NCBI GenBank assembly: GCA_023381755.1 | Contig: JAMCUF010000037.1 | Coordinates: 7,205 to 55,153 of the forward strand | Length of the DNA: 47,949 bases | DNA from: Deltaproteobacteria bacterium | GTDB lineage: Bacteria > SZUA-79 > Acidulodesulfobacterales > Acidulodesulfobacteraceae | Reading direction: 5' to 3' | Notes under the pieces: generated by a model | The model's database searches: none | Told to the model about the DNA's origin: nothing | Seen by the model: the letters and a program-made list of their open reading frames with translations, nothing else | Shown here: in pieces, positions 1 to 47,949 of the stretch | How positions within the stretch are numbered: the first letter of the stretch is position 1 | Layout of the letters: each line of letters begins with the position of its first letter | Translations under genes and position numbers: made by a program

Positions 1-834
<834 letters not shown>

Positions 835-840
835 TTTAAT

Positions 841-2385
841 ATGGAAAAGGTATTTTCTAAAATTCTAATAATAGATTTCGGGTCACAATACACCCAGCTT
901 ATCGCCAGAAAGATAAGGGAAGATGGGGTATATTGCGAAATATATCCTTTTAACTCTTCTATCGAAAAAATAAAGGATTTTAAACCGGATGCAATTATAC
1001 TTTCGGGCGGTCCGTCATCCGTTTACGACAAGCATGCCCCTTTTATAACGGAGGACGTATTCAATATTAATGTTCCTTTTTTGGGGATTTGCTACGGCAT
1101 GCAGGTCATGGCCCATCTTCTTTCCGGGGAGGTTAAACCTGCAAAGAACAGGGAATACGGGTATTCTAAACTCCGGATAATTGAGGAAAGCGAGCTTTTT
1201 AGAGGCTGTGAAAAATCAAGTCTTGTCTGGATGAGTCATGGAGACATCATTATAAAACCGCCCTCCCATTTTATTGTGACTTCCCAAACCGAAAATTGTT
1301 CCATTGCTTCCTTTGAAAATAGCGAAAAAAATCTTTATGGACTTCAGTTTCATCCCGAGGTTGCCCACACCGATTACGGACTGAGAATATTAAATAATTT
1401 TCTCTTTAATATTGCAAAGGTTAAGAAGACCTGGAAACTCGAAGATTTTATCGAAAATAAGGTGCGGGATATTAAAAACCTTACGAACGGCAAAAAAGCC
1501 ATATGCGCCCTTTCCGGCGGGGTTGATTCCACCGTTGCCGCCGTTCTTGCAAATAAAGCCATGGGAGATAAACTCAGGTGCATATTCGTGGACAACGGTC
1601 TTTTAAGGGAAAACGAGGGAAAAGCCGTTATAAAGTTTTATAAAGAAAATTTAAAATTAAATGTGAAGTTTGTAAATGCGGCTAATTTATTTCTAAAAGC
1701 CTTAAAGGGGGTTAAAAATCCGGAAAAGAAAAGAAAAATTATCGGAAAACTCTTCATGGAAATATTCGAAAAAGAGGCTAAAAAAATAAAGGATGTCGAT
1801 TTTCTTGTACAAGGGACGCTTTATCCGGACGTTATCGAATCTGTCAGGGTATTTGGCGCTTCAAGCATTATTAAAAGCCATCACAATGTCGGTGGCCTTC
1901 CAAAAAAAATAAGATTAAAGCTAATCGAACCGTTAAGGGAACTATTTAAGGATGAGGTTCGCGTAATAGGAAATAATTTAGGAATTCCTATGGAGGTCAT
2001 TAACAGGCAGCCCTTTCCGGGACCGGGCCTTGCCATAAGGATAATGGGGGATGTCGATAAAAACAGACTTAAAACTCTGAGGCGGGCTGACGCCATTGTT
2101 ACGGAAGAGATAAAAAAGGCAGGATTGGAAGATAAGATCTGGCAGTCTTTTCCTGTTTTAATCCCGGTTAAAACCGTTGGCGTCATGGGGGATAAAAGAA
2201 GCTATGAATCCCTTATAGCACTCCGGGCGGTGGGTTCATCCGACGGTATGACGGCCGATTTTATAAAATTAGATTACGATATTTTAAGAACAATTTCGGC
2301 GCGGGTAATTTCTGAAATAAAGGGAGTCAATAGGATGGTTTACGATATTACATCGAAACCGCCTTCGACAATCGAGTGGGAGTAA
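841..2385 (+). CDS. guaA: GMP synthase (glutamine-hydrolysing)
   Basis: Converts XMP to GMP using ATP and glutamine-derived ammonia in the cytosol. At 514 aa it is full length. The class I glutamine amidotransferase domain is at about residues 7-190, with nucleophile Cys84 (GICYGMQ) and His171/Glu173 (FHPEV). The ATP pyrophosphatase domain has the P-loop SGGVDS at 225-230. The dimerisation domain ends in the family-typical KPPSTIEWE. Only 6 bases separate it from guaB and 7 from dnaE, so all three probably share a transcript. No Shine-Dalgarno is obvious between guaB and this ATG, which suggests translational coupling. Confidence 0.98.
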   Translation: MEKVFSKILIIDFGSQYTQLIARKIREDGVYCEIYPFNSSIEKIKDFKPDAIILSGGPSSVYDKHAPFITEDVFNINVPFLGICYGMQVMAHLLSGEVKPAKNREYGYSKLRIIEESELFRGCEKSSLVWMSHGDIIIKPPSHFIVTSQTENCSIASFENSEKNLYGLQFHPEVAHTDYGLRILNNFLFNIAKVKKTWKLEDFIENKVRDIKNLTNGKKAICALSGGVDSTVAAVLANKAMGDKLRCIFVDNGLLRENEGKAVIKFYKENLKLNVKFVNAANLFLKALKGVKNPEKKRKIIGKLFMEIFEKEAKKIKDVDFLVQGTLYPDVIESVRVFGASSIIKSHHNVGGLPKKIRLKLIEPLRELFKDEVRVIGNNLGIPMEVINRQPFPGPGLAIRIMGDVDKNRLKTLRRADAIVTEEIKKAGLEDKIWQSFPVLIPVKTVGVMGDKRSYESLIALRAVGSSDGMTADFIKLDYDILRTISARVISEIKGVNRMVYDITSKPPSTIEWE

Positions 2386-2392
2386 TAATTTT

Positions 2393-5300
2393 ATGGGTAA
2401 ATTTGTTCATCTTCATTTACATTCGCATTACAGCCTTTTAGACGGCGCTATTAAAATTGACGATATTATAAACAAGGCTGTAGAGTTCGATATGTCCGCC
2501 GTTGGGATTACCGATCACGGGAATATGTTTGGCGCCGTCGAGTTTTACGAAAAGGCTTTTAAAAAATCCGTCAAACCTATAATCGGATGCGAGATGTATG
2601 TTTCGAGAGCGGATATGACACTTAAAAATTCAAATGAAAAATTATATTATCACTTGATTTTACTTGCTAAAAATGAAGAGGGATATCAAAATCTTTCAAA
2701 ACTTATATCAAAATCTTACACTCAAGGCTTTTATTATAAGCCGAGAATAGATAAAAAAATTTTAAAAGAAAACCATAACGGTTTAATTGCATTATCAGCC
2801 TGTTTAAAAGGAGAAATACCTTATAATTTAATTCAAGGCAAAATGGACTTGGCAGAAAAAAGCCTTCAATATTATCTGGATATATTCGGCGATGATTTTT
2901 ATTTAGAAATGCAGGTGCAGGGCATAGAAGAACAAAAAACGGTAAATGCCGGAATGATCGGGTTATCCAAAAAATATAGCGTTCCTCTTGTTGCAACCAA
3001 TGATTGTCATTATCTTTTAAAGGATGATTACGAGGCACACGATGTTCTTTTATGTATTCAGACAGGGAAAACAATAGAAGACAAAGATAGAATGAGATTT
3101 TCGACAAAGGATTTATATTTTAAATCGCAGGAAGAGATGACGGACTTGTTTCGCGGGTATCCCGGTGAAGCTATTTCTAACACGAAAATAATAGAAGATA
3201 AATGTAATTTTTCCTTTAAACTTAAAGAAGGACACCATTTTCCGCAGTTTATAATCAGGGAAACCAACGACGGTCCGGCGGCGCCCCGCATTTCTATCCT
3301 TGACTTTTTTGAAAAAGAAGCAAGGGAAGGATTCGATGAAAGATTTATAAAAAATCCAACCAAAATGGCAAAAGAATCCTATTTAAAAAATACGGAGGCA
3401 TATAAAAAGAGATTGGATATGGAGATAGAGGTTATTAAAAAATCTAATTTTGCCGGATATTTTTTAATAGTTTCGGATTTTATCAAATATGCGAAGGATA
3501 ACGGTATTCCCGTCGGACCCGGAAGGGGTTCTGCAGCCGGAAGCCTTGTCGCGTATTCTTTAAAGATTACCGATATAGACCCGATTAAATATAATTTGAT
3601 GTTCGAAAGATTTCTTAATCCAGAACGAATTAGCATGCCGGATATCGATTCAGATTTTTGCATAAACGGAAGAGATGAGGTAATTAAATATGTTGCCGAA
3701 AAATATGGGGAGGAGAATGTCTCTCAAATAATTACGTTTGGAACAATGCAGGCGAAGGCCGCCATAAGGGATACGGGAAGGGCGCTTAATATGCCTTATG
3801 CCGAGGTCGATAAAATAGCCAAGCTCGTTCCGAACATAATCGGTATTACACTCGAAGAAGCCGTCAAAAAAGAACCGAAACTTCAAAATTTAATAAATAC
3901 CGATTTGAAAGTTAAAAAGTTAATAGAAATAGCCAAAAGGCTTGAAGGACTTGCAAGACATGCCAGCACCCATGCTGCGGGGGTTGTAATATCCAACGAA
4001 CCCATTCTTCACTTTATGCCTTTATACAAGGGTTCAAAAGAGAATGATGTTATAACGACTCAATATACGGGACAAGACTTGGAGAAATTAGGATTTATCA
4101 AATTCGATTTTCTGGGGCTAAAAACGCTTACGGTAATAAACGAGGCTATCAGACTTATAAACCGGAAGAAAAACGATTTACCCGAGGGGCATTTATCCGA
4201 AGAGCATTGCTGCGCCGGGCCGTCTAAAAATTTTAACATACACGATATTGATTTAAACGATCAAAAAACTTATAAAATTCTGTCCTCGGGAGATACCACG
4301 GGGGTATTTCAGCTTGAAAGTTCGGGCATGAAAGAGTTAATAAAAAAACTGGCGCCAAACTCCTTTGAGGATTTAATCCCTCTTGTTGCCTTGTATAGGC
4401 CCGGACCGCTGGGGAGCGGAATGGTAGATGATTTTATCAATGCAAAGCACGGAAGGGTTAAAATACGTTATATCCATCCTTTGTTAAAGGATATATTAAA
4501 TGACACTTACGGTGTAATACTTTATCAGGAACAAATAATGGAAATTGCAATCTCTCTTGCGGGATTTTCCATGGGGGAGGCGGATGTTTTAAGGAAGGGC
4601 GTCGGCAAGAAACAGGCCGGACTTATAAGCCAGATGAAAGATAAGTTCATTAACGGGTGTAAAAATAAGGGAATAGAGAAAGGCAAAGCGGAGAAGATTT
4701 TTTCGTTAATTACGAAATTCGGCGAATATGGATTTAATAAATCACATTCGACGGCTTATGCATATATTGCATATATGACAGCCTATCTGAAAGCAAATTA
4801 CAAAGAGCATTTTACCGCAGCTATTTTATCAAGCGAAATGTCTAATACCGATAAATTGGCAAAGATAATAAGTGAGGCAAAATCAAGTTCTCATAGTCGC
4901 GAAACTAAGCAAAACGAGGGCCAGCTAAGTTCAATACTGCCGCCTTCGGTCAACTACGGGGCGGAAAAATTCACAATCGTTGACGGTAATGGCAGTAGTA
5001 ACGGGCTTGCAATAAGGGTAGGCTTGGGGGCCGTTAAAAATGTAGGCAAGTCCGCGATTGATTCTATTTTGCAAGTACGGCAGCAGGGCGGCTTATTTAA
5101 AGGCCTGCTGGATTTTTGTTTAAGGGTTGATACGCGAAAGGTAAATAAAAGAACTATCGAGAGTTTAATAAAAAGCGGGGCACTCGATATAGGCGGGAAA
5201 TCCCGGAAATGGATGCTGGATAATCTCGAAAGCGTGATGGAGGAAGCTAATTTTCAAAGAGAAAAAAGAAGCTCGGATCAGTTTGAGCTCCCCCTTTTCT

Positions 5301-6355
5301 TTGAGGAAAATCCCGGAAATGAAGGGGTGGGTGCGGATGCGGCGTTTCAAACCGAGAATGAGAAGGATGATAAAAAATCAGTACTTGCCTACGAGAAAGA
5401 GTCTTTGGGGTTTTATCTGTCGGGGCATCCCTTAGACGGATATGAAGAAAAAATCAAACTTATCGGCGAAGGGAATATAACGGATATTGTGGACAAATAT
5501 TTAACTTCGGGAGGGGAAGCAAAAAATGACAATTATACAGTCTGCGGGGTTATAAATCAGCTGAAAATTCATAAAACTAAAAATAATGAAAAAATGGCGT
5601 CTTTTGTGTTGAATGATGGAAATTTAAATATTCAGGTTGTATTTTTTCCCAAAAATTACATGCGTTTTGAATCTGTTTTAGGTACGAACGAACCTGTGGT
5701 TTTAACAGGAAAGCTTGATTTCTCCGGATTGGCGGTAATTAAAGGCAATGCAAAAAATGGGTCTCTCGAAGCAGTTTCAAATAACGGCGACTTAGATGAC
5801 AATTTTGACGAAGAAAATTATAAAGGCATTGAAGAGGGTTTGGACATTGTTCGTGCTCCCCTTGCTTCAGACGGTAAAACAGGCGATATAAGTGAAAGCG
5901 ATATAGAACTTAATGTTAAGATTATCGGAGAAAAGATTGAGTTTTTAGACAGCTATAAAATTGAACGGAGCGAAGTCCGGCACGCCGCCGTTCGTGCTCC
6001 GCTCGCCCTGCAAGATAATACAGATACGGCAATTATAAGGCCAAAGATATCCGTGTCCGAAAATCATATTGAAATAAAAAAAGCTGATGCAACGCAAATT
6101 AAATTGAATACCGCCTTCGCTACCCCCGCTTCAATATGCGTTATCGAAATAACCGGAAGGGAAATTCCTTACGATAGCGACAATGCGTTAAGAGACTTTT
6201 TGATTGAGTTAAAAGATATTTTATACAGGTCAAAAGGGGATAGCAGGGTGGTTTTAAAAGCGGCGGGTTACGAAGTCATTTTAAACAACAATATTTCTAT
6301 TAATAAGGAACTGCTTAAATCTAAACCGTTGTGCCGGTATTTAAATATTACATAA
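2393..6355 (+). CDS. dnaE: DNA polymerase III alpha subunit (DnaE1 type)
   Basis: Catalytic subunit of the replicative polymerase. In order: N-terminal PHP domain (HLHLHSHYSLLDG, with GITDHGNM), the C-family polymerase core with metal-binding aspartates in MPDIDSDFC (residues 415-423) and KFDFLGLKT, tandem helix-hairpin-helix, an OB fold (TVCGVINQLKIHKTK), and a short C-terminal tau-binding-like region. At 1320 aa it is longer than the roughly 1160-aa E. coli protein. The extra length lies mainly between the OB fold and the C-terminus (about residues 1130-1245) and contains a repeated VRAPLA segment and a GC-rich palindrome. A smaller insert (SSSHSRETKQNEG) is near residue 830. It starts 7 bases after guaA. 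Confidence 0.97.
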   Translation: MGKFVHLHLHSHYSLLDGAIKIDDIINKAVEFDMSAVGITDHGNMFGAVEFYEKAFKKSVKPIIGCEMYVSRADMTLKNSNEKLYYHLILLAKNEEGYQNLSKLISKSYTQGFYYKPRIDKKILKENHNGLIALSACLKGEIPYNLIQGKMDLAEKSLQYYLDIFGDDFYLEMQVQGIEEQKTVNAGMIGLSKKYSVPLVATNDCHYLLKDDYEAHDVLLCIQTGKTIEDKDRMRFSTKDLYFKSQEEMTDLFRGYPGEAISNTKIIEDKCNFSFKLKEGHHFPQFIIRETNDGPAAPRISILDFFEKEAREGFDERFIKNPTKMAKESYLKNTEAYKKRLDMEIEVIKKSNFAGYFLIVSDFIKYAKDNGIPVGPGRGSAAGSLVAYSLKITDIDPIKYNLMFERFLNPERISMPDIDSDFCINGRDEVIKYVAEKYGEENVSQIITFGTMQAKAAIRDTGRALNMPYAEVDKIAKLVPNIIGITLEEAVKKEPKLQNLINTDLKVKKLIEIAKRLEGLARHASTHAAGVVISNEPILHFMPLYKGSKENDVITTQYTGQDLEKLGFIKFDFLGLKTLTVINEAIRLINRKKNDLPEGHLSEEHCCAGPSKNFNIHDIDLNDQKTYKILSSGDTTGVFQLESSGMKELIKKLAPNSFEDLIPLVALYRPGPLGSGMVDDFINAKHGRVKIRYIHPLLKDILNDTYGVILYQEQIMEIAISLAGFSMGEADVLRKGVGKKQAGLISQMKDKFINGCKNKGIEKGKAEKIFSLITKFGEYGFNKSHSTAYAYIAYMTAYLKANYKEHFTAAILSSEMSNTDKLAKIISEAKSSSHSRETKQNEGQLSSILPPSVNYGAEKFTIVDGNGSSNGLAIRVGLGAVKNVGKSAIDSILQVRQQGGLFKGLLDFCLRVDTRKVNKRTIESLIKSGALDIGGKSRKWMLDNLESVMEEANFQREKRSSDQFELPLFFEENPGNEGVGADAAFQTENEKDDKKSVLAYEKESLGFYLSGHPLDGYEEKIKLIGEGNITDIVDKYLTSGGEAKNDNYTVCGVINQLKIHKTKNNEKMASFVLNDGNLNIQVVFFPKNYMRFESVLGTNEPVVLTGKLDFSGLAVIKGNAKNGSLEAVSNNGDLDDNFDEENYKGIEEGLDIVRAPLASDGKTGDISESDIELNVKIIGEKIEFLDSYKIERSEVRHAAVRAPLALQDNTDTAIIRPKISVSENHIEIKKADATQIKLNTAFATPASICVIEITGREIPYDSDNALRDFLIELKDILYRSKGDSRVVLKAAGYEVILNNNISINKELLKSKPLCRYLNIT
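5966..6001 (+). repeat. GC-rich imperfect palindrome inside dnaE
   Basis: CGGAGC at 5966-5971 pairs with GCTCCG at 5996-6001, with GAA/TTC just inside, in otherwise AT-rich dnaE. It encodes ERSEVRHAAVRAPLA in frame. The 11-mer GTTCGTGCTCC at 5990-6000 also occurs at 5849-5859, giving two VRAPLA peptides about 50 residues apart. It looks like an in-frame repetitive insertion rather than conserved polymerase sequence. Confidence 0.5.
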
Positions 6356-6421
6356 TGAATATGCATGATGGATCTAAAACAACGTTTTTTATTATAATAA
6401 TATAGTAAGTGAGATTAATTT

Positions 6422-7375
6422 ATGGCATTGCAATATCTTGATTTTGAAAAACCGATAATCGAATTAGACCAAAAAATAGAGGAGCTTAAAACTTTTAATC
6501 TTAGCGGCATTACAAATGTTGACGATGAGATAAGAAACCTTGAAACTAAACGGGATAATCTCATAAAGGATATCTTTAAAAATATCGGTAATTGGCACAT
6601 AACCCAGTTATCGAGGCATCCGTTAAGGCCGTATACCTTAGATTATATAGAGCTGATGACGGAAAGCTTTACAGAGCTTCACGGCGATAGGCTTTTTATG
6701 GATGATAAAGCCGTTGTGGGGGGTTTCTGTTTTATTAAAGATGATAATTATATACAAAGGGTGTTGATAGCCGGACACCAAAAGGGGCGCAATACAAAGG
6801 AAAAATTGTATAGAAATTTCGGCATGCCTCATCCTGAAGGCTATAGAAAGGCACAAAGACTTTTTAAATTGGCCGAAAAATATTCTATTCCTATCGTAAT
6901 ATTAATCGATACCCCCGGGGCTTATCCGGGTGTTGGAGCAGAAGAGAGGGGGCAGTCCGAAGCTATTGCAAAAACCATTTATACCTTATTAAATGTCGAA
7001 GTACCTGTTATATCCATTATTATAGGCGAGGGTGGAAGCGGCGGTGCGCTTGCTTTTGGGGTTGGCAATAGAGTGCTGATGCTCGAATATTCCATTTATT
7101 CGGTAATATCCCCTGAAGGCTGCGCCTCGATATTATATAAAGATATTTCTAAAACCGAAGAAGCCGCTAATTCACTGAAGCTTACTGCAAAAGACCTTTA
7201 CAGCTCAAAGGTTATTGACGGCATCATACCGGAACCGCTTGGCGGGGCACATAATAACAGGGCTTTAGCCTCTAATAATGTAAAAATGGCTATTATAGAA
7301 AACCTTGAGAGTCTCAAAAAATATGCCGGCGAAGCCCTAAGGAACCAGAGAATTAAAAAATTCACCGGATATTAA
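6422..7375 (+). CDS. accA: acetyl-CoA carboxylase carboxyltransferase subunit alpha
   Basis: Alpha half of the carboxyltransferase that moves CO2 from biotin to acetyl-CoA to form malonyl-CoA, the first step of fatty-acid synthesis. The 317-aa length is standard. The N-terminus (LDFEKPIIELDQKIEELK) is the usual helical start. The family blocks RHPLRPYTLDYI, ELHGDRLFMDD, GHQKGRNTKEK, RNFGMPHPEGYRKA, IDTPGAYPGVGAEERGQ and IIGEGGSGGALAFGVGNRVLMLE are all intact, as is the oxyanion-forming Gly-Gly segment. accD, accB and accC are not in the window. It lies 66 bases after dnaE, a pairing (dnaE-accA) common in bacteria. Confidence 0.97.
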   Translation: MALQYLDFEKPIIELDQKIEELKTFNLSGITNVDDEIRNLETKRDNLIKDIFKNIGNWHITQLSRHPLRPYTLDYIELMTESFTELHGDRLFMDDKAVVGGFCFIKDDNYIQRVLIAGHQKGRNTKEKLYRNFGMPHPEGYRKAQRLFKLAEKYSIPIVILIDTPGAYPGVGAEERGQSEAIAKTIYTLLNVEVPVISIIIGEGGSGGALAFGVGNRVLMLEYSIYSVISPEGCASILYKDISKTEEAANSLKLTAKDLYSSKVIDGIIPEPLGGAHNNRALASNNVKMAIIENLESLKKYAGEALRNQRIKKFTGY

Positions 7376-7455
7376 TTATTCGAATTAGATATTTGCCGGT
7401 TGAATATCGGCTTTAAAACGGCGCCTTAAGTTTAATAAAAAATCCAATAAAAAAA

Positions 7456-9093
7456 ATGAAAACGAAGCCCGGCACAGCCCAAAATGTTAATTTTACCGGC
7501 AAAGCCAAATATTTTATGATACAGGGAACAACAAGTTCCGCAGGTAAAAGCGCTTTGACGGCCGGCTTTTTAAGGTATTTTTCAATGGAAGGCTATAGTT
7601 CATCCCCCTTTAAATCCCAAAATATGTCTTTAAACAGTTTTGTCACGGATGACGGCTTTGAGATTGCCGTTTCCCAGGCTGTTCAGTCCGAAGCGGCTTT
7701 TAAAAATCCTATAAGGCAGGTAAATCCCATCTTGATAAAACCCGCCTCGGATTGCGGTATGCACTTAATAGTAGAGGGGAAGTTCTACGGCAATATGAAT
7801 TTTAACGATTACGCCGGGAAAAGGGATTATTTTCTTAAGAAAGCTAAAGAAAGCTTTGAGTTTTTAGCGCAAGATAACGATCTGATAATACTTGAGGGTG
7901 CCGGAAGTCCGGCAGAAATAAATCTGTTCAAATTTGATATAGCAAATATGGGTTTTGCCGAAGTTTACGATATTCCCGTGATTTTGGTTGCCGATGTCGA
8001 AAGAGGCGGTGTATTTGCTTCTGTTTTTGGAACGGTTAAATTACTTCCGTTAAAATGGAGAAGGCTAATTAAAGGTTTTATTATCAATAAATTTCGAGGC
8101 GATTTAAGAGTCTTGACCCCAGGCATAAAATCTATCGAATCAATGGTTAAAATCCCTTGTTTCGGGGTTATCCCCCATATTAAAAATCTTCGTTTGGAGG
8201 CGGAAGACAGCCTCAATTTAACGGATCGTCCGGAGGGCGGCGATTCAAATAATTTAACTCAATCCGGCAGGTTAAGGATAGGGATCATTCATTTAAACCG
8301 CATATCAAACTTTCATGAGTTTGACCCGCTTTTTTACGACAATAGGGTAGCCGTACGATTTTTTAAAGATGTGCCGAAGCGGCTGACCGAATTCGACATG
8401 ATAATCATTCCAGGTTCAAAATCTACTATTGGCGATATATTGGGCTTAAAAAAGGCCGGGATTTTCGATTATATAAAGGATTTCGAAAAATATGGCGTTA
8501 TTATGGGAATATGTGGCGGTTTTCAAATGATGGGGAAATGGATTAAAGACCCTTTTCATATCGAGTCGGAAACATTTGAGGCTGCCGGTTTCGGATTTTT
8601 TGAAACCGTTACAGTAATGCAGAATGAGAAAAGACTGTTAAACCAGCAATACCGGTTCAACCCAGGAAGCAATATCCGGTCGGATGTTCTAAGAGGCTAC
8701 GAAATACATAACGGGAGAACCTTTTTTATAGAGGGTTGTTCAGACGAAGATACTTATACGCGTATCTTCGAATCCGCCCCGGCATTGCATGACTCCTCTC
8801 CTGCGGAAATGGGCATTATGTCAAAGGACAATAAAAAAATAGGCACGTATATTCACGGATTATTTGCAAACAAGTCCTTTAAAAATTTTGTGATAGACAT
8901 TATTATAAAAAACTTAAAAACTGCCGAAAAAGGGAATAAAGGCAAAGTTTGCGCTTGCAATATCCAGGTGGATGGCCATGAATCAGAAGCCGATTCTTAC
9001 TTTGGGGTTAAAAACCGTAATTATGATTTATTATCGGAAAACATACGCAAACATATTAATATAGATTTGATAAAAAACCTCACCGGAATTTAA
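7456..9093 (+). CDS. cobQ: cobyric acid synthase
   Basis: Amidates four side chains of adenosylcobyrinic a,c-diamide using ATP and glutamine in cobalamin synthesis. The 545-aa protein has an N-terminal dethiobiotin-synthetase-like ATPase domain (P-loop GTTSSAGKSA near residue 24, SQNMSLNSFVT, LEGAGSPAEINL) and a C-terminal glutamine amidotransferase domain with Cys in GICGGFQMMG (about residue 352) and GYEIHNGRT. No clear Shine-Dalgarno precedes the ATG at 7456; the ATG at 7518 (MIQGTTSS) is a plausible alternative start that keeps the P-loop. No other cob gene and no cobalamin riboswitch are seen nearby. It is convergent with thiE. Confidence 0.95.
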   Translation: MKTKPGTAQNVNFTGKAKYFMIQGTTSSAGKSALTAGFLRYFSMEGYSSSPFKSQNMSLNSFVTDDGFEIAVSQAVQSEAAFKNPIRQVNPILIKPASDCGMHLIVEGKFYGNMNFNDYAGKRDYFLKKAKESFEFLAQDNDLIILEGAGSPAEINLFKFDIANMGFAEVYDIPVILVADVERGGVFASVFGTVKLLPLKWRRLIKGFIINKFRGDLRVLTPGIKSIESMVKIPCFGVIPHIKNLRLEAEDSLNLTDRPEGGDSNNLTQSGRLRIGIIHLNRISNFHEFDPLFYDNRVAVRFFKDVPKRLTEFDMIIIPGSKSTIGDILGLKKAGIFDYIKDFEKYGVIMGICGGFQMMGKWIKDPFHIESETFEAAGFGFFETVTVMQNEKRLLNQQYRFNPGSNIRSDVLRGYEIHNGRTFFIEGCSDEDTYTRIFESAPALHDSSPAEMGIMSKDNKKIGTYIHGLFANKSFKNFVIDIIIKNLKTAEKGNKGKVCACNIQVDGHESEADSYFGVKNRNYDLLSENIRKHINIDLIKNLTGI

Positions 9094-9111
9094 CCTATGT
9101 CCTTAACTTAA

Positions 9112-9774
9112 TTAAACACGAGCGGCGTTTGCCCCCATTAGTTTATCAATATTTTGTCTAAAAGTAACGGCTGTTTTCAACGGATTTACGGAACCGGAGA
9201 TGGCGTTTATAACTGCAACGCCTTTTACGCCGTAGGTGGATAACTCTTTAATATTATAGGTATTTATACCGCCGATGGCAATAACCGGTATTTTTACGCT
9301 GCGGCATATTGTTTTTATATTTTCCGGGCTTATCATGTTTCCCGCATCCGCCTTGGAAGAAGTATCATAAACCGGACCAACGCCAATGTAATCAGCTCCT
9401 TCATTTTGGGCGACAAGCGCCTCTTTTAGGTTACAGGCGCTTACGCCCACGATTAAATCCGGATAAATTTTTTTTGTAGTTATTAATGGAAAATCATCCT
9501 GACCGATGTGGACGCCGTCCGCCCCGGTCAGATAGGCGATATCCGGCCTGTCGTTCACGATGAACAAGGGTTTTCTTCCGGAGCTAAATTTACTTAAAAG
9601 GCTTTTTATGTATAGAGCCGCATAGTAAATATCCTTAGCCGTTGATTTTTTGTTCCTCAGCTGCAACACATCGGCGCAACTTTTTACGGCTATTCTCGAT
9701 AAATTATCTATATATATTTTATATCTGGCCACGTCGAAATCTTTGGTTATTATTTGGAAGCCGAATCCGTTCAT
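9112..9774 (-). CDS. thiE: thiamine-phosphate synthase
   Basis: Joins HMP-pyrophosphate and THZ-phosphate to form thiamine monophosphate. The 220-aa TIM-barrel protein shows the family blocks LQLRNKKSTAKDI, FIVNDRPDIAYLTGADGVHIGQDD, VGVSACNLKEALVAQNEGADYIGVGPVYDTSSKAD, and PVIAIGGINTYNIKEL. It is the only thiamine gene in the window and is transcribed against its neighbours, sharing a short intergenic region with the divergent lipoprotein gene. The leader contains no recognisable TPP riboswitch (no THI box). The start at 9774 lacks a good Shine-Dalgarno but its product fits the family N-terminus. Confidence 0.94.
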   Translation of the reverse strand: MNGFGFQIITKDFDVARYKIYIDNLSRIAVKSCADVLQLRNKKSTAKDIYYAALYIKSLLSKFSSGRKPLFIVNDRPDIAYLTGADGVHIGQDDFPLITTKKIYPDLIVGVSACNLKEALVAQNEGADYIGVGPVYDTSSKADAGNMISPENIKTICRSVKIPVIAIGGINTYNIKELSTYGVKGVAVINAISGSVNPLKTAVTFRQNIDKLMGANAARV

Positions 9775-9798
9775 ATTATTTCATATTATAAATTTTTC

Positions 9799-9827
9799 TT
9801 GACAAAAGGTATAGCTAAAAATAGAAT
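9799..9827 (+). promoter_or_regulatory. sigma70-type promoter for the small lipoprotein gene
   Basis: A perfect -35 TTGACA (9799-9804), a 17-base spacer and TAGAAT (9822-9827) as -10. The start codon is 28 bases downstream, so the leader is very short. A strong AAAGGAGGTGATA ribosome-binding site follows at 9838-9850. Promoter and RBS both close to consensus predict high expression. Confidence 0.8.
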
Positions 9828-9854
9828 AAAAATTGTTAAAGGAGGTGATAAATT

Positions 9855-10076
9855 TTGAAAAAGCTTACGGTATTAATTTTAGGAGTGTTTTTAGTTGTGT
9901 CGGTCCTGGCGTTTTCCGGTTGCGCAAAAAAACCAGCTCCTAAACCGGCGCCAACGGCTCCTGCGGTTCCAGCCGCACCTGCTGCACCGGCCAAAAAGGC
10001 TCCGGCTGCCAAAAAGGCTTCAGGAATGAAAAAGGCTCCGGCTGCCAAAAAGGCTTCAGGAATAAAAAAAATGTAA
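9855..10076 (+). CDS. small Ala/Lys/Pro-rich lipoprotein
   Basis: A 73-aa predicted lipoprotein. The TTG start at 9855 is fixed by a near-perfect Shine-Dalgarno five bases upstream. Residues 1-22 form a lipoprotein signal peptide (KKLTVLILGVFLVVSVLA) ending in a lipobox AFSGC, so Cys at about residue 23 should be lipidated. The mature part is low complexity: KKPAPKPAPTAPAVPAAPAAPA, then two copies of a KKAPAAKKASG(M/I) unit. This basic, proline-rich tail resembles histone-H1-like or wall-spanning segments. No enzymatic domain is visible, and the function is unknown. It is a monocistronic unit with its own promoter and terminator, arguing for an abundant structural product. Confidence 0.85.
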   Translation: MKKLTVLILGVFLVVSVLAFSGCAKKPAPKPAPTAPAVPAAPAAPAKKAPAAKKASGMKKAPAAKKASGIKKM

Positions 10077-10132
10077 AATATTCCGGTAGCTCCTGAGTTA
10101 AAGAGTCAGGCTTTAGAATTAAAAATCTTATT

Positions 10133-10190
10133 CCCGCTTTTCCGTATTAATTTAATATTGCATATATTAAGTGGAGAGGCGGGTTTTTTT
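10133..10190 (+). terminator. rho-independent terminator after the small lipoprotein gene
   Basis: CCCGCTTTTCC (10133-10143) pairs over 11 positions, two of them G-U, with GGAGAGGCGGG (10173-10183), followed by seven T (10184-10190). The 29-base loop is AT-rich and contains the palindrome-like TATTAATTTAATA. It closes a monocistronic unit. Confidence 0.75.
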
Positions 10191-10401
10191 ATTTATTCCA
10201 GCGGACAAATCCGTCATATCTTTTGAACTCGCGTTTTTACGGCATTTTTAGATAATCAAGATAAAATACGCAAATAAATAGAAAAATAAAAAGGATAGAC
10301 TTTTAAGGAATAAGATTATAAAATCAATAGACGAAATAAATAATAATCCTAAAAAGGCGGTACGGCATTTATCATAATTTATCATAACCTGAGGTAAAAC
10401 T
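10191..10401. other. AT-rich intergenic region upstream of ctpA
   Basis: Together with the terminator this makes a stretch of over 300 bases without a gene. It contains TTGAAC-like and TAAAAT-like words but no convincing paired promoter boxes, and no RNA family or repeat that I recognise. Transcription of ctpA must start here, because the previous unit is terminated. Confidence 0.4.
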
Positions 10402-11712
10402 ATGGGTAAGTTTTTAAGCAGGTCGTTAATCAAACCTGTAATATTCCTTATTTTTTTTGCTGTGTTTTTTGGTTTCATAAACAACGATTCCTGTTTCGCA
10501 AAGAAATTGAGCGGAAGCACCATTAAAAATTTAAGGCTTTTTTCAAAAGTATATACTTTAATAAAAAATAATTATATAAAGAAAGAAAACTCTGAAAAGC
10601 TTATTTTTGGGGCAATAGAAGGTATGGTGTCCACATTGGACCCGCATACCTATTTTTTAACTCCAAACGAATTTAGGCAAATGAAAGCCGAAACTTCGGG
10701 AGAATTTGTCGGCATCGGCGTTAAAATTTCCGTCAGAAATCATTATATTGTCGTAATATCGCCCATAGATGGTTTCCCGGCCGCTAAGGCAGGTATAAAA
10801 GCGGGCGATATTATTGAAAAAATTAATAATATTTCAACATATAATATGAATATTATGAAGGCGGTTAACCTTCTTCGCGGTAAGGCCGGAAGCGTTGTCA
10901 GCCTTTTGATAGAACGCAAGGGTTTTAAAAAACCCGGGGTTTTTAAACTTATCAGAGAGAACATAATATTAAAAAGCGTGAAATATATGATACTGCCGCA
11001 TCATATCGGTTATGTAAGAATTTCAAGTTTTCAGGAACACACAAACAGCCAACTTTTGAAAGTACTAAAAGTCATAAGCTTAAGGGAGCACGGGATTCAA
11101 GGGTTAATCATCGACTTAAGAAATAACCCCGGCGGTCTTTTAAATCAAGCTATTAAGGTTTGCAGCGATTTTATAAAAAGCGGGGTAGTAGTTTATACAA
11201 AAGGAAGAATCAAATCTCAGGATGTAAAATACTTTGCCTTAGGGGAAAAGACGCCTTTTAAATACCCTGTGGTTGTTTTAGTAAATTCTGGAACTGCTAG
11301 TGCCGCCGAAATTATGGCGGGAAGCCTTCAGGCTCATAAAAGGGCTATTGTGGTTGGAACGCGGACATTTGGCAAGGGTTCCGTCCAGACGGTTTTTACA
11401 CTTCCGGATGGTGCAGGCATTGGACTAACGACAGCCTTTTACTTTTTGCCTAACGGCGTTTCGGTTCAGGACAGAGGTGTAATGCCAAATTTTATCGTTC
11501 ACAGCTCAAAGGATTTTATATTCGTAAAGCCACCTTCTAAATTAAGGGAGATTAATTTAAGGCATCACTTTAGAAATCCTGAAGGTAAGAAAATAAAAGA
11601 AAAGTATAAATACGATGTATTTAAGGTGTATTTTAAAAAAGACGATCAGTTCAGGTTTGCTTATGAACTGCTTAAGGGTTGGAATTTCATTAAAAGCGTC
11701 GGAGTAAAGTAA
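10402..11712 (+). CDS. ctpA: S41 family C-terminal processing peptidase
   Basis: A periplasmic serine protease that trims or degrades proteins from their C-termini. The 436-aa product has an N-terminal signal/anchor (about residues 12-33), the GAIEGMVSTLDPHTYFL block, a PDZ domain (about 95-180, GFPAAKAGIKAGDIIEKIN) and the S41 catalytic core with the Ser-Lys dyad Ser300 (SGTASAAE) and Lys325 (FGKGSVQT), 25 residues apart as in the family. The tail after residue 390 is basic and variable. The stop is followed within two bases by the polysaccharide deacetylase gene, so the two are coupled. This ctp-deacetylase pair, often next to an EnvC-like peptidase, is common in proteobacterial envelope loci. 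Confidence 0.95.
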   Translation: MGKFLSRSLIKPVIFLIFFAVFFGFINNDSCFAKKLSGSTIKNLRLFSKVYTLIKNNYIKKENSEKLIFGAIEGMVSTLDPHTYFLTPNEFRQMKAETSGEFVGIGVKISVRNHYIVVISPIDGFPAAKAGIKAGDIIEKINNISTYNMNIMKAVNLLRGKAGSVVSLLIERKGFKKPGVFKLIRENIILKSVKYMILPHHIGYVRISSFQEHTNSQLLKVLKVISLREHGIQGLIIDLRNNPGGLLNQAIKVCSDFIKSGVVVYTKGRIKSQDVKYFALGEKTPFKYPVVVLVNSGTASAAEIMAGSLQAHKRAIVVGTRTFGKGSVQTVFTLPDGAGIGLTTAFYFLPNGVSVQDRGVMPNFIVHSSKDFIFVKPPSKLREINLRHHFRNPEGKKIKEKYKYDVFKVYFKKDDQFRFAYELLKGWNFIKSVGVK

Positions 11713-11714
11713 GC

Positions 11715-12968
11715 TTGGCGAAAGATAAAAAAGAAAACAATGGCAGGTTAAGGCGTAAAATTTTATTAATATCGGCCGGCTTTTTTATTGCCGCGCTTTT
11801 TTTTATTTTTATTTATAAATTTTTATTTTTGGTACGGTATGCCGAACGGTTTAAACAGTATATTAATTCCGGAAGGTCTGATAGAACGGCCTTAAAGATA
11901 GCTCTTTATAAAAAACATCCCGTAAGAAATTTAACTATTTTCTTTAAAAAGACATTAAAAAATTTAAACATTCCAAGTCGTAATATTATAAAACAACATA
12001 TTGTCTTAAATGTTAAGACGCCCGGAAGCCGTGGAAATAATTTGAGGGATATAAATCTCGATTTTTTAAAATATAATGTTTTAGTATCAAAAGACCCGGA
12101 TTTTAATTTAATAGAAAATATTTTTAGAAGAGAGTTTAGAAAATATATAATACCCTCTAAAGGGCAGGTAAGCTATTATTCGTACGCAGTCAAAAATAAC
12201 ACTTTATGCCTGTATTTTTATTATAAATCCAGACTTATTCTGAAATCAGTTTTTATAGTAAAAGGGATTGATAACAGCGGGTTTAATTCTGTAAAACAAT
12301 ATGTAAACGCTCCCAAAATATCGCTGGATGTAGATGATGTAGGCTATGACGCGACTTTTATAGACGGTTTAATTTCGCTGCATACCCCGATAACTTTTGC
12401 AATTTTTCCTTATGCCCCTTTTTCTAAACAAATAGACTTAACGCTGCATAAATTAGGATATGAAACTATAATGCATATCCCAATGGAGCCGGTTAATACC
12501 AGACTTTTTCCGGGAGATGGGGCGTTGTCTGTTTCGATGAATAAAAAAGAGATAAGAAATAAGATTTTCACCGATATAAACAGGCTTCCGTTTGTGGATG
12601 GAGCTAATAATCACGAAGGCTCTTTATTTACATCCGATAAAAATAAAATTTGCGATGCCGTTTCTGTTTTTAAGAAAAAGGGTTTATTTTTTGTGGATAG
12701 TCTAACCGATGGAAACAGCTATGCTTACCGGTGCGCATTAAAAAGCGGGCTTCCATCGGCGCAGAGGGATGTTTTTTTAGACGATAAGCCATCGATTAAA
12801 TATATAAAAAATCAGATTAAGATTGCCGCATCTTTAGCCGGCAGATTCAAAAGGGTTATAATTATAGGCCACCCAAGGCAAAGCACCGTTCGGGTTTTAA
12901 TGAAGGAGGTCCCTCGTCTTAAGAAAAAGGGGTATTTTTTTGTACCGCTATGTGAATTTTTAAGATAG
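11715..12968 (+). CDS. divergent polysaccharide deacetylase family protein (YibQ-like)
   Basis: A 417-aa envelope protein. One transmembrane helix near residues 15-38 is preceded by a basic N-terminus (start TTG at 11715, two bases after ctpA). The central part is poorly conserved. The C-terminal ~210 residues match the divergent polysaccharide deacetylase (DUF610) fold: ISLDVDDVGYD, HTPITFAIFPYAPFSKQ, GYETIMHIPMEP, GANNHEGSLFTSD and VIIIGHPRQST. The paired Asp and the His motifs suggest a metal site, but the true substrate of this family is not settled. The translational link to ctpA places it in periplasmic envelope maintenance. Confidence 0.9.
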   Translation: MAKDKKENNGRLRRKILLISAGFFIAALFFIFIYKFLFLVRYAERFKQYINSGRSDRTALKIALYKKHPVRNLTIFFKKTLKNLNIPSRNIIKQHIVLNVKTPGSRGNNLRDINLDFLKYNVLVSKDPDFNLIENIFRREFRKYIIPSKGQVSYYSYAVKNNTLCLYFYYKSRLILKSVFIVKGIDNSGFNSVKQYVNAPKISLDVDDVGYDATFIDGLISLHTPITFAIFPYAPFSKQIDLTLHKLGYETIMHIPMEPVNTRLFPGDGALSVSMNKKEIRNKIFTDINRLPFVDGANNHEGSLFTSDKNKICDAVSVFKKKGLFFVDSLTDGNSYAYRCALKSGLPSAQRDVFLDDKPSIKYIKNQIKIAASLAGRFKRVIIIGHPRQSTVRVLMKEVPRLKKKGYFFVPLCEFLR

Positions 12969-13022
12969 AAAGAAAATAGGCAGGTTTTTAGGTATTAATA
13001 TTTCATATGGATTATATTTTAT

Positions 13023-13841
13023 ATGAAAAATTTTAAAGAAAGGGTTATAATTGCGCTGGATTATAACAATCTGGATTCGGCAAAAGATATGCTGGAAAGG
13101 CTTAAAGGGGAAGCTCTTTTTTATAAAATAGGGCTGGAACTTTTTACCTCCTGTTGCGATAAAAGTGTGAAATTAATCAGGGATTACGGCTGCAAGATAT
13201 TTTTAGATCTTAAATTTCACGATATTCCCAATACCGTTTATAATGCCGTTAAGTCTGCCGGCGAATTAGGTGTCGATATAATAAACGTTCATGCCTCCGG
13301 AGGGGTCGAGATGATGAAATCTGCGAAAAAAGGGGGAATGGAGGCGGCGGATAAAATAGGAAAAAACATCGATATTATTGCAGTAACGGTTTTAACTAAT
13401 CTCTCGGAAGGGGATGTAAGGGATATCTTTTATTATTCCAAAGAAAAAACTAATCCTGATGGTTTAAACGGAGGCTGCGGCAATATTGTCGGTAATTTGG
13501 CTTTGCATCTTGCAAAATTGGCTAAAATTTCAGGTCTTGACGGGGCGGTGTGTTCAGGATACGAATCCGTCGAAATAAAAAAAGTTTTGGGTGACGGCTT
13601 TAAAACAATTATCCCGGGAATCAGGTTAAAAAGGGGTAATTACGCAAAAGACGGGAATGCCGGCAATGCCGCCGCCGGCGGCGTGCGGGTAGACGACCAG
13701 AAAAGGGTGATGACGCCTTCTATGGCGTTTAATTCGCAAGCGGACTACATAATTATAGGAAGGGAGGTTACGGCTTCTAACAATCCCATAGAGGCTTTAA
13801 AGGCAGTTTATAATGATATCGAAAGATTTGCCGGAAATTAA
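13023..13841 (+). CDS. pyrF: orotidine 5'-phosphate decarboxylase
   Basis: Decarboxylates OMP to UMP, the last step of de novo pyrimidine synthesis. The 272-aa TIM barrel carries the catalytic array Asp62, Lys64, Asp67 in LDLKFHDIPNT, the AVTVLTNL strand, the phosphate-binding PGIRL and the terminal ADYIIIGREVT. It is about 35 residues longer than typical bacterial type 1 enzymes. The excess is an insert after PGIRLKRG, rich in Gly/Asn/Ala (DGNAGNAAAGGVRV) and encoded by a GC-rich palindrome, sitting in the flexible loop that covers the active site in this family. Its partner step enzymes are far downstream (the PyrK-PyrD fusion). Confidence 0.95.
   Translation: MKNFKERVIIALDYNNLDSAKDMLERLKGEALFYKIGLELFTSCCDKSVKLIRDYGCKIFLDLKFHDIPNTVYNAVKSAGELGVDIINVHASGGVEMMKSAKKGGMEAADKIGKNIDIIAVTVLTNLSEGDVRDIFYYSKEKTNPDGLNGGCGNIVGNLALHLAKLAKISGLDGAVCSGYESVEIKKVLGDGFKTIIPGIRLKRGNYAKDGNAGNAAAGGVRVDDQKRVMTPSMAFNSQADYIIIGREVTASNNPIEALKAVYNDIERFAGN
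13668..13683 (+). repeat. GC-rich palindrome within pyrF
   Basis: GCCGCCGCCGGCGGCG contains a perfect 14-base self-complementary core at 13670-13683, in a gene that is otherwise AT-rich. It encodes part of the Gly/Ala-rich loop insert of PyrF. It resembles the GC-rich in-frame palindromes in dnaE, addB and addA in this window. Confidence 0.5.
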
Positions 13842-13901
13842 TCTGTTTAAAATTTATATATATACAATATAAATAAAATAAAAATAAGCCGGACTAAATT
13901 A

Positions 13902-14642
13902 ATGCAATTGACGATATACGGGACAAACACTATTAGAGAAGCTATTGTTTCCTGTAAACTGCAAAAAACTGTTTATGTAAGCGAGAAAAAGCAAAAGAGC
14001 GGTTTTATTAATAAAGATCTTTTAAATTTAATTAAAGAAAAAAAAATCGAAATAGAAATAAAAAATAACGATATCTTTATAAAAGAGTTCGGAAAAGAGG
14101 CCTTTATAAAGGGAATAGCGGCAACCGCCCACTATAACGAAAAGCAGTATGAGGAGCTATTCGGGAACAAATCTAAACAATTGCCGTTTTATTTAATATT
14201 AGATGAAGTTACGGACCCGCAAAATTTAGGTTCCATTATCAGGACGGCAAATTGCTCCGGCATCTCGGGCATTATACTCCCGAAGTCAAATTCTATTTTT
14301 ATAACCTCTTCCGTAGCCCAGGTTTCGCAGGGGGCGCTATTTTATGTCGATGTGGCGAGGGTTACAAATATCGCAAGGGTTATAGACGATTTAAAAAAGC
14401 GGGGTATATGGATTATAGGAATGTCTAACAATTCTAAAGACGATATTTATTCGATAGATTATAATGTTCCGCTGGCCGTTGTTATAGGTTCCGAGGGCAA
14501 GGGCTTAAGAAGGCTTACAATCTCGAAGTGCGAAAAGATTGTAAAGATACCGATGGTTGGAAATATAAACTCTTTAAATGCCGGAGTCAGCTTTGCCGTC
14601 ATGGCGTATGAGATTTTCAGGCAGAGAATATATAATAAATAA
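13902..14642 (+). CDS. rlmB: TrmH/RlmB-family 2'-O-ribose RNA methyltransferase
   Basis: A SAM-dependent SPOUT-class methyltransferase of 246 aa. The N-terminal substrate-binding domain starts IYGTNTIREAI. The SPOUT knot motifs are all present: motif 1 DPQNLGSIIRTANCSG, motif 2 AVVIGSEGKGL, and motif 3 NSLNAGVSFAVMAYEI. The architecture matches RlmB, which methylates G2251 of 23S rRNA, but TrmH-family paralogues acting on other rRNA positions look alike, so the exact target is inference. It stands alone between pyrF and the cold-shock gene. Confidence 0.88.
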   Translation: MQLTIYGTNTIREAIVSCKLQKTVYVSEKKQKSGFINKDLLNLIKEKKIEIEIKNNDIFIKEFGKEAFIKGIAATAHYNEKQYEELFGNKSKQLPFYLILDEVTDPQNLGSIIRTANCSGISGIILPKSNSIFITSSVAQVSQGALFYVDVARVTNIARVIDDLKKRGIWIIGMSNNSKDDIYSIDYNVPLAVVIGSEGKGLRRLTISKCEKIVKIPMVGNINSLNAGVSFAVMAYEIFRQRIYNK

Positions 14643-14735
14643 AATATATTGATTAATTTCAACTAAAAGGCGATATCTTAAAATTGGCAAAACAAGGACA
14701 TTTCTACTTTGCCTTGACACAGCTAAAAAATAAAC

Positions 14736-14764
14736 TTGACATTATTTGTTTAATGTTATATTCT
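14736..14764 (+). promoter_or_regulatory. promoter of the cold-shock gene
   Basis: TTGACA at 14736-14741, then 17 bases to TATTCT (14759-14764), or 15 bases to TATATT. A second TTGACA lies at 14714-14719 without a well-placed -10. Transcription from here would give an untranslated leader of about 95 bases before the ATG at 14866, as is usual for csp genes. Confidence 0.6.
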
Positions 14765-14814
14765 CTGTATTGACTTGTTTGTCTATATGTTTGGATGAAG
14801 GTCTAATTTTAACA

Positions 14815-14843
14815 TTTAACGGCTGTTTTTACCGGTCGTTAAA
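14815..14843 (+). promoter_or_regulatory. 5'-leader stem-loop beside the csp ribosome-binding site
   Basis: TTTAACG (14815-14821) pairs perfectly with CGTTAAA (14837-14843). Inside it GCTG and CCGGT extend the stem with two wobbles around a U-rich loop. The 3' arm overlaps the first of two Shine-Dalgarno-like words (AAAGGAG at 14841-14847); the second, AAGGAG at 14851, stays free. The geometry suggests temperature-dependent translation control, which is inference from position only. Confidence 0.5.
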
Positions 14844-14865
14844 GGAGAGTAAGGAGAAGTAAAGT

Positions 14866-15069
14866 ATGAGGTACCAAGGGAAAGTGAAATGGTTTAACGA
14901 CAGCAAAGGTTTTGGATTTATCGAACAGGAAAACGGGCAGGATGTTTTCGTTCATTATTCTGCAATTTCGCAGGATGGCTTTAAAACTTTAGCAGAGGGA
15001 CAAAAAGTAGAGTTTGAAATCACCAATGGCGCAAAAGGCCCCCAGGCTATCAATGTGACAAAGGCTTAA
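14866..15069 (+). CDS. cold-shock protein (CspA family)
   Basis: A 67-aa single-domain OB-fold nucleic-acid chaperone. It has the RNA-binding motifs RNP1 (KGFGFIE, residues 13-19) and RNP2 (VFVHYSAI) and the KVKWFND start. It prevents or melts RNA secondary structure. The gene is monocistronic, with its own promoter, a structured ~95-base leader and a strong downstream terminator, matching the layout of regulated csp genes. Which paralogue it is (CspA, CspC, etc.) cannot be told from sequence alone. Confidence 0.97.
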
Positions 15070-15234
15070 TCTTTGCATATGAATTAAGCGGTGTATGTTC
15101 TCTACTTGCATTCATGATTCGTTCGTTCACTATCCTATCCTGTATGGAAAAGTAGTGTTAAGGAATAAATAACAAAGTAATAGCAAGCAAATAAAAGTAT
15201 GCCGTTTTAAGATTTGGCCATTTTCAAAATCATT

Positions 15235-15272
15235 AACCCCAGTAAATAAATTTCATTTATTGGGGTTTTTTT
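15235..15272 (+). terminator. rho-independent terminator downstream of csp
   Basis: AACCCCAGTAAAT (15235-15247) pairs along 13 positions, one a G-U, with ATTTATTGGGGTT (15255-15267), and is followed by a T run. It lies 165 bases after the csp stop. The intervening segment has no ORF or structure that I can name. The terminator is nearly symmetric but only the + strand reading has a good U-tract. Confidence 0.8.
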
Positions 15273-15383
15273 ATTGCCGTAAACAATAAAAATAATAGAT
15301 ATAAATGTGTTATAATAATAAATTAATATAGCATATATACAATTCATTTTGTTAACGGATAATATATGCCTGGAGGCGGATAG

Positions 15384-17225
15384 TTGAACTATCAGGAAAA
15401 AATTAGGAATATTGCGGTTGTTGCCCATGTTGACCACGGCAAAACCACGTTGATAGATAAAATGCTTAAAGAAAGCATAAGTAAAAGGGATTTTGAAGCT
15501 TTGCCCGAAAGGGCGATGGACACCGATGAGCTTGAAAAAGAGCGCGGAATAACTATTTTATCGAAATGCACGGGCATAAAGTTTAATGATTATAGGATTA
15601 ATATTGTTGATACGCCGGGACACGGGGATTTTGGAAGCGAGGTTGAAAGAGTGCTTGCCATGGTTGACGGAGTTTTACTTTTAGTGGATGCCTTTGACGG
15701 ACCTATGCCGCAGACGAGATTTATTTTAAAAAAGTGCTTAGAGTTTAATCTGAAAGTCGTGCTTGTGATAAATAAGATAGACAGACCGGGCGCCAGACCG
15801 AAAGATGTTTTAGAGATGGTTTACGATTTATTTCTTGAATTGGGCGGTGAAAATGCCAACCTGGATTTTCCAGTGATATATTCCTCCGCAAAAGAGGGTT
15901 ATGCAATAAAAGATTTAGGGATAACGGGGGAAAGCCGCTATAAAGACAGGCTTAATCCGCTTTTTGAGGCGATAGTGGATTTTATACCCCATCCGTCTAT
16001 TATAAATAATCCAAATCTCGAGTTTTTGGTCACAAGCATAGGCCATGACGATTTTCTTGGCGCAACCGCCATCGGCATTGTTAAATCGGGGAAACTTAAG
16101 GTTATGGATCAGGTATATTTGTATAATGTCAAGGATGAGTTGGTTAAAGCGAGGCCGACAAAGCTATTTTTATTTGACGGACTTAAAAAACAAGAGATCG
16201 GCGAAATAAACGAAGGCGATATTGCCTTAGCAGCAGGACTTACGGGCGTTAGCGCAGGGGATTATATCGTAAAAGATAGGCCCGTATCCCCGTTGCAAAG
16301 AATAAAAATAGACGAGCCTGTTATTCTTGTTAATTTTATAGTTAATAAAAGCCCTTTTTCCGGAAGAGAGGGGAAATTTGTAACGACAAGGCAGTTAAAG
16401 GAAAGGCTTTATAAAGAGGTGTTGAACAATGTCGGGCTTAAGGTTACCGGCACCGGCGATGAAACGGTATTTGATGTTTATGGCAGGGGACTTCTGCATT
16501 TATCCATTTTAATCGAAAAAATGAGAAGGGAAGGGTTTGAATTTGCACTGTCCAAACCCAGAGGCGTTATAAAGGAAATCGAGGGCAAAAAAATGGAGCC
16601 TTACGAGCTTTTGTATATAACCGTTAAGGACGAATTCACCGGGGTAATCCTCGAAAGACTTTCATCCATGAAGGGCAATCTAATAGATATGACTAAAGAT
16701 GACAAGGGGAATACCTATCTTGAGTTTGTTATACCTTCAAGGAGCATAATGGGGTTTCATAACGAATTCTTGACGCTTACCAAAGGTACAGGGACAATGA
16801 ACCATAATTTTTATAAATTTGACGAATATGCCTTTGATATTTCTCCCAGAAAAAACGGAGTAATGATATCTATGGAAACCGGTGAAGCCAATTCATACGG
16901 TTTATTTAATTTGCAGGATAGGGGCAGTCTTTTCATGAGCCCTCAGGACGAGGTTTATGAAGGGATGATAATAGGAATTCATTCAAAACCGGGGGATATT
17001 GCCGTCAATCCATGCAAAAAAAAGCAGCTCAGCAATATGAGGTCAAAGGCTTCGGATGAGATGATTACATTAACTCCCCCCATAAAACCTACAATAGAAT
17101 ATGCGCTTGAATTCATCGAAGACGATGAACTTGTCGAATTTACTCCAAAGTCCATTCGCTTGCGAAAGAAACTATTATCCGAAAGCGGCCGTAAAAGGGA
17201 ATCGAGGGGGCTTTCCAGGGTGTAA
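15384..17225 (+). CDS. typA: ribosome-associated translational GTPase TypA/BipA
   Basis: An EF-G-like GTPase that binds 70S ribosomes and helps subunit assembly at low temperature and under stress. The 613-aa protein shows G1 [10 protein letters not shown]2 ERGITI, G3 DTPGHGDF, G4 NKID, and the BipA-specific C-terminal domain ([56 protein letters not shown]). The start is TTG at 15384, fixed by GGAGGCGG at 15372-15379. It sits directly after the csp transcription unit, but the terminator separates them. It ends 31 bases before the nitrilase-family gene. Confidence 0.97.
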
Positions 17226-17256
17226 GGCGTAAGCGGTGTGAAAGGGTGCTTTTGAA

Positions 17257-18078
17257 ATGAGAGTTAAAATTTGTGCGGTGCAGATGTCTTCCTCGGCAGA
17301 TAAAAATATATCGGTTAAAAAAGCAATTGATTTTTTATCTATGGCTTCAAAAAATAAAGCCGATATCGTTTGCTTTCCGGAGCTTTTTACGACCAATTGG
17401 TTTCCGCAAGATAGGGAAATAGATAACGTAGGTAAAAACCTTGCATTGGCGGAAAATGTCAGCGGAACAACTTTAGAGTTGTTAAGGGAACAGGCAAAAA
17501 ATTTTAAAATGATTATTATTGCCCCTTTTTTTGAAAAAAGTGGCGACCTTTATTACAACAGTACGGCCGTCATAAGTGAAAAGGGCGAGATTCTTGGGGT
17601 TTATAGAAAAATTCATCTCCCCGATGTCGAGTATTACTATGAAAAGTCTTATTTTTCCAACGGGGAAAACATTCCTGTCTTTAGCACTAAGTTTGGGATC
17701 ATAGGCGTCCAAATGTGCTGGGATAATTTTTATCCCGAAGTATCCAGAGTTTTAGCCGTTAAAGGAGCAGAAATTATTTTCGCCCCCACCGCTTCCGCTT
17801 TTAATACTAACAGCAAGTGGTTTTTGTCTATTTCCGCAAATGCTTTTGTTAACGGTGTTTATATATTGAGGGTAAACAAGGTTGGAAGGGATAAAGCCCT
17901 TGATTTTTATGGAAAATCGTTTTGCGTTTCCCCCGACGGAACTATTCTTGACGATTTTGCGGGTCTTAATGAATCCATTATTATTTACAATATCGAAACA
18001 AAAGAGGTAGAAAAGGCGAGGAGGAACTGGCCTTTTATTAATAATCGTTTTAAGGAAGCATACAAAGATATTATGTGA
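17257..18078 (+). CDS. carbon-nitrogen hydrolase (nitrilase superfamily)
   Basis: A 273-aa cytosolic amidase. The Glu-Lys-Cys triad is clear: Glu42 (CFPELF), Lys118 (YRKIHLP) and Cys154 (QMCWDNFYPE). The closest pattern is the N-carbamoylputrescine amidase/beta-ureidopropionase-like branch (PDVEYYYEKSYF, GENIPVF), so a role in polyamine or carbamoyl-amino compound turnover is likely but unproven. No polyamine genes are adjacent. The neighbour downstream is an acetyltransferase 18 bases away, then pyrKD, and together they look like one operon. Confidence 0.92.
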   Translation: MRVKICAVQMSSSADKNISVKKAIDFLSMASKNKADIVCFPELFTTNWFPQDREIDNVGKNLALAENVSGTTLELLREQAKNFKMIIIAPFFEKSGDLYYNSTAVISEKGEILGVYRKIHLPDVEYYYEKSYFSNGENIPVFSTKFGIIGVQMCWDNFYPEVSRVLAVKGAEIIFAPTASAFNTNSKWFLSISANAFVNGVYILRVNKVGRDKALDFYGKSFCVSPDGTILDDFAGLNESIIIYNIETKEVEKARRNWPFINNRFKEAYKDIM

Positions 18079-18096
18079 TTTTTATAATATTGAGAT

Positions 18097-18723
18097 ATGG
18101 AATTAAATTGCATAAACCTTAAAGATATTGTCAATCCGGATATACCTGAAGGTTTTAACAAAAACGAAGAAAGAAATAGTGCTGTTTTAAATCAGTCCGT
18201 AGAAACGGCATCCAACCCGCAAACCTTTCTTGATTACGCAGTTAAGGAGATGTTTGATATACATAGGCAAGCTTCCCAAACGGCATGGGATATGAAGATG
18301 TTTGACAGCGAGTTTAAAAGGCAAAGGTCCGGTTTTATTGTATGCTACACAAATAATGAATATACAAAATTGGATAAAACTAACGATGGCCCCATAGTTC
18401 GCAAGGATAGCATAAAATTTGGCCTAAAATCTAAAATTATCGGATTTGTCATTTTTTACAACGTTTTGGATGAAATGCATATCTTGGATATAACGGTTGC
18501 CAGGGCTGAGCAATCAAAGGGAATTGGAACATTTATGGCGAATTATATCCTGAGAAAATATATCAATTTGGGCGTAAAATATTTTTATTTAGAGGTAAGG
18601 GTCTCTAATTTCAGGGCAATAAAGCTTTATAAAAAATTAGATTTTAAGGTTTTTATGTTGAGGAAGGGCTATTATGATGATAATAAAGAAGATGCTTTAT
18701 GTATGGTTAAGGAGGTCATTTAG
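18097..18723 (+). CDS. GNAT-family acetyltransferase (RimI-like)
   Basis: A 208-aa N-acetyltransferase. The acetyl-CoA-binding motif A is AEQSKGIGTFM, preceded by ILDITVA, and the C-terminal part LEVRVSNFRAIKLYKKLDF followed by RKGYYDDNKEDALCM is the RimI signature (protein N-terminal alanine acetylation, e.g. of ribosomal protein S18). About 80 extra N-terminal residues precede the GNAT core and have no recognised domain; the real start could be internal. Its stop overlaps the GTG start of the next gene by one base, showing translational coupling with the PyrK-PyrD fusion. Confidence 0.85.
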   Translation: MELNCINLKDIVNPDIPEGFNKNEERNSAVLNQSVETASNPQTFLDYAVKEMFDIHRQASQTAWDMKMFDSEFKRQRSGFIVCYTNNEYTKLDKTNDGPIVRKDSIKFGLKSKIIGFVIFYNVLDEMHILDITVARAEQSKGIGTFMANYILRKYINLGVKYFYLEVRVSNFRAIKLYKKLDFKVFMLRKGYYDDNKEDALCMVKEVI

Positions 18724-20729
18724 TGGATTTGGACGATTATACCCTAAAAAAAAGCGTTGCCCGCACCCCGCTCATTATAAGCGAAAGCTGTGAAATAACG
18801 GTTAATCAGAAGATAAAGGATACTGAAGATACTTACCTTTTAAGGCTTAAAAACCAATTTATAGCGTCAAATTTTAAGCCCGGCCAATTTGTTATGCTTA
18901 AAACGAGCATCTGCGACCTTGGACCGTTATTAAGCAGGCCGTTTTCGATTTTTAACAGATTTAACGGCAATGAATTTGAGGTGTTATACAGAGTTTACGG
19001 AAAGGGAACGGATGTTTTAAGTAAAATTGCGAAGGGTAACTTTTTAAATGTCGTTGGCCCGTTGGGGAATGGTTTTAACTTGAAGCCGGATTTAGGGGAA
19101 TCTAAGAACGGGAAAATCCATGTTTTAATTGCGGGAGGTATCGGCATCGCTCCATTATACTCAATTCCGGGTCATATACTTAATAATTTTAATAATTACC
19201 GATCTCACGATAGTAGCGGGGATAACACCTTGGATAATGAATACGACGATAATAAGAATGGTAAGAACAAGAGGGATAAGGTAGTTTTATATTACGGCGC
19301 AAGGAAGGCTGAGGAACTTTACTTCAGGTATAGTATTCATTCAAGGTTTGACGAGGTTTATTTTGCGACCGACGACGGATCGTTTGGATTTAAGGGAAGC
19401 GTGGTCGAATTACTATTTTACGATATAAATACGGGTGTTTATTCAGGTAAAAATTATGAAGACGCCCCTTTCTTTACCTCATTTTATTCTTGCGGTCCAA
19501 AACCAATGCTGAAAGCATTGGTTAATAGATTTGAAGATGCCAAACTTTTAGAAAAATTGCAGTTATCTCTGGAGGAAAGTTTTGGATGCGGCATGGGAGT
19601 TTGCCTTGGATGCGTGATAAAATGCAAGGATTTTAGCGGCGGCGGTTCAAATTTTGTTTATAAAAGGGTCTGCCGGGACGGGCCGGTTTTTTATGCCGGC
19701 GGGTTATACGGCTTTTCCAGTAAATTTGCGGGTAAAGATAATGATTTAAAAACAGCGCCTCAAGAAACGGGCAACGGGCGAGATTTAAATAAAAACCTGA
19801 ACACAAACCTTTCAGTTAAACTTGGGGATTTAAAACTCCGTTATCCAATTATGCCCGCATCGGGGACATTCGGATACGGCGAAGAGTTTATAAATGTGGT
19901 GGACTATACATATTTTGGAGCGCTTGTGACTAAAGGGATTTCGTTGAGTCCGTCCGAAGGAAACGAAATGCCAAGAATTTGCGAGTCGTCCTGCGGTTTA
20001 ATTAACTCTATCGGACTTCAAAACGTCGGATTTGAAAGATTCAGAGATGAAAAACTTCCGATTTTAAGGCATTTTAATAAGCCTATAATCGTAAATTTTT
20101 TTGGCAAGAGCGCAGAGGAATACGCAAGTCTTGCCGGAATGTTATCGCGGCTTGATGGAGTTAGTGCCCTGGAGGCAAATATTTCATGTCCCAATATTAA
20201 AGAAGGCGGGCGGTCTTTCGGAGCCGATCCGCAGATTGTTTACGAGTTGATTTCATCCGTCAAGGAGGCTATAGGCGGTAATTTACCCTTAATAGCAAAG
20301 CTTTCCCCCATGGTGGCCGATATATCTTTTATTGCCGAGGTTTGCGAGAAAGCAGGGGCCGATATTATATCTTTAATAAATACAATTCCCGCCGCTTCTA
20401 TAGATATAAAAAACAAAAGTTTTAAATTAGGCGGGGGTTTTGGCGGGCTTTCTGGTCCCGCGGTTAAGCCGGTTGCCTTAAAACTTGTGAACGATGTTTA
20501 TAGTAGCGTGAGGATCCCCGTTATAGGAATGGGTGGAATAAGTTCATGGGAAGATGCGGTGGAATTTTTCTTGGCCGGTGCTACCGCGGTTGCGGTGGGG
20601 ACTTATTCGTTTATAAATCCTAAAATAATTCCGCAAATAGTTGAAGGGGTTAAGGGATATTTAACGGATAACGGATTTAACGATATTTACGATATAATCG
20701 GGTTCGTAAATAAAAATAAGGATGATTAA
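18723..20729 (+). CDS. fused dihydroorotate dehydrogenase: electron-transfer subunit (PyrK) + class 1B catalytic subunit (PyrD)
   Basis: One 668-aa polypeptide joins both subunits of the NAD+-dependent dihydroorotate dehydrogenase, which oxidises dihydroorotate to orotate. Residues ~20-330 are PyrK-like: FAD motif RPFSIFN (72-78), NAD motif GGIGIAPL (138-145) and four [2Fe-2S] cysteines C289, C294, C297 and about C317. After a linker (about 335-362) residues 363-668 are PyrDB-like: MPASGTFGYGEEF, TKGISLSP, NSIGLQNVG, catalytic Cys489 in NISCPN, and GMGGISSWEDA. No stop or frameshift lies at the junction. Normally the two are separate, often overlapping genes. A 30-residue Asn/Asp-rich insert lies at about 155-187 of the FAD/NAD part. 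GTG start overlaps the upstream gene. Confidence 0.93.
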   Translation: MDLDDYTLKKSVARTPLIISESCEITVNQKIKDTEDTYLLRLKNQFIASNFKPGQFVMLKTSICDLGPLLSRPFSIFNRFNGNEFEVLYRVYGKGTDVLSKIAKGNFLNVVGPLGNGFNLKPDLGESKNGKIHVLIAGGIGIAPLYSIPGHILNNFNNYRSHDSSGDNTLDNEYDDNKNGKNKRDKVVLYYGARKAEELYFRYSIHSRFDEVYFATDDGSFGFKGSVVELLFYDINTGVYSGKNYEDAPFFTSFYSCGPKPMLKALVNRFEDAKLLEKLQLSLEESFGCGMGVCLGCVIKCKDFSGGGSNFVYKRVCRDGPVFYAGGLYGFSSKFAGKDNDLKTAPQETGNGRDLNKNLNTNLSVKLGDLKLRYPIMPASGTFGYGEEFINVVDYTYFGALVTKGISLSPSEGNEMPRICESSCGLINSIGLQNVGFERFRDEKLPILRHFNKPIIVNFFGKSAEEYASLAGMLSRLDGVSALEANISCPNIKEGGRSFGADPQIVYELISSVKEAIGGNLPLIAKLSPMVADISFIAEVCEKAGADIISLINTIPAASIDIKNKSFKLGGGFGGLSGPAVKPVALKLVNDVYSSVRIPVIGMGGISSWEDAVEFFLAGATAVAVGTYSFINPKIIPQIVEGVKGYLTDNGFNDIYDIIGFVNKNKDD

Positions 20730-20761
20730 CTTGAAATATTTTAAAAATAATAAACTAAGAA

Positions 20762-21451
20762 ATGGCGGGTAAGAGTAAGGATTCTATCGAATTTGAATAT
20801 AAAAGCGATGTTTTACTGACGATTTATAATATTTTGCTCGATAAATTCGGGCAGATGAACTGGTGGCCTGCAAAATCCGACTTTGAGGTTATAATTGGGG
20901 CGATATTAACGCAAAACACAAGCTGGAAGAACGCGGAAAAGGCTCTAAATAATCTGAATACACATAATCTCTTATCTTTTAAAGCCATTTATGAAATAGA
21001 TTTGGATTTGTTAAAACTCTATATTAAACCTTCGGGGTATTACAATCAAAAGGCGATAAAAATTAAAGAATTTATCAATTTCGCCAAAAGGGAGTATAAT
21101 TTTTCCCTTGAATTGATGAAAAAAGAGGATGCGTTTGCGATGAGGGAAAAACTTCTGGGGATTTTCGGCATAGGCAAAGAGACGGCGGATAGTATTCTCT
21201 TGTATGCGTTTAAAAAACCCGTATTTGTTATAGACGCATATACCAGAAGAATACTTGAAAGGCATAATATAATTAAAGGCGCTTTGAAAGAGAAGTATGA
21301 AAAGCTGCAAAGATTATTTATGGCCAATATTATGCCGGATGAAGCAAATGTTAAGGTATATAATGAATATCATGCTTTAATTGTAATGGCCGGCAAAATG
21401 TTTTGCAAGAGAACGCCGTTGTGTGGTGATTGCCCTTTAAAAGAATTATAA
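20762..21451 (+). CDS. HhH-GPD DNA glycosylase, MagIII/endonuclease III-like
   Basis: A 229-aa base-excision repair glycosylase. The start block (VIIGAILTQNTSWKNAEKAL) and the helix-hairpin-helix FGIGKETADSILLYA with catalytic Asp in VIDAYTRR match the MagIII-type branch. At the place of the EndoIII catalytic Lys there is Glu (GKETA), so a monofunctional glycosylase without lyase activity is expected, as for H. pylori MagIII acting on 3-methyladenine. The C-terminus has three cysteines (CKRTPLCGDC) of an iron-sulfur cluster but ends before a fourth. It is 32 bases after pyrKD. Confidence 0.88.
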   Translation: MAGKSKDSIEFEYKSDVLLTIYNILLDKFGQMNWWPAKSDFEVIIGAILTQNTSWKNAEKALNNLNTHNLLSFKAIYEIDLDLLKLYIKPSGYYNQKAIKIKEFINFAKREYNFSLELMKKEDAFAMREKLLGIFGIGKETADSILLYAFKKPVFVIDAYTRRILERHNIIKGALKEKYEKLQRLFMANIMPDEANVKVYNEYHALIVMAGKMFCKRTPLCGDCPLKEL

Positions 21452-21522
21452 GCAAAGGCTTAGCGGTGCTTAAAACTGCCTGAAGATTTCCGCGCAATTT
21501 TATAATTTTATGGAATAATACT

Positions 21523-21927
21523 ATGTTATCCGATAAAGAGCTTGTTCGGTTGGCGGGCTTTGTGTTATATTTTCATTTGCTTGTCATACTGTTTATTATT
21601 TTTGGTTTTGTCTCGATTCCTTTAGGCGTAAAATTAAAATGGAAATTTATAAACGAATTCTGGTGGAGATTAACCCATCTGGTTTCTATGGTTATAGTGA
21701 CAGTGCAGGCTATATTGGGCGATGCATGCTTTCTTACCGATATCCAGAGTGATTTATTACAGACGGCGGGAAAAAGGGGTTATAGAGTTCCTTTCATTCA
21801 AACATATGTGGACAGATTGGTTTATTATAATTTTCCTGTATGGGCATTTTCGATTGTATATGTAATATTATTTGTTTATACCATATATTTATGGTTTAAA
21901 GCCCCGCCCAAAATCCATTTTAAATAG
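21523..21927 (+). CDS. DUF2784 membrane protein
   Basis: A 134-aa integral membrane protein of unknown function. The DUF2784 pattern is recognisable: an N-terminal helix with the LYFHLLVILFIIFGF segment, FWWRLTHLVSMVIVTVQAILGDACFLTDIQ, then a periplasmic or loop segment and YYNFPVWAFSIVYVILFVYTIYLWF. Three to four transmembrane helices are visible. The 3' end abuts a decayed IS256 transposase on the opposite strand, and the two reading frames overlap slightly, so the last residues may have been altered by that insertion. It ends the conserved + strand block before the mobile-element scar. Confidence 0.85.
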   Translation: MLSDKELVRLAGFVLYFHLLVILFIIFGFVSIPLGVKLKWKFINEFWWRLTHLVSMVIVTVQAILGDACFLTDIQSDLLQTAGKRGYRVPFIQTYVDRLVYYNFPVWAFSIVYVILFVYTIYLWFKAPPKIHFK

Positions 21928-22244
21928 CAAAACTTTCTTGCATGTCGTATTATTGAAGAATCTATCGAGTTGGATAAAGACTTAACGGCGGACGGAAAAT
22001 CCTTATCGTATTTATTTTTAAATTCTTTGAAAAATTCCATAGCTTTATCTTTAGACGTGGCATAGAATATTGACCTTAAGCCGTCGGCAACCTCTTTTTT
22101 GTGCTTTACCTGCACCTTGGATAATACATTTCTAGCAAGGTGAACTTGGCATCTTTGAACCGAAGAATTATAAAATTCTTCTTTAAAAACCTTCTCTAAG
22201 CCGGATAGCCCGTCCATTATGCCGATTTCAATATGTCTAAAAAT
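21905..22244 (-). pseudogene. IS256-family (mutator type) transposase fragment
   Basis: About 110 residues from the middle of a DDE transposase: FRHIEIGIMDGLSGLEKVF containing the second catalytic Asp region, followed by the family hallmark QRCQVHLARNVLSKV, KKEVADGLRSIFYA and DFPSAVKSL. The N-terminal half with the first Asp and the C-terminal part with the catalytic Glu are missing; the frame opens after a stop near 22245 and loses similarity near 21930. No terminal inverted repeats can be paired, and the fragment is non-functional. It butts against the DUF2784 gene, marking the edge of the remnant zone. Confidence 0.85.
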
Positions 22245-22358
22245 TTAATATAAATCTATATTTTTCCGCTTGCAACTAAACACCCGTTCCGGAAATTACC
22301 CAACACTAAATTTAATCTAAATTGCTGGTGTATTTAACACTGTTGCTAAATAGAGCGG

Positions 22359-22883
22359 TTATTTTTCTTTTTCTGTTTTAAACCCTATTTTCCGGACTTG
22401 TTTTTCCGGCGGGGACATTAATTCTTTTATGGCATTGAAAACGATTTTAAATTGAGAATCGTATTTCTTTTCCATTTCTTCTATTTTTTGCTTTAAGTCT
22501 TTATGAGAGATAAGCATTTCCCTTAGTTTCACAAACGCCCTGACAACGAAGATGCTCATCTCGACTGCTCTTGGCGAGTTAAGAATCGTTGCCGCCATAA
22601 TTGCGCCATGTTCGGTAAAAGCGTAAGGCAAATATTTAGAATGCTGTCCGCGTCCTTTCTTTAAGGTCGCAATTTGCGACCTTAAAGAGTCGGCTTCTTC
22701 TTTTGCAAGGACGAACATAAAATCTTCGGGAAAGCGTTCTATATTCCTTCTGACCTGCTCGTTCAACCTTTTAGTAGAAACACCGTATAATTCCGCAAGG
22801 TCGTTATCGAGCATAACTTTCTTATTGCGAATAAAATAAATTTTGTTTTCGATAAATTCAACCGGGATATTGTAATTTGGCAT
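22359..22883 (-). CDS. ORF6N domain-containing protein
   Basis: A 174-aa protein with an N-terminal ORF6N (KilA-N-like) DNA-binding domain: VMLDNDLAELYGVSTKRLNEQVRRNIERFPEDFMF, then YAFTEHGAIMAATILNSPRAVEMS and a C-terminal coiled coil (LKQKIEEMEKKYDSQFKIV). Proteins of this type are frequent on prophages and mobile islands, where they are thought to act as regulators or antirepressors; the exact function is unknown. It lies among insertion-sequence debris and is probably cargo of the element that used the nearby tRNA-Pro. The reading frame is intact. Confidence 0.9.
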   Translation of the reverse strand: MPNYNIPVEFIENKIYFIRNKKVMLDNDLAELYGVSTKRLNEQVRRNIERFPEDFMFVLAKEEADSLRSQIATLKKGRGQHSKYLPYAFTEHGAIMAATILNSPRAVEMSIFVVRAFVKLREMLISHKDLKQKIEEMEKKYDSQFKIVFNAIKELMSPPEKQVRKIGFKTEKEK

Positions 22884-22927
22884 ATTTAAAATAGTATAAA
22901 ATATTTTTATAATTTACAACTTTTTAT

Positions 22928-22980
22928 TGTCAACGGCAATCTAAAAGTGCACCACATCGGCGGAGTAAAAATGCACCAGT
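22928..22980. mobile_element. IS21-like end sequence (remnant)
   Basis: TGTCAACGGC followed by two copies of AAAARTGCACCA (22943-22954 and 22967-22978) separated by CATCGGCGGAGT. Such repeated GTGCACCA words next to a TGTCAAC tip are typical of IS21-family termini, where they are transposase-binding sites. No istA or istB is present. It lies within a 459-base stretch (22884-23342) with no intact gene. Recognition is from memory of family ends, so confidence is moderate. Confidence 0.45.
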
Positions 22981-23079
22981 AAGTTAATTTAAAATAGCTA
23001 AGTTACCATAGGTTATATTTTCCTCCTTTAATTAGCGTTAATGGTGTTATCCGCTATTTTATTATTTTTAGTTAAGGAA

Positions 23080-23126
23080 TAGACAAATTAAAAGTTATTT
23101 ATGTATAGACATTTTAAAAGTTATTA
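23080..23126. repeat. 26-base-period direct repeat
   Basis: TAGACAAATTAAAAGTTATT at 23080-23099 recurs as TAGACATTTTAAAAGTTATT at 23106-23125, differing at two positions. Spaced repeats like this resemble the multiple transposase-binding sites at insertion-sequence ends. They lie 20 bases before a promoter-like site. Confidence 0.45.
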
Positions 23127-23145
23127 ACAAGAGAAAAAAAAATAC

Positions 23146-23174
23146 TTGACAATCGTTTTTGATGAGAGTAAGGT
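23146..23174 (+). promoter_or_regulatory. orphan sigma70-type promoter in the remnant zone
   Basis: TTGACA at 23146-23151, a 17-base spacer and TAAGGT at 23169-23174. An AAAAGGAGAA ribosome-binding site and an ATG follow at 23214. It drives only an 18-codon reading frame, so it is probably what is left of a deleted gene. Confidence 0.5.
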
Positions 23175-23213
23175 ATCGCCTAAAATTAAAATAACAAAAA
23201 AGGAGAATTAGCC

Positions 23214-23270
23214 ATGATTAAAAATGAAAAAAGATTGCGCTCAATAAAAAAGGATATCAGTAAGGGGTAG
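23214..23270 (+). pseudogene. gene start without a body (18 codons)
   Basis: A promoter, an AAAAGGAG ribosome-binding site eight bases upstream and an ATG begin the peptide MIKNEKRLRSIKKDISKG, then a stop. The basic start resembles the N-termini of HigA-like antitoxins (MIKNERQYRITK type), but 18 residues do not allow assignment. It may be a genuine micro-protein or, more probably, the 5' stub of a deleted gene. Confidence 0.3.
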
Positions 23271-23342
23271 TTAGACTGTATCCATACATATGGGCAAAAT
23301 CTATCTGCTCTATATTATTAAATATTTCATTGATTTTCATAT

Positions 23343-23815
23343 TCATTTTCCTTTAAATTCTGGCTCCAGTTTATTTAAAGTTTCCTGTGTTAATAAGCTG
23401 AAAAACATCTTCTTGCTTGCCGAATGTAATTTATTAAGGCTAATTTTGAGATTATCCCATGAATTTTTTTCGTCCAACTGATTATCAATAGTATCAATAT
23501 CCACCAAAACCCCTCTATGCTTTTCGCTTTCTCCTTGATTTATAACCTCGGCGGGTGAAGTAATTCCAATTATATGGCTTATATCACCTTCGATAATCTC
23601 TGTACGAAATTGTATAGGCTGATTGATAATTTTAATATTTTTAATATTTAAATTAAAATTAAGACAACTCAAATCAGCAGGCAATATTTCAATTAAATCA
23701 ACATATTTCAATGAATATCTTTCGATTTTATCAATCAAACCAGTATTTTGAATTGCCTTGGCTAGATTAAATATGTCTTTTGAAAATATTTTCCATCCAG
23801 GGTAAGGGCGACGAC
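23343..23815 (-). pseudogene. TIGR04255-like protein, C-terminal remnant
   Basis: The open frame reads GWKIFSKDIFNLAKAIQNTG-LIDKIERYSLKYVDLIEIL and ends VLVDIDTIDN...LLTQETLNKLEP. This order of blocks matches the C-terminal half of the sporadic TIGR04255 family (usually about 250 aa, unknown function). The N-terminal half is missing: around 23815 the sequence switches into an integrase reading frame, so a deletion has joined two unrelated genes. A TTG at 23738 could start a 131-aa product, but no ribosome-binding site supports it. Family recognition is by pattern only. Confidence 0.6.
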
Positions 23816-24090
23816 AACTCAGGGAAATGATTAGCGGCGGTAGTCCTTATTTCTTTAGTCTTTATAGAAACGTTTTGATTTTCGATATATTCTTTGAAAA
23901 TATCACGAAAGATATATTTGCCCGCATTTTTAATCGGCAAATTAAATCGGTTTCGGACTATATCTGAATGAATAGCCGAAGCTATCTCCTGGCCGGTTTC
24001 TTTATCTTTGGTTTTACAGGAGTATTGATAATGCTTACTGTCAAGCCTGAACTCGCACCAGTAAACCTGTCCACGCTTGTAAATTCTCAT
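23767..24090 (-). pseudogene. phage-type tyrosine integrase, N-terminal stub
   Basis: A 107-codon frame. Residues 1-92 are an integrase N-terminus: MRIYKRGQVYWCEFRLDSK, then a core-binding start with IFKEYIENQN and HFPEL. The last 15 codons are foreign sequence out of frame with the TIGR04255-like remnant. The catalytic domain with the R-H-R-Y residues is absent, so it is inactive. Its start lies 130 bases from the 3' end of tRNA-Pro and points away from it, the standard layout of an integrase next to its tRNA attachment site. Confidence 0.8.
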
Positions 24091-24221
24091 ATTAATTTAC
24101 CGTAAAAAATGTATGCGTTTTTGTATGCAAAATTCGTTAAAATTGATTAAATTTTATCAAAATTTAGAAATTATGCCAAGATAGGATATTGCTTGAAAGG
24201 CTTAAATACTGCGGTTTTGAA

Positions 24222-24298
24222 TGGTCGGGACGACAGGATTTGAACCTGCGACCCCCTGCACCCCATGCAGGTGCGCTACCGAACTGCGCCACGTCCCG
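24222..24298 (-). tRNA. tRNA-Pro (anticodon GGG)
   Basis: The - strand folds as a 77-base tRNA with acceptor CGGGACG/CGTCCCG, a D-arm (GCGCAGTTCGGTAGCGC), anticodon stem CCTGC/GCAGG with loop ATGGGGT, T-arm GCAGGTTCAAATCCTGT and an encoded CCA. The anticodon GGG reads CCC proline codons. Its 3' end faces a decayed integrase gene, so it is the likely attachment site of the former island; no second copy of its 3' end is seen in the window. Confidence 0.97.
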
Positions 24299-24420
24299 GT
24301 ATAATAAAAGCAGTTGTCCGCATCAAAGAGAATAATCTAAAAAAAACACGAAAAGTAAATGAAAATAACTAATTGAAATTATACACCTTGACGAAAAATT
24401 GTCAAGTTTATAGTGGGTAC

Positions 24421-24448
24421 TTGAAAATTATAAAAACTGTGATATCAT
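24421..24448 (+). promoter_or_regulatory. promoter region of hsp20
   Basis: TTGAAA (24421-24426), a 16-base spacer and TATCAT (24443-24448). The -35 reads CTTGAA with its preceding base, compatible with sigma70 or sigma32, but no CCCCAT-type -10 is present. An upstream inverted repeat TTGAC-N8-GTCAA lies at 24389-24406. In the ~110-base leader TGGAC (24494-24498) pairs with GTCCA (24505-24509). No CIRCE element was found. Confidence 0.45.
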
Positions 24449-24560
24449 TAAAACAGAAGGGTAGAATGAAATAAAGAATAAAGAAAAAGGGAGTGGACAA
24501 GCTGGTCCAATAAAAAATGTTAATAAAAACAGAGATTATTAAGAGTTGGAGGTGGTATTT

Positions 24561-24998
24561 ATGGCTAACGTTTCTATTTGGGATCCGGTTAGCAACATTA
24601 GAAGTGATTTTGAAAAGCTGTTTTCGGATTTTTTTCCCGCCAGCGTTAAAAGAATATGGGGGTATGAGCCTGGTTTAATAGAGCCTGCCGCCGATGTGCT
24701 GGAAAAGGAAGATATGATAGTAGTAAGAGCCGAGCTTCCCGGGGTTTCGAAAGACGAGGTTAAAATTGAGGTCCATGAAAACAGGCTTATATTAAAGGGT
24801 AAACACAAGACGGAAAAAGAAGAGAAAAAAGAAGACTTTTATAGGAAGGAGATCGAATGCGGGTCATTTTATAGAAGCATCGGGCTTCCTTCCGATGTCG
24901 ATGCGGCTTCGGCGAAAGCATCTATGAAGGATGGCATTTTAGAGGTTACTCTAAAAAAGGCGGCTGAAGCAAAGCCAGTTGCCATAGAAGTTAAATAA
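24561..24998 (+). CDS. Hsp20/alpha-crystallin family small heat-shock protein
   Basis: A 145-aa ATP-independent holdase that binds unfolding proteins. The ATG at 24561 was chosen over an upstream TTG because GGAGGTGG (24548-24555) sits five bases before it and the product starts typically (MANVSIWDPVSNIRSDFEKLF). The alpha-crystallin domain spans about residues 40-135 (ADVLEKEDMIVVRAELPGVSKDEVKIEVHENRLILKG shows its strands) and includes the conserved A-x-x-x-n-GvL pattern as ASMKDGILEVTLKK. It is a single-gene unit just past tRNA-Pro, on the opposite strand. Confidence 0.95.
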   Translation: MANVSIWDPVSNIRSDFEKLFSDFFPASVKRIWGYEPGLIEPAADVLEKEDMIVVRAELPGVSKDEVKIEVHENRLILKGKHKTEKEEKKEDFYRKEIECGSFYRSIGLPSDVDAASAKASMKDGILEVTLKKAAEAKPVAIEVK

Positions 24999-25195
24999 TT
25001 AACCGGGGGCCTTAAGAATGGCCAAAGCAGGGCTTGCTAAATGCGGAGCTGCGTAGATGATGTGGAAGCATATGCTTTTATATGTTTTTTCGGCGGAGAT
25101 GAAAACAGCTATTGTTGGGCTAATGTTGCAACGATGAGGTAATCTCAATAATGATAATTTAGTAGATGAAAAATTCAGGGAAGAACGAGTGCGGT
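24999..25195. other. non-coding interval after hsp20
   Basis: No ORF of note. A weak hairpin AAGCATAT/ATATGTTT (about 25066-25088) followed by T residues may terminate hsp20. GGCC words flanking TTAAGAAT at 25008-25023 are self-complementary. No RNA family was recognised. Confidence 0.3.
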
Positions 25196-25275
25196 AAATG
25201 CCGGCCGCAGGCCAGTTTAATGCTTAACTTTAAGCACGTTAATCGCTAATAACCAGGGCCCGGCCGGCATTTTTG
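25196..25275. terminator. long hairpin between convergent hsp20 and tetR
   Basis: AAATGCCGGCCG (25196-25207) pairs perfectly over 12 bases with CGGCCGGCATTT (25261-25272), followed by TTTGCATT. The 53-base loop holds a nested hairpin TGCTTA-ACTT-TAAGCA (25220-25235) and GCAGGCC/GGGCC words. Between convergent genes it may act as a two-way terminator, but the loop is long for that, so a structured RNA or repeat is also possible. Confidence 0.5.
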
Positions 25276-25321
25276 CATTAAAGGTTTTTATTATTTCTTA
25301 GATTATTTCTTAGGATGTTTC

Positions 25322-25906
25322 TTAGGAATTGTCTCTTAAGGATTGAAGGTAATCTTTAAGAGTGGCAAAACAATCTTCTAAAACCATTTCACTATGAGAA
25401 TACTTTGAAAGCATAACGCACCCTTCAAACGAGCCCACAATAAAATTGCTTATGTTCTTTACGTTTAAATCCTGTCTAATTATGCCGGAAGATTTAGCGG
25501 CTTCGATAGCTTTTTCAATAGAAGATTGCCATAGAATCATTATTTCATTTACATGTTTTGATAAAGCTTTGTCCTTGGCTGAAAGTTCTAGCACGAGGTT
25601 TCCAACAGGACATCCCGTCCTGGCGAGCTCTTTAGCCTTATGTTTATAAATATTATCTATAACAAGGCACAACTCGCCGATCTGGTCTTTAGCTTTATAT
25701 ATACCGCCCCACGTATTTATATACGAAGGCTTTATCATCTCTTGGATTACGGCAATGACGATATCCTTTTTCGACTTAAAATGATAATACAGGCAACCCT
25801 TAGTGGCGTTTATTTTATCAATTATATTTTGAATGCTTGTGCCGTCGTATCCATTCTTTAGCAGCAGGCTGTACGTAACATCTAAAATCTCGCTTCTTTT
25901 TAGCAA
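25322..25906 (-). CDS. TetR/AcrR family transcriptional regulator
   Basis: A 194-aa repressor-type protein. The N-terminal helix-turn-helix is TSIQNIIDKINATKGCLYYHFKSKKDI (residues 23-49). The C-terminal ligand domain contains the RTGCPVGNLVLEL block typical of the YcdC/AcuR-like subgroup, with cysteines at 38, 80 and 99. It lies 22 bases downstream of the dsrE-like gene on the same strand, so both are likely one transcript, and an operator-like palindrome overlaps their promoter. Autoregulation and control of dsrE are therefore likely; the inducer is unknown. Confidence 0.93.
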   Translation of the reverse strand: MLKRSEILDVTYSLLLKNGYDGTSIQNIIDKINATKGCLYYHFKSKKDIVIAVIQEMIKPSYINTWGGIYKAKDQIGELCLVIDNIYKHKAKELARTGCPVGNLVLELSAKDKALSKHVNEIMILWQSSIEKAIEAAKSSGIIRQDLNVKNISNFIVGSFEGCVMLSKYSHSEMVLEDCFATLKDYLQSLRDNS

Positions 25907-25928
25907 CTTCTCACCTGAATAAAAACCA

Positions 25929-26279
25929 TTAGAAGATTAACGGCTGATAGCCTTCGGCCATCAAACCCGCAATTGCCTGTCCCGCATGAACAAGCTCGAT
26001 TTTTTTATCCGTTAATATAGGAGCAATCCCATACCCTTCGGCAATAGCCACGCATGCCTGAGGGTTAATATTGTTTGCAAGCACTTGAGTATATGCCTCT
26101 AGAATATCCTTATCGTCGGTTTTAGCAATAAAATCTTCCCCCGGTCCCAAAAATATAACTTTAACATCCTCAAATGCGCCGCCATTCTTTGTCCTCCATG
26201 CAAGATTAAGACCCACCTTAACTTTCGCCAGATCATCCGCACCTGATAAAATAATAATTAAAGCTTTTGCTTTTGACAT
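25929..26279 (-). CDS. DsrE/DsrF-like family protein
   Basis: A 116-aa single-domain protein of the DsrE/F/H sulfur-carrier fold: KALIIILSGADD at the first strand, KVGLNLAWRTKNGG, KVIFLGPGEDF, and INPQACVAIAEGYGI with one conserved-position Cys (Cys76), then GYQPLIF at the end. Related proteins accept or relay sulfane sulfur, but no dsr or tus genes are here, so a role in sulfur trafficking is inference. A clear Shine-Dalgarno (AGGAGG) precedes the ATG. It is the first gene of the dsrE-tetR operon. Confidence 0.85.
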   Translation of the reverse strand: MSKAKALIIILSGADDLAKVKVGLNLAWRTKNGGAFEDVKVIFLGPGEDFIAKTDDKDILEAYTQVLANNINPQACVAIAEGYGIAPILTDKKIELVHAGQAIAGLMAEGYQPLIF

Positions 26280-26328
26280 AAAAACCTCCTTAATTCAGTT
26301 AATTAAATTAATTTATTAAATTTCCTAC

Positions 26329-26374
26329 ATACCGACTGGTTCGTATTTTATCACTAACAAATTATTTCTGTCAA
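26329..26374 (-). promoter_or_regulatory. promoter and candidate TetR operator of dsrE-tetR
   Basis: On the - strand TTGACA (26369-26374) is followed after 18 bases by TAAAAT (26345-26350). An imperfect palindrome ATACCGACTGGTTCGTAT (26329-26346; 12 of 18 positions symmetric) overlaps the -10 and the start site. Its ACCGAC-N2-GT core resembles operators of AcrR/YcdC-like TetR proteins. Repression by the downstream TetR is inferred from position. Confidence 0.6.
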
Positions 26375-26418
26375 GGTTAAAATTGCGTTCCTTGAATAAT
26401 TCAATAAAAATTAATCCC

Positions 26419-27063
26419 TTAATTTAAGGGTTTAATACCTTCATTTAAGCGAAACCTTAAAGGCCTTTTTGCCCATTCTTTTGCATAATCAACTCCTATG
26501 CGGGGGCTTTCCAGCACCATATTATCATCAATTTTTATGCCTCTATTTTCGATAAAAACTTCTAAATCCAAACCGTTCCCGTTTTTTACAGCGTCGTCCA
26601 GACAGACTAATGTTCCATTATGTCTCATCTCTATTCCTAAGGCTTTGGTTAAATTGCCGGGTCCGTTTGTCAGGTTATTTTCCGGTTTAATATTTAAAAT
26701 GCCCCTTCTTTTTCTCATAATATTAATTCCATAAACAGGGATTAGCCCGCGTATTAAGACTCCTTGCGGAATGCCACTTTTGTTAACTACAATGTTAAGC
26801 ATGTTATGAATTCCGTAGCATAAATATACGTAAGCTATCCCTCCCTTCTTATATAAAGATTCGTTTTTATTTGAACGGTGTCCGTTATAGGCATGGGACG
26901 CCATATCTTTTACTCCAAGATAAGCCTCTACTTCTGAGATAACCCCTCCCGTTAAAACTTCCCCCTTAATGTTCGTCAGCAACAACTTGCCTAAAAGTTC
27001 CCGTGCTACCACTAAAGCGTTATTTTCTGCAAAAAATGTTCTATGTAATATTCCTGATTGCAT
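26419..27063 (-). CDS. mpg: DNA-3-methyladenine glycosylase (AAG/MPG family)
   Basis: A 214-aa alkyladenine-type glycosylase that excises alkylated purines, starting base-excision repair. Signature blocks are present: LLGKLLL, VISEVEAYLGVKDMASHA with the catalytic Glu, HRSNKNESLYKKGGIAYVYLCYGIHNMLNIV with the base-intercalating Tyr region, GVLIRGLIP, NGPGNLTKALGI, and the C-terminal PRIGVDYAKEWAKRPLRFR. It is divergent from addB and, with the MagIII-like enzyme at 20.8 kb, gives the organism two unrelated alkylation-repair glycosylases. It is monocistronic. Confidence 0.95.
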   Translation of the reverse strand: MQSGILHRTFFAENNALVVARELLGKLLLTNIKGEVLTGGVISEVEAYLGVKDMASHAYNGHRSNKNESLYKKGGIAYVYLCYGIHNMLNIVVNKSGIPQGVLIRGLIPVYGINIMRKRRGILNIKPENNLTNGPGNLTKALGIEMRHNGTLVCLDDAVKNGNGLDLEVFIENRGIKIDDNMVLESPRIGVDYAKEWAKRPLRFRLNEGIKPLN

Positions 27064-27089
27064 TTATAAAGAAAGTGCGGTATAAGTAT

Positions 27090-27127
27090 TGATATTATTG
27101 TATATAATTGATATTATTATATATAAG
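27090..27127. repeat. tandem 19-base AT-rich duplication
   Basis: TGATATTATTGTATATAAT (27090-27108) is followed directly by TGATATTATTATATATAAG (27109-27127), with two differences. It lies in the 252-base divergent region between mpg and addB, which also contains two TTAGATATATA words (near 27243 and 27262). These are probably AT-rich promoter sequence; no operator is assigned. Confidence 0.5.
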
Positions 27128-27315
27128 TTATTTTATTAAAACGTGATTAAAGATATGAAATGCATTATATCATAAATTTTGATATCATTATTGTTACCGT
27201 GTAAAATAATGTTGTAAAAGTTTATCCATTAAAAAAAGGGGTTTAGATATATAACTAAAGTTAGATATATATATGAAAATATTAATAAGAATAAAAAATA
27301 AATTATCGAAAGTTT

Positions 27316-30300
27316 GTGAAAAAAATAAAGCTTTTCCCGTTTTACAATAATAACCTTTTGGAGACTGCCGATGAAGTCGCCGATTTTTTAATAAAAGCAT
27401 CCCCCTCCAATCATTATCATAATATTAATACCGTTAGCCTCTCCAAAGAGGCGGCTAATACAACGGTTATAGTTCCGACCAACAGGGTCAAGCGTCTTTT
27501 AAAATTTTTTATTATCTTATCGTTTAAAAATAAACTAAATGATAATAAAAATAATAAAACTGCCGCTGTTCCAAATATTAAAACAATAAATGAGGTTGTT
27601 GATGAATTTTGCGATTTTGCCGTAACCCGGCTTTTCAAGGAAAACTCCGGAGAAACCTTGGGAGGGAAGCAAATCATTAATTATGAAGATAAGAATATTA
27701 TAATTTATGATATATTAAAGGGGTTTCAAGAGCTGCCCCAGGAAAATCCCGGTGCGGTTTTTAGTTTATCCGATGGCATAACATCGCTGCTCAACGATTT
27801 TTACAGTTATAATGTGGATACGGAAAAACTTTATGACGAGCTGACGGGCAAAGGTCCGGGGGGCTCCCGTTTACCTTCTTTATCCGATTTAATTTATGGT
27901 TACGAAGGGATTGAAAAGCAGTTTAATCTTATTTTGAAAGCTGATAAAGCATATAAGGATAGACTAAAAGATTTGAATTTAATAGACAGCGGGCTTTTGA
28001 TGAGTAGCTTTGTTAATGCCGACGCTAATGATGATGATAGCAGCGGCAATAATACCGGCATTAATAGCGCTACAGTCAGCGGCAACGGGTCTGCATCAAA
28101 ATTTGTTTCAGACAAAAATAAATTTAAGCCGCTTTCAAACTCAGTTTTTAATAAACACTATAAAGATAAAAACATCTTTGTCGCCTTAATTAACGATCTC
28201 CCCCCGGTTCATATAAAATTTTTAAATAAATTAAAGGACAATGCAAATAACTTTACAATTATTTTGCCATATATTTATCCCGATTTTAAAAAGGATGTTC
28301 ACCCCGGATATTCTATTTATGTTGATTTTATAGCAAAAATGAGTGCAGGCATAGATGAAATTAAAATAAAAGAACATGATGCAAAGAATAGTCAATTTAA
28401 TGTCAAAATAGATATTGCAAATTCGCTTTTTACCGTTGCGAAAGCAAAGCAATATGTATATGCCGGAGACGGTGAAAGCGGCCATTCTGAAAGTAAAAGC
28501 CGCAAGGAAGAAAAAACCGCAGAGGGCAGGTATGGCAATAATGGCGGTGGTAGCAGTGATAGTAAGGGCGGTTTCCGAAAATGGGATAATGCGAGGGTTG
28601 TATCCGGGTTAACCGTTGAAGACGAAGTCAAAAATGTTTGCATATTGATAAAAAAAGATATTTTAAGCGGAATTAAGCCCCGGGAAATAATAGTAGTGCT
28701 GATGGAAAAATCCTATGCTGTGCCCGTTTATTCAGCCTTTTTAGAATTTGGGTTTGAAGCCAACCTTCTTGTTCCGCTTAACGCCTTTAACGACAAAGAT
28801 GTTTTATATTTTTACAAAGCCCTTGAAATGGCAAACAATAATTTCAATTATAAAAATATTATAAATTTTTTATATTTAAGGGATAATAACCGGGATATTA
28901 TCGATTATATTATTCACGTAAAAGACAAGCTAAATATTTCAGATGGCAAGGATAACCTTTCCAATCTCATAAATTATACGGAAAAATCCGGCTTATTAAA
29001 TAACGGTTTAGATTTAAAAAAAAGCATAATGGAAAAACTGAAAAATTTTAAGGAATATGTTTATATAGACGCCGATAAACCGCTAAGCTTCGAGGAATTT
29101 TCAGGGTACCTTAATAAATTGGCCGGCTTTTTGTTTCAACCGGGTCTTAAAAGCCAAACGCAAAGCCGGCGCGGCTCATTTATAAATCAAGTTATGGAAA
29201 CCATGGCTTATTACGATGTTTTACTTAATGACCGCTTTCTCCGCCGTACGGCGGCGGGGGGCGCCGCCTTGCAACATCCGAAAAACGGCGCCTACGGCCG
29301 GCGGGGCGCGTTATATGAATTAAAATTTAACTTTAAGGAATATTTTTTATTAATAACAAAATTCTTTGAAAATTATGAAATTCCGCTGAAAGCTCGCAAT
29401 GCCGGCATAACCGTTATGGGAAAACTCGAGGGGAGATATAGTTTCGCAAAATCCGCTTATATTATGGGGTTTTCGGAAGATTATTTTCCTGCCGAAAGAC
29501 CGAAGGATTATCTCTTGACCCCAAAAATTAAAGAAAGATTGGGCATGCCATCTTATGAAAAATTAGAGCTTTTTCAAAAATCCCATTTTTTAAGTTATAT
29601 GATGCTTTTTAATACGGTTACTTTCAGTTATCCCGAGAGCATACAGGGTAAAAAGCGGCTGAAGTCGCCGTATTTATTTTTTATCGAGGATAAATTAACA
29701 AATTGTGAAATAAATGGAGCAAAAGGACCGGATGGGTTAAATTTGGTTAGAAAAATAAACGACGATAGGGAAAGTGCGGAAGAATATGCGGAAGTTTTTA
29801 ACAAGATAACCCGGCTTGAAAATATTTATGCCGATAATTTGGATGAGGATACTGATATAAGCAAAGGCAAAAAAATAGATATTTTTAAACAGTTTCAAAT
29901 ACATTCCGTTTCTCCCAAGGCAATCTACGATTATGTGAAATGCGGCTATAAATTTTATCTTGACGATATTGCCAAAATAGAAAAAGCGGGTTGGGATTTT
30001 GATGAAAAATCGCCCTTGATATTCGGCGTCATAATACATGCCGCAATGAAAAAGTTTTTGGATTCGGAGATAAAACCTCTTATTGAAAGCGGTTCAAGTG
30101 ACTCCGTAAAATTTTTGAAGGTGCGGGAAATTAAAATGGCGCCCCTCTTTAATAAATTTAAGGAAATAATATTGAATGAACCGGGTTTTAATCTGTTATC
30201 CTACTCATATATAGAGCATACAAACAAAATTTTAGGGCTTATATTTCCAAAGTTTTTGAAAAATTTATTCGATAAAGTTAAAAAATACGGTTTTAATAAA

Positions 30301-30849
30301 TTAGATACGGAGTTAGAAAGGGTAAGAGAAATATCGTTTGAAGAAAATCATAATTTTAAAAGCGTCAAACTAAAAGGCAGAATAGACCTTATTTTGAGTC
30401 GTGCGGGCAGGCATATAAATCTAAGTAGCGCCAAAGAAAAAAATATTGCCTGGATTTACGATTTTAAAACAGGTTATCTTCAAAAATCCGGTTTTGCGAA
30501 ATCCCCCAAAAGTTTTATCGACAATTTAGGCAATAATATAAAGGATGATAATATCAAAAATGCCGGTGATTATTTGTCGTCTATTCAGCTTTATACTTAC
30601 GCGTACATGTTGGATGACGAATATAACGTTTTAGGCGGAAGTTACATACTGCTCAGTAATAGCCTGGAAGCCCAAAAAACAGGCTATATAAAAGATATTC
30701 AATATGCCGGCGCCGGCGTTACCGGCAACTCTGATTATGTTACGAAACTTTTAATAGAACAAATAATATCCGGTAAAAATAAATTATTGCCCAATTTAAG
30801 CAGCAAAGATAATTGCAGATATTGCGATTATGTAAATATTTGCTATTAA
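27316..30849 (+). CDS. AddB-like PD-(D/E)XK nuclease / helicase-like protein
   Basis: An 1177-aa subunit of an AddAB-type double-strand break resection complex. The C-terminus is a RecB-family nuclease: GxxIH with His908, GRID with Asp1024, DFKTG with Asp1049/Lys1051, and QLYTYAYML. Cysteines C876, C1167, C1170 and C1176 (CRYCDYVNIC) form the AddB-type [4Fe-4S] clamp. The N-terminal half has degenerate helicase features (VIVPTNRVKRLLKFF) but no P-loop. Low-complexity Ser/Gly/Asn inserts lie at about residues 235-260 and 385-420, and a GC-rich palindromic insert at about 642-665. The helicase partner follows 56 bases downstream. GTG start without a clear Shine-Dalgarno. Confidence 0.9.
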   Translation: MKKIKLFPFYNNNLLETADEVADFLIKASPSNHYHNINTVSLSKEAANTTVIVPTNRVKRLLKFFIILSFKNKLNDNKNNKTAAVPNIKTINEVVDEFCDFAVTRLFKENSGETLGGKQIINYEDKNIIIYDILKGFQELPQENPGAVFSLSDGITSLLNDFYSYNVDTEKLYDELTGKGPGGSRLPSLSDLIYGYEGIEKQFNLILKADKAYKDRLKDLNLIDSGLLMSSFVNADANDDDSSGNNTGINSATVSGNGSASKFVSDKNKFKPLSNSVFNKHYKDKNIFVALINDLPPVHIKFLNKLKDNANNFTIILPYIYPDFKKDVHPGYSIYVDFIAKMSAGIDEIKIKEHDAKNSQFNVKIDIANSLFTVAKAKQYVYAGDGESGHSESKSRKEEKTAEGRYGNNGGGSSDSKGGFRKWDNARVVSGLTVEDEVKNVCILIKKDILSGIKPREIIVVLMEKSYAVPVYSAFLEFGFEANLLVPLNAFNDKDVLYFYKALEMANNNFNYKNIINFLYLRDNNRDIIDYIIHVKDKLNISDGKDNLSNLINYTEKSGLLNNGLDLKKSIMEKLKNFKEYVYIDADKPLSFEEFSGYLNKLAGFLFQPGLKSQTQSRRGSFINQVMETMAYYDVLLNDRFLRRTAAGGAALQHPKNGAYGRRGALYELKFNFKEYFLLITKFFENYEIPLKARNAGITVMGKLEGRYSFAKSAYIMGFSEDYFPAERPKDYLLTPKIKERLGMPSYEKLELFQKSHFLSYMMLFNTVTFSYPESIQGKKRLKSPYLFFIEDKLTNCEINGAKGPDGLNLVRKINDDRESAEEYAEVFNKITRLENIYADNLDEDTDISKGKKIDIFKQFQIHSVSPKAIYDYVKCGYKFYLDDIAKIEKAGWDFDEKSPLIFGVIIHAAMKKFLDSEIKPLIESGSSDSVKFLKVREIKMAPLFNKFKEIILNEPGFNLLSYSYIEHTNKILGLIFPKFLKNLFDKVKKYGFNKLDTELERVREISFEENHNFKSVKLKGRIDLILSRAGRHINLSSAKEKNIAWIYDFKTGYLQKSGFAKSPKSFIDNLGNNIKDDNIKNAGDYLSSIQLYTYAYMLDDEYNVLGGSYILLSNSLEAQKTGYIKDIQYAGAGVTGNSDYVTKLLIEQIISGKNKLLPNLSSKDNCRYCDYVNICY
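29241..29292 (+). repeat. GC-rich palindromic insert within addB
   Basis: CCGCCGTACGGCGG (29241-29254) is a perfect 14-base palindrome. It is followed by GGCGCCG (29260-29266) pairing with CGGCGCC (29286-29292). The 52 bases are over 65 percent GC in a gene near 35 percent. They encode the in-frame RRTAAGGAALQHPKNGA. The AALQH core is shared with the insert in addA. Confidence 0.6.
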
Positions 30850-30905
30850 GCCGCTATAAAAAGTAAAAGTAATCAGTAATAATTGACAAAGCGGTAAAAT
30901 CAAAG

Positions 30906-33900
30906 ATGGACAATGCCCTAAAAAATAGACTGAACGCCTGCAGGATTGATAAATCTATCGCTTTAGTCGCACCGGCAGGCAGCGGAAAAACGACGGTATT
31001 AATTGCAAGAATCTTAACGCTTGCCGCATTCAAAGAGGATATAAATTCTATCGTGGCAATTACATATACGGATAACGCCGCCGCCGGCATCAAAGAAAGA
31101 ATAATCGAGGTTGCAAGACAGGTTTATGAAGATTATATTACATTGGAAGAGAACGGCAAAAAAGATGAATTTATATCCCTGAAGCTGATTTTTTATAATA
31201 GTTTTATAAAGTCTGAGGCCGGCAGGTCTGATGCAGGGATTAAAGACGAGCTTGATGATTTTATAAAAATTAATTTTAATTTTGTGAAACCAGATGAAGT
31301 CGGGCGTAATCCGGGGGGCCGCAGGACAGGCGAAGCTGGCCTCAATGCTGCTTTGCAGCATCGCGGCCCGTCAGACGGGAGCGGAAGCGGTAAGCTTTTG
31401 ACCCCCGTGGAGTTATACTTAACCGTGTTAAATAACCTTTCTAATATTAATATTTCCACTTTTCATGGTTTTTTTCACAAAATTATCAATCTTTTTCCGA
31501 TAGAAAGTGGATTGCTGCCCGGCTTTGGAATTATAGACGACAATGAGTCCGTATATATCAAAAAAAATTTAATAAATGAATTTTTTTTGACCCGTCTTTC
31601 AGGTTCTTTAGCATATACAAACTATACAAATGAAAATAAATACCATAGTCTCGAGCAAAGGCTTATAGATTTTTTCTATGTTTTTAACGATAGGAGCGTT
31701 AATTTTCAAAGAGGCGTGGATCTGGTTTTAAATTCCGTCCTGGAAAAATTCGATCTCGTCGTATATTCCATAAACCTGTTTATCGAAAATCTTAAACCCG
31801 GAATAGATTATTTTTATATTTTGAATTGCGATATAGGGCAGGTGTTAGATTTGGGAATAATCGAATATATATTTGCGCTGGAAGAAGATGATATCGCGCT
31901 TTTTAATAAAATTAAAGACAGTTTAGAAGATTTTGAAAATTTAATTTTAGAGTCTTTCGGTTTTTTATTTGAAAACGAAAATTCAAAAAAATTACTTGCC
32001 TTACTTGACAGGGCTTTATGCGAGTCCAAAAATGCGGCGGTAAAAGAGGGCTTAGAACTGCTAAGCCGAAACATTAAATTATTAGCCGCGGGCGGCGGCG
32101 GGGAAAATAAAGATATCAGATTTTTAATAAATTTATATAAAATTATCGGAAGCGGACTTGAAAAAATTAATTATTTTATAAATTTACATAAAACTCCTTT
32201 AATACTTAATAATAATGAAAAACATTTATTGAGTTTGCTTTATTCCGCATTCATGGATTTTTATAAAAAAGCAAATTTTTTAAATTACATAAGTTTTACG
32301 ATAGTAATATTTAAAATTATAAAGGAATATGAGGACAAAAAAAGGTCAAGAAATGTAGTAGATTTTTCCGGAATAGAATTTAAAACTTTAACGCTTTTAA
32401 ATTCGGCCAATTTTCAGTATATAGAAGAAAAACTGAACTACAGGCTTAATCACCTCGTAATAGATGAATTTCAGGACGCAAACAGAATAGAATTTGACAT
32501 TATTAAAAGAATGATGGATGAAAGATTATCGGGAATGGGTTTGAGCGGCGAAAAACCGGTAAAAGGAACGATATTTTTTGTCGGCGACCCCAATCAATCT
32601 ATTTACGGATTCAGAAGTTCGGATTATAAAATATTTAACGAAGCTATTTTATATTTTAAGTCCAAAATAAGTCCTGATTTTGGATTTGATGAGATTGTTT
32701 TAGAAGAAAATTTCAGGTCGACCAAAAAACTTATAGAATTTCAAAATTTAATCTTTTCGCATCCCTATTTTGAATGCTTGACCGGCGGCGCCGTAAATGT
32801 GTCACCTGGAAATAAAAATTCCGGCGGCATATGCAATCCGGATTTTTATCCCGTAATATTGAAGCTTTATAAAAACAGCAGAAACGAAAGTTTAGCGGGG
32901 CGGCCGGATAGCGATAGTTGCGGGGATAGCGAGGATTTATTGACAGCTTATGAAATCAGACGCCTGTTGGATTTTGGCAATAAAAACAATTTACCCCTTG
33001 CATCCCGTATAAAAATAGTTTCGAGGAAGCATCAGGGTAAAGATTGGGATAACCTTAAAAATGCCCTGGTTCAAAATAGCGTACCGTTTAAAATATACGG
33101 CGACAAGGGATTTTATGAAAAAAAAGAGATAGACTTGATAATATCTATTTTAAAATTTTTCTTTAACGGCAGGGACGAGCTGTCCATTTTTAAGGTTTTA
33201 AAAATTTTATCCAATACAAAATACAATGAAGCAATACCGCCTGAAACGGTAAACTTTGTAAAAACCGGATTTGAAAAACTTTTAAGGCTTACCGCCGCAA
33301 ATGAAAAAAATATTCAAATAAATAATCTATCCCCATATTCCATGTTAAAAAGAATTTATAGTATTTTTAATACTTACTCCTTGTATTCAAGCGATGCGCA
33401 GGCCCTTGCAAATCTGAAAAAATTATTGTTGATTGCGCAAAGTTATGACAGAACGACCGTTTACGAATTTTTAAGGGACTTAGAAGAGAGGATTAATCGG
33501 GGGTATAAAGAGCCGGAAGAGGAAGTCGATATTAAGGCGAAAGAACCGGGCAATGACGGTATGGATAACGGTAAAGTAAGTTTGATGACCATTCATGGGG
33601 CAAAAGGGCTTGAAAGCGACATCGTTTTTATATACGGCACATCTTTAAACCCTCCAGATAATAAAAAAAGCGGTCTCAGGTATAAATTTGATATAATTTT
33701 TAACGGAAACAGGCCCGAATTTATTTTGCTTAATGATAAATTAACAGATAATCCGCTGTCTTTAAAATCAGGATGGGGAAATAACCGGAAAATATCGGAT
33801 ATATTGGATAAAAAGAGGGAAAAAGAGATAACCAAGGAAGAAAACGAGTTTAAGCGGCTTATATATGTTGCTTTGACAAGGCCGAGGTTTTTGTGTTATA

Positions 33901-34163
33901 TAACAGACGAAGTTAAAGATAGTAATAAAAATAACAAAAATGGCGGAAATAGCGGGAGTATCGGGGCAGACGGAGCCGGTTCTGCGGCCGCGCCGGGCCC
34001 TGTTTCTTGGGCGGATATTCTTTGCGGGCAAAAAGACTTAACCCTGTTTGAGAACGCAAGAAAAATAAGAGAATTAGTCTTAACGTTAAAACCGGGAAAC
34101 GCCGATCAAACGGAGGACAGATTTGAAAAAATCGTTTCGTTTATTAAAAATAATTTCAAATGA
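30906..34163 (+). CDS. AddA-like UvrD/REP superfamily 1 helicase (no nuclease domain)
   Basis: A 1085-aa ATP-dependent 3'-5' DNA helicase, presumed partner of the AddB-like protein. SF1A motifs are intact: Walker A APAGSGKTT (22-30), motif Ia AITYTDNAAAGIKER, STFHGFF, Walker B VIDEFQDAN (Asp520), motif III GDPNQSIYGFR, motif IV ENFRST, motif V MTIHGAKGLE and motif VI YVALTRPR. It stops about 80 residues after motif VI, without the C-terminal RecB-like nuclease of classical AddA, so the complex would have a single nuclease site, in AddB. GC-rich palindromic (about 136-155) and Gly/Ser/Ala-rich (about 1005-1035) inserts are present. Confidence 0.93.
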   Translation: MDNALKNRLNACRIDKSIALVAPAGSGKTTVLIARILTLAAFKEDINSIVAITYTDNAAAGIKERIIEVARQVYEDYITLEENGKKDEFISLKLIFYNSFIKSEAGRSDAGIKDELDDFIKINFNFVKPDEVGRNPGGRRTGEAGLNAALQHRGPSDGSGSGKLLTPVELYLTVLNNLSNINISTFHGFFHKIINLFPIESGLLPGFGIIDDNESVYIKKNLINEFFLTRLSGSLAYTNYTNENKYHSLEQRLIDFFYVFNDRSVNFQRGVDLVLNSVLEKFDLVVYSINLFIENLKPGIDYFYILNCDIGQVLDLGIIEYIFALEEDDIALFNKIKDSLEDFENLILESFGFLFENENSKKLLALLDRALCESKNAAVKEGLELLSRNIKLLAAGGGGENKDIRFLINLYKIIGSGLEKINYFINLHKTPLILNNNEKHLLSLLYSAFMDFYKKANFLNYISFTIVIFKIIKEYEDKKRSRNVVDFSGIEFKTLTLLNSANFQYIEEKLNYRLNHLVIDEFQDANRIEFDIIKRMMDERLSGMGLSGEKPVKGTIFFVGDPNQSIYGFRSSDYKIFNEAILYFKSKISPDFGFDEIVLEENFRSTKKLIEFQNLIFSHPYFECLTGGAVNVSPGNKNSGGICNPDFYPVILKLYKNSRNESLAGRPDSDSCGDSEDLLTAYEIRRLLDFGNKNNLPLASRIKIVSRKHQGKDWDNLKNALVQNSVPFKIYGDKGFYEKKEIDLIISILKFFFNGRDELSIFKVLKILSNTKYNEAIPPETVNFVKTGFEKLLRLTAANEKNIQINNLSPYSMLKRIYSIFNTYSLYSSDAQALANLKKLLLIAQSYDRTTVYEFLRDLEERINRGYKEPEEEVDIKAKEPGNDGMDNGKVSLMTIHGAKGLESDIVFIYGTSLNPPDNKKSGLRYKFDIIFNGNRPEFILLNDKLTDNPLSLKSGWGNNRKISDILDKKREKEITKEENEFKRLIYVALTRPRFLCYITDEVKDSNKNNKNGGNSGSIGADGAGSAAAPGPVSWADILCGQKDLTLFENARKIRELVLTLKPGNADQTEDRFEKIVSFIKNNFK
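31316..31369 (+). repeat. cloverleaf-like GC-rich palindromic insert within addA
   Basis: An outer stem GGGCCGC (31316-31322) / GCGGCCC (31363-31369) encloses AGGC...GCCT and a perfect hairpin ATGCTGC-TTT-GCAGCAT (31345-31361). In frame it encodes GGRRTGEAGLNAALQHRGP. The AALQH stretch and its DNA (GCTGCTTTGCAGCATC) match the addB insert (GCCGCCTTGCAACATC) at 13 of 16 bases, suggesting a shared repeat family. Confidence 0.6.
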
Positions 34164-34290
34164 TTTTTAACGCTTTACCCCCGTAATATTTGACATTTTT
34201 TTAAAAGCAGACGATAATTATCGGAAAATGATTTTGACTTAATTATTGCGGTAAATAAAGCAGCAAATAGAAATTAATGAAAAGGGGATT

Positions 34291-36606
34291 ATGCTGTTGA
34301 AAAAAAATAACATAATACATCTTATAGAAGGCTTATTTTTAATTATTTTTATATTAGTTGCGGCTATTCTTTCGGTTTTTTCGGGTTTAATTCCCGTAAA
34401 AAATATTTATATTTTTAACATATCCATTTATATACCGGCCGCAGGCGCCATTATTACATCGTTTATCGGCATTTTATTTTTGTACTATATGAATAGATTC
34501 CGTAACTTGTTTTTAGTAGCCGGACAAGAATTTGAATTTTTTTTCCGGAACCTGCCGCTTCCTTCTTTTATTGTTGATATCGAAAGCGGCCGTTTTATAG
34601 ACGCCAATGCCAATGCCATAAAGTTTTACGGGTATCCAAAAGATGAGCTATTAAATATGGACATAAGCAGGATAAATATTTCTAACTCGCCTCAGGAGCT
34701 TAGGATTTTCAGGAGGGCAATGACTGGGAAGGGGGGCGGGATTGCTATTTTTAAACATAAGATTAAACACGGCGAAATAAAAATAGTCCAGTCCCATATA
34801 GCCGTAATTACATTAAACGGCAAACAGAGCCTATTGGTAATAATTTTAGATATAACCGAAAAAGTAGCAAACGAAAAATGGATGAATATTTTATATACGG
34901 GGATAGAAAACAGCCCCGATTGGATAATGGTAACCGATAGCCTTGGAAATATTGAATATGTCAATAAAGGCGTAGAAAATATAAGCGGATATAACAAGGA
35001 GGAGTTGATAGGGAAAAATCCGAGGATTTTTAAATCCGGGTTGCTTGGCGCCGAATTTTATAAAACCCTCTGGGATACAATCAATACGGGAGAAACCCTA
35101 AAAGGCGTTCTTATAGACAGAAGAAAAAACGGCGAATTGTTTACTCTAGACGCAACACTCGTTCCCATAAAAGGCAAAGAAGATTTTAACGTTATAAATT
35201 TTGTGTCCATAGCTAAGGATGTAACGCAGGAAAAGACCTTGGAAGAAAAAGTAAAATATATCTCGTTTTACGATCCCTTAACCAAACTTGCAAATAAGAA
35301 TCTCTTTACCTCTACCATTAACACTTACCTTGGCAGGAGGGAATACAAAGAGGAAGGGTTCAATGCTTCCGTTGTGATAGTTGACGTTTATAAGTTGTCC
35401 TATTTTAACAGTACTTATGGATATGACGCCGGGGACAAACTTTTGCAAAGCTTTTCGGAAAGATTAAGTAAAGTTATGAGAAGTGGGGATATGGTTTCCA
35501 GAGTGGGAGGGGATGAGTTTGGAATATTTTTTACGGAACTAAAAGGTAAAGAAGCTATTTTGCCGATATTAGAGAGAATAAAAGAAGAATTTAAGAAGCC
35601 GTTAAATATGGATGAAATTGGGCCTTTGGACGACAGTCCAAACAATATGTCATTTTTCGGAGAAGCTAAACCAAGGTCATTTAATCCTTCTTTTACCATA
35701 GGCATATCCATCTTCCCCGATGACGGAAAAAATGCGGATGATCTTTTAAAATCGGCGGATATTGCCCTTTCAAACGCAAAAGCGCAGGGGGAAGGAGAAT
35801 ATAAATTTTTTAAGAAGTCGATGAACGTTAAGGCATCGGAGTTTTTAGTCATGAAACATAATATAGTAAACGCGCTTAAAGATGAAGAATTCCTGATCTG
35901 TTATCAGCCTTATTTTGACATAAAAACGGGCAGGATGAAAGGCATGGAAGCTCTGGCAAGATGGAACAGTAAAAATATCGGCATGATACCCCCCGCGAAA
36001 TTTATACATATTCTTGAAGAGATGAAGCTCATACAGCAGTTTGAAGAATTTATGATAGATAAGGTTTGCAAGAATTTAAAGGAATGGGAAGAAAAAGGTC
36101 TTAGCGTCGCGCCTGTTTCTATGAACATATCGCCCGTTAGTTTTGGAAAAGAAGGCTTAATAGATATGACGTTTTCCGCATTAGACAGATACAAAATTAG
36201 TCCGTCAATGATTAACATTGAAATAACGGAAGGTCTATTTATACAAAACTTGCGTTATGCCGTTAAAATATTAAATATTTTTAAAGAAAAAGGAATCAAG
36301 ATTTTGCTGGATGATTTTGGCGCAGGTTATTCTTCCTTATCTTATATAAAAAATATACCCGCAGATTTTATTAAAATAGATATTTCATTTATAAAAGGCA
36401 TGGTGAAAAGCCCTAAAGACCTGGCAATAGTGAGTACCATCGTAGTTTTTGCTTCTAAATTAGGCATGAAAACTATCGGCGAAGGCGTGGAAACCAAAGA
36501 ACAGTTGGAAATATTAGAATCTTTAGGATGTGACATGGCTCAGGGATATTTATTTTCAAAACCTGTTCCGGAGAATGAACTTTTCCAGTTTTTAAAGCAG
36601 CCGTAA
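34291..36606 (+). CDS. membrane PAS-PAS-GGDEF-EAL cyclic-di-GMP protein
   Basis: A 771-aa signalling protein. Two N-terminal transmembrane helices (about residues 10-32 and 47-68) precede PAS domains at about 80-195 and 205-325 (NYVNKGVENISGYNKEELIGKNPR). The GGDEF domain has an intact GGDEF (406-410) preceded by an RSGD inhibitory I-site five residues before it, so active, product-inhibited diguanylate cyclase activity is expected. The EAL domain has EALARW (553-558), NISP, DDFGAGYSSLSYI and GEGVET, i.e. a complete phosphodiesterase site. Both activities are thus possible. It sits between addA and kdpF, and nothing shows what it senses. Confidence 0.95.
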   Translation: MLLKKNNIIHLIEGLFLIIFILVAAILSVFSGLIPVKNIYIFNISIYIPAAGAIITSFIGILFLYYMNRFRNLFLVAGQEFEFFFRNLPLPSFIVDIESGRFIDANANAIKFYGYPKDELLNMDISRINISNSPQELRIFRRAMTGKGGGIAIFKHKIKHGEIKIVQSHIAVITLNGKQSLLVIILDITEKVANEKWMNILYTGIENSPDWIMVTDSLGNIEYVNKGVENISGYNKEELIGKNPRIFKSGLLGAEFYKTLWDTINTGETLKGVLIDRRKNGELFTLDATLVPIKGKEDFNVINFVSIAKDVTQEKTLEEKVKYISFYDPLTKLANKNLFTSTINTYLGRREYKEEGFNASVVIVDVYKLSYFNSTYGYDAGDKLLQSFSERLSKVMRSGDMVSRVGGDEFGIFFTELKGKEAILPILERIKEEFKKPLNMDEIGPLDDSPNNMSFFGEAKPRSFNPSFTIGISIFPDDGKNADDLLKSADIALSNAKAQGEGEYKFFKKSMNVKASEFLVMKHNIVNALKDEEFLICYQPYFDIKTGRMKGMEALARWNSKNIGMIPPAKFIHILEEMKLIQQFEEFMIDKVCKNLKEWEEKGLSVAPVSMNISPVSFGKEGLIDMTFSALDRYKISPSMINIEITEGLFIQNLRYAVKILNIFKEKGIKILLDDFGAGYSSLSYIKNIPADFIKIDISFIKGMVKSPKDLAIVSTIVVFASKLGMKTIGEGVETKEQLEILESLGCDMAQGYLFSKPVPENELFQFLKQP

Positions 36607-36711
36607 AACCTTCAGTTTTATCTATTCAAAATTATGAATGATTATTTTTGTGATGTAAAATGTAATATATGAAAATTCAAATCTTTAAATTTTGAAGGGG
36701 AAAACAACGAA

Positions 36712-36798
36712 ATGATCGAGAACATTCTGCTTTTAATTGTTGCCGTCATCGTATTTATATATCTGATTTATGTGCTTTTATATCCCGATAAGTTTTAA
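36712..36798 (+). CDS. kdpF: potassium-transporting ATPase small subunit KdpF
   Basis: A 28-aa single-helix membrane peptide (MIENILLLIVAVIVFIYLIY then VLLYPDKF). The YLxYxLLxPxKF tail is the KdpF signature; KdpF stabilises the KdpABC complex. It is too short for standard gene callers. GAAGGGG precedes the ATG, with a 6-base hairpin (TTCAAA/TTTGAA) just upstream. It opens the kdp operon, 105 bases after the GGDEF-EAL gene. Confidence 0.88.
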   Translation: MIENILLLIVAVIVFIYLIYVLLYPDKF

Positions 36799-36848
36799 TC
36801 CGAACCTGTAAAAAATTATAAATTAATTTTGAAATAAGAGGTCGAATT

Positions 36849-36935
36849 ATGATTTATTTTATAGCCGGTCTGATAATTATTGGAATTTTTTACTGGATAA
36901 CGGCAATTTTTGTTGATTTTACGGATAAAATATAA
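36849..36935 (+). CDS. 28-aa single-helix membrane peptide in the kdp operon
   Basis: Reads MIYFIAGLIIIGIFYWITAI then FVDFTDKI, one hydrophobic helix with a charged C-terminus, preceded by AATAAGAGG, a fair ribosome-binding site nine bases upstream. It lies between kdpF and kdpA, 50 and 56 bases away. It lacks the KdpF tail motif. It has the same length and topology as KdpF and may be a diverged duplicate or a separate accessory peptide; its function is unknown. Confidence 0.6.
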   Translation: MIYFIAGLIIIGIFYWITAIFVDFTDKI

Positions 36936-36991
36936 AAAAACAGATTATACTAAATTAATAACGGTTAATAATTTTGCAAGGGGAGAGGCCC

Positions 36992-38716
36992 ATGACTTTT
37001 ACAGGAGTTTTTCAAATGGCAATAACTCTTTTAATTATGGTTATTGCGGCTATTCCGCTAAGCAGATACCTGTCGCACGTTTTTAACGGGGAAAAGACTT
37101 TTCTCGATTTTTTATTTACGCCGGTCGAAAATCTGACGTTTAGGTTTCTTAATGTAAACAAGAAAGAGGAAACGGACTGGGTAAGGTATTTAAAGACGGG
37201 TCTGATTATTAATTTCTTAATGCTGGCAATAGTTTATTTTATTTTAAAATTTCAAAACTATCTGCCCTTCAACCAGATGCGCTATAAAGGGCTTTCATGG
37301 GACCTTGATTTCAACACCGCTATAAGCTTTATAACCAATACGAACTGGCAAAATTACGGCGGGGAAGAGGTCTTATCAAATTTTTCCCAAATGGCGCTTG
37401 TTTTTTTACAGTTCACCTCTGCCGCCACCGGGCTTGTTTTTGCCGTCGCTTTTATCCGCGGGTTGGTGCGCCGCGAGGCAAAATACGTCGGTAATTTTTA
37501 CGTAGATTTTATTAAGGGCATTTACAGGCTTTTTCTTCCGTTGGCTATTTTATTTGCGGTTATTATGCTCTGGCAGGGGGCGCCGCAGACGTTTTCCATG
37601 CAAAAAAAGGTAACCAATATGACCGGGGTCAAACAGACGCTTTCAGTGGGACCGGTAGCCTCGATGACAGCAATAGAAAATCTCGGCACCAACGGAGGGG
37701 GATTTTACGACGCGAATGCCGCGCAGCCCTACGAAAATCCGAACCCTTTCACAAATGCTTTGATTATCTTTATGATGGGCACGATTCCTATCGCCCTGTT
37801 TTTGATGTACGGGATAATGATAGGGAATAAAAAGCATGCATGGACTTTATTTGCGGTCGCTATGACCCTCATCGTCGTCTGTCTTGCTGTGATTTATTCT
37901 CAAGAGGCGAGCGGCAACCCGTTTTTATCAAAGTTAGGCGCAAACATTCATGTTTCTAAAAATAATCCCGGCGGCAATATGGAAGGAAAGCAGGAGCATA
38001 TAGGAATTGCCCAGACATCCTTGTTTGCAACCGCTACGACGGCGTTCACCACCGGCAACGTTGACAGCGCCCACGACAGTTTTATGCCCCTTTCCGGCAT
38101 GATTCTTATGAGCGAAATGATGCTTAATCTTATATTCGGAGGGAAAGGGGTCGGTCTTTTGAATATGCTTACCATGGTGATAATAGGGGTGTTTATTGCA
38201 GGCCTTATGGTTGGGCGGACGCCGGAATTTCTCGGAAAAAAAATAGAGGCAAAGGAGGTTAAACTCGCAACACTTGCAATGTTTGCCCATGCGTTTATTA
38301 TTCTTATCCCTTTTGCGATAACCGTAGCGATACCTGCCGGTCTGGCGGAAATATTTAATCCGGGTCCGCACGGCTTAAGTGAGATTTTATACGCCTATAC
38401 CTCGACGGTAGCGAACAACGGATCCGCGTTCGCGGGTCTTAACGGCAACACGCTTTTTTATAATATTTCGCTCGGGCTTACGGTATTTTTCGGAAGGTAT
38501 GTTCCGATAATATGCCAGGTTGCGATAGCGGGTTCATTAATCAAAAAGAAAAGCATACCGGAGTCGGCAGGCACTTTTCCTGCCCACGGTCCTTTATTTT
38601 ATGCGGTTGTTATGGGGACTATACTGCTTGTCGGGGCGTTAACGTTCTTTCCGGCGCTGGCGCTTGGACCTATTGCGGAACATTTCGCAATGGCGGAAGG
38701 ACATTTATTTTATTAA
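36992..38716 (+). CDS. kdpA: potassium-transporting ATPase subunit A (channel-like)
   Basis: A 574-aa K+-translocating subunit of the high-affinity Kdp ATPase, with about ten membrane helices. The ATG at 36992 follows AAGGGGAGA by five bases and replaces an upstream TTG. The selectivity-filter segments are visible: FTSAATGLVFA, ENLGTNGGGFYDANAAQPYENP, TTAFTTGNVDSAHDS and STVANNGSAFAGLNGNT. PLSRYLSHVFNGEKTF is the usual N-terminal block. It is more GC-rich in codon third positions than the genes before 36.6 kb. It is followed by kdpC, not kdpB. Confidence 0.96.
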   Translation: MTFTGVFQMAITLLIMVIAAIPLSRYLSHVFNGEKTFLDFLFTPVENLTFRFLNVNKKEETDWVRYLKTGLIINFLMLAIVYFILKFQNYLPFNQMRYKGLSWDLDFNTAISFITNTNWQNYGGEEVLSNFSQMALVFLQFTSAATGLVFAVAFIRGLVRREAKYVGNFYVDFIKGIYRLFLPLAILFAVIMLWQGAPQTFSMQKKVTNMTGVKQTLSVGPVASMTAIENLGTNGGGFYDANAAQPYENPNPFTNALIIFMMGTIPIALFLMYGIMIGNKKHAWTLFAVAMTLIVVCLAVIYSQEASGNPFLSKLGANIHVSKNNPGGNMEGKQEHIGIAQTSLFATATTAFTTGNVDSAHDSFMPLSGMILMSEMMLNLIFGGKGVGLLNMLTMVIIGVFIAGLMVGRTPEFLGKKIEAKEVKLATLAMFAHAFIILIPFAITVAIPAGLAEIFNPGPHGLSEILYAYTSTVANNGSAFAGLNGNTLFYNISLGLTVFFGRYVPIICQVAIAGSLIKKKSIPESAGTFPAHGPLFYAVVMGTILLVGALTFFPALALGPIAEHFAMAEGHLFY

Positions 38717-38822
38717 ATTATGCATGCAGGATAAGGAAGATATAAAATGTTTATATTATACGGAGCCGCTTCGGTTATCTAAGTTATCCAAGCCGTAAAA
38801 TAATTTAAAGAGGATATTTATC

Positions 38823-39443
38823 ATGGGAAAGGAATTGATAAAAATGATAAAATTAACGGTTTTATTATATATTATATGCTCGCTTGGCTATACTTTTCTT
38901 ATCTGGGGCATAGGGAAAATAGCCTTTCCCTTTCAGGCAGGCGGAAGCATCGTTTATAAAAATTCAAAGCCGATCGGTTCGTTTTTGATAGGCGAGAAAT
39001 TTAGCAAGCCTTATCTTTTCAACGGCAGGCCGTCATATGCGGGCAACGGCTATAACGGAACGGAGTCGGGCGGTTCCAATTATGCTCCGACCAACGGAAA
39101 GTATATAAACCGCGAAAGAAAATTGATAAGTAAATTTTTAAAGGAAAATCCGACGGTTAAAAAGGGGCAGATTCCCGTCGATATAATAACCGGCTCCGGC
39201 TCCGGCCTCGGTCCCTATATATCCGTTGCGGCGGCATTAATTCAGGTGTCCAGAATATCCTCACTTACCGGCATATCCAAAAGCAAACTGGACGCTCTTG
39301 TAAAAAAAAGCATCTCTGGCAGGCAGTTCGGTATTTTTGGAACTCCCGGGGTCAATACGGTCAGGTTAAATTTTAAATTAGCCGCTATGCTTAAAAAGAA
39401 AAACAATAAAATATTTAAGAAAGTTTTTCGGGGGTTAGATTAA
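38823..39443 (+). CDS. kdpC: potassium-transporting ATPase subunit C
   Basis: A 206-aa periplasmic-facing subunit with one N-terminal membrane helix (about residues 10-32) that raises K+ affinity. The family blocks are present: SIVYKNSKPIGSFLIGEKFSKPYLFNGRPS, TESGGSNYAPTN, PVDIITGSGSGLGPYISVAAALIQVSRIS, and a short FGIFGTPGVNTVRLNF end. It sits between kdpA (106 bases upstream) and kdpB, an order different from the usual kdpFABC. The 106-base gap holds an 11-codon frame at 38747 with a Shine-Dalgarno-like AAGGAAG. Confidence 0.95.
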   Translation: MGKELIKMIKLTVLLYIICSLGYTFLIWGIGKIAFPFQAGGSIVYKNSKPIGSFLIGEKFSKPYLFNGRPSYAGNGYNGTESGGSNYAPTNGKYINRERKLISKFLKENPTVKKGQIPVDIITGSGSGLGPYISVAAALIQVSRISSLTGISKSKLDALVKKSISGRQFGIFGTPGVNTVRLNFKLAAMLKKKNNKIFKKVFRGLD

Positions 39444-39497
39444 TTATAATTAATAGATTAATAAAAGAACGGTTCAATAAAGTTGTGGGTAAATAAA

Positions 39498-41546
39498 ATG
39501 CCTCAAAAATCCTATTATGTTTCGGCATTCAGCAAAAAGATATTATCGTCGGCCATCCGCGATTCTTTTAAAAAGTTAAATCCTAAGGTGCTGATAAAAA
39601 ATCCCGTAATGTTTGTCGTAGAGATAGGCGCCGTTATTACGACCATTCTTTTGGTAAAAGATTTATTTCTTCATAATTTTAAGTTTATCTCGTTTATTTT
39701 TCAAATTACTATATGGCTCTGGTTCACGGTTTTATTCGCCAATTTTGCGGAAAGCATTTCCGAAGGCAGGGGCAAGGCGCAAGCCGATAGTTTAAGGAAG
39801 ACGAAGACGGAAGTTATCGCAAGACTATTAAAAATAAACGGCAGAGAGGAAAAAATAAAGGCGTCGCAGTTAAGAAAGGGGGACGTAATAATAGCCGAAA
39901 CGGGGGATACGATACCTGCCGACGGCGAAATTATAGAAGGAATAGCATCGGTTGACGAATCCGCAATTACCGGAGAATCCGCTCCAGTTATAAGGGAAAG
40001 CGGTGGGGACAGAAGCGCGGTAACTGGAGGAACTAAAGTTTTATCGGATAAGATTCTAATCAAAGTAACGTCAAATCCGGGCGAAGGTTTTATAGATAAA
40101 ATGATATCGCTAGTCGAAGGCGCATCGCGCCAGAAAACGCCGAATGAAATCGCTTTAAATATTTTATTGGTTGTACTCACGGCGTTATTCCTTGTGGTTG
40201 TCGTTACTATTACCCCGATGGCGGGATATTTTCACGGCTATATATCTCCGGTAATACTCGTGGCCCTGCTTGTGTGCCTTATTCCCACCACTATCGGCGC
40301 ATTGCTTTCCGCCATCGGAATTTCGGGGATGGACAGGCTCGTCAAACATAACGTAATAGCCATGTCGGGTAAGGCGGTAGAAGCCGCGGGAGACGTTAAT
40401 ACGCTTTTGCTCGATAAAACCGGAACCATAACATTCGGCAACAGAATGGCCGTAAGTTTTATTCCCGCGCCGGGAGTAAACGTAAACGAGCTTGCCGACT
40501 ATGCACAGCTTTCTTCTTTAAGTGATGAAACTCCGGAGGGCAGGTCTATCGTTACCCTTGCCAAACAATACGGTTTGAGGGGGAGACATATCGACGAAAA
40601 AAATGTCAAATTTATTCCTTTTTCCGCTATGACAAGAATGAGCGGGGTGGATATTGCGGATAAAAAAGAGTCTGTTAGAAAAGGGGCGGTGGAAGCGGTT
40701 GTGAAATTCGTAGAGCAAAATAAGGGAACGGTCGATAAAAATACCATAAAAAATGCGGAAGAAATTTCAAAAAAAGGGGGAACGCCGCTTGCGGTCGCAA
40801 TTAATAACCGCATGCTCGGGATTATTCATTTAAAAGACGTTGTTAAAGGGGGTATTAAGGAGCGGATTAACAGTTTAAGAAAAATAGGGATTAAAACCAT
40901 AATGATAACGGGAGATAATCCGTTAACCGCAAAAGCCATTGCCGACGAAGCCGGGGTTGACGAGTTTGTCGCCGAGGCCACTCCCGAAACAAAGATGGCT
41001 ATTATTAAGAAGGAACAGGGGTTAGGCAAGTTGATCGCAATGACGGGTGATGGAACAAATGATGCGCCTGCTTTAGCTCAGGCGGATGTCGGTGTTGCCA
41101 TGAATACCGGAACCATGCCTGCAAAAGAGGCGGGGAATATGATAGACCTTGATTCTAATCCTACAAAATTGATAGAGATAGTAGAAATAGGAAAACAGCT
41201 TTTAATAACCCGCGGCTCATTAACCACTTTTTCCATTGCCAATGATGTTGCAAAGTATTTTGCCATAATACCGGCAATGTTTGCGCCGGTTTTCCCATGG
41301 CTTGCCCCGCTTAACATCATGGGACTGTCGTCTCCCGGGTCGGCTATACTTTCAGCCGTGATATTTAATGCGGTAATAATTATCATACTTGTTCCGCTTG
41401 CCTTGCGCGGCGTTAAATACAAACCCGCCGCCGCATCGTCCATCTTGACGAGGAATCTTCTTATTTACGGCTTTGGCGGGTTGATAGTGCCCTTCATAGG
41501 CATAAAGCTGATAGATATTATTATAACCTACCTGCATCTTGTTTAA
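39498..41546 (+). CDS. kdpB: potassium-transporting P-type ATPase subunit B
   Basis: The catalytic P-type ATPase subunit of Kdp. The phosphorylated Asp lies in DKTGTIT (40413), with [18 protein letters not shown] and [21 protein letters not shown] all intact. The ATG at 39498 was preferred over an in-frame TTG at 39483 because KdpB proteins usually begin a few residues before the KKLNP block (here RDSFKKLNP at about 24). Neither start has a good Shine-Dalgarno. It is the last of the Kdp structural genes here; 54 bases separate it from kdpC. No kdpE lies next to it. Confidence 0.95.
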
Positions 41547-41855
41547 TGAAGATGGGAAGACCGAAAAAGAGGGAGCAGGCATTAATATCGAGTTAATATC
41601 AAGGTTTGCCTCCTGCCTTTCTTGTTTTATGCCTGCATGCCTATAAAATATGCAAATACGGTTGATAATTTTTTATTGATTAATATGCAGGCATATTTAG
41701 GCCGCTTTTGATATAAAATTCGATATAAAATGTAATAAAATTAATAACTTCTAAATATGGCATTTTAATTGCATTATAACTCATTAAATTAAAATAAGTT
41801 AAAAAGATAACCTGAATTTAAATTTTGCGTAGAAGAGCGTAGAAGAGGAGATGTC
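41547..41855. promoter_or_regulatory. kdpB-porin intergenic region with an 11-base inverted repeat
   Basis: A 309-base gap. TATGCCTGCAT (41628-41638) is matched by its complement ATGCAGGCATA (41685-41695), about 46 bases apart. A GCAGG/CCTGC pair (41574-41615) upstream could be a weak kdpB terminator. No paired promoter boxes were convincing. A ribosome-binding site AGAGGAGA precedes the porin ATG. The repeat may be a hairpin or a binding site. Confidence 0.4.
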
Positions 41856-43262
41856 ATGAATTTTAATGATCTAAAGTTAAAACGATTAAAACCATTTTTA
41901 TTTACCGTGATTTTTGCGGTATTTTTATTAAGCCCTTATTTTTTTGCGTTAAAATCTTATGCCGGCAACGTTTCGCCTTCGTCTTCCGGCAGTTCCGGAC
42001 AGCAGGTAAAAAGCCTCGAAGCTAAATTAAATAACCTCTCCAATGAAATTAACGCCTTAAGGAAGGCACAGCGGAAAGGTTCGAACTCTTATTTTTCTTC
42101 CGTCCAGCTGCTCGGCACATTAGTCGCGTCTTATACTTACAATTTTGCAAAGCCGAACGGTTATAACGCTAATTACGGCGATAACTGGCAGGAAGGCGGT
42201 TTTACGGTTAATCAAGCCGATATTACCATAAGAAGATCGCCAGGCAGCGCGTCTGATCCTTACGGCGTAGGTTTTCATATATCGCTTGACGCGGGTCAGA
42301 ATATCCAGTTTTATGAGGCGTATTACGGCAACACGTCTTATTTTACCGCGCCGTTTCAGCAAAGAATACCTTTTGACGTCAGGCAGGCTTATATCAATTT
42401 GAACTTGCCCGTCGGAAGCGGGTTAGATATTCACATAGGCAAAGAAAAGGAGCTGTTAGGCTGGGAAAATTTTAACATGACAAGGAACTGGAACAACACA
42501 TATTCTTTATTGGATAATGCCGAGCCTTCGACATATACGGGAATATTTTTTACGTATAATGTTATTCCAAGCCTGCAAACGACGTTCGGTATAGCAAATT
42601 CGCAAAATACCGTTGTGCCGGCAGACAACCTTCCGACCGTCGAATTTAACGCGGCATATACCCCCCTCGGCGTCATCACGTTTAACGGCGGGTTCGTTTA
42701 CGGAGCAAACAGCTACCTCGTTGAGAACAATGGTGCGATGTATCAGGATAATATAAATAAAAGTATTTATAGCTATATAAATGCGGTATATAGCCCGACT
42801 GCCGGCTGGTCGTTCGTTCTTGAACGCGATGCGGGATTAAACGGCGGATTAAACAAAAGCGTGTTAATTTCCAACGGGATAACCCCGGGTCAGGTTGCAT
42901 ATCCCGCACTTATATCATCAACCGTCTCAACTTACTCTAAGGGGTATTTTAACGGAACATCCTTTTATATCCATCATCAGCATAACTATTCAATCGGTCA
43001 GATTGCCGAGACGTTAAGGGAGGCTTTCGCGGTTGATTCTAACGGTTTATTCGAGCCGGGCGTAACCCCGGGACAAACGTATGCCTTTGTCGATTCTACC
43101 TTAACGCTGGCTTATTCTCCGGCATATAAGATGCTTAAAGATGTGCAGTTTAGATTAGAATTCGAAAATCAAAGGGCAAATCACTCTATATATCCGGCAG
43201 GGTTAAATAGTCTGAAAAGATCGCAGAATACAGCGAGTCTTGCCGTGTTATACACATTTTAA
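41856..43262 (+). CDS. outer-membrane beta-barrel porin
   Basis: A 468-aa exported protein. The signal peptide is long (about residues 1-36, ending FFALKSYAGN). A Ser/Gly segment and a short coiled coil (VKSLEAKLNNLSNEINALRKAQ) follow, as in trimeric porins. The rest has the alternating pattern of a beta-barrel (FDVRQAYINLNLPVGSGLDIHIGKEKELLG, SLQTTFGIANSQNTVV) and ends in a C-terminal Phe (ASLAVLYTF), the outer-membrane insertion signal. It resembles the OmpL-like beta-barrel porin-2 family. It sits between kdpB and the KdpD-like gene, suggesting a link to ion entry; the substrate is unknown. Confidence 0.85.
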   Translation: MNFNDLKLKRLKPFLFTVIFAVFLLSPYFFALKSYAGNVSPSSSGSSGQQVKSLEAKLNNLSNEINALRKAQRKGSNSYFSSVQLLGTLVASYTYNFAKPNGYNANYGDNWQEGGFTVNQADITIRRSPGSASDPYGVGFHISLDAGQNIQFYEAYYGNTSYFTAPFQQRIPFDVRQAYINLNLPVGSGLDIHIGKEKELLGWENFNMTRNWNNTYSLLDNAEPSTYTGIFFTYNVIPSLQTTFGIANSQNTVVPADNLPTVEFNAAYTPLGVITFNGGFVYGANSYLVENNGAMYQDNINKSIYSYINAVYSPTAGWSFVLERDAGLNGGLNKSVLISNGITPGQVAYPALISSTVSTYSKGYFNGTSFYIHHQHNYSIGQIAETLREAFAVDSNGLFEPGVTPGQTYAFVDSTLTLAYSPAYKMLKDVQFRLEFENQRANHSIYPAGLNSLKRSQNTASLAVLYTF

Positions 43263-43308
43263 GACATTTTAAAGCTAAAAACATTTTAAAACTTTCGCTT
43301 TCGATTTC

Positions 43309-43346
43309 AAAAGCTCTGCTTATAAAAGGCAGGGCTTTTGTTTTTC
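43309..43346 (+). terminator. rho-independent terminator after the porin gene
   Basis: AAAAGCTCTGC (43309-43319) pairs with GCAGGGCTTTT (43329-43339), one position being G-U, and is followed by GTTTTT. It lies 47 bases after the porin stop and would end the porin transcript before kdpD. Confidence 0.75.
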
Positions 43347-43366
43347 ACGGCTATTTATACCCTAAT

Positions 43367-43409
43367 CCTGCCCTAACCCTCCCCCGTCAAGGGGGAGGGT
43401 TAGGGCAGG
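43367..43409. repeat. 19-base perfect inverted repeat
   Basis: CCTGCCCTAACCCTCCCCC (43367-43385), a 5-base loop GTCAA and the exact complement to 43409. C/G-rich elements of this CCCTAACCCTCCCCC type are common dispersed intergenic repeats in bacterial genomes. It sits just after the porin terminator, inside a 289-base gap (43263-43551). Confidence 0.8.
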
Positions 43410-43551
43410 GGCGGGGAGCTATGAGAAATAATTATTTTCCAATGCAAGATTAAGGCTGCATATTTCGGATTAATGATGAAATGTATTATAATATTATAGT
43501 AATATAATTTGGCTTTAAATTTTGAAAAGTGAAAGCGGGGTATAAATTTCT

Positions 43552-44709
43552 TTGAACATCGAATCTAACAGACCGTCGGCTGAATCGATACTTAATAAAA
43601 TAAAGTATTCTTCCAGCGGTACAAATATCTTTAGGGTTTATCTCGGGTCAGCTCCGGGTACGGGCAAAACTTATATGATGCTTGAGGACGGCAATTATCT
43701 GAACGGCCACGCCATAGACGTCGTAATAGGTTTTGTCGAAACCCACGGAAGAAAAGAAACGGCGGACGAGATAGGAAAACTTGAAATAGTCCCAAGGAAA
43801 AAAATATATTACAAAGGGGTTGAATTTGAAGAACTCGACGCCGACGCCGTTATGGCAAGGCATCCAAACATTGCACTAATAGATGAACTTGCCCATAATA
43901 ACATTCCGGGTTCTAAAAATCTAAAAAGGTATCAGGACGCCATCGAAATATATAAAGCCGGCATCAATGTTTTTACTACGTTAAATATATTTCATCTTAA
44001 TTCTATTGCAGAAAAGGTGGAATCGGAGCTCGGGATAAAAGTAAGCGAAAGGGTTCCCGATTATATATTGAGTTATGTTACCGAAATCATCAATGTCGAT
44101 ATTCCCGCGGGCGAACTTATAAACAGATTAAGGGGAGGCAAAATTTATTCCAAAGAAAAAGTTCCTGTTGCGCTGGAAAACTTTTTTAAACTTGAAAATC
44201 TTTTAGTATTGAGAGAACTTGCCTTAAGAACCGTTGCCGATGAGCTCAGCACGCAATCTACCGAAATAGGAAATCCGGAGGAAAAACTTGAGTTAAAATC
44301 AAACGAAAGGGTCCTAGTTTTAATAAGTTCCAATCCTGATTCGGCAAGGCTCGTAAGAATAGGTTCGAAACTTGCCGGAAGGCTCAACTCAAATCTTTAT
44401 GTTCTCCATATAAACTTAAAAAGCAGGAATAAGAATAAGCCCGAAAACTATGATCAGGCGCTTGCAAAAAATATCTCCATAGCCGAGAATCTTGGCGCCG
44501 CAGTTTTCAGTTTTCAGGCAAACGATATAGTATCGGGAGTCATAGATTTTATTAAAAGCAATAACATCTCCCATGTTGTTATAGGCGCTACAAATGAAAA
44601 GGCCGGTTTAATAAGTAAATTTTTAAAACAAAGCATAGTGAATAAGTTAATTGACGGCCTTCCCAACGTATCCTTTCATGTTGTTCCGACCACATCCGCT
44701 TCAATTTAA
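43552..44709 (+). CDS. KdpD-type sensor lacking a histidine kinase (KdpD + USP domains)
   Basis: A 385-aa protein matching only the N-terminal third of KdpD. The KdpD nucleotide-binding domain (about residues 25-235) has Walker A GSAPGTGKT (32-40), GFVETHGRKET, NIALIDELAHNNIPGSKN and TTLNIFHLNSI. A universal-stress-protein domain (about 250-380, VLVLISSNPDSARLVRIG, HVVIGATNEK) follows. There are no transmembrane helices, no HisKA or HATPase domain and no kdpE. It could regulate Kdp by direct binding or with a distant kinase, as proposed for short KdpD proteins elsewhere. The TTG start at 43552 is the only reasonable one and has a weak GCGGGG ribosome-binding site. Confidence 0.9.
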   Translation: MNIESNRPSAESILNKIKYSSSGTNIFRVYLGSAPGTGKTYMMLEDGNYLNGHAIDVVIGFVETHGRKETADEIGKLEIVPRKKIYYKGVEFEELDADAVMARHPNIALIDELAHNNIPGSKNLKRYQDAIEIYKAGINVFTTLNIFHLNSIAEKVESELGIKVSERVPDYILSYVTEIINVDIPAGELINRLRGGKIYSKEKVPVALENFFKLENLLVLRELALRTVADELSTQSTEIGNPEEKLELKSNERVLVLISSNPDSARLVRIGSKLAGRLNSNLYVLHINLKSRNKNKPENYDQALAKNISIAENLGAAVFSFQANDIVSGVIDFIKSNNISHVVIGATNEKAGLISKFLKQSIVNKLIDGLPNVSFHVVPTTSASI

Positions 44710-44766
44710 TAAAATCTGATAAAAATTGATGTTATAATTGTTATATAATAATATAAATTAAATAAT

Positions 44767-47673
44767 ATGGGTAATATGGGTATTGGTAATATGGGCGAAA
44801 CCGATAATACTTATAGTAATACTTACAGGAACAAAACATCGGGGGATATTGCGGAAGCAAAGCCCAAAGCAGATGCCTTCGGCACAAGCGGCTTGCGGGG
44901 AGGGGGGAGCGCCAGAACGATAGCCGGCATTATAAAAAGGGTTGTATTTCAAAATACGGAAACCGGTTTCACCATTCTTAATGTTTTTTCAAACGGCAAG
45001 TTTATAACCGCATCGGGCGTATTTTTTGACAAGCCGCTAATAGATTTGAAAATAAAGTTGAAAGGACAATTTGCATACCATAAAAAATACGGCTATCAGT
45101 TTAATTTTACCCAGTATGAAAGCTCAGCGTCAAACACAAGAACGGCAATAATCGAATACTTATCGTCGAATATTTTTAAAGGGATAGGAAGAGCTACCGC
45201 CGGTAAGATTTATGAAAAATTCAAAGAAAAGACATTGGACATAATAGATAATGAACCGGAAAGACTTAGGGACGTTAATGGAATAGGCGCGGTTAAACTC
45301 GGCACCATTTTGGAAGGGCTTAAGGAAAGTTACGGTTTAAGAAAAGCCGTAATGTTTTTTAAACCGTATCAGTTTAGCGACTACCAGATTAAAGCCGTTT
45401 ATAATCAATTTCAGGATAAATCGGTCTTAATTGCGAAGGAAAACCCGTATTTGTTTACCGAGATAAAGGGGATAGGGTTTAAAAAGGCGGATATTATGGC
45501 AGAAAAGTTGGGCATAAAGAGGAATGACCCCAACAGGGTTAAAGAAGCCATAAAATATATTATTAACCAGATTTGCGAGAGTTCCGGAAACTCTTATGTT
45601 TACTATAGGGATATCATGGATGGGATTAAAGAAATCATAGGGGATTTAAAGGAATTTGATCTGAAAAATTATCTGAACGATTTGATAAAGGAAAAAAAGA
45701 TATTATTGGATTTCAAGGAAGCTCCGGGGTTTAAATGCTTTGCCGGCGGAGGCGCCTCGGATTTTAGTAATGTTAAAGATGATAATCAAATAAGGCATGT
45801 AAGGATATACCTGCCGGTTTATTATTACTGCGAGCTGGGAGCGGCAAAAGAGTTGAAAAGGATTGCGAAATACGTGAAGCCGGTTGCGGAAAACGATATT
45901 TACCCGGACGGTGGCAATAACAACGGCAATAATAATGCAAACGCAAATGCCAGCGAAGAGCAGGCCAATGCCAACCCATTCCGGCAGGCCGCGCCTAACC
46001 CGCCGCCAATCCCAAATAAAACTTTATCGGCAGAGGCCTTGGATAAATATCTCGAGCGCGATGAAAATAGAATATCCCTTACGGAAGAACAAAAAATTGC
46101 GGTATTAAACGCCTTACGATATAAAGTTTCCATTATATCCGGGGGCCCCGGCACGGGAAAATCCACCGTAATAAAGACTATTGTAAACTTATGCAAAGAG
46201 AAAAAGATAGCCCTGACCTCATTATCCGGAAAGGCGGCACAAAGGCTTTCGGATATCGTAAACCCGGAGCATGCGGAAGATACCGGAAACGGGACGGATA
46301 TTTCGACCATTCACAGGCTTTTAAAGGCGCAGTATGACAGGCAGACTAACGAATCTTTTTTTACTTATAATGAAAACAACAGGCTTCCGCACGACCTTAT
46401 TGTTATAGATGAAATGAGTATGGTTGATGTAATCATTTTTTATAAATTGTTGAAAGCCGTAAAGGATGCCGCAAATTTAGTTTTTGTGGGAGACGTAAAT
46501 CAAATACCGTCGGTTAGCCCGGGCGATGTTTTGAGGGATTTAATATATTCCGATCCCGGCGACCGCTTTAAAATCAAGACATTTTTTCCGGTAACGTTCT
46601 TAACAAAGGTATTCAGGCAAAACGAGGGTGGCTTGATAAATATAAACGCTCATAACCTTTTAAGCAACAAAGGGTTTATAACCTCCAAAAAGAGCGCCGG
46701 CAAGGGCGAAAGCACCGCACCTGCCGGAAGCGCCGGCGACGGTTCATTTATAATTAAATATAAAAGAGAATACGACGCGCCCAAAGAGGGGAAAAATGAG
46801 CTTTTAAAAGATTTTACCCTTTTTGTTAAAAGGGTCAGCGACAAAAGGATTGGTAAAAAAACGGATAATGCCGGAGATGCGCATGCAGCAATGAGACCCG
46901 CCGCCGGCCTTGCGGTTCCGGTAAGTATCTTCGACGATATCCAGATTCTTACCCCTATGAGGAAAGGGGATTTAGGGTATTTTAACCTGAATAATGTGTT
47001 GCAGGATATATTCAACCCCTTGCCGGCAGCGGGATCTGCCGAAGATATCTTTATTTGTAACGGCGTTCAGTTTAGATTATACGATAAGGTGATGCAGAAA
47101 AAAAATAATTACGACTTTGATGTATTTAACGGCGATACGGGTTATATAGTCGATATCGACCACGCGGCAAAAAGCTTAACCGTTAATTTTTCAAATTATG
47201 GGAATTTTGCTGAAGATAAAAATAAAACCGGCAGCAAGTTTCGAAGCAACTTCACGAGCGTCGTCAGACACCGGAACAGGGCGGTAAACTTTATGGATGC
47301 CGGCAGGCGCATGCCGGATATGCACGCTTGTCAAAACAGCGCTTTAATAAGCACCGGGAATGAAGGGGCGGTAAAATTGGTTAAATATGACTTTCTGGAT
47401 ATTTTCGAGAATATATCGCTGGCATACGCCCTTTCGATTCATAAGGCTCAAGGCAGTGAATTTGATAATGTCATTATATTATTTCATCAGGCCCACTATT
47501 TGATGTTAAAGAAAAATTTATTATATACGGCTATTACCAGGGGAAAGAAAAATGTTGTTATCTTTGGAACGTTTAGGGCATTTAGCATTGCTATAAATTC
47601 AAAGGAAGAGGTAAGGAATTCTGGATTAAAAGACAGGCTTTTGGATGAATACGGAATAAATAATTTTTTATGA
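44767..47673 (+). CDS. recD2: RecD2-type SF1B DNA helicase
   Basis: A 968-aa 5'-3' helicase of the stand-alone RecD2 family, active in recombination and replication-fork repair. The N-terminal OB-like and helix-hairpin-helix part (IIKRVVFQNTETGFTILNV, FKGIGRATAGKIYEKF, NPYLFTEIKGIGFKKAD) is followed by helicase motifs: Walker A GGPGTGKST (about 459-467), STIHRLLK, VIDEMSMVD, GDVNQIPSVSPG, FRQNEGG, and C-terminal SIHKAQGSEFD and YTAITRGKKN. Low-complexity inserts lie at about 382-415 (Asn/Ala/Pro-rich) and 640-660. The first ~45 residues (MGNMGIGNMGE) are unusual and the true start may be downstream. It has no RecB/RecC partners here. Confidence 0.94.
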   Translation: MGNMGIGNMGETDNTYSNTYRNKTSGDIAEAKPKADAFGTSGLRGGGSARTIAGIIKRVVFQNTETGFTILNVFSNGKFITASGVFFDKPLIDLKIKLKGQFAYHKKYGYQFNFTQYESSASNTRTAIIEYLSSNIFKGIGRATAGKIYEKFKEKTLDIIDNEPERLRDVNGIGAVKLGTILEGLKESYGLRKAVMFFKPYQFSDYQIKAVYNQFQDKSVLIAKENPYLFTEIKGIGFKKADIMAEKLGIKRNDPNRVKEAIKYIINQICESSGNSYVYYRDIMDGIKEIIGDLKEFDLKNYLNDLIKEKKILLDFKEAPGFKCFAGGGASDFSNVKDDNQIRHVRIYLPVYYYCELGAAKELKRIAKYVKPVAENDIYPDGGNNNGNNNANANASEEQANANPFRQAAPNPPPIPNKTLSAEALDKYLERDENRISLTEEQKIAVLNALRYKVSIISGGPGTGKSTVIKTIVNLCKEKKIALTSLSGKAAQRLSDIVNPEHAEDTGNGTDISTIHRLLKAQYDRQTNESFFTYNENNRLPHDLIVIDEMSMVDVIIFYKLLKAVKDAANLVFVGDVNQIPSVSPGDVLRDLIYSDPGDRFKIKTFFPVTFLTKVFRQNEGGLININAHNLLSNKGFITSKKSAGKGESTAPAGSAGDGSFIIKYKREYDAPKEGKNELLKDFTLFVKRVSDKRIGKKTDNAGDAHAAMRPAAGLAVPVSIFDDIQILTPMRKGDLGYFNLNNVLQDIFNPLPAAGSAEDIFICNGVQFRLYDKVMQKKNNYDFDVFNGDTGYIVDIDHAAKSLTVNFSNYGNFAEDKNKTGSKFRSNFTSVVRHRNRAVNFMDAGRRMPDMHACQNSALISTGNEGAVKLVKYDFLDIFENISLAYALSIHKAQGSEFDNVIILFHQAHYLMLKKNLLYTAITRGKKNVVIFGTFRAFSIAINSKEEVRNSGLKDRLLDEYGINNFL

Positions 47674-47691
47674 TTTAGGGGTAACAATGGC

Positions 47692-47949
47692 TTGCGTTTT
47701 AACTGGCGGAGAGAGAGGGATGAGCGTCTTTTGGACGCTAAAAGCGACGAACCCTCTGACGCCCTTCGGGCTTACGGGTTCGAATCCAACTACCCTTAAT
47801 TAAATATCCGACTTAGCTTATATTGCGTTTTAACTGGCGGAGAGAGAGGGATGAGCGTCTTTTGGACGCTAAAAGCGACGAACCCTCTGACGCCCTTCGG
47901 GCTTACGGGTTCGAATCCAACTACCCTTAATTAAATATCCGACTTAGCT
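47692..47949. repeat. tandem 131-bp repeat with a tRNA 3'-end-like motif
   Basis: A 131-base unit (47692-47822) is followed by an identical copy to the window end (127 bases, 47823-47949). On the - strand each unit carries TCTCTCC-G-CCA like a tRNA acceptor 3' strand (47704-47714), a T-stem GAGGG (47752-47756)/CCCTC (47715-47719), and a loop TTCG...AT (47720-47751) in which 26 bases replace the single expected A. The insert holds the hairpin AGCGTC/GACGCT. Next to it is a GCCC-TTC-GGGC hairpin (47761-47771). No 5' half of a tRNA is found, so this is not an intact tRNA gene. Confidence 0.75.

What the first reader, a model, noticed from the sequence alone, without database searches (positions are those of the whole stretch)
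43552..44709. KdpD that keeps the sensor and USP domains but has no kinase, membrane part or KdpE
The protein ends after the USP domain. A KdpD/KdpE pathway cannot run from this locus by phosphotransfer. In several groups short KdpD proteins occur next to kdp, and the USP domain of some KdpDs binds c-di-AMP, so direct or ligand-dependent control is possible here.
Basis: partly seen in the sequence, partly recalled or inferred. Interest (0 to 1): 0.55.

Follow-up and report, generated by a model that had tools for sequence, protein, structure and literature searches.

The report
Short KdpD, a potassium-pump brake
A potassium-pump locus from an acid-loving bacterium carries a shortened control protein that probably switches the pump off by phosphorylating it; this kind of brake is already known, but in this bacterial group most relatives also control the pump genes with an RNA switch for the messenger molecule thought to trigger the brake.

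Summary
ORF 43552-44709 is a complete 385-residue KdpD: N-terminal KdpD domain plus USP domain, no membrane part, no histidine kinase, no kdpE nearby. It is not a frameshift: 21 of 30 family genomes have KdpD, none longer than 404 residues, and the KdpD membrane domain is over cut-off in 0 of 30.

The architecture is published (PMC11018627): the 'sensor' domain is an atypical serine kinase that inhibits the pump at KdpB Ser162, and a short Deinococcus KdpD is stimulated by c-di-AMP. The Walker motifs, adenine-contact Arg and the TGES target are present here. So this is a new member of a known kind.

The less expected part: the family (relatives of Ca. Acididesulfobacter) has a diadenylate cyclase in 27 of 30 genomes, and 14 of 17 readable kdp leaders carry a c-di-AMP riboswitch with a terminator. 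That pairing was reported as seemingly restricted to Bacillales (PMC6488665). The window's own locus lacks the riboswitch.

Against: the USP domain meets 1 of 5 positions of the Firmicutes c-di-AMP motif, and this incomplete assembly lacks the cyclase. Nothing was tested at the bench.

The parts
43552..44709 (+). short kdpD (KdpD + USP domains, 385 aa)
43630..44244 (+). KdpD domain PF02702 (residues 27-231), published serine-kinase domain
   Evidence: function from PMC11018627 for homologues
43645..43674 (+). Walker A GSAPGTGKT and the Tyr at the E. coli Trp39 place (residues 32-41)
43876..43896 (+). Walker B LIDELAH (Asp111, Glu112)
44122..44139 (+). NRLRGG, holding Arg192, the E. coli Arg190 place
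44305..44694 (+). USP domain (about residues 252-381)
   Evidence: borders from the predicted strands
44323..44343 (+). USP loop ISSNPDS, identical in 20 of 20 family rows that reach it
39483..41546 (+). kdpB; TGES target serine is Ser166 (39978-39980)
38823..39443 (+). kdpC, placed between kdpA and kdpB
36974..38716 (+). kdpA (start probably the ATG at 36992)
36712..36798 (+). kdpF, 28 aa (PF09604 over cut-off)
36849..36935 (+). second 28-aa hydrophobic ORF, found in 15 of 17 family leaders, no Pfam match
41856..43262 (+). BBP2 porin-like gene between kdpB and kdpD
43308..43340 (+). terminator-like hairpin between the porin gene and kdpD (such sites number about what shuffles give)

Best explanation
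The gene encodes a stand-alone atypical serine kinase with a USP input domain that acts as a post-translational brake on the Kdp pump. When potassium is ample, a ligand bound by the USP domain, most likely c-di-AMP, activates the Walker A/B domain to phosphorylate KdpB on the TGES serine (Ser166 here, Ser162 in E. coli) and stop K+ uptake. No KdpE or histidine kinase is needed. Shown here: domain make-up, conserved catalytic and target residues, co-occurrence with the pump, a diadenylate cyclase in most of the family, c-di-AMP riboswitches on most relatives' kdp leaders. Published for homologues, not shown here: the kinase reaction and its stimulation by c-di-AMP. Inferred: that this USP binds c-di-AMP and that this species makes it.
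For: Architecture. Walker A G-x5-GKT, aromatic residue after it, Walker B DE and Arg190 in 21 of 21 family rows; TGES in 19 of 19 family KdpBs compared. PMC11018627 shows the reaction for E. coli KdpD residues 1-230 and c-di-AMP stimulation for the short D. geothermalis KdpD. All 20 genomes with kdpB are among the 21 with kdpD. No PF13493 over cut-off in 30 genomes; no KdpE among 8 of 44 regulators scanned, which include every PF00486 protein of five kdp-bearing genomes. Diadenylate cyclase in 27 of 30 genomes. c-di-AMP riboswitch upstream of kdpF in 14 of 17 leaders read. USP loop ISSNPDS identical in 20 of 20 rows.
Against: No activity was tested. Firmicutes c-di-AMP motif met at 1 of 5 positions, from an alignment that is itself weak (E 0.046). 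No diadenylate cyclase in the window's own assembly, although the neighbouring genes of relatives' cdaA, glmM included, are missing there too. The window lacks the riboswitch. Trp39 is Tyr, as in four other short KdpDs. NF038185 is under its cut-off.
Confidence: 0.65

Rival explanations
1. The same serine-kinase brake on KdpB, but the USP domain answers to another ligand (AMP, ATP, another nucleotide) or to a partner protein.
For: Only 1 of 5 positions of the Firmicutes c-di-AMP motif is met; USP structures with AMP, dAMP and cAMP are also among the Foldseek hits; the window's leader has no c-di-AMP riboswitch.
Against: Best USP hit is the c-di-AMP-bound KdpD USP 7ji4; the family has the cyclase and kdp riboswitches; the D. 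radiodurans short KdpD, a relative of the c-di-AMP-responsive D. geothermalis one, also lacks most of the motif.
Confidence: 0.22
2. The short KdpD works in transcription: it is a sensing module for an unlinked two-component system that drives kdp.
For: In D. radiodurans, Anabaena and Alicyclobacillus kdp expression is reported to depend on a separate two-component system while the short chain stays in the operon (PMC11018627, discussion). G000 has two histidine kinases.
Against: The OmpR-type regulators of five kdp-bearing genomes are PhoB-like or OmpR/MtrA/YycF-like, and PhoB-like ones also occur in kdp-less G001 and G005. In B. thuringiensis, which has a 365-aa KdpD, deleting kdpD did not change kdp expression (PMC6488665, passages). 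The catalytic residues of the serine kinase would be kept for nothing.
Confidence: 0.08
3. A decaying remnant of a full-length KdpD without function.
For: The membrane and histidine-kinase parts are absent.
Against: Open reading frame and 73-87% identity to 20 relatives, named catalytic residues kept in 21 of 21 rows, same length range in copies whose ends are seen, presence wherever kdpB was found.
Confidence: 0.02

Closest known systems
Short KdpD/Usp serine kinase of Deinococcus geothermalis (DgKdpD, Q1J2K3; PMC11018627)
   Same: KdpD + Usp domains only, no membrane, GAF or histidine-kinase part; gene beside the pump genes in the short-KdpD Deinococcota relatives read here
   Different: The DgKdpD sequence was not obtained. 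The D. radiodurans and Allomeiothermus relatives align over the length with other USP loop residues; kdp gene order differs (A-C-B with a porin gene here)
E. coli KdpD (b0695), N-terminal half
   Same: Walker A, Walker B, Arg190 place and KdpB TGES target
   Different: E. coli KdpD goes on with membrane, GAF and histidine-kinase domains and works with KdpE (PMC11018627); Trp39 is Tyr here
Bacillus thuringiensis BMB171 kdp (c-di-AMP riboswitch plus 365-aa KdpD, no kdpE; PMC6488665)
   Same: Short KdpD without KdpE; in 13 of 16 family genomes read, also a c-di-AMP riboswitch with a terminator before kdpF
   Different: Another phylum; the window's own locus has no riboswitch
S. aureus KdpD USP domain (7ji4; PMC8214093)
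   Same: Nearest solved USP structure to the model
   Different: Firmicutes c-di-AMP motif met at 1 of 5 positions; S. aureus KdpD is a full histidine kinase

Membership tests
Short KdpD/Usp serine kinase (PMC11018627) | KdpD and Usp domains only, histidine kinase absent | tested here: met
   Usp by Pfam just under cut-off, by fold 7ji4
Short KdpD/Usp serine kinase (PMC11018627) | Walker A G-x5-GKT, Walker B DE, adenine-contact pair Trp39/Arg190 | tested here: met
   Walker A, Walker B and Arg in 21 of 21 family rows; the Trp place is Tyr or Phe, as Tyr in four other short KdpDs
Short KdpD/Usp serine kinase (PMC11018627) | KdpB target Glu161-Ser162 (TGES) | tested here: met
   19 of 19 family KdpBs and E. 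coli
Short KdpD/Usp serine kinase (PMC11018627) | Phosphorylates KdpB and inhibits the pump | not testable with these tools
   needs a bench assay
Short KdpD/Usp serine kinase (PMC11018627) | No KdpE in the genome | tested here: inconclusive
   none in G000 (no PF00486) but it is incomplete; 8 of 44 family regulators scanned, KdpE model never best
NCBIfam NF038185 KdpD_non_kinase | Score over the curated cut-off of 550 bits | tested here: not met
   best model but 348.6 bits
c-di-AMP-binding KdpD USP of Firmicutes (PMC8214093) | Motif (A/G/C)xSxSx2N ... (Y/F) | tested here: not met
   Leu257, Ser259, Asn261, Ser264, His286; only Ser259 fits
c-di-AMP-controlled short KdpD | Diadenylate cyclase in the genome | tested here: inconclusive
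   0 in G000 with the relatives' cdaA region missing there; 27 of 30 family genomes have it, 19 of 19 good ones
kdp operon under a c-di-AMP riboswitch (RF00379; PMC6488665) | Aptamer upstream of kdpF in the window | tested here: not met
   found in 14 of 17 leaders of the family
KdpDE two-component system | Membrane part, histidine kinase and KdpE | tested here: not met

The most novel reading that the evidence does not exclude
In this family of uncultured acidophiles (relatives of Ca. Acididesulfobacter) c-di-AMP governs the whole Kdp system at two levels: an OFF riboswitch before kdpF and a c-di-AMP-triggered serine-kinase brake on KdpB, a pairing reported as seemingly restricted to Bacillales. 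The window's genome carries a kdp block without the riboswitch, a natural experiment that leaves the brake as the only kdp-specific control found there.
Probability: 0.5. Interest if true: 0.5.

Novelty: new member of a known kind. Interest (0 to 1): 0.35.

Why it matters
It places the serine-kinase-only KdpD in an uncultured acidophile group for which K+ uptake by Kdp has been proposed as a defence against acid (PMC6776010, one passage seen), and it puts the pairing of a kdp c-di-AMP riboswitch with a short KdpD outside Bacillales. The riboswitch-less loci (window, G007, G012) would let the transcriptional and the post-translational arm be compared.

Tried and rejected
Frameshift or hidden kinase half: rejected. 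KdpE among the regulators: not found in 8 of 44 scanned; the other 36 were not scanned. A c-di-AMP riboswitch in the window: none at gathering threshold in the whole window, none up to E 5 in 30000-45000 or in L095; the best R1 match in the window has 15.1 bits, E 0.41, on the minus strand at 43276-43347. Absence of the cyclase from G000 as real: not accepted, because a DNA search with 7.6 kb of G002 around cdaA gave only two short matches of 53 and 40 bases and the best GlmM match is 28% identical. The exact 14-mer before kdpF and kdpD does not stand at those places in relatives; dropped. AlphaFold model weak, used only as fold support. The KdpD tree is not resolved: window with G002 p-AU 0.20, with G007 support 32. 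Large contributions of the bias correction (48-56 bits) stand beside the R1 scores of the insert-bearing leaders I looked at, and the whole-genome search splits these aptamers into weaker pieces of 28-42 bits; I still count them because the conserved core and the terminator are present.

Literature searches. No listed title or abstract start described a kdp riboswitch with short KdpD in this group. PMC6488665 states that putative c-di-AMP riboswitches before K+ transporter genes, kdp among them, had been predicted in several phyla, so a kdp riboswitch outside Firmicutes is not claimed as unheard of.

The identity range was mended from 74-87% to 73-87%.

Full report
WHAT IS THERE. The ORF 43552-44709 is complete, 385 residues, and its stop lies 57 bases before recD2. 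Residues 27-231 are the KdpD domain PF02702 (E 7.5e-77); the C-terminal part matches Usp just under Pfam's cut-off. A weak AlphaFold model (mean pLDDT 56.5) has as its best solved neighbours 2r8r, the KdpD N-terminal region, and 7ji4, the c-di-AMP-bound KdpD USP domain of S. aureus. Upstream lie kdpF, a second 28-aa ORF, kdpA, kdpC, kdpB and a BBP2 porin-like gene.

NOT A TRUNCATION ACCIDENT. Of 30 genomes of the family, 21 have PF02702. No frame is longer than 404 residues; four are cut by contig ends at the 3' side and one begins at a contig edge. All 20 genomes with kdpB (E up to 1e-150) are among these 21; the 21st, G014, has its kdpD at the edge of a 3,083-base contig. The kdp counts are lower bounds: G016, for instance, has a kdpA behind a riboswitch although no kdpB or kdpD was found. 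The KdpD membrane domain PF13493 is over cut-off in 0 of 30. One relative is Ca. Acididesulfobacter diazotrophicus (its contig of 131,013 bases equals that of G009). NCBI's taxonomy puts the genus in Ca. Acidulodesulfobacteriota. That the window belongs to the same family rests on the tool's kinship labels.

NO TWO-COMPONENT PARTNER FOUND. G000 has two histidine kinases, one beside an NtrC-type regulator and one PAS-HisKA protein; the third HATPase hit is GyrB. OmpR-type regulators (PF00486) occur in 26 of 30 family genomes, 44 matches in all. I scanned 8 of the 44, among them every such protein of the kdp-bearing G002, G007, G012, G018 and G027. Five have PhoB as best NCBIfam model and three MtrA, OmpR or YycF, each under its cut-off; the KdpE model is never best; the regulator of G018 sits beside an ArsS-family kinase over its cut-off. 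PhoB-like ones also occur in G001 and G005, where no kdp was found.

HOW IT MOST LIKELY WORKS. PMC11018627 (abstract, passages, section 8 and the first part of section 9 seen) shows that the KdpD domain of E. coli is an atypical serine kinase that phosphorylates KdpB Ser162 and inhibits the pump at high K+, and that a short KdpD/Usp protein of D. geothermalis does so under c-di-AMP. Here Walker A, an aromatic residue after it (Tyr or Phe in place of Trp39), the Walker B pair and Arg190 are kept in 21 of 21 family rows, and TGES in 19 of 19 KdpBs. Tyr at that place is also seen in the short KdpDs of D. radiodurans, Allomeiothermus and two cyanobacteria. The kinase reaction is thus inferred with good support, not shown.

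THE LIGAND. A diadenylate cyclase is found in 27 of 30 family genomes and in 19 of 19 that are at least 90% complete with at most 5% contamination. In G002 it is CdaA (TIGR00159 over cut-off) beside a YbbR protein; its neighbours look like ftsH, folP and glmM, names recalled from the sequence, not from a scan. G000 has none, but that stretch and a close glmM are missing from the 877-kb assembly. Against c-di-AMP: the motif of PMC8214093 (abstract and passages seen) is met at 1 of 5 positions in the HMMER alignment to 7ji4, itself weak (E 0.046). The motif may not carry over, since the D. radiodurans short KdpD also lacks most of it. The D. geothermalis sequence was not obtained.

RIBOSWITCH IN THE RELATIVES. 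RF00379 is over its gathering score in 9 of 17 kdpA-upstream regions from 16 genomes. Five further kdp-bearing genomes (G008, G013, G014, G015, G027) were left out because the region was not in the contig. A covariance model R1 built from those nine adds five regions, all of genus g2, which carry long insertions (40-72 bits, E 8e-8 to 2e-16). So 14 of 17 leaders, 13 of 16 genomes. A whole-genome search with R1 finds matches in 16 of 30 genomes. In 14 of 14 leaders a terminator TAATAGCC...GGCTATT with 5-7 further T lies between aptamer and kdpF, and its 5' arm UAAUAGC is complementary to GCUAUUA at the aptamer's 3' end, as expected of a ligand-OFF switch. The leaders are homologous, so these are not 14 independent cases, and the search string came from the sequences seen. 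PMC6488665 (passages and section 11 seen) found 12 of 2,990 species with both a kdp riboswitch and KdpD, all truncated, and the riboswitch-controlled kdp seemingly restricted to Bacillales. The window, G007 and G012 lack the riboswitch.

THE WINDOW'S KDP BLOCK LOOKS EXCHANGED. KdpB of the window groups with G007 (SH-aLRT 95) and a clade with the same-genus G002 is rejected (p-AU 0.000175; the group was named after identities had been seen). RecD2 is nearest to G002 (71% against 51% for G007). DNA similarity to G007 begins at 36699, just before kdpF. The kdpD tree does not resolve. A kdp block that arrived without its riboswitch would fit; a replacement in the G002 line would too.

VERDICT. The protein fits a published kind, the serine-kinase-only short KdpD. 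The less expected part is the family-wide union with a c-di-AMP riboswitch outside Bacillales, which the window's own locus has lost or never had.

Noticed in passing
window 36849-36935: A second 28-aa hydrophobic ORF between kdpF and kdpA, with a similar one in 15 of 17 family leaders (14 by pattern plus the window; not found in G017 and G019). No Pfam match. Possibly an extra small pump subunit.
   Followed up: partly
window 36974-41546: kdp gene order is A-C-B rather than A-B-C, in the window and in 18 of 18 family loci that show all three genes.
   Followed up: partly
window 41856-43262: A BBP2 porin-like gene stands between kdpB and kdpD, also in G004, G007, G009 and G011, and next to kdpD in G015.
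   Followed up: no
window 36683-36696 and 43513-43526: The same 14-mer CTTTAAATTTTGAA stands exactly upstream of kdpF and of kdpD, and nowhere else in the window without mismatch; not at those places in relatives.
   Followed up: partly
window 43552-43554: The TTG start of kdpD is kept at the aligned start in 17 of 19 relatives listed (G018 has ATG; the G026 frame is listed with an earlier TTG), which may keep expression low.
   Followed up: no
window 36699-43291: The kdp-porin block is nearer to another genus (G007) than to the same-genus G002, while recD2 beside it follows G002.
   Followed up: partly
window 34291-36606: A PAS-GGDEF-EAL gene ends 105 bases before kdpF, where most relatives have the riboswitch leader.
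   Followed up: no
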